This document shows positions 1 through 64,000 of a stretch of 64,000 nucleotides of DNA, in pieces. The DNA is taken from positions 186,001 to 250,000 of the forward strand of contig NZ_JAHESC010000004.1 of NCBI RefSeq assembly GCF_018598185.1. Direction: 5' to 3'. Below the pieces are notes generated by a model. That model did not search any database, was not told where the DNA came from, and worked only from the letters and a program-made list of their open reading frames with translations. Made by a program: the position numbers and the translations under genes. The first letter of the stretch is position 1, and every line of letters starts with the position of its first letter. Source of the stretch: Dawidia soli (GTDB lineage Bacteria > Bacteroidota > Bacteroidia > Cytophagales > Cyclobacteriaceae).

Positions 1-409
1 GACCGGTAATCTGCGGGGCAGTAGTGACGTATATGCCAAAGTCCGGGTCGGGATAATAAATGTAGAACAGGCCACCGTGGTGCCGAATGGCAGGCGCCCA
101 TACACCGTTGCCGTGCTGTGTTTTGGCAAAGTGATCGTAGGGCGGCTGACGCGGCAACGCATGGCCCACGAGCGACCAGTTGACCAGGTCCCTGGAATGC
201 AGCAGCGGCAACCCGGGAACGGCGTCGAAGCTGGAGGCGGTCATGTAGTAGTCGTCGCCGACGCGGATGGCGTCAGGGTCGGAGTAGTCCGCATGTAGTA
301 TGGGGTTGCGGTACGTGCCGTTGTTCTGGTCGGAGGTGTAGACCTGGGCCATTGTGGTGATGCTGGCCCCAACGATCTTGCAGATCAGTATAAATCTCAT
401 ATCGATCAT
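1..409 (-). CDS. Glycoside hydrolase family 43 protein (C-terminus beyond window)
   Basis: Only the first ~136 codons are present; the gene runs off the left edge. After a short hydrophobic N-terminus ending in MAQ (exported), the sequence YSDPDAIRVGDDYYM is the first blade of the GH43 five-bladed propeller, and the Asp in it is the expected general base. It continues with a typical HSRDLVNW stretch and VWAPAI. GH43 enzymes of this type remove arabinofuranosyl or xylosyl units, here probably from pectin side chains (RG-I arabinan). It is the last visible gene of the leftward pectin operon, starting 5 bp after the DUF4861 stop. A second in-frame ATG at 400 would also keep the signal peptide. 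The exact specificity cannot be read from this fragment. Confidence 0.85.
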   Translation of the reverse strand, partial: MIDMRFILICKIVGASITTMAQVYTSDQNNGTYRNPILHADYSDPDAIRVGDDYYMTASSFDAVPGLPLLHSRDLVNWSLVGHALPRQPPYDHFAKTQHGNGVWAPAIRHHGGLFYIYYPDPDFGIYVTTAPQITG

Positions 410-414
410 TTGTC

Positions 415-1662
415 TCACTTCACCACCTCGACCTTCACCGGCACTGCCAACGCTGCAGCAACACCGTCCAGATAAGCATAGAATTGCTGCTCCGTCCCGA
501 TTCCGCCCGGCTCCCCTACCCAGGCCGCCAGGAAATAATACTCCACCAGCTTGTCTGCCGGTGTTAGCTGCACAAGGTGACTATAGGCATCCGCCGTAAA
601 GCCCGTTCCTTCTCTGGGCTTGAAGAATACGGCAAGCCCGAGGTTATCATCATTCAAACTCTGTTTACCAAATGTCGCCAGATACCCCCAATGTTTGTCA
701 TCTCCATTCTTCGTCACCAGCGGGGCCGCTTTATCTTTTACAATGCCGGTACAAAAATGCTCCGGCTTCTGCGAGAACATCAACCGCAGATGACTTATCC
801 GCGTACCCGCATGGATAGACAGTTCCGACTGCACGTCGTACTTCTTGCCCTCCACCTGCCAACCTGCATAGTGCGTTTCAATAGCCGAGTACACCACACC
901 ATTTTCCGAGATCCGGCAACGTACGCTATCCGTCTTTTCAATCCGTACAGCCTGCCCATTCGAAAGTATCGCCGGCGACCCGAGCCCCACGGCCTTGCCG
1001 ACCTTCATCACGTCCATGCCCCACGGCTGCATGTGATGATAGGATTCGAAGCCGTCGAGGCCGATTTGCTGGAGTACCATGTCGGTGGTCTTTTTGCCGA
1101 ATACGTCTGTGGCGTTGCGTTGATCCAGGTAAAAACGATAGCCGACCTTGTCCGACTCCCAGCCGGGCCCTTCATAACGGATGAACCACGAGTGGTCCTT
1201 ATGCTCCGGCGGCACATGCAGGGATGTGACGGGTTGGAATCTTCCGCCCATATACTCCCGGCCTTGCCAGGCACCCTCTACTTTATGGGATAGCTCCGCT
1301 TGCGTGCGCTTAGGATAGTTGCGCGCGATAGCAGCGGTGGGATGGAACCGGATGGTCAGCGTGCGGGCAACGGAGGGCGCGAGTGTATCGAGAACGAAAG
1401 CCACCCCGGCATCAGCGCCACCATGGTTATACTGACTCGGAATTTCGGTCGTGCCGTCCAGGACGGCAAACGCCCTGGGATTGAACTGGGGAATTGACTT
1501 TTTTAGTTGCGCAGTTGTAACTAACACCAGGGCATCGGCCCGGCCCGTGGGGCCGGCGTTCGTCACCTTTATGGTGAATGCCTGGGGGAAGTTTTTTTTC
1601 AGGTCCTGGGCACTTAGTGCCGATGTTGTCAGGACCGTCAGCAGTATAAATAATTTTTTCAT
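415..1662 (-). CDS. DUF4861 family exported protein
   Basis: A 415-residue protein with a clear Sec signal peptide (MKKLFILLTVLTTSALSAQ). The rest matches my memory of the DUF4861 family: an N-terminal beta domain with the phrase VTNAGPTGRADALV, then YHHMQPWGMDVMKVG and a C-terminal segment with FFKPREGTGF. DUF4861 proteins recur in Bacteroidota pectin loci, often beside GH105. Their activity is not something I can state from sequence; a role in trimming unsaturated or methylated uronate products is an inference from context only. The gene sits 1 bp after the GH105 stop codon and 5 bp before the GH43 start, so the three are co-translated in the same leftward operon. Confidence 0.8.
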   Translation of the reverse strand: MKKLFILLTVLTTSALSAQDLKKNFPQAFTIKVTNAGPTGRADALVLVTTAQLKKSIPQFNPRAFAVLDGTTEIPSQYNHGGADAGVAFVLDTLAPSVARTLTIRFHPTAAIARNYPKRTQAELSHKVEGAWQGREYMGGRFQPVTSLHVPPEHKDHSWFIRYEGPGWESDKVGYRFYLDQRNATDVFGKKTTDMVLQQIGLDGFESYHHMQPWGMDVMKVGKAVGLGSPAILSNGQAVRIEKTDSVRCRISENGVVYSAIETHYAGWQVEGKKYDVQSELSIHAGTRISHLRLMFSQKPEHFCTGIVKDKAAPLVTKNGDDKHWGYLATFGKQSLNDDNLGLAVFFKPREGTGFTADAYSHLVQLTPADKLVEYYFLAAWVGEPGGIGTEQQFYAYLDGVAAALAVPVKVEVVK

Positions 1663-1663
1663 C

Positions 1664-2890
1664 TTATGGCGTCATGCGTTCCAATTCGATTGAAGCTTGT
1701 ATAAACGGTCCCACGCCCTTCAAATCATCGACGCGCAAGGGCTCACCGATATAATACGCAAACGAGCCGTCTCTATAGGGACTACCGCCAAGGCCCGCGC
1801 CACTGCACGTTTTTGTAAGGTGGATCAGACCATCAGCGTCCTTCTCAATAAAGTTCTTCAACAGTCCGTCATACCCCTTCCGTGCCACAGCGTTGAAGCG
1901 TTTGTCGAGGTAACCCAGGCGTGTGCCTTTGGCGATGGCATAGACAAACATGCAACTCGCCGAGGCCTCCCGGTAGTTCCCGGCAACGGTGGGTTTATCG
2001 ATGATCTGATACCATACCCCGCTCTCGTCCTGATATTTTTCCAACGCGGTCGATAGACGTTGAAGAATGGCGATCACGTCTTTCCGTTTAGGATGGTTGG
2101 CTGGCAGGTAGTCGAGCATGTCGACGAGGGCCATCATGTACCAGCCCATGGCGCGGCCCCAGAACTCGGGAGACTGGCCAGTGGTAGGATTGGCCCAGCG
2201 CTGTTTTTTGCTCTCGTCCCAGGCGTGGTATAGCAGACCCGTCCGGGCGTCGCGGGCGTGCGCCTCCATCCAGATGAATTGATTGGCGACGTCGTCGAAA
2301 TCCCTGTCGCGTTTGAATACTTTCGTGTATTCGGCATAGAATGGGCCGCCCATGTACAGGCCGTCGAGCCACATCTGGTAAGGATACCGGTGCTTGTGCC
2401 AGAAGCCGCCTTCTTTCGTGCGGGGCTGCCACTGCAGTTGTTCGCGCAGCTGGTCTACGGCCTTTTTGTATTTTTCTTCGTGGGTTTCCTGGTAGAGCGT
2501 CAATAGAATGCGGCCGGGGGTGATATGGTCGATATTGTACTCCACCAGGTCGTACGTGCGAATGGTCCCGTCGGCACGGACGAACGCATCCATCATCTTT
2601 TTCATGTATTGGAAATATACTTTGTCGCCGGTGTAACGCCACAGGTCGTCAAAGCCTTTTAAGGTCACACCCTGCTCGTAGTTCCAGTTGGCGGGACGGC
2701 GGGGTTTCGTGTTGGCTGTTTCCTTGCCGTGCGTAACATATGGTTTTACCGTGAGCGTGTCGGGATGGGTGGCCATGATCGTGGCAGCCATGCGTTGCCC
2801 CCAACCCTTCTCCTGTGCCTTGCAGCAAATACTTACCAAACAAATACCGGCAATCCAGGTTGCACGCATAAGGTTCCCTCTTTTTATCAT
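1664..2890 (-). CDS. GH105 unsaturated rhamnogalacturonyl/glucuronyl hydrolase
   Basis: A 408-residue (alpha/alpha)6-barrel protein of the YteR/YesR type. It shows the family landmarks RPANWNYEQGVTLKG, HITPGRILLTLYQ, the catalytic-Asp motif MWLDGLYMGGPFYAEY and WGRAMGWYMMALVDML. GH105 enzymes hydrate the 4,5-double bond of unsaturated uronides made by pectate or rhamnogalacturonan lyases, releasing 5-dehydro-4-deoxy-D-glucuronate, the substrate of the KduI encoded in the divergent operon. A signal peptide is best seen if translation starts at the internal Met at 2869 (MRATWIAGICLVSICCKAQ), so the start at 2890 may be too far upstream. It lies 9 bp after the CE12-GH28 gene and 1 bp before the DUF4861 gene. 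Confidence 0.92.
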   Translation of the reverse strand: MIKRGNLMRATWIAGICLVSICCKAQEKGWGQRMAATIMATHPDTLTVKPYVTHGKETANTKPRRPANWNYEQGVTLKGFDDLWRYTGDKVYFQYMKKMMDAFVRADGTIRTYDLVEYNIDHITPGRILLTLYQETHEEKYKKAVDQLREQLQWQPRTKEGGFWHKHRYPYQMWLDGLYMGGPFYAEYTKVFKRDRDFDDVANQFIWMEAHARDARTGLLYHAWDESKKQRWANPTTGQSPEFWGRAMGWYMMALVDMLDYLPANHPKRKDVIAILQRLSTALEKYQDESGVWYQIIDKPTVAGNYREASASCMFVYAIAKGTRLGYLDKRFNAVARKGYDGLLKNFIEKDADGLIHLTKTCSGAGLGGSPYRDGSFAYYIGEPLRVDDLKGVGPFIQASIELERMTP

Positions 2891-2899
2891 ATCGTTCGC

Positions 2900-5233
2900 T
2901 TATTTCCGTCGCACGGCTTTTGCCGATACACCGTTGGTTAATACTATATCTTTTTTTGTGCCCGCGCCGTTGGCGCCGACCAGCTGTATGCCTTTGGAGC
3001 GGCTGCCGCTTACTTGTACAAACACATCGTTGTTTCCCGTACGCACATTTTCCAGCACCAGGTCCTGGCTGTCGTGTACTTCTACCACGCTCTCGCTGGT
3101 GCATTGCAACGTGGCGTTGCGCAGCGCGACGTGGCTACCCTCTGTGCAGACAAAGCCGGTCTTGCTCCGAATGGCAATATCGCTCAGCGAGATGTTCTGT
3201 ATATTCATCTCGGGCAGGCCGCGCACAAAGATGGCCGTTTCGGCGCCTTTACAGACGACGTTGCGTATATGAAAGTCGCGGAACTGCGGCGTCGCTTCCG
3301 TGACGGGTTCAAAGGCTATAGACGGCTTTTCATCGCCGGCAAACATCGCCAGCGGGTCTTTCGCCATGTAGTACATGTCAAACAAAATGGCCGCGCCGCC
3401 GATGCCGCTCATGCGAATGTTGTCGACATAGATCTTTTCTACGACACCGCCTCGTCCGCGCGTTGTCTTGAAACGCAGGCCTACATCGGTCCCCAGAAAG
3501 TTGCAGTCGGACACAAAGATGTTACGGGCACCGCCGCTCATTTCGCTACCAATGACAAAACCTCCGTGACCGTGAAAGACGGTGCAGCGTTGTACGATCA
3601 CATCCTCCGTCGGCACGCCGCGCTTGCGGCCTTCCTCATCGCGACCGGACTTGATACAGATACCGTCATCGCCAACGTCAAAGGTACACTGGTCTACCAG
3701 CACGTTCCGGCACGACTCGATGTCTACACCGTCGCCGTTCTGGGCATTCCAGGGGTTACGTACGGTCAGGCTGCGCAACGTGAGGTGTTGCGTAAGCAAC
3801 GGGTGCAGACACCACGCAGGTGAGTTCTGGAATGTAACGCCTTCCAGTAGCACGCGCTTGCTCCGCACGATGCTGAGCAGGTTCGGCCGGAGAAATTCTC
3901 TGATCTCTTCGGCCTTCGCGATATCATATCCCTCGGCTATTACACCGGGACGTTTCACCAGCGAGCCCTTCAACGCCCGCGCGGTAGGATACCAGGTATT
4001 GCCCGCTTCGTTTAACACGCCACCGGATTTTACCAGGTGCTCCCATTCGGGTGGCGTAAGCTTGCTTTTCTTTACCGGGCGCCACGCATCGCCCGCACCG
4101 TCGATCACGCCGCCACCGGTGATGGCAATGTTCTCTACATCGGCTGCAGACAGCGGCGATTGTGCGCGTATGGCTTCCAGGCCCTCCCAGTTGGTCTTTA
4201 CCATGGGATATTCTTCTGTACGATCGGTAAATTGGAGTACGGCACCGGTTGAAACATGCAGGTTCACATTGCTTTTTAATGCCACGGGGCCGGTCAGCCA
4301 CAAGCCGCGCGGTATAAACACCGTGCCGCCGCCCGCCGCATGACACGCCTCCACAGCGCGGCGTATAGCGTCGGTGTTGGAAGTAAGGCCATCGCCTTTG
4401 CCTCCATACTGCTCGATATTGAACGTGTCCTTTCGGAAAGCCACCTCCATGACCTTGGGCAGCTCGTATACATATTTGTTACCCACCGGCAGCTGTTTCA
4501 ATTCTTTCGACAGATCGAGGTTTAATTCACGCAGGCCGGCGGCCACCAGCGATGCCATGCAGGCCGCTCCGTAGCGGGTAAAGTGTGTGTTGTCTTCTTT
4601 GCCCTCGGGATAATGTTCCCACACACGAGGCGGCAGATTCAGGAATAGGAGGCGTGAGCCTTCCACGCCATGCTGTACGATCACTTCACGACTTTTTGTG
4701 TGCAGGTCCAGCACCGGCACGCGCAGAGCCTTGCCCACTTCTTTTACCACGGCAGGGTAATCGCCATGTTGGTCTACGAAGTTGCCTTGCTCGTCAAACT
4801 TCCGGCGCATCACCGGTGTGATCAGCAGCGGGCTCGCGCCTTTGCTGCGGATCTCGGCAATGTAGCGTTCCAGATTCTTTCGGTAATCCGTGCGCGCCGG
4901 CGCATAGCGGCTGGTGTCGGACTCTTTGGAGTCGTTGTGACCGAACTGTATAAACACCCAGTCGCCCGGACGCAGCTTCTCATACACGGTACGCCAATGC
5001 CCCAACGTGCGAAAGCTCCTGGTACTGCGCCCATTCACCGCATGATTCTCAACCTGCAGCCGGATGTAGTCGGGAAAGATCATGCCCCATCCGGTCTCCG
5101 GCGCTACCGACGCGGACTTGTTGGCCATGGTGGAATCGCCGATCAGGAAAATGCGGGGAGCATCTTCTTTTATCGTGAATGAACAGCACACGATCAGGGC
5201 TGTCAATACTTTTATTACTACAGTGTTTCTCAT
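2900..5233 (-). CDS. Bifunctional rhamnogalacturonan acetylesterase (CE12) - polygalacturonase (GH28) fusion
   Basis: A 777-residue two-domain protein with a signal peptide. Residues ~25-250 are an SGNH hydrolase of the rhamnogalacturonan acetylesterase type: FLIGDSTMANK (nucleophile Ser), FIQFGHNDSKE (block III) and DNTHFTRYGA (Asp-His dyad). Residues ~270-740 are a GH28 right-handed beta-helix with YGGKGDGLTSNTDAI, the catalytic set NGDGVDIE, VGDDGICIKSG, GHGGFVIGSEMSGG and RFKTTRGRGG. The fusion would deacetylate galacturonan or RG-I and hydrolyse it in one exported polypeptide. It follows the SusD gene after an 86-bp gap that holds a terminator-like hairpin, and precedes GH105. All catalytic positions I can locate are intact in both halves. 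Confidence 0.93.
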   Translation of the reverse strand: MRNTVVIKVLTALIVCCSFTIKEDAPRIFLIGDSTMANKSASVAPETGWGMIFPDYIRLQVENHAVNGRSTRSFRTLGHWRTVYEKLRPGDWVFIQFGHNDSKESDTSRYAPARTDYRKNLERYIAEIRSKGASPLLITPVMRRKFDEQGNFVDQHGDYPAVVKEVGKALRVPVLDLHTKSREVIVQHGVEGSRLLFLNLPPRVWEHYPEGKEDNTHFTRYGAACMASLVAAGLRELNLDLSKELKQLPVGNKYVYELPKVMEVAFRKDTFNIEQYGGKGDGLTSNTDAIRRAVEACHAAGGGTVFIPRGLWLTGPVALKSNVNLHVSTGAVLQFTDRTEEYPMVKTNWEGLEAIRAQSPLSAADVENIAITGGGVIDGAGDAWRPVKKSKLTPPEWEHLVKSGGVLNEAGNTWYPTARALKGSLVKRPGVIAEGYDIAKAEEIREFLRPNLLSIVRSKRVLLEGVTFQNSPAWCLHPLLTQHLTLRSLTVRNPWNAQNGDGVDIESCRNVLVDQCTFDVGDDGICIKSGRDEEGRKRGVPTEDVIVQRCTVFHGHGGFVIGSEMSGGARNIFVSDCNFLGTDVGLRFKTTRGRGGVVEKIYVDNIRMSGIGGAAILFDMYYMAKDPLAMFAGDEKPSIAFEPVTEATPQFRDFHIRNVVCKGAETAIFVRGLPEMNIQNISLSDIAIRSKTGFVCTEGSHVALRNATLQCTSESVVEVHDSQDLVLENVRTGNNDVFVQVSGSRSKGIQLVGANGAGTKKDIVLTNGVSAKAVRRK

Positions 5234-5256
5234 CTCACTTCATCATTGCAAAAGAC

Positions 5257-5285
5257 CCCACCGGACACCCATGGCGCCCGGCGGG
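5257..5285 (-). terminator. Terminator/attenuator-like hairpin between susD and the CE12-GH28 gene
   Basis: An 8-bp inverted repeat (5257-5264 with 5278-5285, one G-U pair) is followed on the minus strand by TCTTTT. It lies inside the operon, so it more probably lowers or stabilises expression of segments (SusCD above, enzymes below) than ends transcription completely. Confidence 0.45.
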
Positions 5286-5319
5286 AATCTTTCATAACCC
5301 AAATACTACATGCTGGCCA

Positions 5320-6996
5320 CTAATAGCCAGGATTTTGCTCGTACCCTTCATTTTGATTCAGGTCGAGTGCTTTCTGCGGGATCGGGCGCAGCAGTTTCAG
5401 CTGGCCGTCGACGCCCTCAAACGGATTGATATTGTTGCCAAAGTACTTCCGTTTAATGTCGCGGTTATAGAGTTCGGTGCGTTCGACAAGCTTGCCGGTG
5501 CGCCGCAGATCCATCCAGCGGTCGTACTCACCCAGCAGCTCGCGGGCACGCTCGTCCAGGATGAAGTCGAGATCGACATCGGCCTCCGTCACTTGCATCT
5601 CGGCCACCTTGCCGGGTTTGGCCGCACGGCGCCTCACTTCATTGATGCGCAAGGTCGCGGTGGCTGCATCGCCGGCTTGCAGGTACGCCTCGGCTGCGAT
5701 CAGGTAAGTCTCCGCCAGACGCGCCAGGTATATATCGCGGGTGCTGCTGCCGCCCAGCGAAAAAGTTGACGTAGGGTCGTCGAATTTGCGCACGGCCGGC
5801 GCGCTGTAGTCGATGCCCACGCCCGAAGTACCCATCCAAATATCGCCAAAAGGAATGATACGTGTCTTGGCGCGGCGGGCCGGATCGGCGGCACGCCAGG
5901 CGGCCGTGTCGGCCTCCCACGACTGCGGATAGTAGTAGGATATATTCATATTGGCCCGGTCCGCTTTCGATTTGTCATAGAAATCATAATACCGGCTGTA
6001 AACCACGTTCATGAATGTCCCCTCCCAGCGTGCATCGTTTTCCGTAAACAAGCTGTGGACATAGGTAGTAGGCATTAATTGGAAGGCCCGATAAGGATAG
6101 CCGTTCTTGGCTCCTTCTCCGCCCATATACGGCCCAAACCAATAGTTCTGATTGCTGCCGTCGTTGGCGGCATCTTTAATCGAGCTCTTATCGAATTGAA
6201 TAGAGAAAAGTACTTCCGCATTTTTCTCCTTGCCCGGCCAGAAAAGATCCTCGAATGAAATCGTCAGCGTTTTGCCGTTGATGGCCTGGTCGGCATAGGC
6301 CGCAGCCTTTGCATAGTCGTCATCCGCCGCAAAGGTTTCATAGCCGCGGGTGAGGTGTACCTTGGCCAGGTAGTGCAATACAGCCGCCTTGGTAATGCGG
6401 CCAAAGGATGTTGTCGTTTCCGGCACAAGCGCCAATGCCTCCGTGAGATCCTGCAAAATAAAGTCATATACTTCCGCCGCCGGGTTACGCGTAAAGTCAT
6501 ACGCCGGCTCGTCGTACATCTCGGTGACGATGCTCACCCCGCCGAATTGCTGCACCAGCAGGAAGTAATAATACGCCCGCAGGAATTTTACCTCACCGAG
6601 GCGATTGTCGCGAGTGGCAGTCTTTTCCGTGCGGTCATAATAATACACGGCGGTATTACACCGGCCGATGGCTTTGTAGCATGCCCCAAAAAAGGTCTCG
6701 ACCTGCGTGTCGTTGGACGACAGGTTCCGGTATTCGCTGATACCTTCCGGCTGCGCGTTGCGCCCTTCTACAAATTCATCTGTCCCCGCCAGGAACAGCC
6801 AGGGAAACTCATATACTTCCCGCAAGGACGCATACGTGCTGCTTACCAGGGCCTCGTAACCGTTGGCGGTTTTATAGAAGTCGGCATCGGAAATGTTCGA
6901 AGGGTTTTCTTCGTCGAGGTAGTCATTGCAGTTCGCCAGGCCTGCGACCAGCAGCGCGGCCATTCCTATATTTTTAATCGTTGCTTTCATCGTCAT
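5320..6996 (-). CDS. susD-like: SusD/RagB family outer-membrane lipoprotein (pectin PUL)
   Basis: Surface glycan-binding lipoprotein that works with SusC. The start at 6996 gives MTMKATIKNIGMAALLVAGL then ANC, a lipobox with Cys near residue 23, followed by NDYLDEENPSNISDADFY, the usual SusD N-terminus. The TPR-rich helical core and the C-terminal RPIPQKALDLNQN motif are also typical. The open frame extends upstream to 7071, but that extension reads across the end of the SusC gene and has no signal. The ATG at 6996 overlaps the SusC stop as ATGA, indicating translational coupling; an ATG at 6990 is the alternative. Length (~558 residues) is normal. Its genomic partners imply a pectic ligand. 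Confidence 0.95.
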   Translation of the reverse strand: MTMKATIKNIGMAALLVAGLANCNDYLDEENPSNISDADFYKTANGYEALVSSTYASLREVYEFPWLFLAGTDEFVEGRNAQPEGISEYRNLSSNDTQVETFFGACYKAIGRCNTAVYYYDRTEKTATRDNRLGEVKFLRAYYYFLLVQQFGGVSIVTEMYDEPAYDFTRNPAAEVYDFILQDLTEALALVPETTTSFGRITKAAVLHYLAKVHLTRGYETFAADDDYAKAAAYADQAINGKTLTISFEDLFWPGKEKNAEVLFSIQFDKSSIKDAANDGSNQNYWFGPYMGGEGAKNGYPYRAFQLMPTTYVHSLFTENDARWEGTFMNVVYSRYYDFYDKSKADRANMNISYYYPQSWEADTAAWRAADPARRAKTRIIPFGDIWMGTSGVGIDYSAPAVRKFDDPTSTFSLGGSSTRDIYLARLAETYLIAAEAYLQAGDAATATLRINEVRRRAAKPGKVAEMQVTEADVDLDFILDERARELLGEYDRWMDLRRTGKLVERTELYNRDIKRKYFGNNINPFEGVDGQLKLLRPIPQKALDLNQNEGYEQNPGY

Positions 6997-9900
6997 CAGA
7001 ATTTGAGGTTGACACCAAATTGATAGGTTACAGAGCTGATCCCACCGTTCGCATACGTGGCATCGGCCCACTCCGGATCAAATCCGTCGTAGTCGGTGAA
7101 CACAAACGGGTTCAGCACGTTGGCATAGACGCGCAAGCTGGAAATGCGCGCGCGTTCCAGCATCGCCGTGGGTACGGTATAGCCCAGGGTGATGTTCTTT
7201 ACTTTTACAAAGCTTGCGTCGCGGTAGAAACCAACGTTCTCCGTATTCCAGTATTTACCCGAATTCTTGGGCTGTGGATACTCGTTTGACACCCGCGTGG
7301 CCGTTACGTTGTTTTCCTGCATATACCAATCCACATCCAGCTTGGCACGGCCCCGGTCTTCGAAGTTCAGGAACTCCTGGTGAAAAGGGCTCAGTACCTG
7401 CACGCCCTGGCGGGTGTACAACGACGCCGACAGATCAAAAGCTTTATACGCAATGGTGGTCGAGAAACCACCCGTCCAGCTCGGCATGGCCGTGCCCAGG
7501 ATACGGCGGTCGGCGGGTGTGATCTTGTTGTCGTCGCCATAGTCCTTCACGCGGGCCTGGCCGGGGGTCTGTCCATATTGCTTTGCCGCTTCCACCTGGT
7601 CGGCCTGCCAGATGCCGTCGAACACATAGTTATAGTTCACGTTGATGGGCTGACCGATAAACCATTTGTTGGCGATGTCGTCTACCTTGCCGCCGATGAG
7701 CTCGACGATCTCGTTGGTATTCCTGGCGAAGTTGAACGTGGTCGTCCAGGTGAGGGCATCCGTGCTGACGTTGACAGTGGTCAGGGCTACTTCCACCCCC
7801 TTGTTGCGTACCTTACCGATGTTATCGCGTACGGTAGGGCCTGTGGGCTTGGACGGATCATTCGGGTCAAAGTATCCGCCGGTTTCGAATGGAATAGACT
7901 TGGCAAGGATCACGTCTTTGGTCAACTTGTTATAGTAGTCCACCGTACCGGTTACACGACCGCTAAACAACGAAAAATCCACGCCCGCATCCACTTCCTG
8001 CGTCCGCTCCCAGCCCAGTGAGCGACTCACGATACCCGTGCGCGGGTAACCCGCCAGCGGCGTACCACCGAAATCGTAATAGAGTGGAGTCACGGATATA
8101 TAGGTATCATACGGTCTTACGTTCTGGTTGTTACCCGTCAGGCCGTAGCTCACGCGCAGCTTCAGCGCGTCCACCGGCCGGATACCCGACATAAAGCTCT
8201 CTTCGTTGATCTTCCACGCGACCGCCGCCGAAGGGAACGACGCCCATTTGTGTCCCTCTGCCAGTACCGAAGCGCCGTCCCAACGATTCGATACCGTGAA
8301 CAGGTATTTGTCGCGCCATGCGTAGTTCAACCGCACGGCGTAAGACATCAGCGTCCACTTCTTAAAGTCTGAGTCAGAGCGTTGGTTGGTAGGGTCCGCC
8401 GTGGCGAGGTTTTCAAAGCCCGAGTTATAGGGCAATTTGGTCGCCGAGGCGAACACAGTCTCGTCGCGGAACATATTGAGTGAGTACAGGCCCATGGCGT
8501 TGATGGCATGGTCGCCGATCACCTTGTTATAGGTCACCTGGTTGTCCCATATATACGAGAACGACTCCAGCGTATTGATCTCGGCGTCAGGCAGCGTGGC
8601 GACCCGCCCCTCGGAGTTGGTGCCGAAATATTTGCCCGTCTTTTCGTATTTAAACCGGGGCGAGAACGAGGTGCGTACGCTCAGCCAGCGGATGGGTGTA
8701 TATTCTACGAAGGCATTCGCCAATGCATAATAGGTGCGCGTGTCGTTCGATGCATTTTCCATATCCACCAGCGGGTTTACCGAGCTGGTAAAATCCGTAT
8801 ACGGAAGGTCTTTCCCGGGTTGTACGATCAATGAGTCGGGATAATCGGTAAAGTAAGGCTTCAGCAGCGGCGACATGCGGAAGGCGTTGACCATGGCATT
8901 GCTGCTGCCGGCTTCGCGTTCGGCAATAGATAGGTTTACACTCCCGCCGGCGGCCCAGCGATCGTTCAACGTCTGGCTGACGTTCGCTTTCAGATTGTAG
9001 CGCTTGTAGTTGTCGTGCACAATGTTGCCTTCTTCTTCCTGGTAGCCCATGCCCAGCGTATAGCCGAGTTTGTTCTCGCCCATGCCGGATATGCCGATCC
9101 AGTGATTCATCTGGCGACCCGTGCGGATCAGGAGGCTTGGCCAGTCGGTGTAATCTTTCTCCGCTACACGCCGGTTGATCTCGTCTTTGTTGGTGGCGTT
9201 GTTACCGGCATTGCTGTCGTAGGCTTGTTTGGCCTGTATAAAGCCGGTGATGTACGAGTCCTGGCGGAAGTTCCAGAACTTATCGCCGTCCATGAAGTCG
9301 GGCATGCGCACAGCATCGCGCACACCGTAATAACCATCGTAAGAGATCACGGCCTTTTGTTTGACCGAGGCCCCACGCTTGGTGGTGACGATCACCACCC
9401 CGTAGGCACCCCGCGATCCGTAGATGGCCGTGGACGAGGCATCTTTCAGGATGTCGATGCGCTCAATGTCTTGCGGATTGAGAAAGTCGATGTTCTCGGT
9501 GATCATGCCGTCAACGACATACAGCGGCTGACCACCGCTGAGCGATTGCTGCCCCCGGATCTGCACTTTGAAATTCGCGCCGGGACGGCCCGAGGGATTT
9601 GAAATGTCTACGCCGGCTACCTGGCCCTGCACAGCCTCGACCGTACCGAGCGATCCGCGGCGTACGATCTGCTCTGGGTCTACAGCTGCAACGGATCCCG
9701 TCAGGTCGGTTTTCTTGACCGTGCCATACCCCACAACGACGACCTCCGACAGCTGTGTCAGGTCTGACTGCAGGTTTACGGACACTGTTGTCTGTGTGCC
9801 CACGGTGATCTCCTGCGGTGCATAACCAATAAAGGAGAAGATGAGGACCGCATTTTGGTTGGGGACTTGCAGGCGATAGCTGCCGCTTACATCGGTGGTG

Positions 9901-10112
9901 GTACCCGTCGTGGTACCTTTAATGATGACCGACACACCGGGCAGCGGTGCGCCGTCTTCTGTCGATGTAACAATACCGCTGACAGTAACGTCTTGCGCAT
10001 GGGCCTGGTGGACAAGCGTCACCACCAGCATAAACGAGCAGAGAGCAGCCCGGCACAAGCTCCTGGCGGAGCCCCCTGCAGCCGGGGCGGAAGAGTGTAA
10101 AATGTGCATCAT
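6996..10112 (-). CDS. susC-like: SusC/RagA family TonB-dependent transporter (pectin PUL)
   Basis: A 1,038-residue outer-membrane transporter. It has an N-terminal signal peptide ending near AHAQ, a carboxypeptidase-regulatory-like domain (~40-115, SGIVTSTEDGAPLPGVSVII), the TonB box-like VVVVGYGTVKKTDLTGSV, a plug with YVVDGMI and the SusC signature DIERIDILKDASSTAIYG, and a beta-barrel ending in VTYQFGVNLKF, a typical terminal strand. It imports oligosaccharides together with the overlapping SusD. It is the first gene of the leftward pectin operon, starting 108 bp from the nearest of the operator-like palindromes in the divergent region. Two adjacent ATG codons (10112 and 10109) are equally possible starts. 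Confidence 0.96.
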   Translation of the reverse strand: MMHILHSSAPAAGGSARSLCRAALCSFMLVVTLVHQAHAQDVTVSGIVTSTEDGAPLPGVSVIIKGTTTGTTTDVSGSYRLQVPNQNAVLIFSFIGYAPQEITVGTQTTVSVNLQSDLTQLSEVVVVGYGTVKKTDLTGSVAAVDPEQIVRRGSLGTVEAVQGQVAGVDISNPSGRPGANFKVQIRGQQSLSGGQPLYVVDGMITENIDFLNPQDIERIDILKDASSTAIYGSRGAYGVVIVTTKRGASVKQKAVISYDGYYGVRDAVRMPDFMDGDKFWNFRQDSYITGFIQAKQAYDSNAGNNATNKDEINRRVAEKDYTDWPSLLIRTGRQMNHWIGISGMGENKLGYTLGMGYQEEEGNIVHDNYKRYNLKANVSQTLNDRWAAGGSVNLSIAEREAGSSNAMVNAFRMSPLLKPYFTDYPDSLIVQPGKDLPYTDFTSSVNPLVDMENASNDTRTYYALANAFVEYTPIRWLSVRTSFSPRFKYEKTGKYFGTNSEGRVATLPDAEINTLESFSYIWDNQVTYNKVIGDHAINAMGLYSLNMFRDETVFASATKLPYNSGFENLATADPTNQRSDSDFKKWTLMSYAVRLNYAWRDKYLFTVSNRWDGASVLAEGHKWASFPSAAVAWKINEESFMSGIRPVDALKLRVSYGLTGNNQNVRPYDTYISVTPLYYDFGGTPLAGYPRTGIVSRSLGWERTQEVDAGVDFSLFSGRVTGTVDYYNKLTKDVILAKSIPFETGGYFDPNDPSKPTGPTVRDNIGKVRNKGVEVALTTVNVSTDALTWTTTFNFARNTNEIVELIGGKVDDIANKWFIGQPINVNYNYVFDGIWQADQVEAAKQYGQTPGQARVKDYGDDNKITPADRRILGTAMPSWTGGFSTTIAYKAFDLSASLYTRQGVQVLSPFHQEFLNFEDRGRAKLDVDWYMQENNVTATRVSNEYPQPKNSGKYWNTENVGFYRDASFVKVKNITLGYTVPTAMLERARISSLRVYANVLNPFVFTDYDGFDPEWADATYANGGISSVTYQFGVNLKF

Positions 10113-10184
10113 AGGGTTTGGGTTGTTTGATTGAGTATACTTGCTAAAACATGTCCTTTTTAAAGGTTTTTGAGGCCTTTAAGT

Positions 10185-10198
10185 CGATTGTGCAATCG
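10185..10198. promoter_or_regulatory. Operator-like inverted repeat 1
   Basis: Six-base arms CGATTG and CAATCG are separated by TG. The half-site CAATCG is the same as in the two neighbouring palindromes, 8 bp away from the second one. Probable binding site of the LacI-type regulator encoded at 12064. Confidence 0.5.
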
Positions 10199-10205
10199 TT
10201 CGTAT

Positions 10206-10221
10206 TGCGCAATCGATTGCA
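10206..10221. promoter_or_regulatory. Operator-like palindrome 2 (LacI type)
   Basis: The 16-mer TGCGCAATCGATTGCA has a perfect 12-bp palindromic core (10209-10220) with a central CG, as in LacI/GalR-family operators. It differs at only two positions from the element just before kduI, which supports a shared regulator for both arms. Confidence 0.65.
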
Positions 10222-10401
10222 TTTTAGAAAGGATTTTTAACTCCACCAAAGAATATTTCAAATATTTTCTGGATGGATTTTATTTTAAGGAAATTTCACA
10301 GCATTAACGGTATTCTATATGGATTGGGACCGATTCCAATAAAATCCTGAAAAAAGTACCCACAGCGGCATTTCACTTTATCCCTTTTTTTTGCTTTATA
10401 T

Positions 10402-10417
10402 TGCGCAACCGATTACA
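10402..10417. promoter_or_regulatory. Operator-like palindrome 3, immediately upstream of kduI
   Basis: The 16-mer TGCGCAACCGATTACA matches palindrome 2 at 14 of 16 positions and ends 4 bp before the kduI ATG. A bound repressor here would block transcription initiation or elongation into kduI. This also argues against the upstream TTG at 10401 as start codon, since that codon overlaps the operator. Confidence 0.6.
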
Positions 10418-10421
10418 CATT

Positions 10422-11252
10422 ATGTTGCACACGTCCCGATACGCCCATCACCCCTCCGCCTACAAGACCTTTACCACGGCCCAGCTTCGCGAGGCCTTTT
10501 TGGTAGAGCAAGTATTTGTACCCGGTGAGATCTCTTTGGTTTATTCGCATTACGACCGCCTCATCGTGGGCGGTGCCGCGCCTGCATCGCAGCCGCTGTC
10601 CCTCACGCCCATCGACGACCTGAAAGCAGACTTCTTTCTGCAGCGTCGTGAGCTGGGCATCATCAACGTCGGCGGTGCCGGCGATGTGCTGGTGGATGGT
10701 CAATCCTATACGCTCCAAAACAAAGAAGCGCTCTATGTAGGGCGCGGTATAAAAGAAGTTACATTCCTGCCCGGCGCCGGCAAGCCGCTGTTCTACCTCA
10801 ACTCGGCGCCGGCGCATGCCGCATACCCGGTACGCAAGGTATCGCTCGCGGACGCCGAGACGGTAGAGATCGGTTCGATCGAAACGTCCAACCACCGCAT
10901 CATCCGCAAGCTGCTGGTGAACAGCGTGCTCGAAACGTGCCAGCTGCAAATGGGCCTGACGGAGCTGCAGAAGGGTAGCGTCTGGAATACGATGCCGCCC
11001 CATACACACGCCCGCCGCATGGAAGCCTATTTTTATTTCGACGTGCCCGAGGGGCAGACCGTGTGTCACTTCCTGGGCGAGCCGCAGGAGACCCGGCATA
11101 TCTGGATGCAAAATCATCAAGCCGTGTTCTCACCGCCGTGGTCGATCCACAGCGGTGCCGGCACGAGCAATTATACCTTCATCTGGGGGATGGCCGGCGA
11201 AAACCTGGACTATAGCGATATGGATGGCGTCAAACCCCCTGAACTGCGATGA
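10422..11252 (+). CDS. kduI: 5-dehydro-4-deoxy-D-glucuronate isomerase
   Basis: A 276-residue cupin-fold isomerase converting 5-dehydro-4-deoxy-D-glucuronate to 3-deoxy-D-glycero-2,5-hexodiulosonate in the pectin degradation pathway. Family features are [30 protein letters not shown] near the N-terminus (in two pieces the same as in E. coli KduI), the metal-binding [16 protein letters not shown] and the C-terminal [14 protein letters not shown]. The ATG at 10422 gives the family length; the in-frame TTG at 10401 lies in the operator-like palindrome and was not used. Its substrate is the GH105 product made by the divergent operon. The stop codon overlaps the kduD start as ATGA. Confidence 0.96.
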
Positions 11253-12037
11253 GCGCGCTCTTCGATCTTACCGGCAAACGTGCCCTGATCACCGGTGGCA
11301 CCCACGGACTCGGCATGGCCATGGCCAAAGGCCTGGGGCAAGCCGGCGCACACCTGCTCATCAACGGCCACTCGCCCGGCAAAATGGAGCAGGCCCTGGC
11401 GGAATATACCCGCGAGGGCATCCAGGCCTCCGGCTTTTTGTTTGATGTTACCGACGACAAGGCCGTACAGGCGGCCGTTGCGCGCATCGAAGCGGAAGTA
11501 GGCAGCATCGATATCCTCGTGAACAATGCCGGCATCATTAAGCGCACACCTATCCTGGAAATGGAAGTCGAAGATTTTAAACAGGTCATCGATGTAGACC
11601 TCGTCGGGCCTTTTATCGTTTCCAAGCATGTGGGCAGATACATGGTGCAGCGCCAGGCAGGCAAGATCATCAACATCTGTTCGATGATGAGCGAGCTGGG
11701 CCGCAATACCGTCACGGCCTATGCCGCCGCCAAGGGCGGTCTGAAGATGCTGACCAAAAACATGGCCACGGAATGGGCCCGGTATAATATACAGGTGAAC
11801 GGCATTGGACCGGGCTACTTTGCCACCGAGCAGACGGCACCGATACGCGTGGGGGGCCATCCCTTTAACGAGTTTATTCTCAATCGTACGCCCGCCGGCC
11901 GCTGGGGCGATCCCGACGACCTCCGCGGCACCGCGGTATTTCTGGCTTCTGCCGCCAGCGACTTCGTCAATGGGCAGATTATTTACGTCGATGGTGGTAT
12001 ATTAGCAACCATCGGCAAGCCGGCCAACGAGCCGTAA
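11249..12037 (+). CDS. kduD: 2-dehydro-3-deoxy-D-gluconate 5-dehydrogenase (SDR family)
   Basis: A 262-residue classical short-chain dehydrogenase that reduces the KduI product to 2-keto-3-deoxy-D-gluconate with NAD(P)H. The Rossmann motif TGGTHGLG lies near residue 15, NNAG near residue 91, and the catalytic Ser-Tyr-Lys set in the segment around CSMMSEL and YAAAKGG. The C-terminus [12 protein letters not shown] is typical of the family. It overlaps kduI by 4 bp, so the two are translationally coupled. The next step enzymes, KdgK and KdgA, are not encoded in this window. Confidence 0.93.
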
Positions 12038-12063
12038 GAACGTGTAAGCATGAAGCGTCAACC

Positions 12064-13089
12064 ATGAAGAAGGAAAAAGCGACCATACACGATATTGCCC
12101 GGAAACTGAACATCACAGCCTCCACAGTATCACGTGCCCTGAAAGACCACCCGCGCATCAGTGCCGAAACGAAGAAGGCTGTTCAGAAAACGGCACAGAA
12201 GCTCAATTACCAGCCGAATCACATCGCGGCCGCCCTTCGCAATGGCAAGAGTAAGATCATCGGCATCATCGTACCGACGGCAGACCGGAGCTTCTTCTCC
12301 TCCGTCGTGCGCGGCATCGAAGAGATCGCCAATGGCTCGCAGTACAATGTCATGATCTGCCAGACGTACGATAACTACGAAAAGGAAGTCGCCACCGTCG
12401 AGGCCCTGCTCAACGCCCGTGTGGACGGCGTCATTGCCTCGCACGGTAAGGAAACGCAGAACTTCGATCACTTCCTGAAAGTAAAAGAACGCGGCATCCC
12501 GCTGATCCTCTTCGACCGTTCCAACGACGAGCTGGAGGTGAGCAGCGTGGTGATCGACGACTTCCTGGGCGCTTACAAAGCCACCGAGCATTTGATCCAG
12601 CAAGGCTGCCGCCGTATCGCACATTTTACCAATACGCGCAAGATCAGCATCTTCAAAGAGCGTCTGCGCGGCTACCGTGAAGCGTTGCTCGACAACGGCC
12701 TGCCGTATGACGAATCGCTCGTGATCGAAAGCAATTTACAACTGGAAGACGGCCGCAACAGTGCCGAGCAACTGCTCAAGCTGCGCGAGCGGCCCGATGG
12801 TATATTTTCCGCCAGCGCGCTGGGCATAGTAGGTGCACTGCAGGTGTTAAAAGAGAACAACATTGCCGTGCCCGACCAGGTGGCCCTGGTGGGCTTCAGT
12901 AATGAGACCTATACTTCCTTTACCGACCCCTCGCTCAGCACCGTAGAGCAGCACAGTATGCGCATCGGCAACGCCGCCGCCGAGATCTTCCTCGAAGAGG
13001 TCAACGCCGACCAGAAAAAATTCATCCCCCAAAAAATCGTCCTCAAGCCGGAGCTCATCATCCGGCAGTCTTCCCTGCGGAAGAAATAA
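12064..13089 (+). CDS. LacI/GalR-family transcriptional regulator of the pectin/uronate locus
   Basis: A 341-residue regulator. Residues 8-55 are the LacI helix-turn-helix and hinge (ATIHDIARKLNITASTVSRA, then HRISAETKKAV-like helix 3 and NHIAAALRNGKSKIIG). Residues ~60-335 form the periplasmic-binding-protein-like effector domain (GIIVPTADRSFFSSVVRGIE, VDGVIASHGKE, QVALVGFSNE). It lies inside the operon, 26 bp after kduD and 35 bp before uxaC. The most natural targets are the three CAATCG-type palindromes at 10185, 10206 and 10402, and the effector is probably a pathway intermediate such as 2-keto-3-deoxygluconate or a uronate; both are inferences. A PUL controlled by LacI rather than by a hybrid two-component system is less usual. 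Confidence 0.93.
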   Translation: MKKEKATIHDIARKLNITASTVSRALKDHPRISAETKKAVQKTAQKLNYQPNHIAAALRNGKSKIIGIIVPTADRSFFSSVVRGIEEIANGSQYNVMICQTYDNYEKEVATVEALLNARVDGVIASHGKETQNFDHFLKVKERGIPLILFDRSNDELEVSSVVIDDFLGAYKATEHLIQQGCRRIAHFTNTRKISIFKERLRGYREALLDNGLPYDESLVIESNLQLEDGRNSAEQLLKLRERPDGIFSASALGIVGALQVLKENNIAVPDQVALVGFSNETYTSFTDPSLSTVEQHSMRIGNAAAEIFLEEVNADQKKFIPQKIVLKPELIIRQSSLRKK

Positions 13090-13124
13090 TCCCCAGTATC
13101 ATCACCCGGACAACCCATCGCGCT

Positions 13125-14528
13125 ATGAAGCATTTCCTGACCGAAGACTTTCTGCTTACAAACGATTTCGCTCAAACGTTATACCACCGGTACGCCAAAG
13201 ATCTCCCCATCATCGACTACCACTGTCACCTGTCGCCACAGGACATCGCCGGCGACCGCCGGTTTGAGAACCTCACCAAAGTGTGGCTGGAAGGTGATCA
13301 CTACAAGTGGCGCGCGATGCGCACGCTGGGCATCGACGAAAAATACATCACCGGCAACGGCTCCGACGAAGATAAGTTCAGGCAGTGGGCTACGACCGTT
13401 CCCTATACCATGCGCAACCCGCTGTACCACTGGACGCACCTGGAGCTGAAACGCTACTTCGGCGTCGACCAGCTCCTCACGCCCGAGTCGGCAGATGCCA
13501 TTTACCAGCAGTGCTCCGACCAGCTGCGTCAGGATGAGTATACCACCCGCGGCTTGCTGACGCGAATGAAAGTCGAAGTTGTCTGCACCACCGACGACCC
13601 CGCCGATACGCTGGAATATCATCAGCAGATCAAACGCAGCGGGTTTAACATGACGATCCTGCCGACATTCCGCCCCGACAAAGCGTATGCCGTGGAAAAC
13701 CCGGTAACGTATAACGCCTATCTCGAAAAGCTATCGGCTGCCGCCGGCGTAACGATCAACAGCTTCAAGTCCCTGATCACGGCGCTGGAAAATCGCATCG
13801 AGTTCTTCCATAGCCTGGGGTGCAAGCTTTCCGACCACGGGTTGGAGCAGCTTTACTTTCCCGAAGACAAACAGACCTTCTCGGCAGAAACGATCTTCGC
13901 CAAACTGCTGAAGAAAGAAGTGCTGACAAAAGCAGAGGTTCAGTATATCAAATACGCCACACTGGTAGAATTAGGCCGTCGCTATCACCAGAAGGGCTGG
14001 ACACAGCAATTCCACCTCGGCGCGCTGCGCAACACCAACGAGCGGATGCTGCGCCTGCTCGGCCCCGACACGGGCTTCGACTCGATCGGCGACTTTACAC
14101 AAGCCGTGGCGCTGTCCCGGTTCCTGAACGAGCTCGACAGTTCCAACCAGTTGGCCAGGACCATTCTCTACAACCTCAATCCCGGCGACAACGAAGTGAT
14201 GGGTACCATGATCGGTAACTTCAACGACGGCTCTGTCAGGGGCAAGATCCAGTTCGGCTCTGCCTGGTGGTTCCTGGACCAGAAAGATGGTATGGAGAAA
14301 CAGATCAACGCATTGTCCAACATGGGCCTGCTCAGTTGCTTCATCGGCATGCTGACGGACTCGCGCAGCTTCCTCTCCTTCCCGCGCCACGAATACTTCC
14401 GCCGCATTTTGTGCAACCTGATCGGCCGCGATGTGGCCAACGGCGAGCTACCCGCCGACGAAAAATGGCTGGGTAAGATCGTGTCGGATATCTGCTACCA
14501 CAACGCAAAAAATTACTTCAACTTCTAA
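13125..14528 (+). CDS. uxaC: Uronate isomerase (glucuronate/galacturonate isomerase)
   Basis: A 467-residue amidohydrolase-superfamily enzyme that isomerises D-galacturonate to D-tagaturonate and D-glucuronate to D-fructuronate in the cytoplasm. Motifs are IIDYHCHLSPQDIAGDRRF near residue 25 (metal-binding HxH), KVEVVCTTDDPADTLE, the WTQQFHLGALRNTN segment and the C-terminal GMLTDSRSFLSFPRHEYFRR. Length is close to the E. coli enzyme. It sits 35 bp after the LacI gene and 11 bp before uxaB, so the operon handles both unsaturated and saturated galacturonate. Confidence 0.96.
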   Translation: MKHFLTEDFLLTNDFAQTLYHRYAKDLPIIDYHCHLSPQDIAGDRRFENLTKVWLEGDHYKWRAMRTLGIDEKYITGNGSDEDKFRQWATTVPYTMRNPLYHWTHLELKRYFGVDQLLTPESADAIYQQCSDQLRQDEYTTRGLLTRMKVEVVCTTDDPADTLEYHQQIKRSGFNMTILPTFRPDKAYAVENPVTYNAYLEKLSAAAGVTINSFKSLITALENRIEFFHSLGCKLSDHGLEQLYFPEDKQTFSAETIFAKLLKKEVLTKAEVQYIKYATLVELGRRYHQKGWTQQFHLGALRNTNERMLRLLGPDTGFDSIGDFTQAVALSRFLNELDSSNQLARTILYNLNPGDNEVMGTMIGNFNDGSVRGKIQFGSAWWFLDQKDGMEKQINALSNMGLLSCFIGMLTDSRSFLSFPRHEYFRRILCNLIGRDVANGELPADEKWLGKIVSDICYHNAKNYFNF

Positions 14529-14539
14529 CCAGTTGGTTC

Positions 14540-15934
14540 ATGCCTCAGCTCAATCGCCACACGGCCGACCGGCCACAGACGCTCCCGGTAAAAGTACTTC
14601 AGTTCGGCGAAGGTAATTTTCTCCGCGCCTTTGTCGACTGGATCATCGACATCATGAATGAAAAGACGGACTTCTATGGCGCCGTCAACGTTATACAACC
14701 CATTGGCCGGGGCATGGCCGCACAGCTCAGCGAGCAGGGTGGCTTATATCATGTCGTGCTAAACGGCTTACAGCAAGGCCGCACCGTTTCAGAAACGCGG
14801 CTTATCACCTGTGTGGCGGATGCATTTAACCCGTATGATGATTATCAACGCTTTCTGGAAAGCGCACGCAACCCCGACCTGCGGTTCATAGTTTCAAACA
14901 CCACGGAGGCCGGTATTGCCTTCCATGCCCCCGACGCGGACCCTGATACACTCGCCGAGAGCTTCCCGGGTAAGGTGACGCAGTTGTTATACCATCGCTT
15001 CCAGACGTTTCACGACGATGCTGAAAAGGGCCTGATCCTGATCCCGTGCGAGCTGATCGAAAAGAACGGAGACAAGCTGCGCGAGACGGTGTTGCAGTAT
15101 GCAGACCACTGGAAGTTGCCGGCCGCTTTCAAACAATGGATCCAAACAGCCAATACGTTCTGCAACAGTCTCGTGGACCGTATCGTGCCGGGCTTCCCGA
15201 AAGATACCATCCACGAAATTCAACAAGCCGTTGGTTATACCGACAACCTGGTGGTCACCGCCGAACCCTTTCACCTCTGGGTGATCGAGGCCCCGACATC
15301 CGTACAACAGGCTTTCCCCGCAGATCAGGCCGGCTTGCAGGTAAAGTTCGTACAAGACCTGACGCCTTACCGCACCCGCAAGGTGCGCATCCTTAACGGT
15401 GCGCATACAGCCCTGGTGCCGGTAGCATACCTCCGCGGCTTGCGCACCGTGCGCGAGGCCGTAGAAGACCGTTATAGCGGCACGTTTCTGCGTGAAGCGA
15501 TCTACGAAGAGATCATCCCCACACTCGACCTGCCCGCCAGCGAGCTGGAGCAATTTGCCGCCGATGTACTGGAGCGTTTTCAAAACCCGTTCATTCGCCA
15601 CGAGCTGAGCAGCATAGCATTGAACTCGATCTCCAAATATAGAGTACGGGTGTTACCGTCGGTGCTGGAGTATCACAAACGCACGGGTGCACTACCCGAG
15701 AAGCTTTTGCACGCGCTGGCAGCCCTCATCCTGTTCTACAAAGGCACCTACCAGGGCGAAACATTACCGGTCAACGACACGCCGGAGATCCTGGAGTTCT
15801 TCGCACGTGTGTGGAAGACCAGCGATGCAGACTACGCCGTGCGCGAAACGCTGGCGAACAAAGCCTTCTGGGATCAGGACCTGACCCTGGTGCCCGAATT
15901 GCTGGCGCGCGTGACGCATTATATCCATGCCTAG
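14540..15934 (+). CDS. uxaB: Tagaturonate reductase (altronate oxidoreductase)
   Basis: A 464-residue member of the mannitol-dehydrogenase/polyol reductase superfamily. The N-terminal Rossmann part has VLQFGEGNFLRAFVDWIID; the central part has IPCELIEKNGDKLR and RIVPGFPK; the C-terminal domain has the catalytic-lysine-type motif KVRILNGAHTALVPVAYLRG. It reduces D-tagaturonate made by UxaC to D-altronate. The fructuronate branch enzyme UxuB is a paralog, but gene order and the FGEGNFLRAF N-terminus favour UxaB. It is the last gene of the rightward operon; its TAG stop lies in a perfect inverted repeat. Altronate dehydratase (UxaA) is absent from the window. Confidence 0.92.
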   Translation: MPQLNRHTADRPQTLPVKVLQFGEGNFLRAFVDWIIDIMNEKTDFYGAVNVIQPIGRGMAAQLSEQGGLYHVVLNGLQQGRTVSETRLITCVADAFNPYDDYQRFLESARNPDLRFIVSNTTEAGIAFHAPDADPDTLAESFPGKVTQLLYHRFQTFHDDAEKGLILIPCELIEKNGDKLRETVLQYADHWKLPAAFKQWIQTANTFCNSLVDRIVPGFPKDTIHEIQQAVGYTDNLVVTAEPFHLWVIEAPTSVQQAFPADQAGLQVKFVQDLTPYRTRKVRILNGAHTALVPVAYLRGLRTVREAVEDRYSGTFLREAIYEEIIPTLDLPASELEQFAADVLERFQNPFIRHELSSIALNSISKYRVRVLPSVLEYHKRTGALPEKLLHALAALILFYKGTYQGETLPVNDTPEILEFFARVWKTSDADYAVRETLANKAFWDQDLTLVPELLARVTHYIHA

Positions 15935-15968
15935 GAGACCACCGGCAGCCCGGTGGTCTCCTAGGCAT
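15927..15968 (+). terminator. Perfect 19-bp hairpin spanning the uxaB stop codon
   Basis: Arms 15927-15945 and 15950-15968 are perfectly complementary with a 4-nt loop (CAGC), and the uxaB stop codon (15932-15934) lies in the left arm. There is no T-run afterwards, so this may be a factor-assisted terminator, a 3'-end-protecting stem or a protein-binding palindrome rather than a classical intrinsic terminator. Confidence 0.6.
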
Positions 15969-16043
15969 AGAGTACATTGGCTACACTTAAAATCGGACTC
16001 GATAAGTTGATCCGAAATTCATGGAGGCACAACTAGGATAATC

Positions 16044-16589
16044 TTATGATTTTTTCTTAATCAAATAATTCATCAACTCAAACCAATAGGCCATTCCATT
16101 CGTGTCATCCTCTTTAAGTAATCGCTGCAATTCTCCATCTAAAGAGTAGATCCTCACGGTTCCTATTTTTTTAACTAAAAAGAACTCCGCACTCTCTGAA
16201 CTTGTGATACCTTTGCATTTGCCTAAAAAATATGTGGTTCCAAGAATATTGATGCTTTTTTGCTTCTCGATATCTGCCACTTTAAAAACTCCTGAACTTA
16301 TTTCTTCACTAGCATTTTCTTTTGTTGTCCTTGTTAACTTGTAGAAGCCATCTTCACCCACAGCTAATCGGTATCCGATGGGCTTTGCCCCCATTATTAG
16401 ATAAAAAATATCAATGTAACTATCAGACGTTTCCACCTCTGTCTTTTGCTTTTGAAAAGCAGCCAATTCTGATATATCAACAAGATCGTAATCCACCTTT
16501 GTAGCCTTACATTGCCCAACGGCGAATGCACTTGCAGAAAAGGTTAAAACTGCCGCTAAGGCGAGTCTATTCAATTGGGTGAACTCCAT
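16044..16589 (-). CDS. Small secreted protein overlapping the Rhs gene; candidate immunity protein
   Basis: I do not recognise a family. Starting at the ATG at 16589 the product is 181 residues with a convincing Sec signal peptide (LALAAVLTFSASAFA, then VGQC). The mature part is beta-rich with two Cys-containing strands and ends in a lysine run. The frame extends further upstream, but that extension would lie wholly in the rhs gene and lacks a signal. The chosen start overlaps the end of the rhs gene by 23 bp, so both come from one transcript. Position directly after the toxin-like tip of an Rhs protein, plus export, suggests a periplasmic immunity protein; this is inference. Base composition is AT-rich like the rhs gene and unlike the uxa operon. 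Confidence 0.6.
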   Translation of the reverse strand: MEFTQLNRLALAAVLTFSASAFAVGQCKATKVDYDLVDISELAAFQKQKTEVETSDSYIDIFYLIMGAKPIGYRLAVGEDGFYKLTRTTKENASEEISSGVFKVADIEKQKSINILGTTYFLGKCKGITSSESAEFFLVKKIGTVRIYSLDGELQRLLKEDDTNGMAYWFELMNYLIKKKS

Positions 16590-19500
16590 GTTCTTGATGA
16601 ATATCAATTTTCTGATTATAGTAGTTTGCATCACGAGGCAGCTCAAGAACATCATAAGTAGTTACCCTTAATGTTTTTTGCATCTGTCCATTGACATCAA
16701 ATTTCATAACGGACTTAAAGCCGGGAGAGTATTCGCTTCTTAAAGAAATTCCGCCGTATGCCGCATTGCCTGATCTCATTAATTCCGATTTGACGATATT
16801 CTCAATATGGGATGCACCTCTTTCGTTTGTTTCATGAGTCTGAGCAAAAGCGTCTATATAACTATTCATGCTGGCTCTATCAGCTCCTGTTATAGTCGGT
16901 TCAGGCAATTCTAATCCTTGCTGTTGCCTCCATCCATGACCAGTCTCATGAGCAATTCCTGATATTTGCGTCGCTGACTGACTTCCTTCCGCGTCCGAAT
17001 TAACATTAACTCTCATATAAGTTTTCCCATCTTTTTGCTCCGTGTTTCCATATGCCCCACTCGTACTGACGTTATTAGACTCCGACTTATAGACAAAAGT
17101 AGCCCTGTCCTTGCGCAAATCCTTATGCATCTTACCAAATGAGTCGGAGTTCTTTCGCATTTGCCTAATTTCCCTTTTAAACTCTCGATGCTGCTCTCGG
17201 GTGACACCGTCGCCTCTCTCATATCTTACTTTATCGCCCAATGGATCGGGGCGAAGTATTGGATTTCCATCCATTCCTAAATATGGACTTTCCTGGAAAG
17301 ATGGTTTAGGGTCAACCTGCCACCATCTGCCAACTACGGGGTCATACATTCTATAAAAAGCCGAATAAACTTCAAGATTAAGGTCATTCTGTTCCTCAAT
17401 GCCATTAAATTTATAATTCTGTCTAATTGAATTCTCTCTATTGTATGAGTTAAAAGTCGATCCAAACGGATAATAGTCGTCGGCACTGATAATCTCTGAA
17501 GGTGTATAACTAACCGATGCGTCATCAAAGTATACATTAACGAACGTCGGATGTTCATTACTCAAAAATATGTAGGCAAAGCCACCCACCGGCGCACGCG
17601 CCGTTACGGTGACGAGATCGTGAGGTTGCTTTACCGTAGGGCTGGTTTGCTCACCCACAGTGGATACTTGATCCCATGCGGCGTCAACGAAATTATAGTT
17701 CCTATCAAAAAAAACGATCGTAATGAATGCTTTGGGAGCGTCTTCATCGTCGGCATTGTGATCGCCTCCCGGTACTATGCCAGCATAGCTGTTAAGCCCG
17801 TTGTATAACTTCAATTGCTCACCTGTCGAGGAAGGTGAAACACCAAAAGCGCTCGCTAGTGAAATGATTAGAGAATTTGTGTTGGATGACGTACTGAGAT
17901 TCATATACTTCGCGGATGCGCTGGCAGAAATCTGATCGCCCGGCATCACAGAAAACGACTTACCGAGGCCCACCCGACCATATTGGCCTCCATTCAGCAG
18001 TTGTGTTTTTGTATAGGTAGTACCAGCGTCCGTGTGATCAACCAGGTCGAACGTGTTAGTGGTGTAGTTTTGGAAATCAGGGCTAGTGGGGGTTTCAAAA
18101 TTTGTACTGTAGGTGGTTGTACTCTGTGGCTTAGTGGTGAATGTTAGCTGTACGTTGCCTAGGTGGTCTTTGAGGTAATATTGATACTCTGAACCGGCAG
18201 GAATCACACGACCTTCGGTATGATTTACAAACAGAAGAGAATTATTTTCATAAATGAGCTCGCCAATATAATCTGTGGTCTTGCTCGTTGCGCCGCTGAC
18301 AACCTGCGATAGCTTTGCTCCTGTTGCATCATACACATAGCTGATCTGATCTGTCCCTTTTAGGACTTGTGAGGGCAAATTCAGGTGGTTGTAACGGATG
18401 CTCCCTTTTGTCAACAGACCTTTGTTCTTATCCTTGTCCAGATTACCATTCAGGTCATAACTGTAATCATCCGTTCCGGTGTTTCCGTTGATAAATCCCT
18501 TCAATGGGTCCTGTGTGTCGTTCACGTACGATAGCAGATTACCTACATATCCATATACAAGGTCATCTATTAGAACACCGCCGAAGCTTTTACGCTTCAG
18601 CTTTTTAATATTCCCGTTTCGGTCATACTCCGTTATGGCCTCCCCAAAAGCATTGTTATTAGAAATCCACAGGTCGTTGCTAAAGTCAAAATGATCGGCA
18701 TTTGTGAACCTGCTCATCGGATCATACGAGAAGCTATAAGCTTCCCTCGTATTTCCCGTTCCAACTCCCTTCATCCAACGGATCGATGAAATGTTTCCGT
18801 TAAATGACGCTGTAGACGAAAAACCGCTTGCCACATCGTCATAATTCAGATCCATTCCAAAGTAATCCAGTGTCGCATCGCCAGGCTGCTGCGTGGTAAT
18901 GTCGCTTCCATTGATCCGGGTAAGCCAACCTCTACTATTGTAAGCATAGTCTATCGACTGCTTAAAGTCAGTATCGTTGGTGCTATGCAATTGTTTATCA
19001 ACCAGCTGACCTAACTCGTTGTATCGATTTTTAACAATAGTAACATCATTGGCATTGTCATACGAATGCTTGTGTGTCAGCAGTCTGCCCGAGTGATCAT
19101 AAGTAAACGTTTCCTTTACGCTTACCGTAGCAGCATTGACAGCATAATCGCGCTTCGAGTATAAAACATTGCCAACAAAATCGTAGACCGTTCCCGAACG
19201 AACCGTACCCTTTATATGATCACTCACCGTTTGGATTAATCGATATTTGCTGTCATAATAGCTGACTGTACGCAGCCAGCTTTGCGACGTGAGGTTTTTG
19301 ACCAGATTTGCAACCTGTTGTCCGTTTACGAGGGCATTCGCAGCCTCCTGTCCTGGGAGTCCTTGTGTAGCATAACTGTATTCCGCTGGTGCATTAAAGC
19401 TATCATAGGAATCATAGTAGTTCGCAGTAAGATAGGGAGCGGTGTCGGTTACTCTTGGAAAGGACTTGTTGTTATAGCCCAGCACATTACCACTGCCATT

Positions 19501-22476
19501 GCCGATGTAGGTTTCAAACCAATCCGCCTGATTTGCCGTAAGATTATTGTAAAAGGCGTCCACGCGTCCCTGCATGCCGGCCTGGTCCAGCGTTAGATCC
19601 GCCGTATAAATACCGGTAAGCACTACACGGTTAAAGGCATCATATTTTGAAAATAGCCACTTGTTGAGGTTGGTGACTCCGTCCAAGCGAAGGTTACCAT
19701 CTTGCGTTAACACAACCCGATCGCGATTATCATATACCAAATAAGCGGGAAGTGCTCCCGGTACCTGCTTCTTTGTCATTCGTCTACGAGCATCGTAGCT
19801 ATAACGGAACGCCCACTTCTGCAGAAACGATTCTTTCGTAGCATCTGTAGCACCCGACTGATAATACTCCGTTGCCAGGCGCGCAACACCCTCGGGCTGG
19901 ATCACCGCTACAAGATTATCGAAAGCGTCATATATGTAATAGGTGCTGGCATAATTTGTGTCATTAATGACTGTCGCACCCGCAATAAGCTGTTTACGGC
20001 GAAGTACGACCTGTCTATCCTTGTTTGAATACACAATACTTTCAAAACCATTCTCGTCTTTTATCTTGTCTTTCCAAAGTTGCGCCACCCCAAAATAATT
20101 GGGTTGAGTAGGCGTGGCGGTGGATGTTGCATTCACAAGTCCCAGCGGATTAGCCGATGTGGGTGGCGTATAACGCCACTCTAGAACTTCGCCTGCAGCG
20201 TTGAACTCGTGTGAATACTTTATAGTATGGTCGGTAGATGAATACGAGTCGGTATTATTGGGTTGCCATGGAACGCCTGGAGCGCCCTGTTTAATAACGC
20301 GGTTTAATGGGCTGGCTTCGAGGCGGGCTTCTGAAAAGGGATTAGTATTGTCGACAACGTCGTTGTCCGATCCTGGCGCATAAAATGCCTGTGCATCACC
20401 TATATAGTTGCCAGAGGCATTAATGATCCCGGCAACATCTTTATACCAGCCATTACTCCCCATGGTAAACGGTTCGTATTTAAATTGCTCTCGGCCAAAG
20501 CCGTCATAGGCCACCGGTTGAACTATATCCTTGTGTGAGGGAGATGCTTTCCAGGCTACCTTCTGTACCAAACGTCCCAGTCCGTCGAAATAATCCGTAT
20601 TTGTATATTTTTGACCAACCTCAAGGGCAGTTATAGCTGTCTTTGTTTTGATATCGCGAACCAGTACCGTTTCGGTCCGTACGTAATTGATACCGTTGCC
20701 AATCTCAAATGGTTCATCGCTCCAATCTTCCACGCCCGGGTTATCGATGTCGTAGATATGAATTCGGTAGTTGTCACCGAAAGGCAACGGATCTGGAATA
20801 ATGCTCTGGATTGATCCAAAATACGGAGTACTACCTGTGGGAAACACTTTTTGATTCCCCATGTACAACTCTACTGCGATGCCATAAACACTATAGAGCG
20901 CCGTGTTGTATATGATAGGAATTGCAGCCCCTGGCTGATAGACCTCACCGCCATTAGGAGTGATGAGCCATTGGGTCGAACAAAGCGCCGGTCTGCCGAC
21001 CGAATTTGCAGAGGATCCGCTACCGTTTCTGGCGCGCACCCGGTAGTAATAAATTGTGTTTCCGGGCAGTCCGGTAATGGTAAGACTGGTTCCCGTTGCC
21101 GGTAGGTCGCTGAAGCCCGGTATCAGGGTTGAAAATGTGCTGCTCGAAGAAACATCAACCTCGTATCCGGTTACAACGCCCGAAACTGGTGACCAGTTTG
21201 CTGTAAACGATGTAGTAGTAACATTGGTAACCGGCAAAGCTACAGGTGCTTGTGGTAGCGTGAGCACCGTCACAATATTCGAGTTTGCTGATTGTCCAGC
21301 GCCGTTGACCGCCCGGAAACGATAATAGTAATAAGTCGCAGAGGCGATGGAGCCGTAAATCGCAACAATCGCCCCACCCCCGGTTAGAGCAGTTGTAGAC
21401 AGGTTATTGTAATAATAATGAAAGGAAGAAAAATCACTCAAAGTAGAAATATCAATCACGTAATCGGAAGCCCCCGAAACAAGGCTCCAGTTAGCCATAA
21501 ACGAAGACTCAGTCACACTGGTGGCAGCATTGGCGACTGGCGCCACAAGAGTCGTCGACTTAGATCCTATTGCCGAATTTGCCGAGTTTCCGCTTCCATT
21601 CTCGGCCCGAACACGATAGTAATAGATTGTGTTCGGCGAAAGCCCCGAAAGGGAAAGACTTGTGCCACTTGTGGAAATATTGTTATAACCCGCGACAAAG
21701 CTCGAAAAATCTGAATTTGTCGAAACATCTACACGGTACCCTGACACAACGCCCGATACGGGCGCCCAATTTATAACAAATGAATTTGACGAAACGGATG
21801 AAGCAGCATTCAGGACGGGGGCAAGTGGCAGCGTCAGTACCGTGATAATATTCGAGTTTGTAGACTGACCGGAGGAATTAATAGCGCGAAGACGGTAGTA
21901 ATAATAAGTGGCTGGATAGATCGAATTGGTAATTGCAGCGCTGGTGGCACTGCCTGTAAGCGTCGATGTTGACAGGTTATTGTAAATATAGACAAACGAT
22001 GAAAAGTTACTAACTGTCGAGACATCGATCACATATCCGGTAGCGCCAGCCACGGCACTCCATTTTGCCGTGAACGAATTCGAATAGACGTTGATTGCAG
22101 AGTAGGCAGTGGGCGGTGCCAATGCAACAACTGAAAAATAGTTACTCCAAGCCACAACCGAAGGTGAAGCGTAGTCGAATACTTTAACTCGATAATCAGT
22201 CCCCGGGCTGTACCCGGCAGTACTAACGGAGTAATTTGTGTTTGGATATATACTGGTTAGCGTGGTGATTTTTTGGGCTCCCTTGTATATCTCAGCGACT
22301 ACGTAGCTAATCGACACTGACGAGGAGTACCTGACGGTAAACGATGCTCCGACGACAATGCTCTCTCCCCCTGCAGGCGATGTCACGGTAATCTGTGCCG
22401 TAGCAGAAGCCCAGGTAAGAAAAAAAACGAGTACCATTACCAATGTCCTTACTCTTAAAAAGCAACATTTAGTCAT
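16567..22476 (-). CDS. Exported FN3/Rhs-repeat protein with C-terminal HExxH metallopeptidase-like tip
   Basis: About 1,969 residues from the ATG at 22476, which gives a clean signal peptide (RTLVMVLVFFLTWASATAQ). Order: a Kre9/KNH-like beta domain (ITVTSPAGGESIVVG); four FN3 domains in an A-B-A-B arrangement; a second Kre9/KNH-like domain (ITPNGGEVYQPGAAIP); a DUF6443-type segment (YFDGLGRLVQKV); a long run of YD repeats; the Rhs-associated core (FYRMYDPVVGRWWQVDP); and a unique ~220-residue C-terminus (DNA ~16570-17232). That tip has GIAHETGHGW (zinc-binding HExxH, codons 16936-16950), followed by HETNERGASHIEN, which could give further ligands. Rhs cores usually encage a C-terminal toxin; here it looks like a zinc protease. 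No VgrG, PAAR or T9SS sorting domain is visible. It follows the YD-repeat gene by 65 bp. Confidence 0.88.
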   Translation of the reverse strand: MTKCCFLRVRTLVMVLVFFLTWASATAQITVTSPAGGESIVVGASFTVRYSSSVSISYVVAEIYKGAQKITTLTSIYPNTNYSVSTAGYSPGTDYRVKVFDYASPSVVAWSNYFSVVALAPPTAYSAINVYSNSFTAKWSAVAGATGYVIDVSTVSNFSSFVYIYNNLSTSTLTGSATSAAITNSIYPATYYYYRLRAINSSGQSTNSNIITVLTLPLAPVLNAASSVSSNSFVINWAPVSGVVSGYRVDVSTNSDFSSFVAGYNNISTSGTSLSLSGLSPNTIYYYRVRAENGSGNSANSAIGSKSTTLVAPVANAATSVTESSFMANWSLVSGASDYVIDISTLSDFSSFHYYYNNLSTTALTGGGAIVAIYGSIASATYYYYRFRAVNGAGQSANSNIVTVLTLPQAPVALPVTNVTTTSFTANWSPVSGVVTGYEVDVSSSSTFSTLIPGFSDLPATGTSLTITGLPGNTIYYYRVRARNGSGSSANSVGRPALCSTQWLITPNGGEVYQPGAAIPIIYNTALYSVYGIAVELYMGNQKVFPTGSTPYFGSIQSIIPDPLPFGDNYRIHIYDIDNPGVEDWSDEPFEIGNGINYVRTETVLVRDIKTKTAITALEVGQKYTNTDYFDGLGRLVQKVAWKASPSHKDIVQPVAYDGFGREQFKYEPFTMGSNGWYKDVAGIINASGNYIGDAQAFYAPGSDNDVVDNTNPFSEARLEASPLNRVIKQGAPGVPWQPNNTDSYSSTDHTIKYSHEFNAAGEVLEWRYTPPTSANPLGLVNATSTATPTQPNYFGVAQLWKDKIKDENGFESIVYSNKDRQVVLRRKQLIAGATVINDTNYASTYYIYDAFDNLVAVIQPEGVARLATEYYQSGATDATKESFLQKWAFRYSYDARRRMTKKQVPGALPAYLVYDNRDRVVLTQDGNLRLDGVTNLNKWLFSKYDAFNRVVLTGIYTADLTLDQAGMQGRVDAFYNNLTANQADWFETYIGNGSGNVLGYNNKSFPRVTDTAPYLTANYYDSYDSFNAPAEYSYATQGLPGQEAANALVNGQQVANLVKNLTSQSWLRTVSYYDSKYRLIQTVSDHIKGTVRSGTVYDFVGNVLYSKRDYAVNAATVSVKETFTYDHSGRLLTHKHSYDNANDVTIVKNRYNELGQLVDKQLHSTNDTDFKQSIDYAYNSRGWLTRINGSDITTQQPGDATLDYFGMDLNYDDVASGFSSTASFNGNISSIRWMKGVGTGNTREAYSFSYDPMSRFTNADHFDFSNDLWISNNNAFGEAITEYDRNGNIKKLKRKSFGGVLIDDLVYGYVGNLLSYVNDTQDPLKGFINGNTGTDDYSYDLNGNLDKDKNKGLLTKGSIRYNHLNLPSQVLKGTDQISYVYDATGAKLSQVVSGATSKTTDYIGELIYENNSLLFVNHTEGRVIPAGSEYQYYLKDHLGNVQLTFTTKPQSTTTYSTNFETPTSPDFQNYTTNTFDLVDHTDAGTTYTKTQLLNGGQYGRVGLGKSFSVMPGDQISASASAKYMNLSTSSNTNSLIISLASAFGVSPSSTGEQLKLYNGLNSYAGIVPGGDHNADDEDAPKAFITIVFFDRNYNFVDAAWDQVSTVGEQTSPTVKQPHDLVTVTARAPVGGFAYIFLSNEHPTFVNVYFDDASVSYTPSEIISADDYYPFGSTFNSYNRENSIRQNYKFNGIEEQNDLNLEVYSAFYRMYDPVVGRWWQVDPKPSFQESPYLGMDGNPILRPDPLGDKVRYERGDGVTREQHREFKREIRQMRKNSDSFGKMHKDLRKDRATFVYKSESNNVSTSGAYGNTEQKDGKTYMRVNVNSDAEGSQSATQISGIAHETGHGWRQQQGLELPEPTITGADRASMNSYIDAFAQTHETNERGASHIENIVKSELMRSGNAAYGGISLRSEYSPGFKSVMKFDVNGQMQKTLRVTTYDVLELPRDANYYNQKIDIHQEHGVHPIE
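20989..22119 (-). repeat. Duplicated two-domain FN3 unit (A-B-A-B) inside the Rhs gene
   Basis: Two tandem ~185-192-codon units (21544-22119 and 20989-21543) each hold an A-type and a B-type FN3 domain. A-type domains end in TYYYYRLRAINSSGQS or TYYYYRFRAVNGAGQS; B-type domains contain NTIYYYRVRAENGSGNS or NTIYYYRVRARNGSGSS. Like-type domains resemble each other more than their neighbours, so the pair was duplicated as one unit. Confidence 0.8.
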
Positions 22477-22541
22477 GAAGGCATTTTTTTTATTTAAAAC
22501 ACCAGCACACCGACAAAATTTAAATATACTCATGACTGCTA

Positions 22542-25500
22542 TTATTTATAATGATACTCATATGACTTCATGATATTACCCTCATGATCGGTAATGTAGG
22601 ACAACCGGCTACGATTGTCGTATTTATAGAACGTAAATTTTCCATTGTGATCCTGGATCGAGCTGAGTCCCACCAGGGGAATATGAAAGAAAGATCGGAT
22701 GTTGCAGTCAGCGGGATAAACCCGAATCTCATCGACCACAGTATGCGGAATACTATAGTTATTCTGAAAAATATCGCGTTGATACTGCCATAGGCCATTC
22801 GATCGATACCAATAATCGATATAGTATACTTTCGTATCAGGCTTTGTAAACGGCACAACGGCTGGATCTGTGCCGTGGTAGTAACCGCCCGTTTTGCCAT
22901 CATTTGCACCAGAAGAATTGTATCCTTCGTAAAAAATCTGGTTCTTCTTGGCATTAACAGCGACAATAGCAGGTAAATTCAGTATCGATTGATACATATA
23001 AGTAGTTATCGATCCATCAGCGCTCACTACCTCCACGGGATTGTGATTACCATCAGTCGATAGTATCGAGGTCACATTTTTGTAATTCGTCGTTCCATCA
23101 AGGCTATTCTGATAAAGTGTCGCGACGCCAAATCCGTTCTTTAATTCATAGTTCCATAGTTCCGATTTTGCCGGAGTGGAAGCACTGCCAGACAGAGTGT
23201 TCTCATCTATCTTCACCGTTGCTTTCAGCTGGTTTTTAGCAACCATCGTAGCAAAGGGTTCTGTCGAGGCAAAATCAGTGGGATATTTGTACGTAGATTC
23301 TTTTCGTGTACCGTCACTACCATATCTGGTTTCTTTGGCAATGGCGTGGTATGCATTATAGGTATAGTCCACTTGTTCAATCAGCTTCTGCGAACCGTTG
23401 TAGTGGGTAGTCTTAGTGGTAATGGGCCGCGGCTTTGAGCTGTAGATCGGATACGTGTGAAGAAGATAGGATGCCACATTTGTGACACCATGATTCGTCA
23501 GCGTGCCGGTCACGCCTGTCGATACTTTTTCACCCATAATTCCATAGGAGAATATCTGGTCTACAAACTCAAACGTCGTGGAATCGACCTTCACCCTTTG
23601 TCCGGTGGCGTTTAGCATTTCATTCATAAGCTCCAACCCATTTTCTACACGATTGTTGCAGGGAGCGAGGCTGCCGTTATTGCAATCCAACGATGAATTC
23701 CAGAAGCGTGTTACGATTGATCCCGTATTGGCAGTTCCCTGGATAAGCGATTCCGTAACTTTTGAATACCCAACATAATTTCCCTGCGGGCCCGTGGCTA
23801 CGCCGGCAACGGCGGTACCCGCGAAGGAGATCTTTATTTTTTCGTAGCGGAACACAACATTTTGAATATCTTCATCACGCCCCCAGTCGAATCCTTTATA
23901 GGTACGATAGAAATTCGGGAAATCCATGAGCTCGCCTCCAGCGTAGGTAAGTACTTTGGTTTTGGCAATATTATTTCCGTCCATGTCCTTTATCTTTTTC
24001 ACGCGCATGCCCCCTCCTTTCGATTCAAAATTTCCCGCAGGAACACCCTTATATTCCACCGTAATGGACACAGTAGCAGAGCTTCCGGCCCCCGTGTGTA
24101 CACAGGTTTTAACATTGCCCTCGCTGAAAACTTTGGCGGTATAATTTCCGGCGGGTAGAGATATTGTTTTAGCTTCGCCGACTTCTGTACATGGCTCCTG
24201 ACCTTCGGGTGGAATCGGGTCACCCCACTCCCGGAACCTCCTTTCAAAAACCACGGTACCGCTGGAATTTACGATCTGAGCCTTATAGTTTATTGAGGGT
24301 GCCTGGTTATCGTATAATTTAAGGTCCATTTTAGTATTTACCGCAACGGTCTGACTTTGCTGAAGCGTAAAGGGTGTGATCGACGTTCCCGATGTAGAAA
24401 CACTGGACGGTGTTCCATAGTAGGTCACATTTGCATAAGCGTATTGAAGTGTATTGTCTGTGCTTGACAAAAGCTGCAAATTGCTGAAGGTATTCGATTC
24501 ATACTCAAATTCAGTACTTCCCCCCGTAGGATAGATGATCTTGTTCAGCAGCCACGCCTTGGAAAAATTGATGTTCGCCCTTCGGTCTTCAATGCCGTAG
24601 ATTTTATATTGCTCGTAAACTCCCATGGCGTCAACCGGTGTTTCAATATAAAGACGATTCAGGTCGGGCATAAAAGTGGCAGCATTCGGGTTTCCGTTAT
24701 AGTATCCCCAATAGTCTACGCCAAACGCCATCTTTGCTGGAAGATTGACCGTTTCATCATAGAAAAACTGATAGGGTCTTTCCTGATCGGATATTGTCAA
24801 TGATCTGAGCTTGAGTCTCTTCATCTGAACATCTGCTTCGGTCAGTCCTGCCGTCGTACAATCGCACGTAAAAGCGGTTCCACTGGCGTAACTGAAATTA
24901 GGGCGCGTGCTCTCAACACCGGAAAAGTATACATTGTTATCGAAGTCAACTACGCGAACAACCTCTTCATTGGTGTTCCGTATCTCAATCCGCGACAGGC
25001 GCTTTTCGTTCATGATGTCCTGCCGACCTTGCCAGGTTGTAAGTAATTTTCCTCCTGGGAAGGTGATCTGACTCAAGAACACAGGTATGTAGCTCTGCTG
25101 TGATAATGACTCTGTGTATTGAAGCGCCGCCGCTTGTCCCTCGTTCAAGCTGTTGTTCGTATATCCGTCAACAGATTCGCTATAGCTCGCCAGGTTGCAT
25201 ACCCGGGTGCCCGTAGCATAATCGAATGAGATTGTTTGATTGTTCGGAAGCACGATGGAGGTCAAATGGTAGTTGTTGAAATCCGGTGACTTCGAGCTTC
25301 CGCCACCCGAAGCGCTAATGGGTGATGAGAAACCACTGTGCTCTTCCGCTTTAAAAAAATTGTATACTTCACCATTCTCGGTTGTAATAACCCACCCTGA
25401 GCCCGCGGATGAAGTTGAGGAAGTTGAGGCCACATACTGAATTTTTACCTTACTTCTATCAAGCGGCTGGAAGGACTGTGAAGATTTATCGTAAAAAAAT

Positions 25501-26135
25501 TTTCCGGAATACGATCCAAAAGAGTAATAAAAATAGTCCGGTTCGGTGTCCACTAAACGCGCAAAATCCGGTTCAAATGGATCCGTAAAAAAAGGGTGTA
25601 TGGAAGGGTCGCACTGACCCTGAGCGTTGTAGTAGCCCAGTTCGGATTCCACAGCATTCCCATCACCAGTAACGGTATGATATACATTAATAAAGGGAAA
25701 AAATCCATTGCCTTCAACACACGAATAATATGAATAGTCAGGAACAGATCCATGCGCCGGAGTAGGAGTATCAATGTATCCGTAGTCGATGAACTGCGGA
25801 TCTGGCAAATCATTTCGGTCATTTACAATATGCGAAATACTGCCTCCCATATTGATGGACCATCCCAGGCCCAAAGGGCCGGATTCGTCGGCTACTTTTA
25901 TGCCCGATGAATGATAGGAGATTGCAATAGGTAATTCAAAATCCTTTGCTTTGATCGTATAAACAGGAATATTGATATTGGCAGTGCCGGTGTACTTTCC
26001 TACCGGAATATCACCATACCTTATCAGTGCCGCGGCTTGCGGCGATTGCGGTATCGGGCTGTAGTTTCGAAGTTGTGCGTAACACGAAAGAGGAAGCAAT
26101 ACAATAACGGTCAGGGCAGAAGATAGCATCTTCAT
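22542..26135 (-). CDS. Exported YD-repeat protein without Rhs core, SpvB-like N-terminus
   Basis: A 1,197-residue protein with a signal peptide (MKMLSSALTVIVLLPLSCYA). The N-terminal region has YSPIPQSPQAAALIRYGDIP, YHSSGIKVADESGPLGLG and WSINMGGSISH, which resembles the SpvB/TcB-type N-terminus of large shell-forming proteins. The middle is beta-rich, and the end has a few YD motifs (GKFTFYKYDNRSRLSYITDH). It has no Rhs core and no separate toxin tip. It lies directly upstream of the DUF6443/Rhs gene on the same strand. I recall this pair, a ~1,200-residue YD protein followed by a DUF6443-Rhs protein, as a recurring Bacteroidota arrangement, which hints at a two-part shell. Composition is AT-rich. 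Confidence 0.8.
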   Translation of the reverse strand: MKMLSSALTVIVLLPLSCYAQLRNYSPIPQSPQAAALIRYGDIPVGKYTGTANINIPVYTIKAKDFELPIAISYHSSGIKVADESGPLGLGWSINMGGSISHIVNDRNDLPDPQFIDYGYIDTPTPAHGSVPDYSYYSCVEGNGFFPFINVYHTVTGDGNAVESELGYYNAQGQCDPSIHPFFTDPFEPDFARLVDTEPDYFYYSFGSYSGKFFYDKSSQSFQPLDRSKVKIQYVASTSSTSSAGSGWVITTENGEVYNFFKAEEHSGFSSPISASGGGSSKSPDFNNYHLTSIVLPNNQTISFDYATGTRVCNLASYSESVDGYTNNSLNEGQAAALQYTESLSQQSYIPVFLSQITFPGGKLLTTWQGRQDIMNEKRLSRIEIRNTNEEVVRVVDFDNNVYFSGVESTRPNFSYASGTAFTCDCTTAGLTEADVQMKRLKLRSLTISDQERPYQFFYDETVNLPAKMAFGVDYWGYYNGNPNAATFMPDLNRLYIETPVDAMGVYEQYKIYGIEDRRANINFSKAWLLNKIIYPTGGSTEFEYESNTFSNLQLLSSTDNTLQYAYANVTYYGTPSSVSTSGTSITPFTLQQSQTVAVNTKMDLKLYDNQAPSINYKAQIVNSSGTVVFERRFREWGDPIPPEGQEPCTEVGEAKTISLPAGNYTAKVFSEGNVKTCVHTGAGSSATVSITVEYKGVPAGNFESKGGGMRVKKIKDMDGNNIAKTKVLTYAGGELMDFPNFYRTYKGFDWGRDEDIQNVVFRYEKIKISFAGTAVAGVATGPQGNYVGYSKVTESLIQGTANTGSIVTRFWNSSLDCNNGSLAPCNNRVENGLELMNEMLNATGQRVKVDSTTFEFVDQIFSYGIMGEKVSTGVTGTLTNHGVTNVASYLLHTYPIYSSKPRPITTKTTHYNGSQKLIEQVDYTYNAYHAIAKETRYGSDGTRKESTYKYPTDFASTEPFATMVAKNQLKATVKIDENTLSGSASTPAKSELWNYELKNGFGVATLYQNSLDGTTNYKNVTSILSTDGNHNPVEVVSADGSITTYMYQSILNLPAIVAVNAKKNQIFYEGYNSSGANDGKTGGYYHGTDPAVVPFTKPDTKVYYIDYWYRSNGLWQYQRDIFQNNYSIPHTVVDEIRVYPADCNIRSFFHIPLVGLSSIQDHNGKFTFYKYDNRSRLSYITDHEGNIMKSYEYHYK

Positions 26136-26222
26136 GGTCTCTTGATTTGGTGGTTAGATAGTGAAGCCAGATCCACTCCAATCACCGTAAACAACGTGCA
26201 TTGAGAGAGTCCGCTTTGGGGT

Positions 26223-26230
26223 CAAAGATA
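26223..26230 (-). promoter_or_regulatory. Candidate -7 promoter element of the YD/Rhs operon
   Basis: Reading the minus strand, TATCTTTG fits the Bacteroidota -7 consensus TAnnTTTG exactly and lies ~88 bp before the ATG at 26135. I could not find a convincing -33 TTTG at the usual distance. The rest of the 295-bp gap 26136-26430 is AT-rich and shows nothing else I can name. Confidence 0.4.
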
Positions 26231-26430
26231 AAATATTAATTGTCTCCGATCGACATAGACACCGTGCGTGTACAAAAAGAAAAACGAGTAGAGCAAGCTA
26301 ACCCAAAGACATACATAGGCATTTTCTTTCACAAGAAACAACTTTTGCAAAGAGAACATTTCCCATATTGGGTCAACCGGAAGCAAATTGAACGAACTGG
26401 CGGCTGCATTTAGGGGAACGGAGTGGCTGA

Positions 26431-28650
26431 TCAGCGCAGCGCAAAGGTTGCTCCCTGCACGTCACGCACATTGGTTCCTACAAATACTTCAAACTTACCG
26501 GGCTCTGTACCGAACGACATATCGCGCCGGTAAAACGACAGGTCGTGCGCGGTAAGCTTGAACGTTACCGTTTGAGATGCGCCCGGCGCCAGTTCAATTT
26601 GCTGAAAACCTTTTAGCTCCCGCACCGGCCGGGTCACGCTGCCGGTCACGTCGTGCAAATACAGCTGCACCGTTTCTTTTCCCGCACGCGCGCCAGTGTT
26701 GGTCACCGTGCACGTAACCGTAAGCTCGTCTTGCTGTGTCATCTCCTGTTTATCGACCTGCACCGGGCCATACGCGAATGTTGTATAGCTCAGCCCGTAC
26801 CCAAAGGGATAGAGCGGGTCGTTGCGTTCGTCGAGATACTTGGAAGTATACTTGTTGTTGGGGTCCATGGGGCGCCCGGTATTTTTCATACCGTAAAACA
26901 ACGGGATCTGGCCTACCGAACGGGGGAATGTAACCGGCAGCTTAGCCGAGGGGTTATAATCACCAAACAACACATCGGCAATCGCCTGGCCGCCGACAGT
27001 GCCCGGGAACCATGCTTCCACGATAGCCGGTAGATGTGTGTCCATCCAAGGTATGGTCAACGGCCGGCCGTTCAGCAACACGGCCACCACCGGCTTACCG
27101 GTTTTATAGATCGCCTCCACAAGCTGTTGTTGCACACCAGGCAAATTAAGCGATGCACGGCTGGCAGCCTCTCCTGTCATCCAGGCGCCTTCCCCCACTG
27201 CCAGGATCACAACATCGGCTTGCTGCGCTGTGCGCACGGCTTGCGCGATGGATTGTGTACTGTCATTGTCAATGGCACATCCTTTTGCATAGAGTACCTG
27301 TGTGCCGGGCGACACGGCTTGCTTCACGCCTTCCAGCAGCGTCGAGGCCTTGTGCCAATCGCCGGCGGCACACCAGGAACCGATCATTTCCTTGCGCGCA
27401 TCTGCCAACGGGCCAATGACCGCCAGCTTCTTTACATCTTTCTTCAGGGGCAGCAGCTGCTTATCGTTCTTCAACAATACCATCGACTTACGGGCCACAT
27501 CGCGTGCAGCTTCCAGATTAGCAGCACTCATGAGCGTTTCTTTTTCGCGTTGTTCGCTGCTGTAGCGATAAGGATCGTCGAACAACCCCAGCTCAAACTT
27601 CTTACGAAGGATGCGACGCACGGCCTCGTCGATCAGGCTTTCTTTCAGTTTGCCAGCCTTTACCAGCTGCGCCAGGGCGTCGTTGTAGAAACCGGCCTGC
27701 ATGTCCATATCCACGCCGGCTTCCAACGCCAGGGCCGCCGCCGAGGCGGTGTCTTCCGCAATACCGTGCGGGATCATTTCCATGATCGAGGTATAGTCGG
27801 TTACAACAAAGCCGGTAAAGTTCCATTCCTTGCGAAGGATGTCGGTCATCAGGTATTTACTGCCGGTGGCGGGCACACCGTCTATTTCGTTGAAGGAGGT
27901 CATAACGGTAGCGGCTCCGGCATCGAGGGCTGCTTTGTAGGGCGGCAGGTACGTTTCCCGCAGCACACGGTCAGACATATCGGTGGTGTGATAATCACGG
28001 CCGGCCTGTGCGGCGCCATAGGCGGCAAAGTGTTTGACGCACGCCATGACACTGTTGAGGCTCCCGAGGCCATCACCTTGTATTCCCTTGACGCGGGCCG
28101 CGGCGATCTTCGCCCCCAGGTACGTATCTTCTCCGGCTCCCTCCGTGATCCGGCCCCAGCGTGGGTCGCGCGCGATGTCGCACATGGGCGCGAACGTCCA
28201 GTGCAGGCCGTTTGCCGAGGCTTCGTCGGCCGCTACGCGTGCCGATTTTTCAATGGCCGCAAGATCCCAGCTGGCCGCTTCGCCCAGCGGCATGGGAAAG
28301 ATGGTGCGGTGACCGTGCACAACGTCGTACCCAAACAGTAACGGTATGTGCAGGCGCGTTTCCTTCACGGCGATCTCCTGCAGCTTGCGCGTATAAGCGG
28401 CGCCGTACGCATTGAAAATCGCCCCTACCCGACCGGCTTTAATATCTTCCTTATAGTTTTCGCGCATCGTCGGTCCCGTTACGTCGATGTCGCTCGTAAA
28501 GAGGGTAAGCTGGCCGATCTTTTCTTCCAGCGTCATGAGCGCGAGCACAGAGTCGACGCGTGTCGCGGTGCCTGTCGACTTTTTTTCTGAGGTTTGACAG
28601 GCTGTGCACAACAGCACCGCAGCCAGCGTTAGTGAACTGAGTTTGTTCAT
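26431..28650 (-). CDS. GH3 beta-glucosidase lipoprotein (probable beta-1,2-glucan PUL)
   Basis: A BglX-type GH3 of ~739 residues. The ATG at 28650 gives a lipoprotein signal (SSLTLAAVLLCTACQTS); the frame open to 28734 adds a tail with no signal. Family motifs include TLEEKIGQLT, GYDVVHGHRTIFPMPLG, TFAPMCDIARDPRWGRITEG, the KHFAAYG segment and the nucleophile region GFVVTDYTSIMEMIPHG. The GH3-C domain and a C-terminal FN3-like domain (VTCTVTNTGARAGKETVQLY) follow. With two GH144 proteins upstream, the likely job is removing glucose from sophorose and beta-1,2-gluco-oligosaccharides, though BglX enzymes also act on other beta-linkages. It is the last gene of the leftward operon starting with the SusC at 36647. 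Confidence 0.92.
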   Translation of the reverse strand: MNKLSSLTLAAVLLCTACQTSEKKSTGTATRVDSVLALMTLEEKIGQLTLFTSDIDVTGPTMRENYKEDIKAGRVGAIFNAYGAAYTRKLQEIAVKETRLHIPLLFGYDVVHGHRTIFPMPLGEAASWDLAAIEKSARVAADEASANGLHWTFAPMCDIARDPRWGRITEGAGEDTYLGAKIAAARVKGIQGDGLGSLNSVMACVKHFAAYGAAQAGRDYHTTDMSDRVLRETYLPPYKAALDAGAATVMTSFNEIDGVPATGSKYLMTDILRKEWNFTGFVVTDYTSIMEMIPHGIAEDTASAAALALEAGVDMDMQAGFYNDALAQLVKAGKLKESLIDEAVRRILRKKFELGLFDDPYRYSSEQREKETLMSAANLEAARDVARKSMVLLKNDKQLLPLKKDVKKLAVIGPLADARKEMIGSWCAAGDWHKASTLLEGVKQAVSPGTQVLYAKGCAIDNDSTQSIAQAVRTAQQADVVILAVGEGAWMTGEAASRASLNLPGVQQQLVEAIYKTGKPVVAVLLNGRPLTIPWMDTHLPAIVEAWFPGTVGGQAIADVLFGDYNPSAKLPVTFPRSVGQIPLFYGMKNTGRPMDPNNKYTSKYLDERNDPLYPFGYGLSYTTFAYGPVQVDKQEMTQQDELTVTCTVTNTGARAGKETVQLYLHDVTGSVTRPVRELKGFQQIELAPGASQTVTFKLTAHDLSFYRRDMSFGTEPGKFEVFVGTNVRDVQGATFALR

Positions 28651-28684
28651 AGCTATAAAAGTTAACGGAGTGCCCGTACACCTT

Positions 28685-28718
28685 CGCAAGTCTTCCCTAT
28701 AATCAGGAAGACGTTGCG
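28685..28718 (-). other. Intra-operon stem-loop between GH144 and GH3 genes
   Basis: Arms GTCTTCC and GGAAGAC (28690-28696 and 28706-28712) are extended by CGCAA/TTGCG with one bulged G. No T-run follows on the minus strand, so it looks more like an mRNA processing or stabilising stem than a terminator. Confidence 0.4.
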
Positions 28719-28747
28719 CAAGGCGGGGCTCCAACCGGAAGTATCAT

Positions 28748-30757
28748 TTATTCTTTACTAAAGTCTAATGTTGCAAAGCCGTTCTGCACTTCGGGTGCCG
28801 ACATAAATAGATTCCACAGCAGTCCGGTGCGGTAATTTTCAATCATGACGATGATCGGCCCCTGGTCTATGGCCAGAAACGAGTCGGCCGTCCATCCCTG
28901 CGTCAGGTTAAAAGCATCGTAGAAGCCGTATTCACCCCACAGCCGATCGCCGACGGAGTAATAGAAGAACTTCAACGCCTTCATCGATTCTTCCGGCGTA
29001 TAGGGAAATGACGACAATGCCGCCGTGGGGCTGATGGTACCGTTGTCGTTGGAGGGCGAGTGCGCATCGTATCCGCGCTGGCTGTCATCACTCGAGGTAA
29101 GACCCCAGCATTCATCGCTATATCCTACGTAGCCGTTCGGGTTGGCCACACAATAGGCGTGGTTGATCTTCGAAGCGTTTACGTTCTGTTGCCAGTAATC
29201 GGCGTAGTCGTCTGAGAAATGTGGATCGAGGCCGAGATAGGAATAATGCACCCAGAACAACGGACTGGGTGTTCCCAAGGGAAGCATATAGCCATAGTAT
29301 GTGTTGCCGGTGTGGATCTGACCGTTACGTCCATAGCCGTTGGTATAAACGGATTTCGGAATACCATGCGTCGGCGATGCTGCCGCCAGAAAATACGTGA
29401 TCTGCTGTTCGAAGTAGCCGTACATGGCAAAGTTCATTTGCCAATCATAATCCGGCGACCAGTGCCAGTATAACACCTGCTCGTTGTTCTTGCGATACCA
29501 ATCCCATTCAACGCCTTGCCATAAGGTAGTGATCCGGTTAATGAGGTCGTTGCCGGTAGTATCAGATGGTTGTAAATATTGTCGGAAAGTAAGGAGACCT
29601 TGTACGAGGAACGACGTCTCTACCAGGTCGCCACCATCGTCTTTCTGACTGAACGGGACCACGGCCCCGGTACTGCCATCGATCCAATGCGACCAGGCGC
29701 CATGAAACCGATCGGCGTCTTCCAGGAAGGTTACGATCTTGTTCATGCGTGCCACGCCCTCGGCGCGCGTAATAAAGTCTCGTTCGATGCCAACAATCAG
29801 GGCCATGATGCCAAAGCCTGACCCGCCACTTGTCACGACATCGCCCGAGGTGTTGCGCTCCCGCGCCAGGCCGCTGGCAGGATGGGCAAAATCCCAGAAG
29901 TATTTAAACGTTTGTCGCTGCACCAATGTGAGCAGCGCATCGTCAGCGATCACGGGATGATCGGGCGTTTCGCTCGGGGCGGTATAAAAAGATTTTGTAA
30001 AGTTCTGCAATACCTCGCCTCCTACACCTTTCACGTTGGTATTGAGGGTCAGGGCGTAACGCTGCAGGTCGCCCAGGATGCCTGGGAGCGTGATCGTCAC
30101 CTTTCGCTTGTCCTCCGACACCGACAAGCTTGTCGGCACTGCGGCTGACGGCGTGGCAATAAAAATATTTTGCGATACGACAGTAGCGACATCTACCGGC
30201 TGGGAGAAGGCTACTTCGATCGTGGCTGCCGTGAGCGGCACGTTGGTCACCCGGGGAACTGAAAGTACTTCCGTACCTCCGATCTTCAAGGAAGTAATGG
30301 TAATGGTTGAGGCAACCGTGGTAAACTCCACCGTATGCCCGGGATATACATCGCCTGCTACGCTTTGCAGCCCATCGGTCATGACAAGCTGATAGGTGGT
30401 ACTGTTTACCAGGTCTGCTGCTGGCGTTAGCGTTACCGTTTTATCACCATTGGAATAGGCATAGGTTACCGGTACCGTTTCGTCGGAAGTCTTGATCTTC
30501 AACCTAACGGCGCCCTCCACGGTAGACCTGTCCAGCGCCGCGGCAAAGGTTGCCAGCAGGGGTTCATCGATCGGCAGCGCTGTATTGCTGGAAGCGTTAG
30601 CTAGGTTCAGCACCACGTTGCCTACCTGCGCAGCTGTCAGCTGCAGCACGCCGGGCTCGTCGGGGTCATTGTCGTCGTCATCGCCACACGATGACAGCGA
30701 CCACCCCATGATCAAAAATATCGCACATAGCCAGGCATTGCGTTGAAAACAAGTCAT
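28748..30757 (-). CDS. GH144-type (glycoamylase-like) lipoprotein with N-terminal Ig-like domains
   Basis: About 669 residues from the ATG at 30757, giving a lipoprotein signal ending LSSCGDDDDN. Residues ~35-270 are two Big_5-type Ig-like domains (LLATFAAALDRSTVEGAV; VAFSQPVDVATV). Residues ~275-665 are the (alpha/alpha)6 glycoamylase domain PF10091 that defines GH144: QRQTFKYFWDFAHPASGLARE, GGSGFGIMALIVGIERDF, GGDLVETSFLVQGLL, VEWDWYRKN and ending FLAIDQGPIIVMIENYRTGL. GH144 founders are endo-beta-1,2-glucanases. The acidic residues after the lipobox (DDDDND) fit a surface-lipoprotein export signal. It resembles the second GH144 at 38849 only in the catalytic domain, so the two probably act at different sites or chain lengths. 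Confidence 0.88.
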   Translation of the reverse strand: MTCFQRNAWLCAIFLIMGWSLSSCGDDDDNDPDEPGVLQLTAAQVGNVVLNLANASSNTALPIDEPLLATFAAALDRSTVEGAVRLKIKTSDETVPVTYAYSNGDKTVTLTPAADLVNSTTYQLVMTDGLQSVAGDVYPGHTVEFTTVASTITITSLKIGGTEVLSVPRVTNVPLTAATIEVAFSQPVDVATVVSQNIFIATPSAAVPTSLSVSEDKRKVTITLPGILGDLQRYALTLNTNVKGVGGEVLQNFTKSFYTAPSETPDHPVIADDALLTLVQRQTFKYFWDFAHPASGLARERNTSGDVVTSGGSGFGIMALIVGIERDFITRAEGVARMNKIVTFLEDADRFHGAWSHWIDGSTGAVVPFSQKDDGGDLVETSFLVQGLLTFRQYLQPSDTTGNDLINRITTLWQGVEWDWYRKNNEQVLYWHWSPDYDWQMNFAMYGYFEQQITYFLAAASPTHGIPKSVYTNGYGRNGQIHTGNTYYGYMLPLGTPSPLFWVHYSYLGLDPHFSDDYADYWQQNVNASKINHAYCVANPNGYVGYSDECWGLTSSDDSQRGYDAHSPSNDNGTISPTAALSSFPYTPEESMKALKFFYYSVGDRLWGEYGFYDAFNLTQGWTADSFLAIDQGPIIVMIENYRTGLLWNLFMSAPEVQNGFATLDFSKE

Positions 30758-30785
30758 GATGCTTTTATTTAAAAGGAAAGAAGGG

Positions 30786-30815
30786 AAAGGCCTCCGGCAA
30801 TACCGGAAGGCCTTT
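30786..30815 (-). terminator. Hairpin after the SusC-SusD-LamG segment
   Basis: A ~12-bp GC-rich stem (30786-30797 with 30803-30815, one bulge) lies between the LamG gene and the GH144 gene. The minus-strand flank is C/T-rich rather than a clean T-run. As part of an apparent operon it may attenuate enzyme genes relative to SusCD. Confidence 0.45.
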
Positions 30816-30847
30816 ACCAAACCAAACTAAACGTATTGAACTATAAC

Positions 30848-32089
30848 CTACGGTTTCTCCGAGTTATACATGACTTCGATTTCTTTGTCTGTCAACACCT
30901 TGTGATAGATGCGTACATCGTCTAGCTGCCCTTTAAAGTGATTGTGGTTCGGATTGCTATAAACCGCGTAATCAAAGGCGGTGGATGAACGATCTGCCAG
31001 AAAGCCAAAGGCAAGGTTTTGGCCTACTCCTTCTTGTACTTTAAACTTCATGCCTTTAACACCCAGCTTGGCCTCACCTGCCGGCCACTTGTTAAAGTCA
31101 AAGGATTTGGCAAGTTCGCCGTTGATATAGGCAGAACCTACCTTTGTCGTACCGTTGTACATGAACACAAAATGCGTCCACTTTTGCTGTACTACAGCGG
31201 CGAATCCACCCTGACTGGTATAATCTTTCGAATAGGTATAGCCCGGCCACTGACCTTCGCCATATATGCCGCGACCATCGATCCACGTATCTTCGCTGGC
31301 CGTGCTGCCGTCAGCCAACTCGTACTGAGCAGCCAACTTACCGTCGTTCTTATTAAGCTCAAACTGGAAGCCATTCAAACCACCAAGGCCAACTACAAAA
31401 TTGCCTCCATGGTGCGCGGAAGAGTCGGGTTTTACCCATAGCGAGAGCGCAAAATCCTTGGTATTGGTAAAATCCGTACCGTTGGTGATTTCCATGATGG
31501 ACGTCGTTCCATTGAAGGTGGCCGCCATTCCTGCATTGGCATTACGACCGGCCGTGTAGGTAACGTCTATAATATCGGTAGCTGCAGCGTCGTGATTGCC
31601 GATCACATCGTCACCGTTGTTCTCAAACATCCAGTGCGCCAACGCTCCCTCCGGGGCAAACGTACCCGCTGTTGTGAAGCTACGCTCTGCCGCCGTAAAC
31701 GCTACACCGCTGGTGGACTTCAGTCCTGCACCTACGCTGAGGATATACTGCACACCACCGCTCATACCGTCCACTGGCGTGATCGTGATGGTTTTATCGG
31801 ATACGTCAATATCCAGGTCGACAGTAGCATTGTCAAATGTGCGTTTCAGCATGATGTTCGATGACGTTGCCGTGCTGGCGTCGACGTCAGTGTTAAACGT
31901 TGCGGTCAGGTCTGCATCCACCGGCACTTCGGTAGCCGACGTTGCTCCGTTCAGATCTTTGGAGTCCGCCATGAGCGATGCGATGGTAAACGTCGTGGGC
32001 GCATCATCATCGTCATCACTACAGCTGTAGAACACCGCCAAACCGGCCAGGCAGGCTAGCATTGCAAAATACTTAATCGTGTGTTTCAT
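30848..32089 (-). CDS. LamG/concanavalin-like surface lipoprotein, candidate glycan-binding protein
   Basis: A 413-residue lipoprotein: signal ending VFYSC then SDDDDDAP, an acidic surface-export-type tether. Residues ~35-140 are one Big_5 Ig-like domain (ATEVPVDADLTATFNTDVD), and residues ~150-410 are a LamG/concanavalin A-like jelly roll (GALAHWMFENNGDD, FALSLWVKPDSS, and the closing GQLDDVRIYHKVLTDKEIE). No catalytic residues can be assigned. It is placed right after SusD, the usual position for a surface glycan-binding protein, so it probably binds the beta-1,2-glucan for SusCD. Its Ig-like domain resembles those of the following GH144 protein. Confidence 0.82.
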   Translation of the reverse strand: MKHTIKYFAMLACLAGLAVFYSCSDDDDDAPTTFTIASLMADSKDLNGATSATEVPVDADLTATFNTDVDASTATSSNIMLKRTFDNATVDLDIDVSDKTITITPVDGMSGGVQYILSVGAGLKSTSGVAFTAAERSFTTAGTFAPEGALAHWMFENNGDDVIGNHDAAATDIIDVTYTAGRNANAGMAATFNGTTSIMEITNGTDFTNTKDFALSLWVKPDSSAHHGGNFVVGLGGLNGFQFELNKNDGKLAAQYELADGSTASEDTWIDGRGIYGEGQWPGYTYSKDYTSQGGFAAVVQQKWTHFVFMYNGTTKVGSAYINGELAKSFDFNKWPAGEAKLGVKGMKFKVQEGVGQNLAFGFLADRSSTAFDYAVYSNPNHNHFKGQLDDVRIYHKVLTDKEIEVMYNSEKP

Positions 32090-32138
32090 AGTTCATTCGT
32101 TTTTGGTTATTCTCTATTTTAGGATAGTTGTATATCGT

Positions 32139-33653
32139 TTACCAGTTAGGGTTGTTCAGCCAACCGTTCAGGTCTGCTTCGGTCTGGGGTATCGCCAGTA
32201 AATTGTGTTTGTCTGCCCGGTAGCCATAGGGTGCCAGCACGGTCGCTGCTTTGTTGGTCCGGATCAGATCCCAGAAACGCAGGCCTTCCAATGCCAGCTC
32301 GACGCGGCGCTCATGCAGAATGATCTCGTTCAGCGCGTCGGCGTTGGTTTCCGTGATATCCGGGAGTATACCCGGGTTTTCTCCGCGGGCGCGCGCACGT
32401 ACTTCGTTGAGGTAGTCGAGCGCATCTTCCGGCTTGCCGTTTTTATTCAATGCCTCCGCCGCCATCAGCAGTACGTCGGCATAACGAACCAGGCGCCGAT
32501 TGTGCCCGAACTGATCGGGCACCCGCGTGCCGGGTGTCCATACCTTTTGATTATAACACTCCTTCTCCTGAATGCCGTTGGGAAACCCGGGATATACCAG
32601 GTTGTTGGTGTAGCTGTCGGGGGTGTCGGTATCGCCGACGATCTTGATACCATCCTGCCACTCGCCGACGTCGAGTATGGTCGAATCCAAACGCGGGTCG
32701 CCGGGCTCAAACGCGTTGATCAGGTCGAACGAAGGACGGTTAAAGCCCCAGCCCCGATTGGGAATACCGCGTACGCCCTGTACGTTGCCATACTGGTTGC
32801 CACCCACGGGCAGGCCCTCCTGCCGGATGGCGCCGACTTCAAAGACGGACTCGACACCCTGCTCGCCCGCTTCACTGTGTGCCAGACCGAACGAAGCCGC
32901 CAGCTCATATTGATGGGAGTTGATCACCGCCATGGCCGCAACCTCTGCCTGCGGAAAATTACCGCGCCACAAATAATAGCGCGCCAGCAACGCATTGGCT
33001 GTGCCGACCGTCACGCGCCCCAGGTCATTGGCCGACCAGCGGTCGTCATTCCGTTCCCACAGGTTGTCGCGGGCAAACGTAAAGTCTTCTTCGATCAGCG
33101 CATAGATCTCCGATGCCGGCGATCGGGGCAGCCCGATCGGCGCGACCACTGTTGTGATCTTGGGAACGTCGCCCCAGGCACGCACCAGGTCTAAGTAAAA
33201 GAAGCCGCGCAGCAACCGCGCTTCGGCCACGTAGCGCGTACGCAAGCCTTCGTCCATGACAATAGTAGGCACATTCTCGATCACAACGTTGGCGCGCTTG
33301 ACACCCTGGTACAAGGTGGAGTACCAGTTCTTGATGGAGGTCTCGGTACCGATGTGCGTAAAGTTGTCATACGGGCCGACGATCGCGCGCTGGTCGGTCA
33401 GGTTGCTGCCCTTGTGAGCATCGTCGGACATAATGTCGAGTATGGGGTATAATCCAAAATTATACTCGGGCACACGCAGTGTGCCGTAAATAGCATTGAC
33501 AGCCTGCTCGGCATCCGAGGCGCTCGTCGGAAAGTTGGACGACACCAGCTTGCCTTGCGGCGGCTTGTCCAGGAAATCGCTGCAGCTGAACGGAATGGCT
33601 ACCAGCACAATGATCATTACCTGGTAGCACAAGACTAGTAGTATATTTTTCAT
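32139..33653 (-). CDS. susD-like: SusD/RagB family lipoprotein (beta-1,2-glucan PUL)
   Basis: A 504-residue SusD. The signal ends in IPFSC, then SDFLDKPPQGKLVSSNFPTS, the standard SusD N-terminus. The TPR-type core includes YVAEARLLRGFFYLDLVRAWG and the C-terminal domain has DALNEIILHERRVELALEG followed by RFWDLIRT, both diagnostic of the family. It starts 12 bp after the SusC stop. The ligand is presumed to be a beta-1,2-glucan from the neighbouring GH144 and GH3 genes. Confidence 0.95.
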   Translation of the reverse strand: MKNILLVLCYQVMIIVLVAIPFSCSDFLDKPPQGKLVSSNFPTSASDAEQAVNAIYGTLRVPEYNFGLYPILDIMSDDAHKGSNLTDQRAIVGPYDNFTHIGTETSIKNWYSTLYQGVKRANVVIENVPTIVMDEGLRTRYVAEARLLRGFFYLDLVRAWGDVPKITTVVAPIGLPRSPASEIYALIEEDFTFARDNLWERNDDRWSANDLGRVTVGTANALLARYYLWRGNFPQAEVAAMAVINSHQYELAASFGLAHSEAGEQGVESVFEVGAIRQEGLPVGGNQYGNVQGVRGIPNRGWGFNRPSFDLINAFEPGDPRLDSTILDVGEWQDGIKIVGDTDTPDSYTNNLVYPGFPNGIQEKECYNQKVWTPGTRVPDQFGHNRRLVRYADVLLMAAEALNKNGKPEDALDYLNEVRARARGENPGILPDITETNADALNEIILHERRVELALEGLRFWDLIRTNKAATVLAPYGYRADKHNLLAIPQTEADLNGWLNNPNW

Positions 33654-33665
33654 ACCTATCGCTTC

Positions 33666-36647
33666 TTAAAATGTCAGGTTCAAACCACAGGAATAGATGC
33701 TCACGACGGGGTACGTACCGCGATCGACTTTGTTATCGAGCGGATTTTCGTTGGCGATCTCGGGCGAGAAGCCCGTAAAACTTTTTGCCGTGAAGACATT
33801 GGTGCCGCGTATATATACCCGCGCCGTCTTTACAGCCAGCCGGTCTGTTACGGACCTGGGCACGGTATAACCCAACGTGACGTTGCGCAGCCGGAAAAAG
33901 TCGGCGCTTTGCACAAAACGCGATGACGGCAGGAAATTCACGCCGCCTTCCGAGGGACGAGGCTCGCTGTTGCTCGTACCTTCGCCACGCCAGTAATCCA
34001 TTACGTGGGACTCAAAATTATAGAGGTCGGGACGGACCGTTTCTTTATAGTTCATGATCGAAGCCCCCGACTCACCCTGAAAGTCGATCGCAAGATCGAA
34101 GCCTTTGAAGTCCAGGCCCAGGCTGATGCCGTAGAGCAGCGTCGGGATCGGCGACCCGAGGGATGTCCGGTCGTTGTCGTCCAGCTCATTATCGTTGGTG
34201 ATATTGACAAAGCGTACGTCACCCACCCCGACGTTATCCATGTGCGGGTAAGCATTGAGCTCGCCCTGGTTCTGGAACAGACCATCCACCTGGTAACCAT
34301 AAAAGCTGCCGATGGGCTCTCCTACCACACTGCGGGTAATCGAGTTGGGACCAAGCAGCTCCCCGGACACGCTGCCGCCGCCCTGTATCTTCAAGACTTC
34401 GTTGTGAATGGTCGTACCGACGGCACCTACCCGGTAGCCCAGGCCGTTGCCAAGCTTACTCTCCCAATTCAGGTTGAACTCAACGCCCCGGTTCCGGATC
34501 TCGCCGGCGTTGAACGTGATCTGTGCGCCCGAGCCGTTACCGAGATAACCCGGTACTTCCAGCGGGATCAGAATGTCGGACGTTACACGCCGGTAATAAT
34601 CGAGCTCGACTTTCAACCGGTTGTTTAAGAAGCCCGCTTCGATGCCGGCATCTGTCTGCGTAGTCGTTTCCCATTTCAACTCGGGGTTACCCGTAATGCC
34701 GTAAGTAGCACCGGAGAAAAGCCGATCGCCCTGGCCGAACACCGCGTTGACACCGTTGTCTACCAGCGAGTATATCTTGAGGTATTCGATCTTTTCGTTG
34801 CCCGTCTTACCCCAGCTGGCACGCACCTTTAAGTTGTCCAGGAACGTGACATCCTGCAGAAAAGGTTCTTCGATAATATTCCAGCCCACAGCTACCGAGG
34901 GGAAATCGGCATAGCGATTGACTTCCGTGAACTTGGACGATCCGTCACGGCGGAACGTAGCCGTAAACAGGTATCTGCCTTTATAGGTATAGTTCGCACG
35001 GGCCAGGTACGAGATCATGGAGTAGTTGTACTTCGGGTCCGCGCCATTGACATCTTTTTCGCTGTCGATGATCGTGATGGGGCTGCCCTGATTGAAATAC
35101 CAGAAGTCCTCATCGTCGCGCAGGATATTCTGCGACTGCAGGCGCAAAAATTCCGACGTCGTATTCTGCATCGTAAAGCCTACCAACGCATCCACATGGT
35201 GGTCGCTGAAGTTCTTCGAGAAGTTCAGCGTGTTCTCCCACAGCACGGTGGCCTGATCTTCGAATTTCTTTATCAGCAGGTTTTGCGAACGTTGTTGCTG
35301 CGGCGACACAAAGAATACCGGGGTGAACGCGCGGTTCTTAAAATACTTGGCATCTACCCCCAGGCTGGTGCGAAACGTGAAGGCATTGTCGAGGAAATTC
35401 ACCTCGCCGAACAAGTTGCCCACACCGCGAATGCCGCGGTCGCTGTTGTTGGTATACTCTATATCCGCCAGGGGGTTGCCGACGTTGGGCACAGCGTTGA
35501 AATTCCCGTTGGCATCGCGCGGGGTCACCACCGGCAAGGCCCGGTACGTGGCAAAAACGGCGTTGCCGCCGGTGGTCTGCTGCTTGTAGGGAGTAAGCGT
35601 AAAGTTATTGCCAAAGCGAATGTTCTTGCTCAGGTGAAAAGTGTTGTTGAGCTTCAGTGTGATGCGTTCGTAACTGGACTTCCCGACAATACCGTCCTGC
35701 TTAAAATAGCCGAGGCCGATATAGTATTGGATCTTCGGCGACGCACCGGCCGCGGAAAATTGATAGTTCTGGATCGGTGCGGTTTTAAAAACCTCGTCCT
35801 GCCAGTCGGTATTCGGCACAGCATCGACGTTGTTATAGGAACCCGGCTCAAACTGGTTGACATACGTGGCAAAGTCGCGGCCGTTGAGCATGTCGATCTT
35901 ATTCTGGAACTGCTGTACACTGTATTCGGCCGATAGGCTGATCGTGGGATATTCCTGCCCTTGTACGCCACGCTTGGTAGTGATCAGGATTACGCCGTTG
36001 GCACCCCGGGCACCGTAGATGGCCGTGGACGACGCGTCTTTCAACACTTCCATCGACTCGATGTCGCCGGCGTTGAGAAAGTCGATATCCTGAACGATAA
36101 CGCCGTCCACCACATAGATGGGCGACGAGTCGTTAAACGTCCCCTGCCCGCGGATGCGGACGACGGGCGCTGCACCCGGCGCACCGGTCGAGCTGGACAC
36201 CTGCACGCCGGCTACCTTGCCTTGCAACGCTTGCATGGGCGACACAGCCGGCACTTTGGTCAGGTCCGCCCCGCGTACCGACGACACGGCACCCGTCAGG
36301 TCCGACTTCTTCACCACCCCGTAACCGATCACAACTACATCGCTCAGCGTTGTAAAATCGACTTCGAGCGCCGCGTCCACGACCGTCTGAGTGCCCACCA
36401 CAACCGACTGGGTCTTGTACCCCACGAAGGTGAACGTAAGCGTCGTTTCTTCCGGCCCGACGTCCAACGAGTAGCGCCCCTCCACATCGGTGGCGGTGCC
36501 ACGGCTCGTTCCCTGAACAAGAACATTGACTCCGGGCAGCGGGCTGCCGTCAGACGCATCCGTCACCTGGCCGGTAATGGTCCGGGGCTGCGCCCAGGCC
36601 GGCACTGCTAACACACAGATAATCAACAGCGTAAGGATTCTTTGCAT
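33666..36647 (-). CDS. susC-like: SusC/RagA family TonB-dependent transporter (beta-1,2-glucan PUL)
   Basis: A 993-residue transporter: signal peptide (ILTLLIICVLAVPAWAQ), regulatory-like domain (ITGQVTDASDGSPLPGVNV), TonB-box-like VVIGYGVVKKSDLTGAV, plug with YVVDGVIVQDIDF and DIESMEVLKDASSTAIYG, then a barrel. It differs from the pectin SusC throughout the barrel, in line with another substrate. It is the first gene of the leftward operon SusC-SusD-LamG-GH144-GH3. A LacI-type palindrome lies ~156 bp upstream. Confidence 0.95.
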   Translation of the reverse strand: MQRILTLLIICVLAVPAWAQPRTITGQVTDASDGSPLPGVNVLVQGTSRGTATDVEGRYSLDVGPEETTLTFTFVGYKTQSVVVGTQTVVDAALEVDFTTLSDVVVIGYGVVKKSDLTGAVSSVRGADLTKVPAVSPMQALQGKVAGVQVSSSTGAPGAAPVVRIRGQGTFNDSSPIYVVDGVIVQDIDFLNAGDIESMEVLKDASSTAIYGARGANGVILITTKRGVQGQEYPTISLSAEYSVQQFQNKIDMLNGRDFATYVNQFEPGSYNNVDAVPNTDWQDEVFKTAPIQNYQFSAAGASPKIQYYIGLGYFKQDGIVGKSSYERITLKLNNTFHLSKNIRFGNNFTLTPYKQQTTGGNAVFATYRALPVVTPRDANGNFNAVPNVGNPLADIEYTNNSDRGIRGVGNLFGEVNFLDNAFTFRTSLGVDAKYFKNRAFTPVFFVSPQQQRSQNLLIKKFEDQATVLWENTLNFSKNFSDHHVDALVGFTMQNTTSEFLRLQSQNILRDDEDFWYFNQGSPITIIDSEKDVNGADPKYNYSMISYLARANYTYKGRYLFTATFRRDGSSKFTEVNRYADFPSVAVGWNIIEEPFLQDVTFLDNLKVRASWGKTGNEKIEYLKIYSLVDNGVNAVFGQGDRLFSGATYGITGNPELKWETTTQTDAGIEAGFLNNRLKVELDYYRRVTSDILIPLEVPGYLGNGSGAQITFNAGEIRNRGVEFNLNWESKLGNGLGYRVGAVGTTIHNEVLKIQGGGSVSGELLGPNSITRSVVGEPIGSFYGYQVDGLFQNQGELNAYPHMDNVGVGDVRFVNITNDNELDDNDRTSLGSPIPTLLYGISLGLDFKGFDLAIDFQGESGASIMNYKETVRPDLYNFESHVMDYWRGEGTSNSEPRPSEGGVNFLPSSRFVQSADFFRLRNVTLGYTVPRSVTDRLAVKTARVYIRGTNVFTAKSFTGFSPEIANENPLDNKVDRGTYPVVSIYSCGLNLTF

Positions 36648-36802
36648 ACTTCATTTCGCAAAACAGATGTTGGTCTAGGGGGCTGTTCGCGGTAGTGAAG
36701 TTTGCATTTGGCAAGAGAAACCAGGAATTATTTCGTGGAAATGAGATCAAAACAACGTTTCCACAATCGGTTTAACATGGGGCTTTTTTCCAGAAGAAAA
36801 AC

Positions 36803-36817
36803 ATCGTTTCAAACGAT
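36803..36817. promoter_or_regulatory. Operator-like palindrome upstream of the second SusC gene
   Basis: ATCGTTT and AAACGAT are separated by one C. The layout (odd-length, CGTTT/AAACG) resembles LacI-family operators, but no LacI gene lies nearby; the adjacent 7TM zinc-ribbon protein is another possible binder. The rest of the 295-bp gap 36648-36942 shows no clear promoter box. Confidence 0.4.
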
Positions 36818-36942
36818 TTCAGGAACCTTGAGCATAACTGTTGGCAGGGTTTTATCAGATTAAAAACATAACATGGAAAATGGCTCGAGAAAGCACAGTT
36901 CCGCCACTTTTGGCAGCTGGGGTATGGCACTGGCTGCGGATA

Positions 36943-38841
36943 CTAGACGCTGGTTGCCAACGGCCGGCGTTTCTCAGGGGCCGCCGTTTGGTCTATAATA
37001 ACTTCCTGCCACCGCGACGCATGTGGTCGCCGGCCCCGCGATTCCAGCTCCAGCAGGCGCTCGATCACTTTGTGTTTAAATCCCCACAACGTGTTCACCC
37101 GCAGATCCAGTTGGGTGGCGAGAGCCTCCAGGGTGTAGTCCTTATTACCGACTACAGCCAGGTAGGCAATGTAAAAGGCCTTTTCTACCGGGAATTTGAT
37201 GCTATGAAAAATGGTGTAGGCGGTAATGGACTCATTGTAACCACAGCGGGTACAGCGGCGGGCAAACTTCTGACTGCCGTCAAAATACTTTTCATTGCCA
37301 CACTTCCGGCAGTGGAAACCCTCCTGCCATTTTAGGCTTTCCAGGAAACGGTAGCACGCCAGTGTATCCGGATATAACGTTTTGAACTGCCCGTAATCCA
37401 TGGTTTTTTCCAGGAGCCGCTCGTTCAACGCTTCTTTCAGGCTGTTCTTGAGCTTCCAGTTGTCGAGGTCCAGCAACGAATTGATCTGGTTGATCTCGTA
37501 CGACTGCCGCTCGAGCTTGATGTTGGTCTCTTCCAACTGCCGGTTCTTTTCGTGCAGTTCGAGCGTACGCTCCTGCACCTTCCCCTCCAGCTCGCGCGTC
37601 ACCTTGTCTTTCAGCTGCATGTTGACTTCGTGCTGGTGAATGATGCGCCGCAGCGCACGGTCGCGCATGTCTTTTAAGATCCGGATGCGATCGCCCATGG
37701 CAAAGGTCAGCAGCAGCATCTCCACCACAAAGCTGAAGTGCAGGCTGTAATGCAGGGGCGTTGTAAAGGGCAGGATATTAAAGTAGACCAGCGCCCGGAT
37801 AAAAAAGCCAAAAAATAAGATCCCGTAGGCCAATACAAAGAACCGCGCCGGACGGTAGCCTTTGTTCCAGACGGTAATGCCGGTATAAAAGATAAGCGAC
37901 AACGGCACGATCTCGATGTCGCGATAGGTAAGCAGGTGCGGCAGAAATACGAACTCTACCACAAACCACGCCGAGCGCAGCCCGATCATCCAGACCAGCC
38001 AGCGGTCGAGCCGGGGCGCATGGGAATGCGTACTCAAAAAACGCCGCGTAAAGACCAGACTCCACAAAATGACGGAATACAACGTAATGCCCACGGCATA
38101 ATCGTTCCACTCCGGGTGCGAAGGCCACAGGTATTGAAATCCCACGCCGTCGTAGCTCATGGCGTAGGCCGCTACGCTGAGAATGTATAAAATGTAATAA
38201 ATGTTTTTGATCTCCTTGATGGCCAGGTATACCAGGAAGTTATACAGGCTGATGATCAGGATCATGCCGTAGAACGTGCCGAACAAAAAATATTCGTTCA
38301 GCGCATAGTAGATAAACCGGTCCGCCGAGCGAACACCGATGCGCAGGTCGGCAAAGGCATGCGACTGCACGCGGAAATAATAATACATCATCGTGTCGGC
38401 CTTTACATCCAGCACGATCTCGAAGTTCTTGTGACGCAGCGGCCGCTGGCGGAACGGCTGTTTGTCACCCATCACCACGTTTTGATACGAACCGTCCAGC
38501 TGCGGCACATAGGCTTCGATGTAGTCTATGGTCTGGTCGTAGAATTCCAACATCCATACCTTGCGGCTATGAGCATGATGCCGGATCGGCAGCCTGATCC
38601 AATACGAAGCATCGGGCACAAAATCTTTGTTCTGATACGCGGGATGCTGCTGAAAGCGATTGGAAAAGCCGTGCGACGATATTTGCCAGAAAGAGAGCGA
38701 GTTGGTCGCGTCTCGGTAAAAGGTCAGCTCGTAGGGCATAAAGTTCCGCTCGGGAATACTGTCGTTCAGCACAAACGTATCTTGCGCCGCCAGTCCCCCC
38801 GCCGCCATGACCAGTATCAACACTGCCACCCACCGCATCAT
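36943..38841 (-). CDS. 7TMR-DISM membrane receptor fused to an IS1595-type transposase zinc-ribbon/HTH module
   Basis: A 632-residue protein with signal peptide, a periplasmic 7TMR-DISM-type beta-sandwich (~25-180, YWIRLPIRHHAHSRKVW), seven membrane segments (~185-385), a coiled coil (~395-478) and a cytoplasmic tail (~481-632). The tail is not a kinase. It begins FKTLYPDTLACYRFLESLKW, then has a CxxC...CxxC zinc ribbon (CRKC at 511-514, CTRC at 530-533) and SITAYTIFHSIKFPVEKAFY plus a helix-turn-helix (LEALATQLDLRVNTLWGFKHK). This is the layout of the N-terminal DNA-binding part of IS1595-family transposases; the DDE catalytic domain is missing. It follows the second GH144 gene by 7 bp, and the SusC operon starts just beyond it. 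A membrane-tethered DNA-binding sensor for this PUL is the natural reading. Confidence 0.85.
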   Translation of the reverse strand: MMRWVAVLILVMAAGGLAAQDTFVLNDSIPERNFMPYELTFYRDATNSLSFWQISSHGFSNRFQQHPAYQNKDFVPDASYWIRLPIRHHAHSRKVWMLEFYDQTIDYIEAYVPQLDGSYQNVVMGDKQPFRQRPLRHKNFEIVLDVKADTMMYYYFRVQSHAFADLRIGVRSADRFIYYALNEYFLFGTFYGMILIISLYNFLVYLAIKEIKNIYYILYILSVAAYAMSYDGVGFQYLWPSHPEWNDYAVGITLYSVILWSLVFTRRFLSTHSHAPRLDRWLVWMIGLRSAWFVVEFVFLPHLLTYRDIEIVPLSLIFYTGITVWNKGYRPARFFVLAYGILFFGFFIRALVYFNILPFTTPLHYSLHFSFVVEMLLLTFAMGDRIRILKDMRDRALRRIIHQHEVNMQLKDKVTRELEGKVQERTLELHEKNRQLEETNIKLERQSYEINQINSLLDLDNWKLKNSLKEALNERLLEKTMDYGQFKTLYPDTLACYRFLESLKWQEGFHCRKCGNEKYFDGSQKFARRCTRCGYNESITAYTIFHSIKFPVEKAFYIAYLAVVGNKDYTLEALATQLDLRVNTLWGFKHKVIERLLELESRGRRPHASRWQEVIIDQTAAPEKRRPLATSV

Positions 38842-38848
38842 ATTGCTT

Positions 38849-40228
38849 CTATTTTTCGTCTAACCATCCTCCCGTAAACCCGGCCTTTTTCAGGCCCGCC
38901 CGGATATAGGGGCTCTTCTTCATGATCTTCCACAAAAGCTCCGAACGGTAATTCTCGAGCTGTAGCACGATCGGCCCCTGGTCAATGCCCAGATAATCTT
39001 TATCAAACCAGCCCACAGTGCCATTCTCGTACACAATGCTCTGGTTAAACGCGTCCTTGAAACCATAGCGGTCGTATACCTTGGTGCCAAAGCGCCGCTT
39101 CATGTTCTGCAGGGCCGGTATGCAGATCTCCGGCGCAAAGGCCAGCGAGCCGCCGGCCGCGGTCGGCGCGATGGTGCCGTCATCCTGCAGGTAAAACTGC
39201 GATGCGCCCCGTGCATTGTATCCCTGAAATGCCACGTTGGGATTCTGTTTGCCGTCGTTGCCCGGACCGTCGCACGCGGTAAGACCCCACGTATTTTCAT
39301 CGTAACCGACAAACGCAGCGGCGTTGTTGATGCAATAGGCACGGTTGGCATACGTGGCGCGTTTGGAGTTTTCAAAGTAATCGATTCCTTTCTCACGCAT
39401 ATAGGCATCCTGTATACCGCGGAAGTCGATATACATGTGTGAATATTGATGGCCGAACAACGGACCGAAGTTTACAAACTCCTGACCCTGGTATTTTGTC
39501 CACTGATAGGTGTCCGTCCACGCCTTCCAGCTTTCGGCGGGGATGGTGTGGGTGGGCGAGCCCAGCGCCAGGATGTACAGGATCATACCTTCGTTATAGC
39601 CACGCCAGGTCGCCTCGATAAACCCGCGCTCGGGGTGCCACCCCATGCTCATAACATCTTTGTCTTGCATGGCCCAGTCCCACTCCACCGCCCGGTACAA
39701 CGTATCGGCCAGCGCACGGATGTGCGTTTCGGTCGTATCGCCGCCATCAAAGTACGCCTGCGCGGAAAGGATACCGGCCATCAGCAGCCCGGTATCGATG
39801 GTAGACAGCTCTACCTGCTGAAACCGCAGGCCCGTCTTCATATCGATAAAGTGGTAAAAGAATCCTTTGTAGCCGGCTACACCTTGTGCAGCTTCCCCCT
39901 TGGGCAGGCCTTGTAAGAATCTCAATGTACGCAGCGTACGCTCGGCGGCCTGCACGCGCGTGATATACCCGCGCTCGACACCGGCCAGGTACGCCGACAG
40001 TCCAAACCCGGTCGCGGCAATGCTCGAAAAACTTTCGCTGGGCCACCGGTCGGGTACCTGTCCATTTTCTGCGTTGGCAGTCTCCCAGAAGAACGAGAAG
40101 GTTTGATGCGAGAGCGAGTCGAGAAAAGGCGTTGCGGTGGTGGTATCGCCGGCGGGCTGTTTCGGCACACACGCCCAGCATACCGCCAGGAGTAGCCATA
40201 CAGCGGCCGTTCTTCGAAATAAGGTCAT
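38849..40228 (-). CDS. GH144 endo-beta-1,2-glucanase-type lipoprotein
   Basis: A 459-residue protein with a lipoprotein signal (VWLLLAVCWAC, then VPKQPAG). Almost the whole length is the PF10091/GH144 (alpha/alpha)6 domain: SHQTFSFFWETANAENGQVPD, TGFGLSAYLAGVERGYITR, GYKGFFYHFIDMKTG, ELSTIDTGLLMAGIL, VEWDWAMQ, YNEGMILYILALGSPTH, and the closing YLGIDQGPIVLQLENYRSELLW. Size and architecture match the founding endo-beta-1,2-glucanases, so this is the more canonical of the two GH144 proteins here. It cuts linear beta-1,2-glucan to sophoro-oligosaccharides. It forms a two-gene unit with the 7TM receptor downstream. Confidence 0.92.
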   Translation of the reverse strand: MTLFRRTAAVWLLLAVCWACVPKQPAGDTTTATPFLDSLSHQTFSFFWETANAENGQVPDRWPSESFSSIAATGFGLSAYLAGVERGYITRVQAAERTLRTLRFLQGLPKGEAAQGVAGYKGFFYHFIDMKTGLRFQQVELSTIDTGLLMAGILSAQAYFDGGDTTETHIRALADTLYRAVEWDWAMQDKDVMSMGWHPERGFIEATWRGYNEGMILYILALGSPTHTIPAESWKAWTDTYQWTKYQGQEFVNFGPLFGHQYSHMYIDFRGIQDAYMREKGIDYFENSKRATYANRAYCINNAAAFVGYDENTWGLTACDGPGNDGKQNPNVAFQGYNARGASQFYLQDDGTIAPTAAGGSLAFAPEICIPALQNMKRRFGTKVYDRYGFKDAFNQSIVYENGTVGWFDKDYLGIDQGPIVLQLENYRSELLWKIMKKSPYIRAGLKKAGFTGGWLDEK

Positions 40229-40290
40229 AACACGACAGGGTTGTTGTAGTCAAGGAAAGATCGGACTAAAAGCGGATATTGCCAAACCAC

Positions 40291-40323
40291 AAAAAAAGCC
40301 TCGCCGTACAAGTACGACGAGGC
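40291..40323 (-). terminator. Intrinsic terminator after the siderophore receptor gene
   Basis: A 12-bp stem (40298-40309 with 40312-40323, one G-U pair) is followed on the minus strand by seven T. It lies 22 bp after the receptor stop codon and separates it from the GH144 gene. Confidence 0.8.
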
Positions 40324-40345
40324 CTCCCCAAAACGTTACTATATA

Positions 40346-42721
40346 TTAAAATCGTACCGTCATGCTCACCAGGAAGTTGGCGGTTTTCTGCGGACGTACG
40401 TAAAAGCCATCGCTCACCCAGTATTTTTTACCGGCAACGTTGTTGGCCTTGAACGACAGGCGGTATTTGGGCGTGTTGTAAAACAACGTTGCGTCCAGCA
40501 CCGTATACTCCGGCAGCGTAAACCGGTTTATATTATCGGCAAATACATCCGACACGTACATGACCCCACCGGCCGCACCCAGCCCTTTTACAGCGCCTTT
40601 CAATAAAGTATAGCTTAGCCAAATGTTGCCGACATGCTCCGGGGTGCCCAGCGCCCGTTTACCGACGATCGTCGCATCGGCTTTCGTAAACGAATTGTCG
40701 TTATAGCCATAACCGCTCACCAGGTTGAACCCCGGCAGCGGGTTGGCAATGATCTCGACTTCTACACCTTTACTCTCCTGCGTGCCGTCTTGCACAGTAA
40801 ACGCGCGGCCGTCAACAAGCTCCTGCCGCGTGGTCTTCGTCACTTCGATGTTGTAGTAGCTGGCCGTCGCGCCCAGCTTGCCTCCCAGGAGGTCCAGTTT
40901 TATACCACCTTCTGCCTGGTTGGCCTGCTGCGGTTTAAAGTTGCTCACCGTACCGTCGGGCTGCGAAACGCTCGCCACATTCTTGAAGCCGTTCATGTAA
41001 TTGCCGAACAGCGATACCTGGCCGGGCACGACCTGATACACCACACCAAACTTCGGCGACACCGCCGATTGGCCATAATCGCCCGTAGTCTGCTGCGTCA
41101 GATTATTCTTCGTGCCTTTGCCGGTAAACCGGTCTACCCGCAGACTGGCCATCACCAGCAGGTTTTCGGTAACATTCAGCACATCTGAAAAGTAAGCGCC
41201 GTACGTGTACTGCTTCGTGTGGTTTTGAGGGGTAGTAGACGCCGCCACCGTGTTATCCACTTGCTCTACATACACCGGCGCAACAGTGCCGCGAGGGTCC
41301 ACAACATCCAGCGCCACGGCGGTATATTTCAGGTCGCGGTATTGATCCATGAAGTCCAATCCCACCACCAGGCGGTTGCGCATGTTGCCGATCATAAAAT
41401 CGCCGGTAAAGTTTTGCTGAAGATGCTTACGGCCGAGCTTGTCCGGAGTATGAACACCGACAGTGCGCGCAACCGTAGTGTCCGACGTCCAGTTCATGTA
41501 AAAGATATACATATTGTTATAACCGCCGGTGGCCCAGGCATAGTTGGTAGTGGACGTCCAGTGCTCAGACAGCTTGTATTCGGCCTGCATAAAAATATTG
41601 TTCGAATACATCTTGGCAACGAACGAATTGTCGATCAGCGATCGCTCGTGGTTGATCTTCAACTTATCGTAGGAATTCACATTCGTGGCGCCGCCGATGC
41701 TCCAGCCGGTACTGGCGGTGCCGCTGAAATTCTGTAAGTCGGCATCCAGCCGCACAACGAGCCGGTCGCTTACCCGGTACGACAGGCTGGGTGCGATCAT
41801 AAACGTCGTGCCGTGGCCCTGATCCTGAAAAGTATTCTCTTTTTGATACGCCATGTTCACCCGGAACAAGAGGCTGGAGTCGGCATTTACGGGCGCGTTA
41901 AAATCGGCCGTCAGCCGGCTGAGGTCGTAGCTGCCCTGGGTGTATGACACCTCGCCGCCCAGGTGGTCGAAAGGTTTCTTGGTCACATAGTTCACCAGGC
42001 CGCCGAAGGAGATCATCGACGCGCCAAACAACGTCGACGCCGGCCCCTTGATCGTCTCGACACGCTCTACGGTAGCCAGGTCGATGGTGGTCCGGATGTA
42101 CGTGGCCATGCCGTTGCGCAGGTTGTCGCTGGTCTGGAAACCGCGCGAGAAAAAAGCGGGAATGCCGGCGCCCGTCTTCGCCGGCGCAGCACCCGGCACG
42201 TTGCGAAACGATTCGTCGAGGGTAAGCGACATCTGTTCGCGGATCAGCTCCTTGTCTACGACGTTATATACCTGCGGATTCTCCATGTACTTGAGCGGAA
42301 GACGAGCCACGTTGTTGCTCTCCTTGCGCGAAGTAATGGTATACTTATCACCGACGATCACGACTTCGTTCAGGGCCAGCGCACTGGCCGCCAACGTCAG
42401 GTCTGCTGTTGCCGTTTCGCCCGCGGCGACAGTGACTTGCTGTACGCGCGGCTCCTGTCCGGTAAACGTAACCGTCAGGGTATAAGCGCCCGGTGCAAGG
42501 TTGCTGAAATGGTACAGACCGTCTTTGTCTACGCGGGTAGCCTTCCCTCCGCTCAATACTACCGTAGCATATTCAGCCGGTTGCCCGTCGCTGGTGGTTA
42601 CTTTCCCTTTGATGGCGCCGCCTGTCTGCGCCAGTACGCCGGCAGTTGTAAAAAGAAAAAGCCCGGCGAGCGCTGTCCATAAACAAAAGCGCCGTCCCGG
42701 GCCGGATAAAGATCGTATCAT
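40346..42721 (-). CDS. TonB-dependent siderophore receptor
   Basis: A 791-residue outer-membrane receptor. After the signal peptide there is a carboxypeptidase-regulatory-like domain (~35-110, IKGKVTTSDGQPAEYATVVL), then a plug with NEVVIVGDKYTITSRKESN, LTLDESFRNVPGAAP, FFSRGFQTSDNLRNG and VERVETIKGPASTLFGA, the pattern of FhuA/FoxA-type ferric siderophore receptors (TIGR01783), and a barrel ending FLVSMTVRF. The SusC-specific DxxSSxxIYG-type motif is replaced by KGPASTLFG. No siderophore synthesis genes are present in the window, so it may take up a xenosiderophore. It is monocistronic: a terminator follows, and a short palindrome touches its start. Confidence 0.9.
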   Translation of the reverse strand: MIRSLSGPGRRFCLWTALAGLFLFTTAGVLAQTGGAIKGKVTTSDGQPAEYATVVLSGGKATRVDKDGLYHFSNLAPGAYTLTVTFTGQEPRVQQVTVAAGETATADLTLAASALALNEVVIVGDKYTITSRKESNNVARLPLKYMENPQVYNVVDKELIREQMSLTLDESFRNVPGAAPAKTGAGIPAFFSRGFQTSDNLRNGMATYIRTTIDLATVERVETIKGPASTLFGASMISFGGLVNYVTKKPFDHLGGEVSYTQGSYDLSRLTADFNAPVNADSSLLFRVNMAYQKENTFQDQGHGTTFMIAPSLSYRVSDRLVVRLDADLQNFSGTASTGWSIGGATNVNSYDKLKINHERSLIDNSFVAKMYSNNIFMQAEYKLSEHWTSTTNYAWATGGYNNMYIFYMNWTSDTTVARTVGVHTPDKLGRKHLQQNFTGDFMIGNMRNRLVVGLDFMDQYRDLKYTAVALDVVDPRGTVAPVYVEQVDNTVAASTTPQNHTKQYTYGAYFSDVLNVTENLLVMASLRVDRFTGKGTKNNLTQQTTGDYGQSAVSPKFGVVYQVVPGQVSLFGNYMNGFKNVASVSQPDGTVSNFKPQQANQAEGGIKLDLLGGKLGATASYYNIEVTKTTRQELVDGRAFTVQDGTQESKGVEVEIIANPLPGFNLVSGYGYNDNSFTKADATIVGKRALGTPEHVGNIWLSYTLLKGAVKGLGAAGGVMYVSDVFADNINRFTLPEYTVLDATLFYNTPKYRLSFKANNVAGKKYWVSDGFYVRPQKTANFLVSMTVRF

Positions 42722-42733
42722 AACACAGTGTTA
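42721..42733. promoter_or_regulatory. Short palindrome at the siderophore receptor start
   Basis: TAACAC and GTGTTA flank one A, immediately before the start codon. It does not match a classical Fur box. It could be an operator or chance. Confidence 0.2.
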
Positions 42734-42862
42734 GTTTTCGCCGCGAATATAGGCAGCGACAAAAACTATCCGGTTTGTCAAGGTGTTATTCCCGTCATTT
42801 TACCCTCTTCAGAGCAGTCGGCTTCAAGAACACCTACCCGCCGCAGGGTATAACACCGGATA

Positions 42863-45187
42863 CTACCGTGCTTTCAGATCTTGATTCAAAGTATATACCT
42901 TTCCTGTCTCCGTTTGCAGCGTCACCGTTTTATCACCGTACCGCACCTGGCAGGGTCCCCCTGATCTTGACAGCAACGTCACTTCTTGTAGCGCACCGTT
43001 GGCCCATGTCATGGAGACCTCAAACCCGCCGCGCGCACAAAGTCCGCGTACATGGCCCGCGGGCCACGCCTTCGGCAACGCTGGCAACAATGTCAGGAAG
43101 CCGTCGTGGCTTTGCAGCAGCATTTCAGCAATACCCGCAGGCGCGCCAAAGTTGCCGTCGATCTGGAAAGGCGGATGATTGTCGAACAGGTTCGGTAACG
43201 TCGATTTCTTGAACAACGCCACCAGGTTTTCGTGCGCGGCTTCGCCGTCGCCTAAACGCGCAAAGAAATTGACGATCCACGCACGGCTCCAGCCGGTATG
43301 ACCGCCACCGTGCGCCAGCCGGTGATCGATGGTTTTACGCGCCGCGGTGAAAAGCTCCGGCTGCTTCCGGGTGATCTCTTTGCCGGGGTGCAGGCCGTAG
43401 AGATGCGATATATGGCGGTGTCCGGGCTCCGGCTCCTGGAATGCTTCCGTCCACTCGAGTATACGTCCATCGGCGCCGATCTGCGTCGGCGACAGGTTGG
43501 CCAGGATCTTTTCAAGCTTCCTGCCAAACGCCTGATCCTGCTGTAATACGCGTTGCGCCAGCAGCGTGCTCGTGAGCAGGTCGCGGATGATCATGTGGTC
43601 CATGGTCGGCCCCATCACCATCGTGGCCCGCTTACCGTCGGGGGTTTGAAATGTATTCTCGGGCGAGATCGACGGCCCCGATACCAGCTTGCCGGTAGCA
43701 GGATCCTCCACCAGCCACTGCGCGCAAAACGCCGCGGATTCCTTCAGGATGGGATAGTATTGTTGCAGGAACGCTTTGTCGCCGGTGAACGCATAGTGCT
43801 CCCACACGTGCTGCGCGCACCACGCCATGCCCATGGGCCACATGGCCCAGCTGGGGTAACCATACGGCGCAGTGAACAGCCACGGGTCGGTTGTAAAATG
43901 TGCCACCGTACCGTCGATGCCGTACATAGCCTTGGCGGTCTTGCGTGCATCGGGGCGCAACCGGTCGAGGAACGTAATAAAGGGTAAATGCAGCTCCGAC
44001 AGGTTGGCCACTTCCGCCAGCCAGTAATTCATCTGGATGTTAATGTTGATATGATAGTCGGCGCTCCACGGCGGCGTCAGGCCGTCGGCCCAGATGCCCT
44101 GCAGGTTGGCGGGTAGCCCGCCCGGGCGCGAGCTGCTGATCAGCAAATAGCGGCCGAACTGAAAATATAATGCCGCCAGGTGCGGGTCATCATTTCCGTG
44201 CTGCAACGCCGACACACGCGCATCCGTCGGAAAGTACACCGCATTCGTTACGCCCAGGTCGAGCGCTACGCGGTTGAAGAAAGATTGATAGTCTTGTACA
44301 TGGGCACGCTTCAACGCATCATAGCGCTTGCCCGCCGCGGCCGTCAATTGCCGCTGCGTGGTAGCCCGTGCATCGCCTCCGTTATAGTCGGTGGCCATGG
44401 CCACCAGCACGGTGACGGCATCCGCCTTTTCCAGGGCGAGGTGGGTGCCCCCCGCGGTCAGCGTGCCCCCCTCGGGTATAACGCGCAGGTGTGTCACCAG
44501 CTTTACGCCGACGCCTCCACCGGTGTGCTCCTGTAAGACGATCTCGCTGCCCGATGCCGTTACCGTAGCGCTACTACCGGGACGGGTAAGCGCAAACTGC
44601 AACGATAGGGCACCGGGCCGGTCGGCCGTAAGCCGCACGACCACCACCTGGTCTGGCGCGCTCGAAAATATCTCACGGGTATAGGCAATACCGCCTTGCC
44701 GGTATTGCACGCTGGCAACGGCCGTCTCGAGGTCGAGCGCCCGCTCATAGCCTTCGGGCTCGCCGTCTTGCGCGGGAAATGTCAACCACAGGTCGCCGGC
44801 GGTCTGATAGCTGCTGTTCACCGTCTTGTTGCCCATCATCTTATCGATGGCCATTTGTTGGGCCTCCACATACTTACCGGCAAACAACAGCTTCCGGATG
44901 GCAGGCAGTGCGGCGCGTGCGCCGGGGTTGATAAAGTCTTCGGGCTTGCCGGTCCACACGCTCTCTTCGTTCAACTGCAGCCGCTCCGACTGCACGTTGC
45001 CAAAGACCATCGCCCCTACCCGGCCGTTGCCTACCGGCAGCGCTTCGTTCCAGTTTGCGGCCGGCTTGTTGAACCATAATTTCCAGTTGGCAGCCGGCGC
45101 CTGTGCTGCGGTCTGTGCCACCACGCCCAGCCACAGTGTGACCAGTACCAACCCGGTGCGCGTATACATGCTTGTCATCATCATCAA
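42863..45187 (-). CDS. GH95 alpha-L-fucosidase / alpha-L-galactosidase
   Basis: A 774-residue exported enzyme (VLVTLWLGVVAQTAAQ). It shows the GH95 pattern: N-terminal beta-sandwich (LWFNKPAANWNEALPVGNGR, LNEESVWTG), then the (alpha/alpha)6 domain with RPGGLPANLQGIWADG, YHININIQMNYW (Asn pair that activates water), EWTEAFQEPEPGHRHISHLY (catalytic Glu) and PPFQIDGNFGAPAGIAEML (Asp). It inverts terminal alpha-1,2-L-fucosyl or alpha-L-galactosyl residues, found on xyloglucan, RG-I and RG-II side chains. Four Met codons in a row leave the exact start open. It is 7 bp downstream of a GNAT gene with no other carbohydrate genes in the same run. Confidence 0.93.
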   Translation of the reverse strand: MMMMTSMYTRTGLVLVTLWLGVVAQTAAQAPAANWKLWFNKPAANWNEALPVGNGRVGAMVFGNVQSERLQLNEESVWTGKPEDFINPGARAALPAIRKLLFAGKYVEAQQMAIDKMMGNKTVNSSYQTAGDLWLTFPAQDGEPEGYERALDLETAVASVQYRQGGIAYTREIFSSAPDQVVVVRLTADRPGALSLQFALTRPGSSATVTASGSEIVLQEHTGGGVGVKLVTHLRVIPEGGTLTAGGTHLALEKADAVTVLVAMATDYNGGDARATTQRQLTAAAGKRYDALKRAHVQDYQSFFNRVALDLGVTNAVYFPTDARVSALQHGNDDPHLAALYFQFGRYLLISSSRPGGLPANLQGIWADGLTPPWSADYHININIQMNYWLAEVANLSELHLPFITFLDRLRPDARKTAKAMYGIDGTVAHFTTDPWLFTAPYGYPSWAMWPMGMAWCAQHVWEHYAFTGDKAFLQQYYPILKESAAFCAQWLVEDPATGKLVSGPSISPENTFQTPDGKRATMVMGPTMDHMIIRDLLTSTLLAQRVLQQDQAFGRKLEKILANLSPTQIGADGRILEWTEAFQEPEPGHRHISHLYGLHPGKEITRKQPELFTAARKTIDHRLAHGGGHTGWSRAWIVNFFARLGDGEAAHENLVALFKKSTLPNLFDNHPPFQIDGNFGAPAGIAEMLLQSHDGFLTLLPALPKAWPAGHVRGLCARGGFEVSMTWANGALQEVTLLSRSGGPCQVRYGDKTVTLQTETGKVYTLNQDLKAR

Positions 45188-45194
45188 AAAATTC

Positions 45195-45650
45195 TTAGGA
45201 CGTTTTGCGCAGCAACCGCATCGTTAATACCGGAAACGGATTTCCCAACGAGTCGACCGGCGCCCGGTGAAAGGTACGAAAGCCCATGTGTTCGTAAAAG
45301 CCCACCGCTTGCTCGTTCTGCTCGTTGACGTCTACTTCGTAGATCCCTAATGTTTCGATGGCATAGCGCAACAACTGCCGGCCTGTACCCCGGCCGCGCG
45401 CATCGGGATGTATAAAAAGCATCTCCAGCCGCGTGCCCGCCACACCGGCAAAGCCAAGTATAGTGCCGGCCGCGTCGCGTATGCAGCGCAGGTTTACATC
45501 CTGCAGGTAACTGTGTTGTACCAGGGGCCGGAAGAATTGAATGTGTGCCTCGGTCAGAAAGTGGTGTGTCGCGCGCACGGACGCCTCCCAGACATCGGTT
45601 ATCGCCGCGTAGTCGTCGGGCGAGACTGTTTCGATGGCATAGTGGATCAT
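45195..45650 (-). CDS. GNAT family N-acetyltransferase
   Basis: A 151-residue acetyltransferase from the ATG at 45650; the frame extends to 45764, but that part overlaps the NUDIX gene and has no family similarity. The acetyl-CoA-binding motif A is LEMLFIHPDARGRGTGRQLL, followed by EVDVNEQNEQAVGFYEHMGF (motif B). It resembles YjaB-type small GNATs. The acetyl acceptor cannot be predicted. It lies 11 bp after the NUDIX gene. Confidence 0.88.
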   Translation of the reverse strand: MIHYAIETVSPDDYAAITDVWEASVRATHHFLTEAHIQFFRPLVQHSYLQDVNLRCIRDAAGTILGFAGVAGTRLEMLFIHPDARGRGTGRQLLRYAIETLGIYEVDVNEQNEQAVGFYEHMGFRTFHRAPVDSLGNPFPVLTMRLLRKTS

Positions 45651-45661
45651 AGAAAGGGATA

Positions 45662-46099
45662 TTAACGAATAAAGACAGACTGTTTGTTCAACGCGTCGAC
45701 CAACCAGTAGGGATTGATCTGGTCCAGGTCGGCAGGCAACGCATCGGGCTGAAAGAACCGCCACGCGCGTGTTTCGGCATTGGTAAAAGATGTATCCGGC
45801 TCGTCGATCAACCTTACCTCGAAGTAGGAGGTGATATACTGCACACGGTGGTCGGTATGATCGTACGTGGCAAAAGCGGGCATAGAATATACTCCAATAA
45901 GCCGTAGGATCTCGGCGGCCGCGTTGATCTCCTCGCGGATCTCGCGCAAGATAGCGTCCTCCACGGTTTCACCAAATTCAACATGGCCGGATATGATGCA
46001 CCACTTGCCCGTGTCACGCCGCTGCTGCAGCAGCACATGGCCCTGGTCATTAAATATGGCCGCCGATACGGCTGGCAGGATATTCTGTTCACGTGACAT
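45662..46099 (-). CDS. NUDIX hydrolase
   Basis: A 145-residue protein with a Nudix box GHVEFGETVEDAILREIREE, which fits GX5EX7REUXEE (the usual following Gly position is Asn). It would hydrolyse a nucleoside diphosphate linked to another moiety; the substrate is unknown. It overlaps nothing and is followed 11 bp later by the GNAT gene, so NUDIX-GNAT-GH95 may share a transcript. Confidence 0.9.
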   Translation of the reverse strand: MSREQNILPAVSAAIFNDQGHVLLQQRRDTGKWCIISGHVEFGETVEDAILREIREEINAAAEILRLIGVYSMPAFATYDHTDHRVQYITSYFEVRLIDEPDTSFTNAETRAWRFFQPDALPADLDQINPYWLVDALNKQSVFIR

Positions 46100-46125
46100 G
46101 GCTGTGCGAAGGTGGAGCCAAATCT

Positions 46126-46482
46126 TCAGGAATCCAAACGTTGGCGGGCCTTGAGCGCGGCACGCAAAAGTTTACTGACTTTGGCCACCGGCACATCCCG
46201 TGTGGGATCAAGTAACAGGATCTTCATACGCGCCCGTTTTTCTTCCAGCAGATCGGGGTGTTCCAGCATATGCCCATCCACAAAGCCGACGTACGGTTGT
46301 TTGTATTTTTTATGCACCCACAGGTAGCAGAACATCTTGTCTCGGTAGCAATAAAACGGCATGCGATATTTCCAGGCCTCCGTAATACCGGCATCGAGCT
46401 GCAAAATATGCTCGCGCAAAAAGATCATACAGCTTTTTGTAGGCTCGGACTGCTCGGCAAAGTAAAGATCGATCGGGCGCAT
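46126..46482 (-). CDS. DUF1801 (YdhG-like) domain protein
   Basis: A 118-residue small cytoplasmic protein. FLREHILQLDAGITEAWKYRMPFYCYRD, read in two parts, and the segment FCYLWVHKKYKQPYVGFVDG match the DUF1801 fold, which has a frataxin-like alpha/beta shape. Function in this family is unknown. It is 26 bp upstream of the NUDIX gene on the same strand. Confidence 0.82.
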   Translation of the reverse strand: MRPIDLYFAEQSEPTKSCMIFLREHILQLDAGITEAWKYRMPFYCYRDKMFCYLWVHKKYKQPYVGFVDGHMLEHPDLLEEKRARMKILLLDPTRDVPVAKVSKLLRAALKARQRLDS

Positions 46483-46594
46483 CGATACAATATGCTCAAA
46501 AAAATGCTAACGGCAAACGCCCCGAAAAAGGGCAGCAACGTGGCGTTGCCGGAGTGTGTCGCACAACATTCCGTCCGGAACTACCACGCGCTGC

Positions 46595-46616
46595 TTTGCC
46601 TTACCCCTAAGGCAAA
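46595..46616. other. Perfect 9-bp hairpin downstream of the small-protein pair
   Basis: Arms 46595-46603 and 46608-46616 are perfectly complementary around a CCCC loop, 21 bp after the end of the leftward gene at 46638. A second stem (46535-46540 with 46544-46549) follows and leads on the minus strand towards a CCTTTTT run. Together they may form the transcript end of that operon. Confidence 0.4.
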
Positions 46617-46637
46617 AACCTAAACCTAAACTAAGAC

Positions 46638-46985
46638 CTAACTGAATAAATGTCTTTTTAAGACCTCTTCGATCTCTTTGTAGAACAGCTTCTCATTCCC
46701 TTCCGCCAGTGCCGCGCTGCCCGTGTTATAAAAGTCGTCGATGACCGGTTTATACCATACGGTGTTTACCGGAGCGATCAGCATCTGCTTCAAATCTTTC
46801 TTAATGAACTCGACGCTGGTCTTATTCAATTCCATAATGCGAAACTGCTCGGAAAGATAGATAACCAGGTTTCGTTCATCCAGGAAGTCCTTGATCAGAT
46901 CGTTACGCAACTTGCGGATGACGTCTATGATGTCGACTGCGTCGTGGCGTAACGTGGTATCTTCCATGGTCGTTTGTTGTTTCAT
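46638..46985 (-). CDS. Small protein of unknown function, distant paralog of its upstream neighbour
   Basis: A 115-residue helical protein that I do not recognise; no signal peptide or membrane segment. Its C-terminal half aligns by eye with that of the gene at 47022: here WYKPVIDDFY then LFYKEIEEVLKRHLF, there LYHPMIQAVL then LFYREIDATISARLL. The two are 36 bp apart and co-directional, so they look like an old tandem duplication. They neighbour signalling genes, but nothing in the sequence shows a role. Confidence 0.7.
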   Translation of the reverse strand: MKQQTTMEDTTLRHDAVDIIDVIRKLRNDLIKDFLDERNLVIYLSEQFRIMELNKTSVEFIKKDLKQMLIAPVNTVWYKPVIDDFYNTGSAALAEGNEKLFYKEIEEVLKRHLFS

Positions 46986-47021
46986 CGTGCGGGGGTTAAA
47001 AAATGGTTATAGCGGAAGGGA

Positions 47022-47414
47022 CTATTGTTGAAAAAAGAAATGCTGCCCTTTCTCAAAGGTATGCTGACGCAACAACCGCGCACTGATCGTAGCATCGATC
47101 TCGCGGTAAAACAAGGCATTGTCCAACGTGGTAAAATCGTTGTTCAGCACGGCCTGGATCATCGGATGGTATAGCACCGGGTCGATGCCGTCGTTCTTCA
47201 GCAGGTCCAGACTGTTACGGATCTTTTCCAGCTGCCCGGCCGTGGCCTTGGAGGAAAACTTATAATCGATATAGGTAGCCAGTCCGCCGTGGATCAGTTT
47301 ATTCACCAGCGTAGCACGGTGCTGTTGCAGGATGGGCTTTAATTGCCCGGGGATCAGATCGGGATTCCAATCGTCAATTTTTTTGATGCCGTTTGCCGTT
47401 TTCACCATTTTCAT
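47022..47414 (-). CDS. Small protein of unknown function, distant paralog of its downstream neighbour
   Basis: A 130-residue mostly helical cytoplasmic protein of no family known to me. The shared core with the gene at 46638 is around LYHPMIQAVLNNDF and ALFYREIDATISARLLRQ. The N-terminus has a lysine-rich start and DDWNPDLIPGQLKPILQQH. A good -7 promoter box lies 23 bp upstream, so this gene probably begins the two-gene operon. Confidence 0.7.
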   Translation of the reverse strand: MKMVKTANGIKKIDDWNPDLIPGQLKPILQQHRATLVNKLIHGGLATYIDYKFSSKATAGQLEKIRNSLDLLKNDGIDPVLYHPMIQAVLNNDFTTLDNALFYREIDATISARLLRQHTFEKGQHFFFQQ

Positions 47415-47436
47415 AACGCAATCGTTTAGCGTGATA

Positions 47437-47444
47437 CAAACGTA
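47437..47444 (-). promoter_or_regulatory. Candidate -7 element for the small-protein pair
   Basis: On the minus strand TACGTTTG fits TAnnTTTG exactly, 23 bp before the ATG at 47414. The upstream side is very AT-rich (T-rich near -33) without a clear TTTG. Confidence 0.45.
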
Positions 47445-47573
47445 CTTAAACTAATTTTATTAGTAAATAAAAATCTAATTTAAATTGGTAATAGCGGTTC
47501 TGAGCGAAAAAACGCAGATATGATGCGTCCCGGACGGACACATGTGTGTTCAAAGAACGCGTCTTTTTTTGCG

Positions 47574-48593
47574 TTATTCTTCTAAGGAATTGGCGGTCAG
47601 TACGGTATTACGGATGACCTCGTCCAGCTTCTGCGCGGTCGCTTCCAGCATGGAAATGATGCGAATGTTCTCTTCGCTCAACGTTGATTTTTCGATGATG
47701 CTGGTCAGCCCCAGAATCGTGGCAACGGGCTGTCGTGTATAGTGCGATTGCACCCAGGAAATGTGTTTCAATAATTCGTTCTGCCGCTCGATCTGCAGCA
47801 GGTGGCGCTTCCGCTCGTCGATGTCCGTCACCGTCAGCGTGGCCCCAATGATGCGCTCCTGGTAGTACACCGGCGCATACTCAGCGCGTAGCCACCGCGA
47901 TGTGTCCGGCAGTTGTACCTTGCGCTCGGTCACGACCGACTCGCCCGTCAGCGCCCGGTCAAAATCATTCTTAAACGCGTCAAACAGGTAACGCCCCGCG
48001 ACACGCCCGTCGTGCAACGTGTAGTCGAGTATATTCATACCCGTCTGCAGCGCGCGTCCGTACAACGCCTGACTTTCATCACCCGCCTTCTTGTTGAAGA
48101 ACAAGATGCTATAGTCGGGTGCCACCAGGATGACCGTAGACTGCGTGCTGTCGAGCACGGCTTGCAGGATCTGCCGCGACAACACCAGCTCTTTATGGAT
48201 GGCCTGCAGCTCGGTCACCTGCTTGGTAACCTCGCCTTCCAGGCTTTTGTTCTGGTCGGTAACATACGTCAACAGATCGTTCTTGTAAATGAGACCCGTG
48301 AGTGCACCCTCTTCCATGACGGCCAACACCTCGGTATGCGTTTCCTGCATCACACGCAACGCTTCTTCTATGCCACAGTCCGGCGACAACGACGGCCGCA
48401 CCGTCAGACAGTCGATCACGAGTGTGTGATAGTGCTGTACCACGTCCTGCGGTGTCAGCACCCCGATGGGTTGTTCGTTCTCATCCTGCACGACCAGGGC
48501 CGCCTGTTGCACCAGGTGGTCTTTGATCGCGCGTGTTCCGCTATAGGCGGGAACCACCTCGTACTGATGCTGGATGAAACGGGCTATCGTCAT
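47574..48593 (-). CDS. CBS-PAS protein with a DHp-like helix pair but no kinase ATPase domain
   Basis: A 339-residue cytoplasmic protein. Residues ~1-120 are two CBS motifs (ALVVQDENEQPIGVLTPQDV; EVLAVMEEGALTGLIYKNDL). A coiled coil (~122-145) leads to a PAS domain (~147-270, AVLDSTQSTVILVAPDYSIL, ADIDERKR-like end). Residues ~275-335 resemble a DHp: HISWVQSHYTRQPVATILGL contains an H-box-like SHxxRxP, as in Bacteroidota PAS kinases. The frame then stops; no HATPase domain follows in any frame before the next gene. It could be a phosphotransfer hub, a partner of another kinase, or a remnant. It is coupled to the upstream 115-residue gene by a TGATG overlap. Confidence 0.82.
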   Translation of the reverse strand: MTIARFIQHQYEVVPAYSGTRAIKDHLVQQAALVVQDENEQPIGVLTPQDVVQHYHTLVIDCLTVRPSLSPDCGIEEALRVMQETHTEVLAVMEEGALTGLIYKNDLLTYVTDQNKSLEGEVTKQVTELQAIHKELVLSRQILQAVLDSTQSTVILVAPDYSILFFNKKAGDESQALYGRALQTGMNILDYTLHDGRVAGRYLFDAFKNDFDRALTGESVVTERKVQLPDTSRWLRAEYAPVYYQERIIGATLTVTDIDERKRHLLQIERQNELLKHISWVQSHYTRQPVATILGLTSIIEKSTLSEENIRIISMLEATAQKLDEVIRNTVLTANSLEE

Positions 48594-48940
48594 CAGAACT
48601 CCTGTTCGATGTTGGAGTAGGAGATCGTGACGCGAAAATCAACCTTCAGCAGCTCCCCCTCCGATACAAAGGGAAAGACCTTGTCGTCGAGTATATCGAT
48701 GATCTTCTCTTTCGGCATCTTCGATAAGATGCGTTTGTTGACAAAGACCGCCTCGACCGACGGATGCCCCACTTCGACAAGCTCGAAGCCGTTGGGTACG
48801 AGCATATCGAACGACTTCGATATACCCATCTTACCGTGCTGAGAGTTTTTCCCCAGGATAAGGATCTCCTGGAAGGGTGGCAACTTGATTTCTTCGAACG
48901 AAAGATCGATGGAGTATTTTAATCCATTCCCTTTGACCAT
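48593..48940 (-). CDS. Unknown 115-residue protein coupled to the CBS-PAS-DHp gene
   Basis: I do not recognise this family. It is a soluble alpha/beta protein without signal peptide; features include LSFEEIKLPPFQEILILG, a central GISKSFDMLVPNGF and the C-terminal VDFRVTISYSN. Its stop codon shares one base with the next start (TGATG), so its product is probably made in step with the CBS-PAS-DHp protein and may be its partner. That is inference from coupling only. Confidence 0.65.
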   Translation of the reverse strand: MVKGNGLKYSIDLSFEEIKLPPFQEILILGKNSQHGKMGISKSFDMLVPNGFELVEVGHPSVEAVFVNKRILSKMPKEKIIDILDDKVFPFVSEGELLKVDFRVTISYSNIEQEF

Positions 48941-49065
48941 AGACTGACTTTTGCGTTAGCGCGGGCCTAATATACATTTATAATGGACATCTGTATAGGA
49001 TTTAGGAAACGAGGTATCAAAAAATTATGGCCGCTGAACCCTATCGGTGACGTTAGGAAGAATGT

Positions 49066-49383
49066 CTATGGATGGAGACGGGTAAGTATCCGGAGCAATT
49101 CGTGCGCATCCGGGAGCACGGGGTATAAGAAAACAGGGATACCGTCGATATAAATATCCTTGCGTAAGTCCTTTATATAGTGCATGCTATGCGAAGCTTC
49201 GGGGGCGGGATGGATCACGATCACATCCGGTATGCGCAGGGCCAGCAGCTGCCGCAAGTGGAAAAGATCGGGCGCAATCGCTACGGCAGCACACACCGGC
49301 ACACGCTCCAGCATGTCTTGCGCGCTTTGTGCTCGGGCAGGATCATCACACAGTAAAATGACATACTTGCGAAGCGAAGCCAT
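49066..49383 (-). CDS. Degenerate receiver-like protein without phosphoacceptor Asp
   Basis: A 105-residue protein with the outline of a CheY fold: KYVILLCDDPARAQS keeps the acidic pair after beta-1, but the beta-3 end reads PDVIVIHPAP with His where the phosphorylated Asp should be, and neither the Thr/Ser nor the Lys switch residue is evident (PVFLYPVLP at beta-5). It cannot be a normal phosphoacceptor. It is divergent from the intact receiver gene at 49612 and close to the DHp-only protein. Confidence 0.65.
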   Translation of the reverse strand: MASLRKYVILLCDDPARAQSAQDMLERVPVCAAVAIAPDLFHLRQLLALRIPDVIVIHPAPEASHSMHYIKDLRKDIYIDGIPVFLYPVLPDAHELLRILTRLHP

Positions 49384-49611
49384 CGGGGATGCTGGTCTAC
49401 AAAAAGTGGCTAAAGTTAACCCATCTCCCGAAATTAACGAACCGGTGTGTCCGGGAATCGATACCGGTCATGCCGACCAGGATATAATTTGTCTGATTAT
49501 TCAAAATAATAGTTTGACTTTCGCGTGAAATACACCTTTTTTGTGGCCATGTACCGTTTATGTTTTGTTAATGCGTTGACAATCAATATCTAGCCTGTAA
49601 CACAGAAGATT

Positions 49612-50061
49612 ATGAACCTTTCCGGCGCCGATACGACCCATGTTCTGCTGGCAGAAGACGACAACGAGGATTACTATATATTCTCGCTGGCGATCCAGCA
49701 GGTGCCCCTCACGGTGCTCCTGACACGGGCCGAGAACGGCGAGCTGCTGATGAAGCTCCTCGACGAAAAAGTACCCGATATACTCTTCCTCGACATGCTC
49801 ATGCCTTGTAAAGATGGGCAGCAATGCCTGCGGGAAATACGGGCAAACAAAAAATACGACTCGCTGCCGGTCATTGTGTATTCGTCGCTCGACGACCTGC
49901 GCACGATCGAGTTCTGTTACCGCGAGGGCTCGAATCTATACGCCATCAAGCCGTCATCGTTTGATGAGCTTAAAACCATTCTCGAACGCATCCTGACCAT
50001 CGACTGGAAGAAGGTGATGTATTTCCCCACTTTATCGGACTTCGTCCTCAATCCCCACTAA
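49612..50061 (+). CDS. Single-domain response regulator
   Basis: A 149-residue CheY/Rcp1-like receiver with no output domain. LLAEDDNEDYYIF supplies the acidic pocket, LFLDMLMPCKDGQQ the phosphoacceptor Asp, VIVYSSLDD the Ser switch and AIKPSSFDEL the conserved Lys. A C-terminal tail (WKKVMYFPTLSDF) extends beyond the fold. It likely receives phosphate from a kinase elsewhere or relays through the DHp-only protein across the intergenic region. An upstream TATGTTTT is a weak match to a -7 box. Confidence 0.92.
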   Translation: MNLSGADTTHVLLAEDDNEDYYIFSLAIQQVPLTVLLTRAENGELLMKLLDEKVPDILFLDMLMPCKDGQQCLREIRANKKYDSLPVIVYSSLDDLRTIEFCYREGSNLYAIKPSSFDELKTILERILTIDWKKVMYFPTLSDFVLNPH

Positions 50062-50070
50062 GACATACGA

Positions 50071-50721
50071 TCAATCCGCAATGAACGGGATGCGTACCTG
50101 TTGGTACACCGGTTTGCGGATGTGCTCGCGCATGTTCCGGAAGCTCTCGAATGGACCTTTCGTGGCAAACAAGTTGATCAGCCATGCAGGAATGGCGCCT
50201 CCCGGATCGACATGCAACATATACTCCACCTGGAGCTCCGCGGGCGCTACCGGCTTGATGGTCCACTTGCCGTCGGCATGAGGCACGCGTACAACACCTT
50301 CCTTTTCGGGCACATAGTCGGGTTCGTTGAACGACTCAACGGTCATGATACGCGTCGAGGGGTCCTGCGTTACCCGGATGCGCGCGATGAAGTCGCGGTT
50401 GCTGGCGGGCCAGGGTACGCTGATCTCCGAATGGTATACGATCTCCTGCGGCGAGAGCTGTTTGAGCAGTGTACAGCTCTTGGTGCTATATACCCACTGG
50501 TCGGTGGCCGCTACGTCGAGGATGACGGCGGCCATTTGTGACATCGTGGCCTGGATCGAAAAGGATACTTTCAAAGCTTTGATCTCCGAGCCGGCGACCG
50601 ACCGCATGTAGATCTTGATCCCCTCTTTTTCGTCGCGCAGCTTCCAGTCTTCCTGGGCCGCGGCGAATTGAACGGGGTAGGTGAAAAAGAGTGTGACGAA
50701 TAATGATGAATATACGCGCAT
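50071..50721 (-). CDS. START-domain protein, exported
   Basis: About 216 residues from the ATG at 50721, which gives a signal peptide (SSLFVTLFFTYPVQFAAAQ); an ATG at 50748 is possible. The mature protein is a single START/SRPBCC domain: EDWKLRDEKEGIKIYMRSV, AAVILDVAATDQWVYST, ISVPWPASNRDFIARIRV and GKWTIKPVAPAELQVEYMLH. Such domains bind lipids or other hydrophobic ligands in a central cavity. Export suggests a periplasmic lipid-binding role. It ends 10 bp from the convergent receiver gene. Confidence 0.85.
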   Translation of the reverse strand: MRVYSSLFVTLFFTYPVQFAAAQEDWKLRDEKEGIKIYMRSVAGSEIKALKVSFSIQATMSQMAAVILDVAATDQWVYSTKSCTLLKQLSPQEIVYHSEISVPWPASNRDFIARIRVTQDPSTRIMTVESFNEPDYVPEKEGVVRVPHADGKWTIKPVAPAELQVEYMLHVDPGGAIPAWLINLFATKGPFESFRNMREHIRKPVYQQVRIPFIAD

Positions 50722-50918
50722 GCGGGGGAATTCGGGAAGATAACGCATTGTAGTCGTTCGTAGTTTCTGAAATATTGGGATAGCCGGAGGGTGTTTTTTG
50801 CATATGCCTGTATTTCAGGCGACAAACTTGCATTTTCCGGCGACAAGAAAGAACCCCGCAGCGTATAAAAACGTATCATTGTAACGTTATTCTTTCAATA
50901 TTTTCAAGAGAACTTCCC

Positions 50919-52337
50919 ATGCAAACATTCAAATTTCCGCGCCCGGGGGCCCTGCTGGCCTGCTGTGCGCTGTTGCTCGTGGCGGTAGCCTGTCAGGACG
51001 ACGACAGCAACACCTCCGACAACAACCAGCACGTAAACGACTGGATCCTGGAGAACATGCAAGCCTGGTACCTGTGGAACGACGAGCTGCCCACCGAGAC
51101 CAACAAAAACCTCGCCCCTGCTGACTACTTCAGCTCTCTGCTATACGATGGCGACCGCTTCTCGTGGATCCAGGACAATTACCAGGAGCTGCTGAACTCG
51201 TTGCAGGGCGTGAGCAAAGAAGCCGGCTACGAATTCGCGCTGTACCGCGACAGCAACAGCCAAAACAATGTGATTGCCCAGATCCTGTATGTTAAACCCG
51301 ATTCGCCGGCAGAAAAGGCAGGGCTGAAACGCGGCGATATCATTACCCAGGTAAACAACACGACGATCACCATTTCGAACTATCAAACGGTGTTGTCGGC
51401 CCTGGATGAAAATCACAGCGTGACATATCGCGCCCTCGACGTAGAGAGCGAAAGCCTGGCCGATCCCGCCACGGTTTCGCTCACCACGCAAGAGTACCAC
51501 GAAAACCCGAACTACTTCCACTCGGTGATTCAGACCGGTGACCACAAGATCGGCTACTATGTCTATAACTTCTTTGCTTCAGGCGCCGGCAGCGGCAACG
51601 AGTATGACACCGAGATGGAATCCATCATCAACGGCTTTAAAACAGCCGGCATAACAGACCTCGTACTCGACCTGCGGTTCAACAGTGGTGGCTCCGAAGT
51701 ATCCGCCCTGAGCCTGGCCAGCTTGCTCGGAGCGGACGTCGACAACACAAAGGTCTTTATGCGGAAAGAATACAACGACGAAGTAGAACAAGAGATCCTG
51801 AACGATCCGGACCTGGGCCCCGGCATTCTCACAGTCAACTTTACAAGTAAAGCCGCCAACGTGGGCAGTCAGCTGCAAAACCACCGGCTGTATATCCTGA
51901 CCGGCTCGCGTACTGCTTCTGCCAGCGAGCTGATCATCAACGGCCTGCGTCCGTACATGGAGGTGTTACTGGTGGGTGACACGACGTATGGTAAGAATGT
52001 TGGCTCCGTCTCGCTGTACGACGACAAAGACGCGACCAACAAATGGGGTATGCAGCCCATTGTCGTGAAGGTATATAATTCACAGAACCAGTCGGACTAC
52101 GACGGGGGCTTCTACCCCAACATCATCGACCCCGACAACGCGCTGCTGCTGTACCCACTGGGCGACACACGCGAAGCCCTGCTGGCCAAAGCCATTGGCC
52201 ACATTACCGGCGAGGGCACGATCGGCCGCACCGGCCTGGCAGACCGCCCGCTGATTGCGCACTCCCTCGATCGCAAGAAACGAAGCTTCCAGCTCACCGT
52301 CGACGATCGTGTGTTCCGCACGCTGACAAAACAATAA
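50919..52337 (+). CDS. S41 family peptidase lipoprotein with PDZ domain
   Basis: A 472-residue lipoprotein (LACCALLLVAVACQDDDSN). Order: an S41 N-terminal helical domain (~30-95, WILENMQAWYLWNDELP), a PDZ domain (~105-190, VKPDSPAEKAGLKRGDIITQ) and a tail-specific-protease core (~200-420) with DLVLDLRFNSGGSEVSA, the Ser segment LTGSRTASASELIINGL and GDTTYGKNVGS carrying the candidate Lys. It belongs to the Bacteroidota non-Ctp S41 group and would cut or bind substrates at the outer membrane. The C-terminal ~40 residues are basic and unassigned. Confidence 0.92.
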   Translation: MQTFKFPRPGALLACCALLLVAVACQDDDSNTSDNNQHVNDWILENMQAWYLWNDELPTETNKNLAPADYFSSLLYDGDRFSWIQDNYQELLNSLQGVSKEAGYEFALYRDSNSQNNVIAQILYVKPDSPAEKAGLKRGDIITQVNNTTITISNYQTVLSALDENHSVTYRALDVESESLADPATVSLTTQEYHENPNYFHSVIQTGDHKIGYYVYNFFASGAGSGNEYDTEMESIINGFKTAGITDLVLDLRFNSGGSEVSALSLASLLGADVDNTKVFMRKEYNDEVEQEILNDPDLGPGILTVNFTSKAANVGSQLQNHRLYILTGSRTASASELIINGLRPYMEVLLVGDTTYGKNVGSVSLYDDKDATNKWGMQPIVVKVYNSQNQSDYDGGFYPNIIDPDNALLLYPLGDTREALLAKAIGHITGEGTIGRTGLADRPLIAHSLDRKKRSFQLTVDDRVFRTLTKQ

Positions 52338-52357
52338 TTAGCGCAAGCTGCTATAGA

Positions 52358-52392
52358 AAAAGGGTGCCCTTCATACCGAAGAGCACCCTTTT
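52358..52392. terminator. Bidirectional terminator between S41 and GH92 genes
   Basis: Arms AAAAGGGTGC and GCACCCTTTT (52358-52367 and 52383-52392) give a stem ending in A and T runs, usable from both strands between convergent genes. Confidence 0.85.
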
Positions 52393-52413
52393 CTATTCGT
52401 TACGGGTGAACCT

Positions 52414-54654
52414 TTACTTTGCCGGCGCCAGCGCTGCCTGTTGCAGTATCGCGTTGACATCCGTCTCCGCGCCCCACTTCTTGTTTGCGCGCGGCCCCAT
52501 CACCAATTTCAACTCGCCGCCTTTTACAATATCGGCATGCGTGATCCACGGTCCGTCCAGACGCTTGCCGTTCAGGAATGCTTCCTGGATAAACTTGTTC
52601 TGCTCGCTACACCCCGGGGCCACCACCTGAAAGTCCTTTCCATTGGGCAAGTGTATCGTCGTGTTCTCGAACACGGGGCTGCCGATGGTATACAGCGGAA
52701 GGCCCGGCACGACCGGGTAAAATCCCATACACGAAAATACCACGAACGCCGACATGCCTCCACCGTCTTCGTCGCCCGGTATCCCGAAGATGTTATCGGG
52801 GAACCACGTATTCAGCAGCATGCGGATCCGCTTCTGGGTCTTCCACGGCGAGCCTGTAAAATTATAAAGGTAGGGAATGTGGAAGCTCGGCTCGTTACCC
52901 ATAGAGTATTGTCCGACGATACCCGTGAAGTCGGGAAACTTCGCCCAGGTCTCATACTTGCTGCGGCCCAGGCTTTCCTGAAACAACTGATCCAGGCGTG
53001 CTTCAAATGCTTTTTCACCACCCATTAGCGTCATCAGCCCGGGAATATCCTGCTGTACCTGCCACAGGTAGGTCCAGCCGTTGTTCTCGTCGTAGTAGTC
53101 ACGGCCGCCCATGCCCCCGTCGAACGCCGGGTCGATGTCGATCCATTTGCCCATGGCATCCTTGGGCAGGAAGAAGCCCTTCTCGGCGTGGTATAGATTC
53201 TGATAGTTTGCCGACCGCTTCAGGAAGAGCGCATGGTCGTTCTTGTTTTTCACAGCCAGCGCCAGCTGCGACAACGCCCAGTCGTCATAGCTATGCCCCA
53301 ATGTAATGGCTACTGCCTGTCTGCGCTCAAAAGAGTGCACGGCCGCTACGGTTTCCTTCTCGCCCGGATGCAGGGCAGGGTAATATCCTTTCTGGTGATA
53401 GAACGAATCCAGCGAGCAGGCCGGCCCGTTGCGCCACGGCAGCATGGTAGCCTGTGTGGCGTTCTTCTTCGCCGCCTCGTACGCCAGCGACAGATCAAAC
53501 GGCTGAATGCCCTTGCGGTATGCGTCCAGCAGCGTAATGGTCGAGTGGAAGCCATTCATGCACGGGTTGTCGCCCCACAGCAGCGGGAACGTCGGCAGCC
53601 AGCCACTCTGTTGGTACATCTTCAGGTAGGAGGCGATCATGTCTGCCTCCTGGGCCGGGTTGAGGATCGTACGCAGCGGATGATGCGCCAGGTAAGTGTC
53701 CCACACCCAATCGTCTACATAGAACGGGCGGCTATCGTCGTGAATGCGCTGATCGTAGTGACTATAGTATTTACCATCTTCGGTAATATTGACCATACGC
53801 TCCTGGCACCGGTATAACGCGGTATAGAACGTACGCTTCATCCTGTCCGTGCCACCCTTTACTTCGATCTGGTTCAAGACTCCCTCCCACGCTTTCTTCG
53901 CACGTTGTTTATTGCCTTCGAAGTCCCAGGCGGGTTGCTCCTTGGCCAGGTTCTTACGGGCCTGCTCTTCGCTGATAAATGAAATGGCATATTTAAACTC
54001 GATCACACTGGCACCCGTCTCCGCCCACGACATGCACGCCTGACCTTTCGCAGTCGTCTCGCGACAGGCAGTATATACACCCGGTTTGCTGAACTCGCCG
54101 TATACCCAGGCGGTCATGCCCTTTACCTCCTCCGTGCCCGACACGGCGCGGTCTGATACACGCTGCCAGGTACCGCCCTGCGCGATCTGCAGGAATACAT
54201 TCTTGGTGGTGCCGGCCGGAAAGGCCATACGGAAGTGCCCGGTCTTGGCGCCGGGTACAAAGGCGATCTCAATTTCGTCCTGGTCGAGCCATTCCGAATA
54301 ATAATACGGCGTGAGTACCTCGTTCTCGGGGTCCCACGTAGCACGCGGCGGCGTAGCGCCGGCCACCGCGGCGCCGGTATAGGGCATGATGCCGAACAGG
54401 TGGCCCTGACGATGCGAGACCAGCGACAATGGAAATGTACTGATCTGCGGATCGAGATGATCTTTCCTACCAGGGTAAGATCGTATCACCTGGTTCGGCA
54501 GTTGCGCCGTGGGGCGGGTGGGTTCCAGCAGGTGGCCGACGTTACCGACACGGGGGTCGACCCAGGAAAGCGGCGCCTGGGCGTGGGATACCGATGCAAG
54601 TAAAAAAGCAGCACAGAGGCTTGCAGCCGTGCGGCGGGTGGCAGTTGGTAGCAT
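52414..54654 (-). CDS. GH92 exo-alpha-mannosidase
   Basis: About 746 residues from the ATG at 54654, which gives a signal peptide (ASLCAAFLLASVSHAQ); the longer frame to 54756 adds an unlikely leader. GH92 features are WVDPRVGNVGHLLEPTRP near the N-terminus, WVWDTYLAHHPLRTILNP, LLWGDNPCMNGFHST, GQYSMGNEPSFHIPYLYN (catalytic Glu), IPGDEDGGGMSAFVVFS (Asp base) and ENTTIHLPNGKDF. These are Ca2+-dependent inverting mannosidases acting on alpha-1,2-, 1,3- or 1,6-mannosyl termini, commonly from N-glycans or yeast mannan. It stands alone, not in a PUL; substrate is unresolved. Confidence 0.92.
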   Translation of the reverse strand: MLPTATRRTAASLCAAFLLASVSHAQAPLSWVDPRVGNVGHLLEPTRPTAQLPNQVIRSYPGRKDHLDPQISTFPLSLVSHRQGHLFGIMPYTGAAVAGATPPRATWDPENEVLTPYYYSEWLDQDEIEIAFVPGAKTGHFRMAFPAGTTKNVFLQIAQGGTWQRVSDRAVSGTEEVKGMTAWVYGEFSKPGVYTACRETTAKGQACMSWAETGASVIEFKYAISFISEEQARKNLAKEQPAWDFEGNKQRAKKAWEGVLNQIEVKGGTDRMKRTFYTALYRCQERMVNITEDGKYYSHYDQRIHDDSRPFYVDDWVWDTYLAHHPLRTILNPAQEADMIASYLKMYQQSGWLPTFPLLWGDNPCMNGFHSTITLLDAYRKGIQPFDLSLAYEAAKKNATQATMLPWRNGPACSLDSFYHQKGYYPALHPGEKETVAAVHSFERRQAVAITLGHSYDDWALSQLALAVKNKNDHALFLKRSANYQNLYHAEKGFFLPKDAMGKWIDIDPAFDGGMGGRDYYDENNGWTYLWQVQQDIPGLMTLMGGEKAFEARLDQLFQESLGRSKYETWAKFPDFTGIVGQYSMGNEPSFHIPYLYNFTGSPWKTQKRIRMLLNTWFPDNIFGIPGDEDGGGMSAFVVFSCMGFYPVVPGLPLYTIGSPVFENTTIHLPNGKDFQVVAPGCSEQNKFIQEAFLNGKRLDGPWITHADIVKGGELKLVMGPRANKKWGAETDVNAILQQAALAPAK

Positions 54655-54783
54655 AAAAGGCTTGTTAAATCGATTCAGCAACGGATAAAGATAGATACCT
54701 TCTATCGAAGACAAAATACCGCTGGTGGGATAACACCGAAAAAAGACCGGTTGCACAGTCCGGAAAGACGGTAAAAATAGAAA

Positions 54784-54806
54784 GAGGCTGCCGCTGAGAC
54801 AGCCTC
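54784..54806 (-). terminator. Terminator after the DUF4382 gene
   Basis: A 7-bp GC-rich stem (54784-54790 with 54800-54806) is followed on the minus strand by CTTTCTATTTTT, 24 bp after the DUF4382 stop codon. Confidence 0.75.
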
Positions 54807-54830
54807 CTTACTTCCCATTTTTTATTTTCC

Positions 54831-55613
54831 CTAGTGGGGGATGATTTCCACTGTACCGAGGTCGGTAACCTGGCCGATCTCTACACTGACATTTTCTTTT
54901 TGCGTGCTTTCAAAACCGCTGTTGGGCACAAATGAAACCGTATACATCCCGGCAACAAGCCCGCGCAGCAGGAAATGTCCCGTGGCGTCGGTATAGGCTG
55001 TCGCCAGGGTGTCGGTTTCTTGGATGGCATATACCGCCGGGGTCGATGCTACCGGAGATACGACACCTCTTATGGCACCGTCCTGTGCTTCAGGGATCGT
55101 GCGGATTACAGGCTTCAGCTTGTACTGTCCGCTGCCGGTAAGCAACACCGACCGGGCCACATCGAAATCAAGCAGGATCTTGTACGTGATGTCCTCGACA
55201 AGGGTCTGATGCACTTGCAACTTCAAACCCGATTGCTGGCCGCTGGGCACATCCAGGTCAAACACCTTATCGCCGACCTTCAGGGTGTTATCGCTGCCAA
55301 GCTTCAACCGGATCTGCGAGATCTCGCCGGGAGGAATAGAGATCTCACCCAGCAAAGTATCCAGCCCATTCGTTAGCGCCAGCAGGTTGTAAACGCCCCC
55401 GCGAACAGACAAGCTCTTCCACCCCGCATCGTCGTCGCCGTCTCCAACGTGTACCTCTACCCCTTCCACATCGATATTTACCTCCTGAAAGTCGCCGGGA
55501 GCATCCGTCAACCATACCTGGACACGGGCATTCTTCTTCTCATCCGAATCACAGGAAGTTGCGACGAACGCAAAGATCCCCATGACAACCAAAATTAATC
55601 CTACATGCTTCAT
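54831..55613 (-). CDS. DUF4382 lipoprotein with carboxypeptidase-regulatory-like domain
   Basis: A 260-residue lipoprotein (signal ending VATSC, then DSDEKK). Residues ~28-165 form a DUF4382 domain: VQVWLTDAPGDFQEVNIDVE, GGVYNLLALTNGLDTLLG and PPGEISQIRLKLG. Residues ~178-258 are an Ig-like regulatory domain (AIRGVVSPVASTPAVYAIQ, HFLLRGLVAGMYTVSF). DUF4382 proteins are common cell-surface lipoproteins in Bacteroidota; their role is unknown. It is monocistronic, with its own terminator. Confidence 0.88.
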   Translation of the reverse strand: MKHVGLILVVMGIFAFVATSCDSDEKKNARVQVWLTDAPGDFQEVNIDVEGVEVHVGDGDDDAGWKSLSVRGGVYNLLALTNGLDTLLGEISIPPGEISQIRLKLGSDNTLKVGDKVFDLDVPSGQQSGLKLQVHQTLVEDITYKILLDFDVARSVLLTGSGQYKLKPVIRTIPEAQDGAIRGVVSPVASTPAVYAIQETDTLATAYTDATGHFLLRGLVAGMYTVSFVPNSGFESTQKENVSVEIGQVTDLGTVEIIPH

Positions 55614-55830
55614 ACTGGTAGTAAGTTGTTTGTACCGCTAAATTCTTCATAAAGCCTACAACGGAAGCTGCACGAACCGACCAAACGAAGTTATAAGCCG
55701 CAGACAAGCATTTCGCAGCGTTCACGCCAGGCAGAAGCAATCGTTCTGATATCCTCTATTTTCTTTTATCGAAACTCTTTCCCGAAGTGGCCTCAAGTCC
55801 GCTATTGAACCTCGCGACTGACGCCGGCCT

Positions 55831-55858
55831 GCCCGCCACAGCTTCAGCGAAGGCGGGC
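55831..55858. repeat. GC-rich inverted repeat, possible dispersed element
   Basis: Arms GCCCGCC and GGCGGGC enclose a smaller stem CTTC-AGC-GAAG. It is far more GC-rich than its surroundings. I recall similar short cassettes scattered in other Bacteroidota genomes but cannot verify it here; only one copy is in this window. Confidence 0.45.
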
Positions 55859-55902
55859 GTTCGAACCAGCCAACGCACCCGACAAAGCATATAAAAGCAA
55901 AA

Positions 55903-55926
55903 AGGCCATCTCTCACAAGACGGCCT
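55903..55926 (-). terminator. Terminator after the DUF4197 gene
   Basis: A 9-bp stem (55903-55911 with 55918-55926, one G-U pair) is followed on the minus strand by TTTTGCTTTTAT, 21 bp after the DUF4197 stop codon. Confidence 0.75.
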
Positions 55927-55947
55927 CTCAATCATCAAAATCAAAAA

Positions 55948-56661
55948 TTACTTCTGCGCGCCGAACACCTTCTTCAAAAGCTCCGTCGAACGCGCCCCCG
56001 GATCATCACGGATCAACTTCTCCTCCTTTGCAACCATCACAAACAATCCATCGATAGCCTTCTCCGTAGCATACTCATCCAGGTTCGGATTTACTTTCGT
56101 CACCATCGGCAGCTTGTTATACGCATTCACAAGATCTGCATAATACTTCGTAGCGCTCACCTTCTCCAACGCCTGTTGAATAACAGGCTTGAACTTCGTG
56201 GTCAGTTGAGGCGACGTGGTTTTGTCCAGGTACTGCGTGGCGGCATCGTCTTCGCCTTTCAGGATGTTCCAGGCATCCTGGATGGTCATCTGCTTGATGG
56301 CCGATACGAAGATGGGCTTGGCTTCTTTGGCGGCTTCTTCGGCGCCGCGGTTCAGGGCGAGGACAAATTTATCGACCTGGGCGCCCATGCCGATCTGGCG
56401 CAGCTTGGTTTCCACCTGTTTGACTTCGGGCGGAAAAGGAATTTTGATCTCAGGATTTTTAAAATAACCGTCGGTTTTCGACACCAGGTCCGATCCCTTC
56501 GAGGCACCGTTGGTGAGGGCTTCTTTGAGGCCCGCGGCAACCTCTTCGGTCGTCGGCGTGCCGCCCCCCTTGAGGGTCTTCTTCAGCTTATCCAGGTTCA
56601 ACTGCGCGTGGGCGAAGCCGCTGATACAAGCAAACAACAGCAATAAAACAGCATGTCTCAT
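55948..56661 (-). CDS. DUF4197 family exported protein
   Basis: About 237 residues from the ATG at 56661 (signal RHAVLLLLFACISGFAHAQ). The helical DUF4197 domain fills the mature protein: LTNGASKGSDLVSKTDGYF, IKIPFPPEVKQVETKLRQ, LNRGAEEAAKEAKPIFV, AWNILKGEDDAATQYLD and ATEKAIDGLFVMVAKEE. This is a widespread periplasmic family of unknown function. Length is normal. It is monocistronic with its own terminator. Confidence 0.92.
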   Translation of the reverse strand: MRHAVLLLLFACISGFAHAQLNLDKLKKTLKGGGTPTTEEVAAGLKEALTNGASKGSDLVSKTDGYFKNPEIKIPFPPEVKQVETKLRQIGMGAQVDKFVLALNRGAEEAAKEAKPIFVSAIKQMTIQDAWNILKGEDDAATQYLDKTTSPQLTTKFKPVIQQALEKVSATKYYADLVNAYNKLPMVTKVNPNLDEYATEKAIDGLFVMVAKEEKLIRDDPGARSTELLKKVFGAQK

Positions 56662-56843
56662 GTAAAAAAGTTTAGTTGGCAGCATTAATGCAACCGCCCG
56701 GTACCTTGTAACCCCGACGGTTCATACCATCTATCACAAACCCTGCCATAAAAACAGCGGAAGTGTGAGAGCGGGAACAAACAGACTCACGCTGTTTTTT
56801 CTTCGCTCTCACACGCACACTTTTCTCTGTCCAGCCTCTGTAC

Positions 56844-56923
56844 CTGGCGCGAGTCTCAGCCCCGCCCCCGGGGCGAAGACTTGTCCGCCAATTGGCGGAT
56901 TGTTCCAGTCTCCAGACTGGCAT
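56844..56923. repeat. Bipartite hairpin repeat, copy R1
   Basis: An 80-bp element beginning CTGGCGCGAGT and ending AGACTGGCAT. Hairpin 1 pairs 56850-56856 with 56877-56883 and has a perfect nested stem (56859-56864 with 56869-56874). A perfect 16-bp palindrome follows at 56884-56899, and hairpin 2 pairs 56905-56911 with 56914-56920. It shares sequence and all main stems with R2 at 59037. It lies between the DUF4197 and acetylesterase genes in an otherwise gene-free 279-bp gap. Confidence 0.8.
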
Positions 56924-56940
56924 ATTCCCTTGGTAACTTC

Positions 56941-58902
56941 TTACTCAATCGTAAACACCTGGCCCTCCGTCACTCCCCGCCACGTATCCGTGCGGAACGG
57001 CGAAGCCGGAAAACCTTCTTTATTATACAGGTTATCATCCCAGGGGTTGTCCGACCAGCCAAAGCGCACCGACACCGGCTTCGCCACCTCATCCGAAGAG
57101 ACAACCACCTCGTTGCCCTGCAACCAGGCCTTGGCATAATAGAACTTCTTATCCTCCCCCGCTACCTCAAAGCCGCGCAGGTATCCATACTTATCCTGGA
57201 TCACCAGGCCACCGCCCAATTCGGTAAAGGTCAGGAAGGCTTTGTTACCTTCGAAGCGCACCGACTGATACGAAGGGCCGGAGTATACATTGTTCTGCGC
57301 GTATACCTTGTTCAGTGCAATGGCCGCCAGGCGCTTACCCACATCCTGTTTATTGCGCGGGTGAATATCATATGCCTCGCCCACATCCGTTGTTACCGCC
57401 ATGCCCGTGTTCGGCAACGACAGCGTCATACGCTGTGCCTCGCGCAGCTCCGCCCAGGCGCTCGTACCCTGCGGATTGGCACCGCGTGTTGCTTCGTATG
57501 CCGCCAGCTGCACGAAGTAGAACGGAAAGTCGCCCTGACCCCACCGGCTCCGCCAGTCCTTGATCATCAACGGAAAGGCTGTGCGGTACTGATACGCGCG
57601 GCCCGCATTGGACTCGCCCTGGTACCAGATCGCCCCCGCAATGGTATACGGGATCAGCGGGTTCAGCATCGCATTGAACAACAGCGTCGGGAAGCTGTTC
57701 GGCCCCACGGAGCCGCCGCCATCCGCCACACGCTCTACATTGAATTTCCACGGACCGGCCAGCGCGATCCGTGCTTCAGACGCTGTCGTGACCACGAGTG
57801 CCGCCGGCTCGTCCCACAAGCCGCCGCCACCACCGGTATCTTCCACGCGCACCGCGATCACATTCTTGCCGGCTTTCAACAAGCCCGCGGGAATGCGGTA
57901 GGTTCTCTTCCGGTCATAGCCGGCGGTCTTGCCCACCGGGGTTCCGTTAACGAAGGTTTCGTCCATATCGTCGATGGCGCCCAGGCTCAGCACGGCCTCT
58001 TTACCGGCGTCGGCGTCGCTCACCGTAAAGGTTCTGCGGAACCACACGATCCCGTCCAGACCGTCGAGGCGTTGGTTCTCCCACGCCCCGGGAAGGGACA
58101 TCGTGGGCCACGATTGGTCGTCGAAGGCCGCCTCGCTCCAGGCAGCTACATTCGTAGCCGGCACGATGATGTTCATCTCTTTGAGCTTGGCCGTCGTACG
58201 CTCTTTGCGCTGGGCGGCATACGACTCGAGATCGATCGTAGGCAATGTCCCGATCATGGACTTGAACTCCTCGCTCTTCTCGAACGCTTCCCGGCTGGTC
58301 CACGTCTCGCTGTGCGTACCGCCCCACGACGTGTGGATCAGGCCGATCGGCACATGAAGTTTATTATACAGATCGCGGGCAAAGAAATAGCCCACAGCCG
58401 TAAAGTTACCGGCCGTTTCCGGCGTGCAGGATCTCCAGTCACCGCCCGCCACGTCGGCTTGCGGCGTAGAAGCAATGGATTTTTGCACCAGGAACTGACG
58501 GATCTCAGGAAAGTTGGCGGCCTGTATTTCAAGCGTTGCGTTCTTGGCGGCCGACAACGGCCACTCCATGTTGGACTGGCCCGAGCATACCCACACCTCG
58601 CCGACCAGAACGTTTTTAACGGTCAGGCTGTTTTTTCCTTTCACGGTCAATTCATAAGGCCCGCCGGCGGCTTCGGCCGCCAGCGTGACGGTCCACTTAC
58701 CCGTCTTGTCCGTTTTTAGTTTTTTAGATTGTTTGTTGAACGATACCGTTACATTTTCGCCGGCATCGGCCCAACCCCATACCTGGATGGGCTTGTTGCG
58801 CTGCAATACCATGTTGTCGGTAAAGATCTTCGGAAGCTTGACGTTTCCGTAGGCGTATGCCGTCATGCAAAGCACCGCCAGGGATAGGACTAATTTTCTC
58901 AT
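56941..58902 (-). CDS. SGNH acetylesterase (sialate O-acetylesterase-like, CE20-type layout)
   Basis: About 653 residues from the ATG at 58902 (signal VLSLAVLCMTAYAYG); the frame to 59127 crosses repeat R2 and is not credible as coding. A small N-terminal beta domain (IFTDNMVLQRNKPIQVWGW) is followed by an SGNH esterase split by an inserted jelly roll: VCSGQSNMEWPLS (Ser), the inserted DGIVWFRRTFTVSDADAG to RVEDTGGGGGLWD, then GAIWYQGESNAGR and TTDVGEAYDIHPRNKQDVGK (Asp-His). This split layout recalls CE20 xyloglucan acetylesterases as well as sialate O-acetylesterases. Substrate is uncertain, but plant hemicellulose fits the window. The gene is flanked by the two most similar hairpin repeats. 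Confidence 0.9.
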   Translation of the reverse strand: MRKLVLSLAVLCMTAYAYGNVKLPKIFTDNMVLQRNKPIQVWGWADAGENVTVSFNKQSKKLKTDKTGKWTVTLAAEAAGGPYELTVKGKNSLTVKNVLVGEVWVCSGQSNMEWPLSAAKNATLEIQAANFPEIRQFLVQKSIASTPQADVAGGDWRSCTPETAGNFTAVGYFFARDLYNKLHVPIGLIHTSWGGTHSETWTSREAFEKSEEFKSMIGTLPTIDLESYAAQRKERTTAKLKEMNIIVPATNVAAWSEAAFDDQSWPTMSLPGAWENQRLDGLDGIVWFRRTFTVSDADAGKEAVLSLGAIDDMDETFVNGTPVGKTAGYDRKRTYRIPAGLLKAGKNVIAVRVEDTGGGGGLWDEPAALVVTTASEARIALAGPWKFNVERVADGGGSVGPNSFPTLLFNAMLNPLIPYTIAGAIWYQGESNAGRAYQYRTAFPLMIKDWRSRWGQGDFPFYFVQLAAYEATRGANPQGTSAWAELREAQRMTLSLPNTGMAVTTDVGEAYDIHPRNKQDVGKRLAAIALNKVYAQNNVYSGPSYQSVRFEGNKAFLTFTELGGGLVIQDKYGYLRGFEVAGEDKKFYYAKAWLQGNEVVVSSDEVAKPVSVRFGWSDNPWDDNLYNKEGFPASPFRTDTWRGVTEGQVFTIE

Positions 58903-59036
58903 AATAGGATGAAAATGAAAATTTTGCCACGAAAAAACAACTGAAAGTACACCACGGAAGGTTAGTATGAGCGCGGAAGCGCCCATACTTTTTGCGCCGG
59001 CAAGCGCAAGCCGCGCGCAGCGCGTAACCATAGACG

Positions 59037-59115
59037 CTGGCGCGAGTGTTAGCCCTGTCGCAGGGTGGACACTTGTCCGCCGGCTGGAGAATTGCCCCGG
59101 TCTCCAGACCGGCAT
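59037..59115. repeat. Bipartite hairpin repeat, copy R2
   Basis: A 79-bp element aligned to R1 in the same orientation. Hairpin 1 pairs 59043-59049 with 59069-59075, with nested stem 59052-59057/59061-59066; hairpin 2 pairs 59097-59103 with 59106-59112. At two stem positions R1 and R2 differ by paired, compensating changes. It lies in the 288-bp gap between the acetylesterase and the receiver gene. Confidence 0.8.
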
Positions 59116-59190
59116 ACAAAACCCCAACGCACGTTAGCCCAATCCATAAAACAAATGTTAGTATATTCGCCGCAGCTGAATATAACGATT

Positions 59191-59550
59191 ATGCGTGTTC
59201 TGGTATGCGATGACGACGAGGTGGTGCTGAAGGTGGTAGAGGTGATCCTGCGGGAGCAGGGTTACGAAGCCGTCCTGACCCGCGATGGCCTGGAAGCACT
59301 GTCGGCGCTCGACCGGGGCGAGCACTTCGACCTGATCATCACAGACATCCACATGCCCTACGTCAACGGCGACGATATCCTCAAGCGCGTACGCGAAGAA
59401 CAGGGCAAGCCCACGCCGATCATCATGTTGTCATCCGACGGCGAAGAAGAAGTGATAGCACTGGCCCTCAAACAAGGTGTTAATGAATTTCTGGTAAAGC
59501 CGGTCAACACGAACGACCTGCTCAAAAAGATCCGCAAGCTGCTAGGCTGA
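59191..59550 (+). CDS. Single-domain response regulator
   Basis: A 119-residue CheY-like receiver from the ATG at 59191 (MRVLVCDDDEVVLKVVEVIL); the open frame to 59065 reads through repeat R2 and was trimmed. Acidic pair DDD, phosphoacceptor in LIITDIHMPYVNGDDIL, Ser switch MLSSDGEEE and Lys in FLVKPVNTNDLLKKI are all intact. No output domain. Kinase not in view. Its 3' end overlaps the convergent eight-TM gene by 9 bp. Confidence 0.93.
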   Translation: MRVLVCDDDEVVLKVVEVILREQGYEAVLTRDGLEALSALDRGEHFDLIITDIHMPYVNGDDILKRVREEQGKPTPIIMLSSDGEEEVIALALKQGVNEFLVKPVNTNDLLKKIRKLLG

Positions 59551-60381
59551 TTGCGAACGATGATCGGAAACAGAACGGGCCGGTGTTGAACGTACCGATG
59601 CATACGCCCGCGTCACTTCGACAACCCGCTGCCGCACGGCAACGATCACCACACGCGCCACCAGGTACAGACCGGTGGACAACGCCACCAGCGCGACCAG
59701 CTTCTCTGCACCGCGCTGCTCGGCATATATACCGATGCAGCACCAGGCGATCGTCAAGGGAAAGATGACATCACGATACCGGTTATGCACCGCATTTGCC
59801 AGCATGGCGACCACCAGCACCGCCAGGATCGCCACGACGTTTTCGCCAAAAGGCACGCCATCATAGCCGATCGACTTCAGCCAGACACCGGCATACATCA
59901 CCGTGCTGAACGTCAGCCACGCCGCGGCGGTAGTAAAGGGCAGCTGGATCCATTTGTACTGACGGTATAGTGTCGTGCTCATTTCCTTGCGAATGCGCGT
60001 AAAGACGACCAGCGATAAGATCAGTTGTCCTATTTGCAGCACCCAGGCGATGAACAGGTACTCGTGCGTAAACGCGTAAAGCCACACCATCGACAGGACG
60101 GACGAATATATCACAGGGCGGGCGATCTTATCATAAATGGGAATGTAGCGCTGGGCCGGCAGCAACTGATAGCCGGCATATACCAGCAACGAGGCGGCGA
60201 TCACCGCCACCACCGAGAACGTATATGTAGCAGGAATAAACAGATGCTCATGCCGGCCGAAGATCGCGCTTACGGGGATCGCCTCTCCCGGAAAGAAAGT
60301 ATGGAAAACCGTAAGCCCGATGCTCAGCAGAAGCGCCGGTAAAGCCAGCCAGCGCCAGCAACGCATGTAATGATCTTTCAT
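59542..60381 (-). CDS. Polytopic (about eight TM) membrane protein
   Basis: A 279-residue integral membrane protein with roughly eight hydrophobic helices (for example WLALPALLLSIGLTVF, YTFSVVAVIAASLLVY, NVVAILAVLVVAMLANAV) and a basic C-terminal tail. The middle (YKWIQLPFTTAAAWLTFSTV) faintly resembles TspO/tryptophan-rich sensory proteins, and related proteins are often annotated so, but TspO has five helices, so I keep this tentative. No catalytic motif is visible. Its promoter region (60382-60617) also holds several short palindromes. Confidence 0.75.
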   Translation of the reverse strand: MKDHYMRCWRWLALPALLLSIGLTVFHTFFPGEAIPVSAIFGRHEHLFIPATYTFSVVAVIAASLLVYAGYQLLPAQRYIPIYDKIARPVIYSSVLSMVWLYAFTHEYLFIAWVLQIGQLILSLVVFTRIRKEMSTTLYRQYKWIQLPFTTAAAWLTFSTVMYAGVWLKSIGYDGVPFGENVVAILAVLVVAMLANAVHNRYRDVIFPLTIAWCCIGIYAEQRGAEKLVALVALSTGLYLVARVVIVAVRQRVVEVTRAYASVRSTPARSVSDHRSQSA

Positions 60382-60617
60382 ATATAGACGGTATTACTGT
60401 ACGATTGACAAATTGAAAATTTCATGCCGGGTAAACGGACCGGGATGCCGCAGGGACGGCACGTACTCCGTACGGCAGCGATTGTAGAAATAAGTCTACT
60501 TCCCCCCAGGTTGTAGTAAAATGCGGCTGATTTTATGGGGTTTCACCGACGGCAACGCTGTTTTCGGGCTGGCATCTTTATAGTAGCATTACCGATAAGA
60601 CCAACTGCTTGGAAACC

Positions 60618-60860
60618 ATGAAACCCTCTATAAAAAACTTCAGAATGCCGCGAGCATTATACCGAAAACCATACAGCACCGGAGACCCGATCAAGAACTA
60701 CATCCTGCTGCTTTTGATCCTAATGCTGCTCTCGGCGTTTGTCTTAGGCAGCTGCAGTCCACCCCAAAAGAACCGGCCAGCACCAACGGCTGGCGCAAGT
60801 CTGAGCGAAGCGGTGACTTGTGCCGCGACGGTAGGCAGTTTGCAACTGCCGTCGAGCTAA
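60618..60860 (+). CDS. Possible small lipoprotein whose tail is encoded by repeat R3
   Basis: An 80-codon frame from the ATG at 60618 (a TTG at 60609 is in frame). Residues ~30-52 are hydrophobic (ILLLLILMLLSAFVLG) and lead to SCSPPQKN, a plausible lipobox preceded by a long basic n-region. The last ~25 codons coincide with hairpin repeat R3, so the C-terminus is likely junk coding or a repeat-derived tail. No homolog known to me; it may not be expressed. Confidence 0.4.
   Translation: MKPSIKNFRMPRALYRKPYSTGDPIKNYILLLLILMLLSAFVLGSCSPPQKNRPAPTAGASLSEAVTCAATVGSLQLPSS
60790..60854. repeat. Bipartite hairpin repeat, copy R3 (divergent)
   Basis: Begins CTGGCGCAAGT like R1/R2. Hairpin 1 is a 10-bp stem (60792-60801 with 60815-60824, one G-U pair), hairpin 2 pairs 60834-60840 with 60844-60850 and is extended by CGAC/GTCG. 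Hairpin 2 differs in sequence from R1/R2 but keeps the same place. Confidence 0.6.
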
Positions 60861-60896
60861 GCTGCCAAGTCTAAAAATGTCTCCATTCACAAAAAA

Positions 60897-61784
60897 TCAA
60901 TGGTAATGCCCCGCCGGCTCGATATGGATCATAACATCCGTAAACTCGGGCAACGTCAGTTGGATGTGATCTTTCACCCGATGAGAGATCGCGTGCCCCT
61001 CCTCCACCGTCAGGTCCTTATCCACCCAGATATGCAGGTCGGCGTGTTTGAACACGCCCATTTTCCGGATATGACACTTCTCCACCAGGATAACCTGCGG
61101 CACACTTCCGGCCAGGCGGATCACCTCTTTATTTACGGTAGGATCCAATTCTTCATCCAGCAATTCACCCACAGCAGGCCGGAGGATACGATACGCATTC
61201 ACCATAATGACTGCCGACGCAAAAAGCGCCGCCCAATCATCGGCTACCTCCCACCCTTCGCCACCGATGATCCCGATCGAAATCCCGATAAACGCTGCCG
61301 CGGACGTGATCGCGTCGCTGCGATGGTGAAACGCATCAGCCTTCACAGCATCACTTTTGATCTCGGCACCCGTCTTCAGCACAAACCGGTATAACAATTC
61401 CTTCGTAACGATCACCACGATCAAAATAATGAGCGTATACGGCTCGGGCGTTTTGTGCGGTGTGATCATGTTCTCGATGCTCTTTACCGCAATCACGACC
61501 GCGGCCAGCGCCATCGCCACCGAAACACCCAACGCCACGAGCGCTTCCATCTTGCCATGGCCATACGGATGGTCGTGGTCCGCCGGGCGCGACGACCATT
61601 TCAGGCCGAGCCACAGCATGGTAGAGGTCAGAATATCCGTCGTGGACTCGATGGCGTCCGCAATGAGCGCGTAGGAATTCCCCAGAATGCCGCCGATGCC
61701 CTTGATCAGCGCCAGGAGGGTGCTGACGATGATGCCGATCACCGTCGAGCGAAGGCCCTTGTGAGAGTTGGAAGTTTGCGCCAC
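60897..61784 (-). CDS. Cation diffusion facilitator family transporter
   Basis: A ~295-residue CDF. TM segments include VIGIIVSTLLALIKGIGG and ALVALGVSVAMALAAVVI. Metal-site motifs are ADAIESTTDILTS (TM2), HDHPYGHGKMEALVAL, and ADAFHHRSDAITSAAAF (HxxxD in TM5). The cytoplasmic ferredoxin-like domain ends HADLHIWVDKDLTVEEGH and DVMIHIEPAGHYH. It exports Zn2+, Mn2+ or Fe2+ against protons. The only upstream ATG (61832) lies in the stem of the tolC terminator and gives an odd MHRVFFF leader, so I take the GTG at 61784; a TTG at 61805 is the alternative. Confidence 0.9.
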   Translation of the reverse strand: MAQTSNSHKGLRSTVIGIIVSTLLALIKGIGGILGNSYALIADAIESTTDILTSTMLWLGLKWSSRPADHDHPYGHGKMEALVALGVSVAMALAAVVIAVKSIENMITPHKTPEPYTLIILIVVIVTKELLYRFVLKTGAEIKSDAVKADAFHHRSDAITSAAAFIGISIGIIGGEGWEVADDWAALFASAVIMVNAYRILRPAVGELLDEELDPTVNKEVIRLAGSVPQVILVEKCHIRKMGVFKHADLHIWVDKDLTVEEGHAISHRVKDHIQLTLPEFTDVMIHIEPAGHYH

Positions 61785-61811
61785 GCCGCTATTGTTGGGG
61801 CGCAATATTAT

Positions 61812-61851
61812 AAAAAAAAACACCCGGTGCATGCTTTTATGCTACCGGGTG
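61812..61851 (-). terminator. Strong intrinsic terminator of the RND-TolC operon
   Basis: An 8-bp perfect GC-rich stem (61821-61828 with 61844-61851), prolonged by GCA/TGC, followed on the minus strand by nine T. It lies 27 bp after the tolC-type stop codon and overlaps the ATG at 61832 of the following CDF reading frame. Confidence 0.9.
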
Positions 61852-61877
61852 CCGGGCGTGTAGGGTATGAAACGTTT

Positions 61878-63215
61878 TTACTCGACGATGCCCTGTAATT
61901 TGTTCAACGCGATACCCGCCGCCAGGTAATCGTACACCGCTTCCAGGTAATTGGACTGCGCGGTAGACAGCGCCAGCTCGGCGTCTGTCAATTCCAGGCG
62001 TGCGGATATGCCGCTTTTGTACCGATATTGAATGATGGTGTAGCTCAGGCGCGCCGTTTCGCGTGTAACCGCCGCCGTTTCCAGGCGCGCAAACGACTCC
62101 TGCCGCGCGGCAAGTGCTTGGTGCACCGATGCCCGCAGCTGCTCGTGCGCATGTTGCTGCCGCAGTACCGCCTGCTGACGCGCCAGCGTGGCTTTCTTCA
62201 CTTTGGCCTGTGACGAAAAGCCCGCAAACAACGGCACCGACAATTGCAACCCGACAAACGATGCCGACGGGTAGTATGCATGGCCGTAGTCAAAATCGTT
62301 GGTATGCGATTGCACCTGGTACTGCGCCACGGCCGAAAGCTGTGGCTTGCGCAGCGACGACGTCATGCGCACCTGCTGAGCCTCCAGCTGCTCTTGCAAC
62401 GCCAGCGACTGGAAGTATGGATTGTTGCGCTTCGCCGTAGCGTATACTTCGTCTTCCGAAGGCGCCGCGTCCGGACCGGGTACGACAAGAGAATCCGTCA
62501 GGACAATATCTTGTAAAGAATCCACGCCGATGAGCGTCTTGAGCTGCAGCGTGCTGGTCTCCACGGCAAACGACAGCCGCACGAGCTCAGGTTCCAGGTT
62601 CCTCACCGCCGTGTAGGCACGTAGCGTATCGACCCGCAAGCCCTTACCCTGCAGCAACAGCGAACGAGCGTCTTGCAAGGCGCGGTTGTTGCGGCGGATG
62701 CTCTCCTGCTGCAGCTTGATGCGTTCGTTCAATACGAGGACCTTCAGATACGTTTCCCGCAGCGAGGCAAGTACTTCCTGCCGTCTGCCCTGCAACGTGG
62801 TCTGACTGGCGCGCGCTTGTAACCGCGCGTGGTGCAACGAAGGTATAGCCAGCGGGTTATAGATCGGCTGCACGGCCGACACCGAGGCGTTGAGCTGGTC
62901 CTTGCCGCCAAAGCGGCCGTAGGGCACTTTGCCCTCCGACGTGGTCTCGCCAAAGCCGAAGAACGGCGGCAGGTCGAAGTAGTGATTCACACCGGCCTGC
63001 GCGCTCACCGAGGGAAGGTAAAGCGCGCGGGCGACGATGCGTTGTTGGGCCGCTTGCTCGACGCCCAGCTGGCTTTCGAGGATCTCGCGGTTGTGCAGGT
63101 CGGCAAGCCGTACGGCTTCCTGCAACGACAGCGACTGTTGCGCCGCCGCCGGCCGTGTTGCGCCCACAACCAGGGCGAACAACAACGAGCGATAAATATA
63201 CCGAAGTGGTTTCAT
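61878..63215 (-). CDS. TolC-family outer-membrane efflux protein
   Basis: About 445 residues from the ATG at 63215 (signal SLLFALVVGATRPAAAQ). Two outer-membrane efflux protein (OEP) repeats are visible: LSLQEAVRLADLHNREILES with ALYLPSVSAQAGVNHY, and DEVYATAKRNNPYFQSLAL with YYPSASFVGLQLSVPLF, plus long helices and the closing AQSNYLEAVYDYLAAGIALN. It forms the outer channel for the RND pump encoded 19 bp upstream. The frame to 63296 overlaps that pump gene and was trimmed. Confidence 0.93.
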   Translation of the reverse strand: MKPLRYIYRSLLFALVVGATRPAAAQQSLSLQEAVRLADLHNREILESQLGVEQAAQQRIVARALYLPSVSAQAGVNHYFDLPPFFGFGETTSEGKVPYGRFGGKDQLNASVSAVQPIYNPLAIPSLHHARLQARASQTTLQGRRQEVLASLRETYLKVLVLNERIKLQQESIRRNNRALQDARSLLLQGKGLRVDTLRAYTAVRNLEPELVRLSFAVETSTLQLKTLIGVDSLQDIVLTDSLVVPGPDAAPSEDEVYATAKRNNPYFQSLALQEQLEAQQVRMTSSLRKPQLSAVAQYQVQSHTNDFDYGHAYYPSASFVGLQLSVPLFAGFSSQAKVKKATLARQQAVLRQQHAHEQLRASVHQALAARQESFARLETAAVTRETARLSYTIIQYRYKSGISARLELTDAELALSTAQSNYLEAVYDYLAAGIALNKLQGIVE

Positions 63216-63234
63216 GATTTCTGTGTTGTTAAGA

Positions 63235-64000
63235 TCAGGCAATAGCCGCCGGGTTACTCCCCACCGGAAGCGGTGCGGGCTTCGCGGCATGGGCATACGG
63301 CCGGGAGAAGTAAGAATATACCGAAGGGATCACATAGAGCGTCAGGATCCCGGCGAAGATCAACCCGCCGACGACCGCGATCCCCAGCGAAGTACGGCTT
63401 CCCGACGATGTACCGAGCGACAACGCAATGGGCAGGGTACCAAAGATCATCGCGAGCGTCGTCATGAGAATCGGACGGAAGCGCGAGGCCGCAGCCGCCA
63501 GCACGGCGTCTTTCACCGAAAGCCCCTCTTCCTTGCGTTGGTTGGCAAACTCCACGATGAGGATACCGTTCTTGGTGATCAGACCGATAAGCATGATAAT
63601 GCCGATCTCGCTGAACACGTTGATCGATTGGTTCGTGATCCACAAGCTCAGCAACGCACCGGTCAGCGCCATAGGCACCGTGAGCAGAATGATGAACGGA
63701 TCGATCAGGCTCTCAAACTGCGCGGCAAGCACCAGGTAGATCAGCAGGATGGCGAAGATAAAAGCGAAGATCAGGCTCGAGCTGCTTTCCGCATAGTCGC
63801 GGCTCTGGCCGGCAAGGGCTGTGGTAAAGCCGGGAGGCAACGTAGCCTTAGTGATCTCATCCATTTCCTTGATCGCCTCGCCCAGGCTGACACCGGCGGC
63901 CGGTGTAGCCGAGATCGTAACGCTATACGATTGGTTGTAGCGGTAGATCGCCGGCGGGCTTACACTTTCCTTCATGCTCACCAGGTTGTCGAGCGATACC
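63235..64000 (-). CDS. RND efflux pump permease, AcrB family (N-terminus beyond window)
   Basis: The C-terminal ~255 codons; the gene runs off the right edge. Visible parts are the end of the second periplasmic loop (SVTISATPAAGVSLGEAI), TM8-TM12 with LVLAAQFESLIDPFIILLTV, GLITKNGILIVEFANQRKEE and RPILMTTLAMIFGTLPIAL. These match the hydrophobe/amphiphile RND exporters. With the TolC gene 19 bp downstream it forms an efflux operon; the membrane-fusion protein should lie upstream, outside this window. No substrate can be assigned. Confidence 0.94.
   Translation of the reverse strand, partial: VSLDNLVSMKESVSPPAIYRYNQSYSVTISATPAAGVSLGEAIKEMDEITKATLPPGFTTALAGQSRDYAESSSSLIFAFIFAILLIYLVLAAQFESLIDPFIILLTVPMALTGALLSLWITNQSINVFSEIGIIMLIGLITKNGILIVEFANQRKEEGLSVKDAVLAAAASRFRPILMTTLAMIFGTLPIALSLGTSSGSRTSLGIAVVGGLIFAGILTLYVIPSVYSYFSRPYAHAAKPAPLPVGSNPAAIA

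Follow-up and report, generated by a model that had tools for sequence, protein, structure and literature searches.

A putative one-component membrane receptor with an IS1595-transposase-type head and a candidate tandem operator at a glycan-utilization locus of Dawidia soli

In Bacteroides, SusR senses sugars in the periplasm, activates susC operons, carries a putative C-terminal HTH, and is often encoded next to susCD, as outlined in the available excerpt of PMC3878776, in which the predicted operators of SusR-like regulators were described as direct repeats whose centres are separated by 67 or 77 bp and were read as the sites of dimers on one face of the DNA, while predicted HTCS repeats lay on average 21 bp apart. 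Besides SusR, 7TMR-DISM proteins with a DNA-binding output have been described as the ChiS family (excerpt of PMC8092284), with which the present receptor was compared by description only. Membrane one-component regulators of susCD loci and 7TMR-DISM proteins with a DNA-binding output are already known; the new aspects, as far as our searches go, are a transposase head as the output, its pairing with two types of sensor, and a candidate operator. We found no paper on a receptor with a transposase-type head among open-licence PMC papers, some of which were judged from the title and the start of the abstract, and none on DUF6377 among open-licence PMC papers.

The receptor, its relatives, and the adjoining glycan loci

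The receptor in the present study is encoded on the minus strand at positions 36943..38841 (632 aa; ORF call and Pfam) of the window, by which we mean the whole stretch of 64,000 nucleotides of D. soli DNA that was analysed. An earlier note on this DNA had described a 7TMR-DISM sensor with seven helices and a coiled coil followed by a zinc ribbon and an HTH, and this order was confirmed by Pfam and AlphaFold. A periplasmic 7TMR-DISMED2 sensor domain (residues 39-163; 38353..38727; PF07696, 90.8 bits) precedes a seven-helix membrane domain (residues 183-385; 37687..38295; PF07695, 156 bits against a cut-off of 29), a long cytoplasmic helix or coiled coil (residues 386-454; 37480..37686), a conserved LDLDNWKLK hinge (residues about 455-476; 37414..37479) with invariant columns in 19 full-length sequences, an IS1595-type zinc ribbon (residues 495-535; 37237..37359), and a three-helix HTH (residues 552-601; 37039..37188), all on the minus strand. 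The full-length AlphaFold model (pLDDT 75, pTM 0.51) shows the membrane helices, a helix at residues 364-454 that comprises TM7 and the coiled coil, the ribbon strands, and the HTH helices, with a pLDDT below 50 at residues 457-476, and the tail modelled alone reached a pLDDT of 85 and a pTM of 0.78.

While the sensor and membrane domains are like those of other 7TMR-DISM receptors, the output differs and resembles the head of IS1595/ISXO2-family transposases, in which a zinc ribbon is likewise followed by an HTH, and one profile spans receptor tails and transposase heads. The search of the tail against IS1595 zinc-ribbon profiles proposed in the earlier note returned the Pfam family Zn_ribbon_IS1595 (PF12760) at residues 495-535, C-terminal here, with 32.7 bits against a cut-off of 25.4, and its cysteines 511, 514, 530, and 533 were invariant in 46/46 aligned tails. 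Unlike these transposases, the receptor lacks a DDE domain, as had also been claimed: DDE_Tnp_IS1595 (PF12762) was absent from its Pfam listing at E values up to 1, and the NCBIfam transposase model NF033547 gave 18.9 bits, far under its cut-off of 75, with positions 3-51 of 215 aligning to residues 549-596, namely, the HTH part alone. Nor does the tail belong to a multi-copy IS1595 element, since the genome has two PF12760 matches, which are diverged and are both receptor fusions. The head had no confident solved-structure match, an absence from match lists that excludes nothing.

In gene position, the receptor resembles the SusR-like regulators (SusR, BT3705; SusR2, BT3091), the genes of which often lie beside susCD. 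We take SusR to be a DUF6377 protein, and DUF6377 (PF19904) was absent from the Pfam listing of the window receptor. Three genomes of Bacteroidales-like appearance provided four stretches with susC for comparison, in which two DUF6377 regulators, one directly before susC (L222) and the other two genes from it (L221), were both without the zinc ribbon, which suggests that a similar layout was reached with parts of no visible kinship. The L222 regulator (11399-13069) lies 286 bp upstream of susC, a layout as in the window with different domains. Our best reading is that the receptor acts in the manner of SusR, from which it differs in its sensor and its DNA-binding part. The chain of histidine kinase, receiver, and AraC-type HTH of the HTCS was not found in the window receptor by Pfam; the likeness to HTCS lies in the direct-repeat sites and in two proteins in which Reg_prop and Y_Y_Y propeller sensors of the HTCS type end in the zinc-ribbon-HTH tail (L171, 6403-9396; L180, 6106-9312), and in which no kinase, receiver, or AraC domain was found.

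The receptor gene adjoins susCD within a locus that is entirely on the minus strand and runs in the order GH95, TBDT, GH144-type, receptor, a 295-bp gap, SusC, SusD, LamG protein, GH144-type, and GH3. The PF10091 (GH144-type) enzyme gene at 38849..40228 ends 7 bp ahead of the receptor ATG, and the two genes probably share one transcript. Beyond the gap lie the susC-like gene (33666..36647; TIGR04056, 836.9 bits), which is the presumed main target, the susD-like gene (32139..33653; PF07980), a gene for a laminin-G-like and Big_5 protein that is presumably a surface glycan-binding protein (30848..32089; PF13385 and PF13205), a PF10091 (GH144-type) enzyme with a Big_5 domain according to Pfam (28748..30820), and a GH3 BglX-type beta-glucosidase (26431..28734; NF011678, 889.8 bits, cut-off 666). 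The GH144-type assignment is based on PF10091, and GH144 has been tied to beta-1,2-glucan (excerpt of PMC12102758). Next to the glycan locus (window 16567-26135), two very large proteins of 1988 and 1197 aa look RHS-repeat-like by eye.

A scan of genome contigs identified 19 loci encoding receptor relatives, all from Bacteroidota, the nearest being that of Parachryseolinea silvisoli, which is placed in Cytophagales (93% identical). The tail was matched in 71 of the 118 genomes of the window's family, and in at least 59 of the 118 the match lay inside an open frame of 597-715 aa; shorter tail-matching frames in these genomes include transposases of approximately 300 aa in many copies. At E 1e-8 and with up to 13 candidates scored per genome, the tail profile matched at least 118 of the 291 genomes from the order and at least 35 of the 296 from the phylum, shorter proteins included. 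The loci that we scored with custom HMMs comprised 100 fetched regions (L201, part of L180, was dropped), the 19 loci, and the paralogue locus; because they were hand-picked from match lists and many are related, locus counts are not independent, and start codons are approximate because coding regions were called by a longest-ORF script (the start of L006 seems misplaced).

The scored loci contained 108 fusion genes, and the fusion is, therefore, no accident of this genome; a lack of its conservation in relatives, which the earlier note had named as grounds for refutation, was not observed. The 7TMR-DISM context of the tail that had been envisaged stood for 106 of the 108, which carry the DISM profile, but is not exclusive, since the other two have the Reg_prop and Y_Y_Y propeller. 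L182, one of the 106, has no DISMED2 domain, and the match of L206 to the DISM profile is weak; 7TM was confirmed in both by Pfam. Thirteen further tail matches were short, comprising 12 proteins without a sensor and one fragment of 84 aa located at a contig end. When ORFs shorter than 130 aa were disregarded, susC was the next gene in 57 of the 108 fusions and the second or third gene in six; four lay at contig ends, and 41 had no susC within three same-strand genes. A susC was present anywhere in the fetched stretch for 74 fusions and absent for 34, some of these stretches ending at contig ends. The whole 7.5-Mb genome gave 72 SusD matches, from which the chance of a random gene having susC as its next gene is estimated to be about 1%. 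These counts and the GH144-type genes that flank the window receptor bear out the linkage to SusCD and GH144 neighbours anticipated in the earlier note, whereas its focus on beta-1,2-glucan fits the GH144-type genes at the window locus but does not extend to the whole family, as GH81, alginate-lyase, and GH3 genes adjoin some receptor relatives.

A candidate operator in the receptor-susC gap

The candidate operator is a site of approximately 22 bp that is repeated head-to-tail, 64-66 bp apart, in the gap between the receptor and susC. In the window, motif and spacing analyses placed site 1 (GTTATGTTTTTAATCTGATAAA) at 36851..36872 and site 2 (ACGATGTTTTTCTTCTGGAAAA), 65 bp from it, at 36786..36807, both on the minus strand and both within the region 36648-36942 that the earlier note had named for a DNA-binding assay. 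Ten aligned receptor-susC gaps displayed two blocks of the form ATGTTTTT, and an EM motif over 57 gaps, tnnnTGTTtTTnAaGcGnnAaA, scored 356, compared with 87-109 for three Markov controls that were run from a smaller number of random starts. Pairs above 22 bits occurred at spacings of 65, 66, and 64 bp in 15, 9, and 7 of 58 sequences, respectively, and in at most two sequences per spacing outside 63-67 bp (range 20-139).

In a five-fold cross-validation that covered each held-out locus in full and on both strands, the highest-scoring 64-66 pair was one in the receptor-susC gap for 42 of the 56 loci, at a chance of 0.85% each; the training sites had been chosen with a seed derived from all gaps, which is a mild leak. 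Low scores among the 42 were those of L205 (5.0 bits), L138 (12.5 bits), L184 (12.6 bits), and L129 (14.0 bits); L184 was the only success among the five held-out loci of family f13. The 14 misses (L176, L177, L052, L178, L186, L119, L188, L181, L202, L203, L180, L006, L162, and L170) include other clades, a propeller protein, the paralogue of the same genome, and a probably misplaced start. As controls, 40 regions around other SusD matches of the genome provided 38 susC upstreams for scoring, one at a contig end having been dropped; their best pair reached at most 6.7 bits (median -18.5) against 38.4 in the window, the sites of which were included in model training, and their best single site reached 13.4 bits against 20.0. 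TGTTTTT-N(50-66)-TGTTTTT occurred in the genome 15 times compared with 8 for the reversed control, and, by inspection, the rest of the motif was present in the locus copy only.

Among the 51 fusions without susC as the next gene (spacings of 60-95 scanned), five loci, which lie outside the training set, had a pair above 25 bits: L141 has it ahead of susC, L183 ahead of a GH3 gene, L172 ahead of an alginate-lyase gene, L011 ahead of a partial ORF that is GH144-like, and L175 ahead of a gene of 834 aa. In the other 46, the best pair was under 25 bits, being weak or nothing convincing. These include pairs 136 bp before a divergent susC (L109, 19.8 bits; L136, 16.7 bits) and pairs of 17-20 bits some 215 bp before a divergent gene (L207 and L161, the latter with 19.6 bits before GH81). 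Since pair scores of 20-22 bits were also met far from any gene start (L171 and L174), the pairs of L109, L136, and L161 rest more on place and recurrence than on score.

The operator model does not fit several paralogue clades, and different repeats are visible in five of the held-out misses: CGTATCA at 79 bp (L052), 78 bp (L119), and 91 bp (L178 and L186), and CGTATTA at 76 bp (L188), all found by eye with a regular expression chosen after looking and no control. The spacings of 64-66 bp and, in these five loci of other clades, 76-91 bp are similar to, but not the same as, the 67 or 77 bp of SusR-like operators. L052 (C31; 6937-8826) is the paralogue of the same genome, which is 36% identical to the receptor and lies directly upstream of another susCD pair, and one genome, thus, has two receptors with apparently different operators.

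The core of the Bacteroidota -7 box is TAnnTT, and the box ends in TTTG. In 38 loci, the start of site 2 was 99-225 bp upstream of the susC start as called, and 15 of these loci had TAnnTT exactly 104 bp downstream of site 2, against a mean of 0.47 per offset, with 23 occurrences at 103-105; a TTTG ending at a fixed offset from site 2 was not seen in the 38 loci. In the window, the offset from site 2 leads to a weak match (AAACTTCA; 36696..36703, minus strand), the -7 box of which is poor (AAACTT). If TAnnTT represents the promoter, the two sites precede it at a constant distance, which is the geometry of an activator.

Proposed mode of action and alternative readings

Since the receptor often precedes sugar-uptake genes with the paired site in between, it probably switches these genes on directly from the membrane. 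We consider it likely that the receptor is a one-component inner-membrane putative transcription activator of its own polysaccharide-utilization locus, acting via the candidate tandem site; the binding of this site by the receptor and activation rather than repression are what we infer. The membrane-tethered one-component regulator of the adjacent locus proposed in the earlier note is supported by the presence of the tandem site in the receptor-susC gap and its absence from 38 other susC promoters, with DNA binding and activation as predictions. DISMED2 would bind an oligosaccharide imported by SusCD, in this case probably a fragment of beta-1,2-glucan, and, in its ligand-bound form, would alter the seven-helix bundle; this change may travel down the coiled coil and through the LDLDNWKLK hinge to the zinc-ribbon-HTH head, a putative output of the IS1595-transposase type without the catalytic domain. 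The two heads of a presumed dimer would grip two like sites, which are arranged head-to-tail at a distance of about 65 bp and precede the susC promoter, and may, once bound, recruit RNA polymerase.

HTH domains serve activators and repressors alike, and position alone is compatible with the same protein and operator acting as a repressor that leaves the promoter upon sugar binding. We regard repression as unlikely because, if TAnnTT is the promoter, the two sites are located about 100 bp and more upstream and not over it, and because SusR, with a similar predicted site geometry, is an activator (excerpt of PMC3878776). The tandem site may also belong to another, unlinked regulator, with the tail contacting protein or RNA, given that gene order is the sole link between site and tail and that the top PDB sequence match of the head, a weak one, is ribosomal S27e. 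Zinc ribbons also bind proteins and RNA. This reading appears quite improbable: strong pairs occur beside the receptor even in loci with a next gene other than susC (L141, L183, and L172), the paralogue has a different repeat, the site is missing from the 38 other susC promoters of the genome, and the head is of a transposase DNA-binding type with an HTH.

It is similarly unlikely that the tail is released by proteolysis and acts as a soluble factor and not from the membrane; the hinge at 457-476 ahead of the head is of low confidence in the AlphaFold model and may be cut, but LDLDNWKLK is strongly conserved, which fits signal transmission better than a cut linker. That the fusion with a transposon remnant is accidental or in decay, as a head of transposase type may suggest, has next to no probability and is already refuted by the conservation of the fusion: 45 aligned relatives have tail identities of 32-92% with invariant zinc ligands, and the tails form one supported group in a tree. 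If activation from the membrane via the tandem site is true, a bacterial transposase head has been turned into the output of a transmembrane receptor; this would help to explain the regulation of many glycan loci in non-gut Bacteroidota, and the receptor, operator, and spacing would provide a test system for how a protein held in the membrane locates two sites at a distance of 65 bp and turns on transcription.

Origin of the tail and variants of the family

In a tree of 120 heads, comprising 108 receptor tails (window included, cut L015 left out), five G543 proteins, and seven other IS1595-type heads, the receptor tails formed one starred group (98/99) apart from the 12 transposase-type heads; the G543 heads joined this group weakly (68/68), and the two propeller fusions were placed at two spots inside it. 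The columns behind this tree were few, its bootstrap was unsettled, and it was rooted at the midpoint. A single capture of the tail from a transposase may be the economical reading of these sequences and is not proof, as the root is not secure. The derivation from a transposase claimed in the earlier note, thus, holds as the economical direction, with the receptor tails as one supported group, but not as a rooted one. An ordinary IS1595 element, present in G114 as two identical copies of 1041 bp, has ends that gave at best 6.1 bits with the operator model and, hence, no match, a comparison that says little because the head of this element is only about 21% identical to the receptor tail.

Genome G543 has at least 13 IS1595-like frames of 296-339 aa with heads that score like the receptor tail; in the five fetched proteins (L189-L193), the aligned catalytic aspartates look replaced by eye. 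Two of ten DNA pairs of these frames align, at 79-81%, and the frames, therefore, do not look recently mobile.

On balance, it seems probable that a single capture of a transposase head gave rise to an undescribed, Cytophagales-wide family of one-component membrane activators, in which the head would be a portable output module for 7TMR-DISM or propeller sensors, paralogues would have their own direct-repeat operators with a clade-specific spacing of 64 to 91 bp, and extracellular glycans would be read straight from receptor to promoter. In a clade of 14 receptor tails that includes L125, L114, and L154, the best site pair was never above 17 bits, and 13 of the 14 had no susC within three same-strand genes, the remaining one being at a contig end. 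L204 contains two receptor fusions in tandem (7655-9622 and 9612-11483), which overlap by 11 bases.
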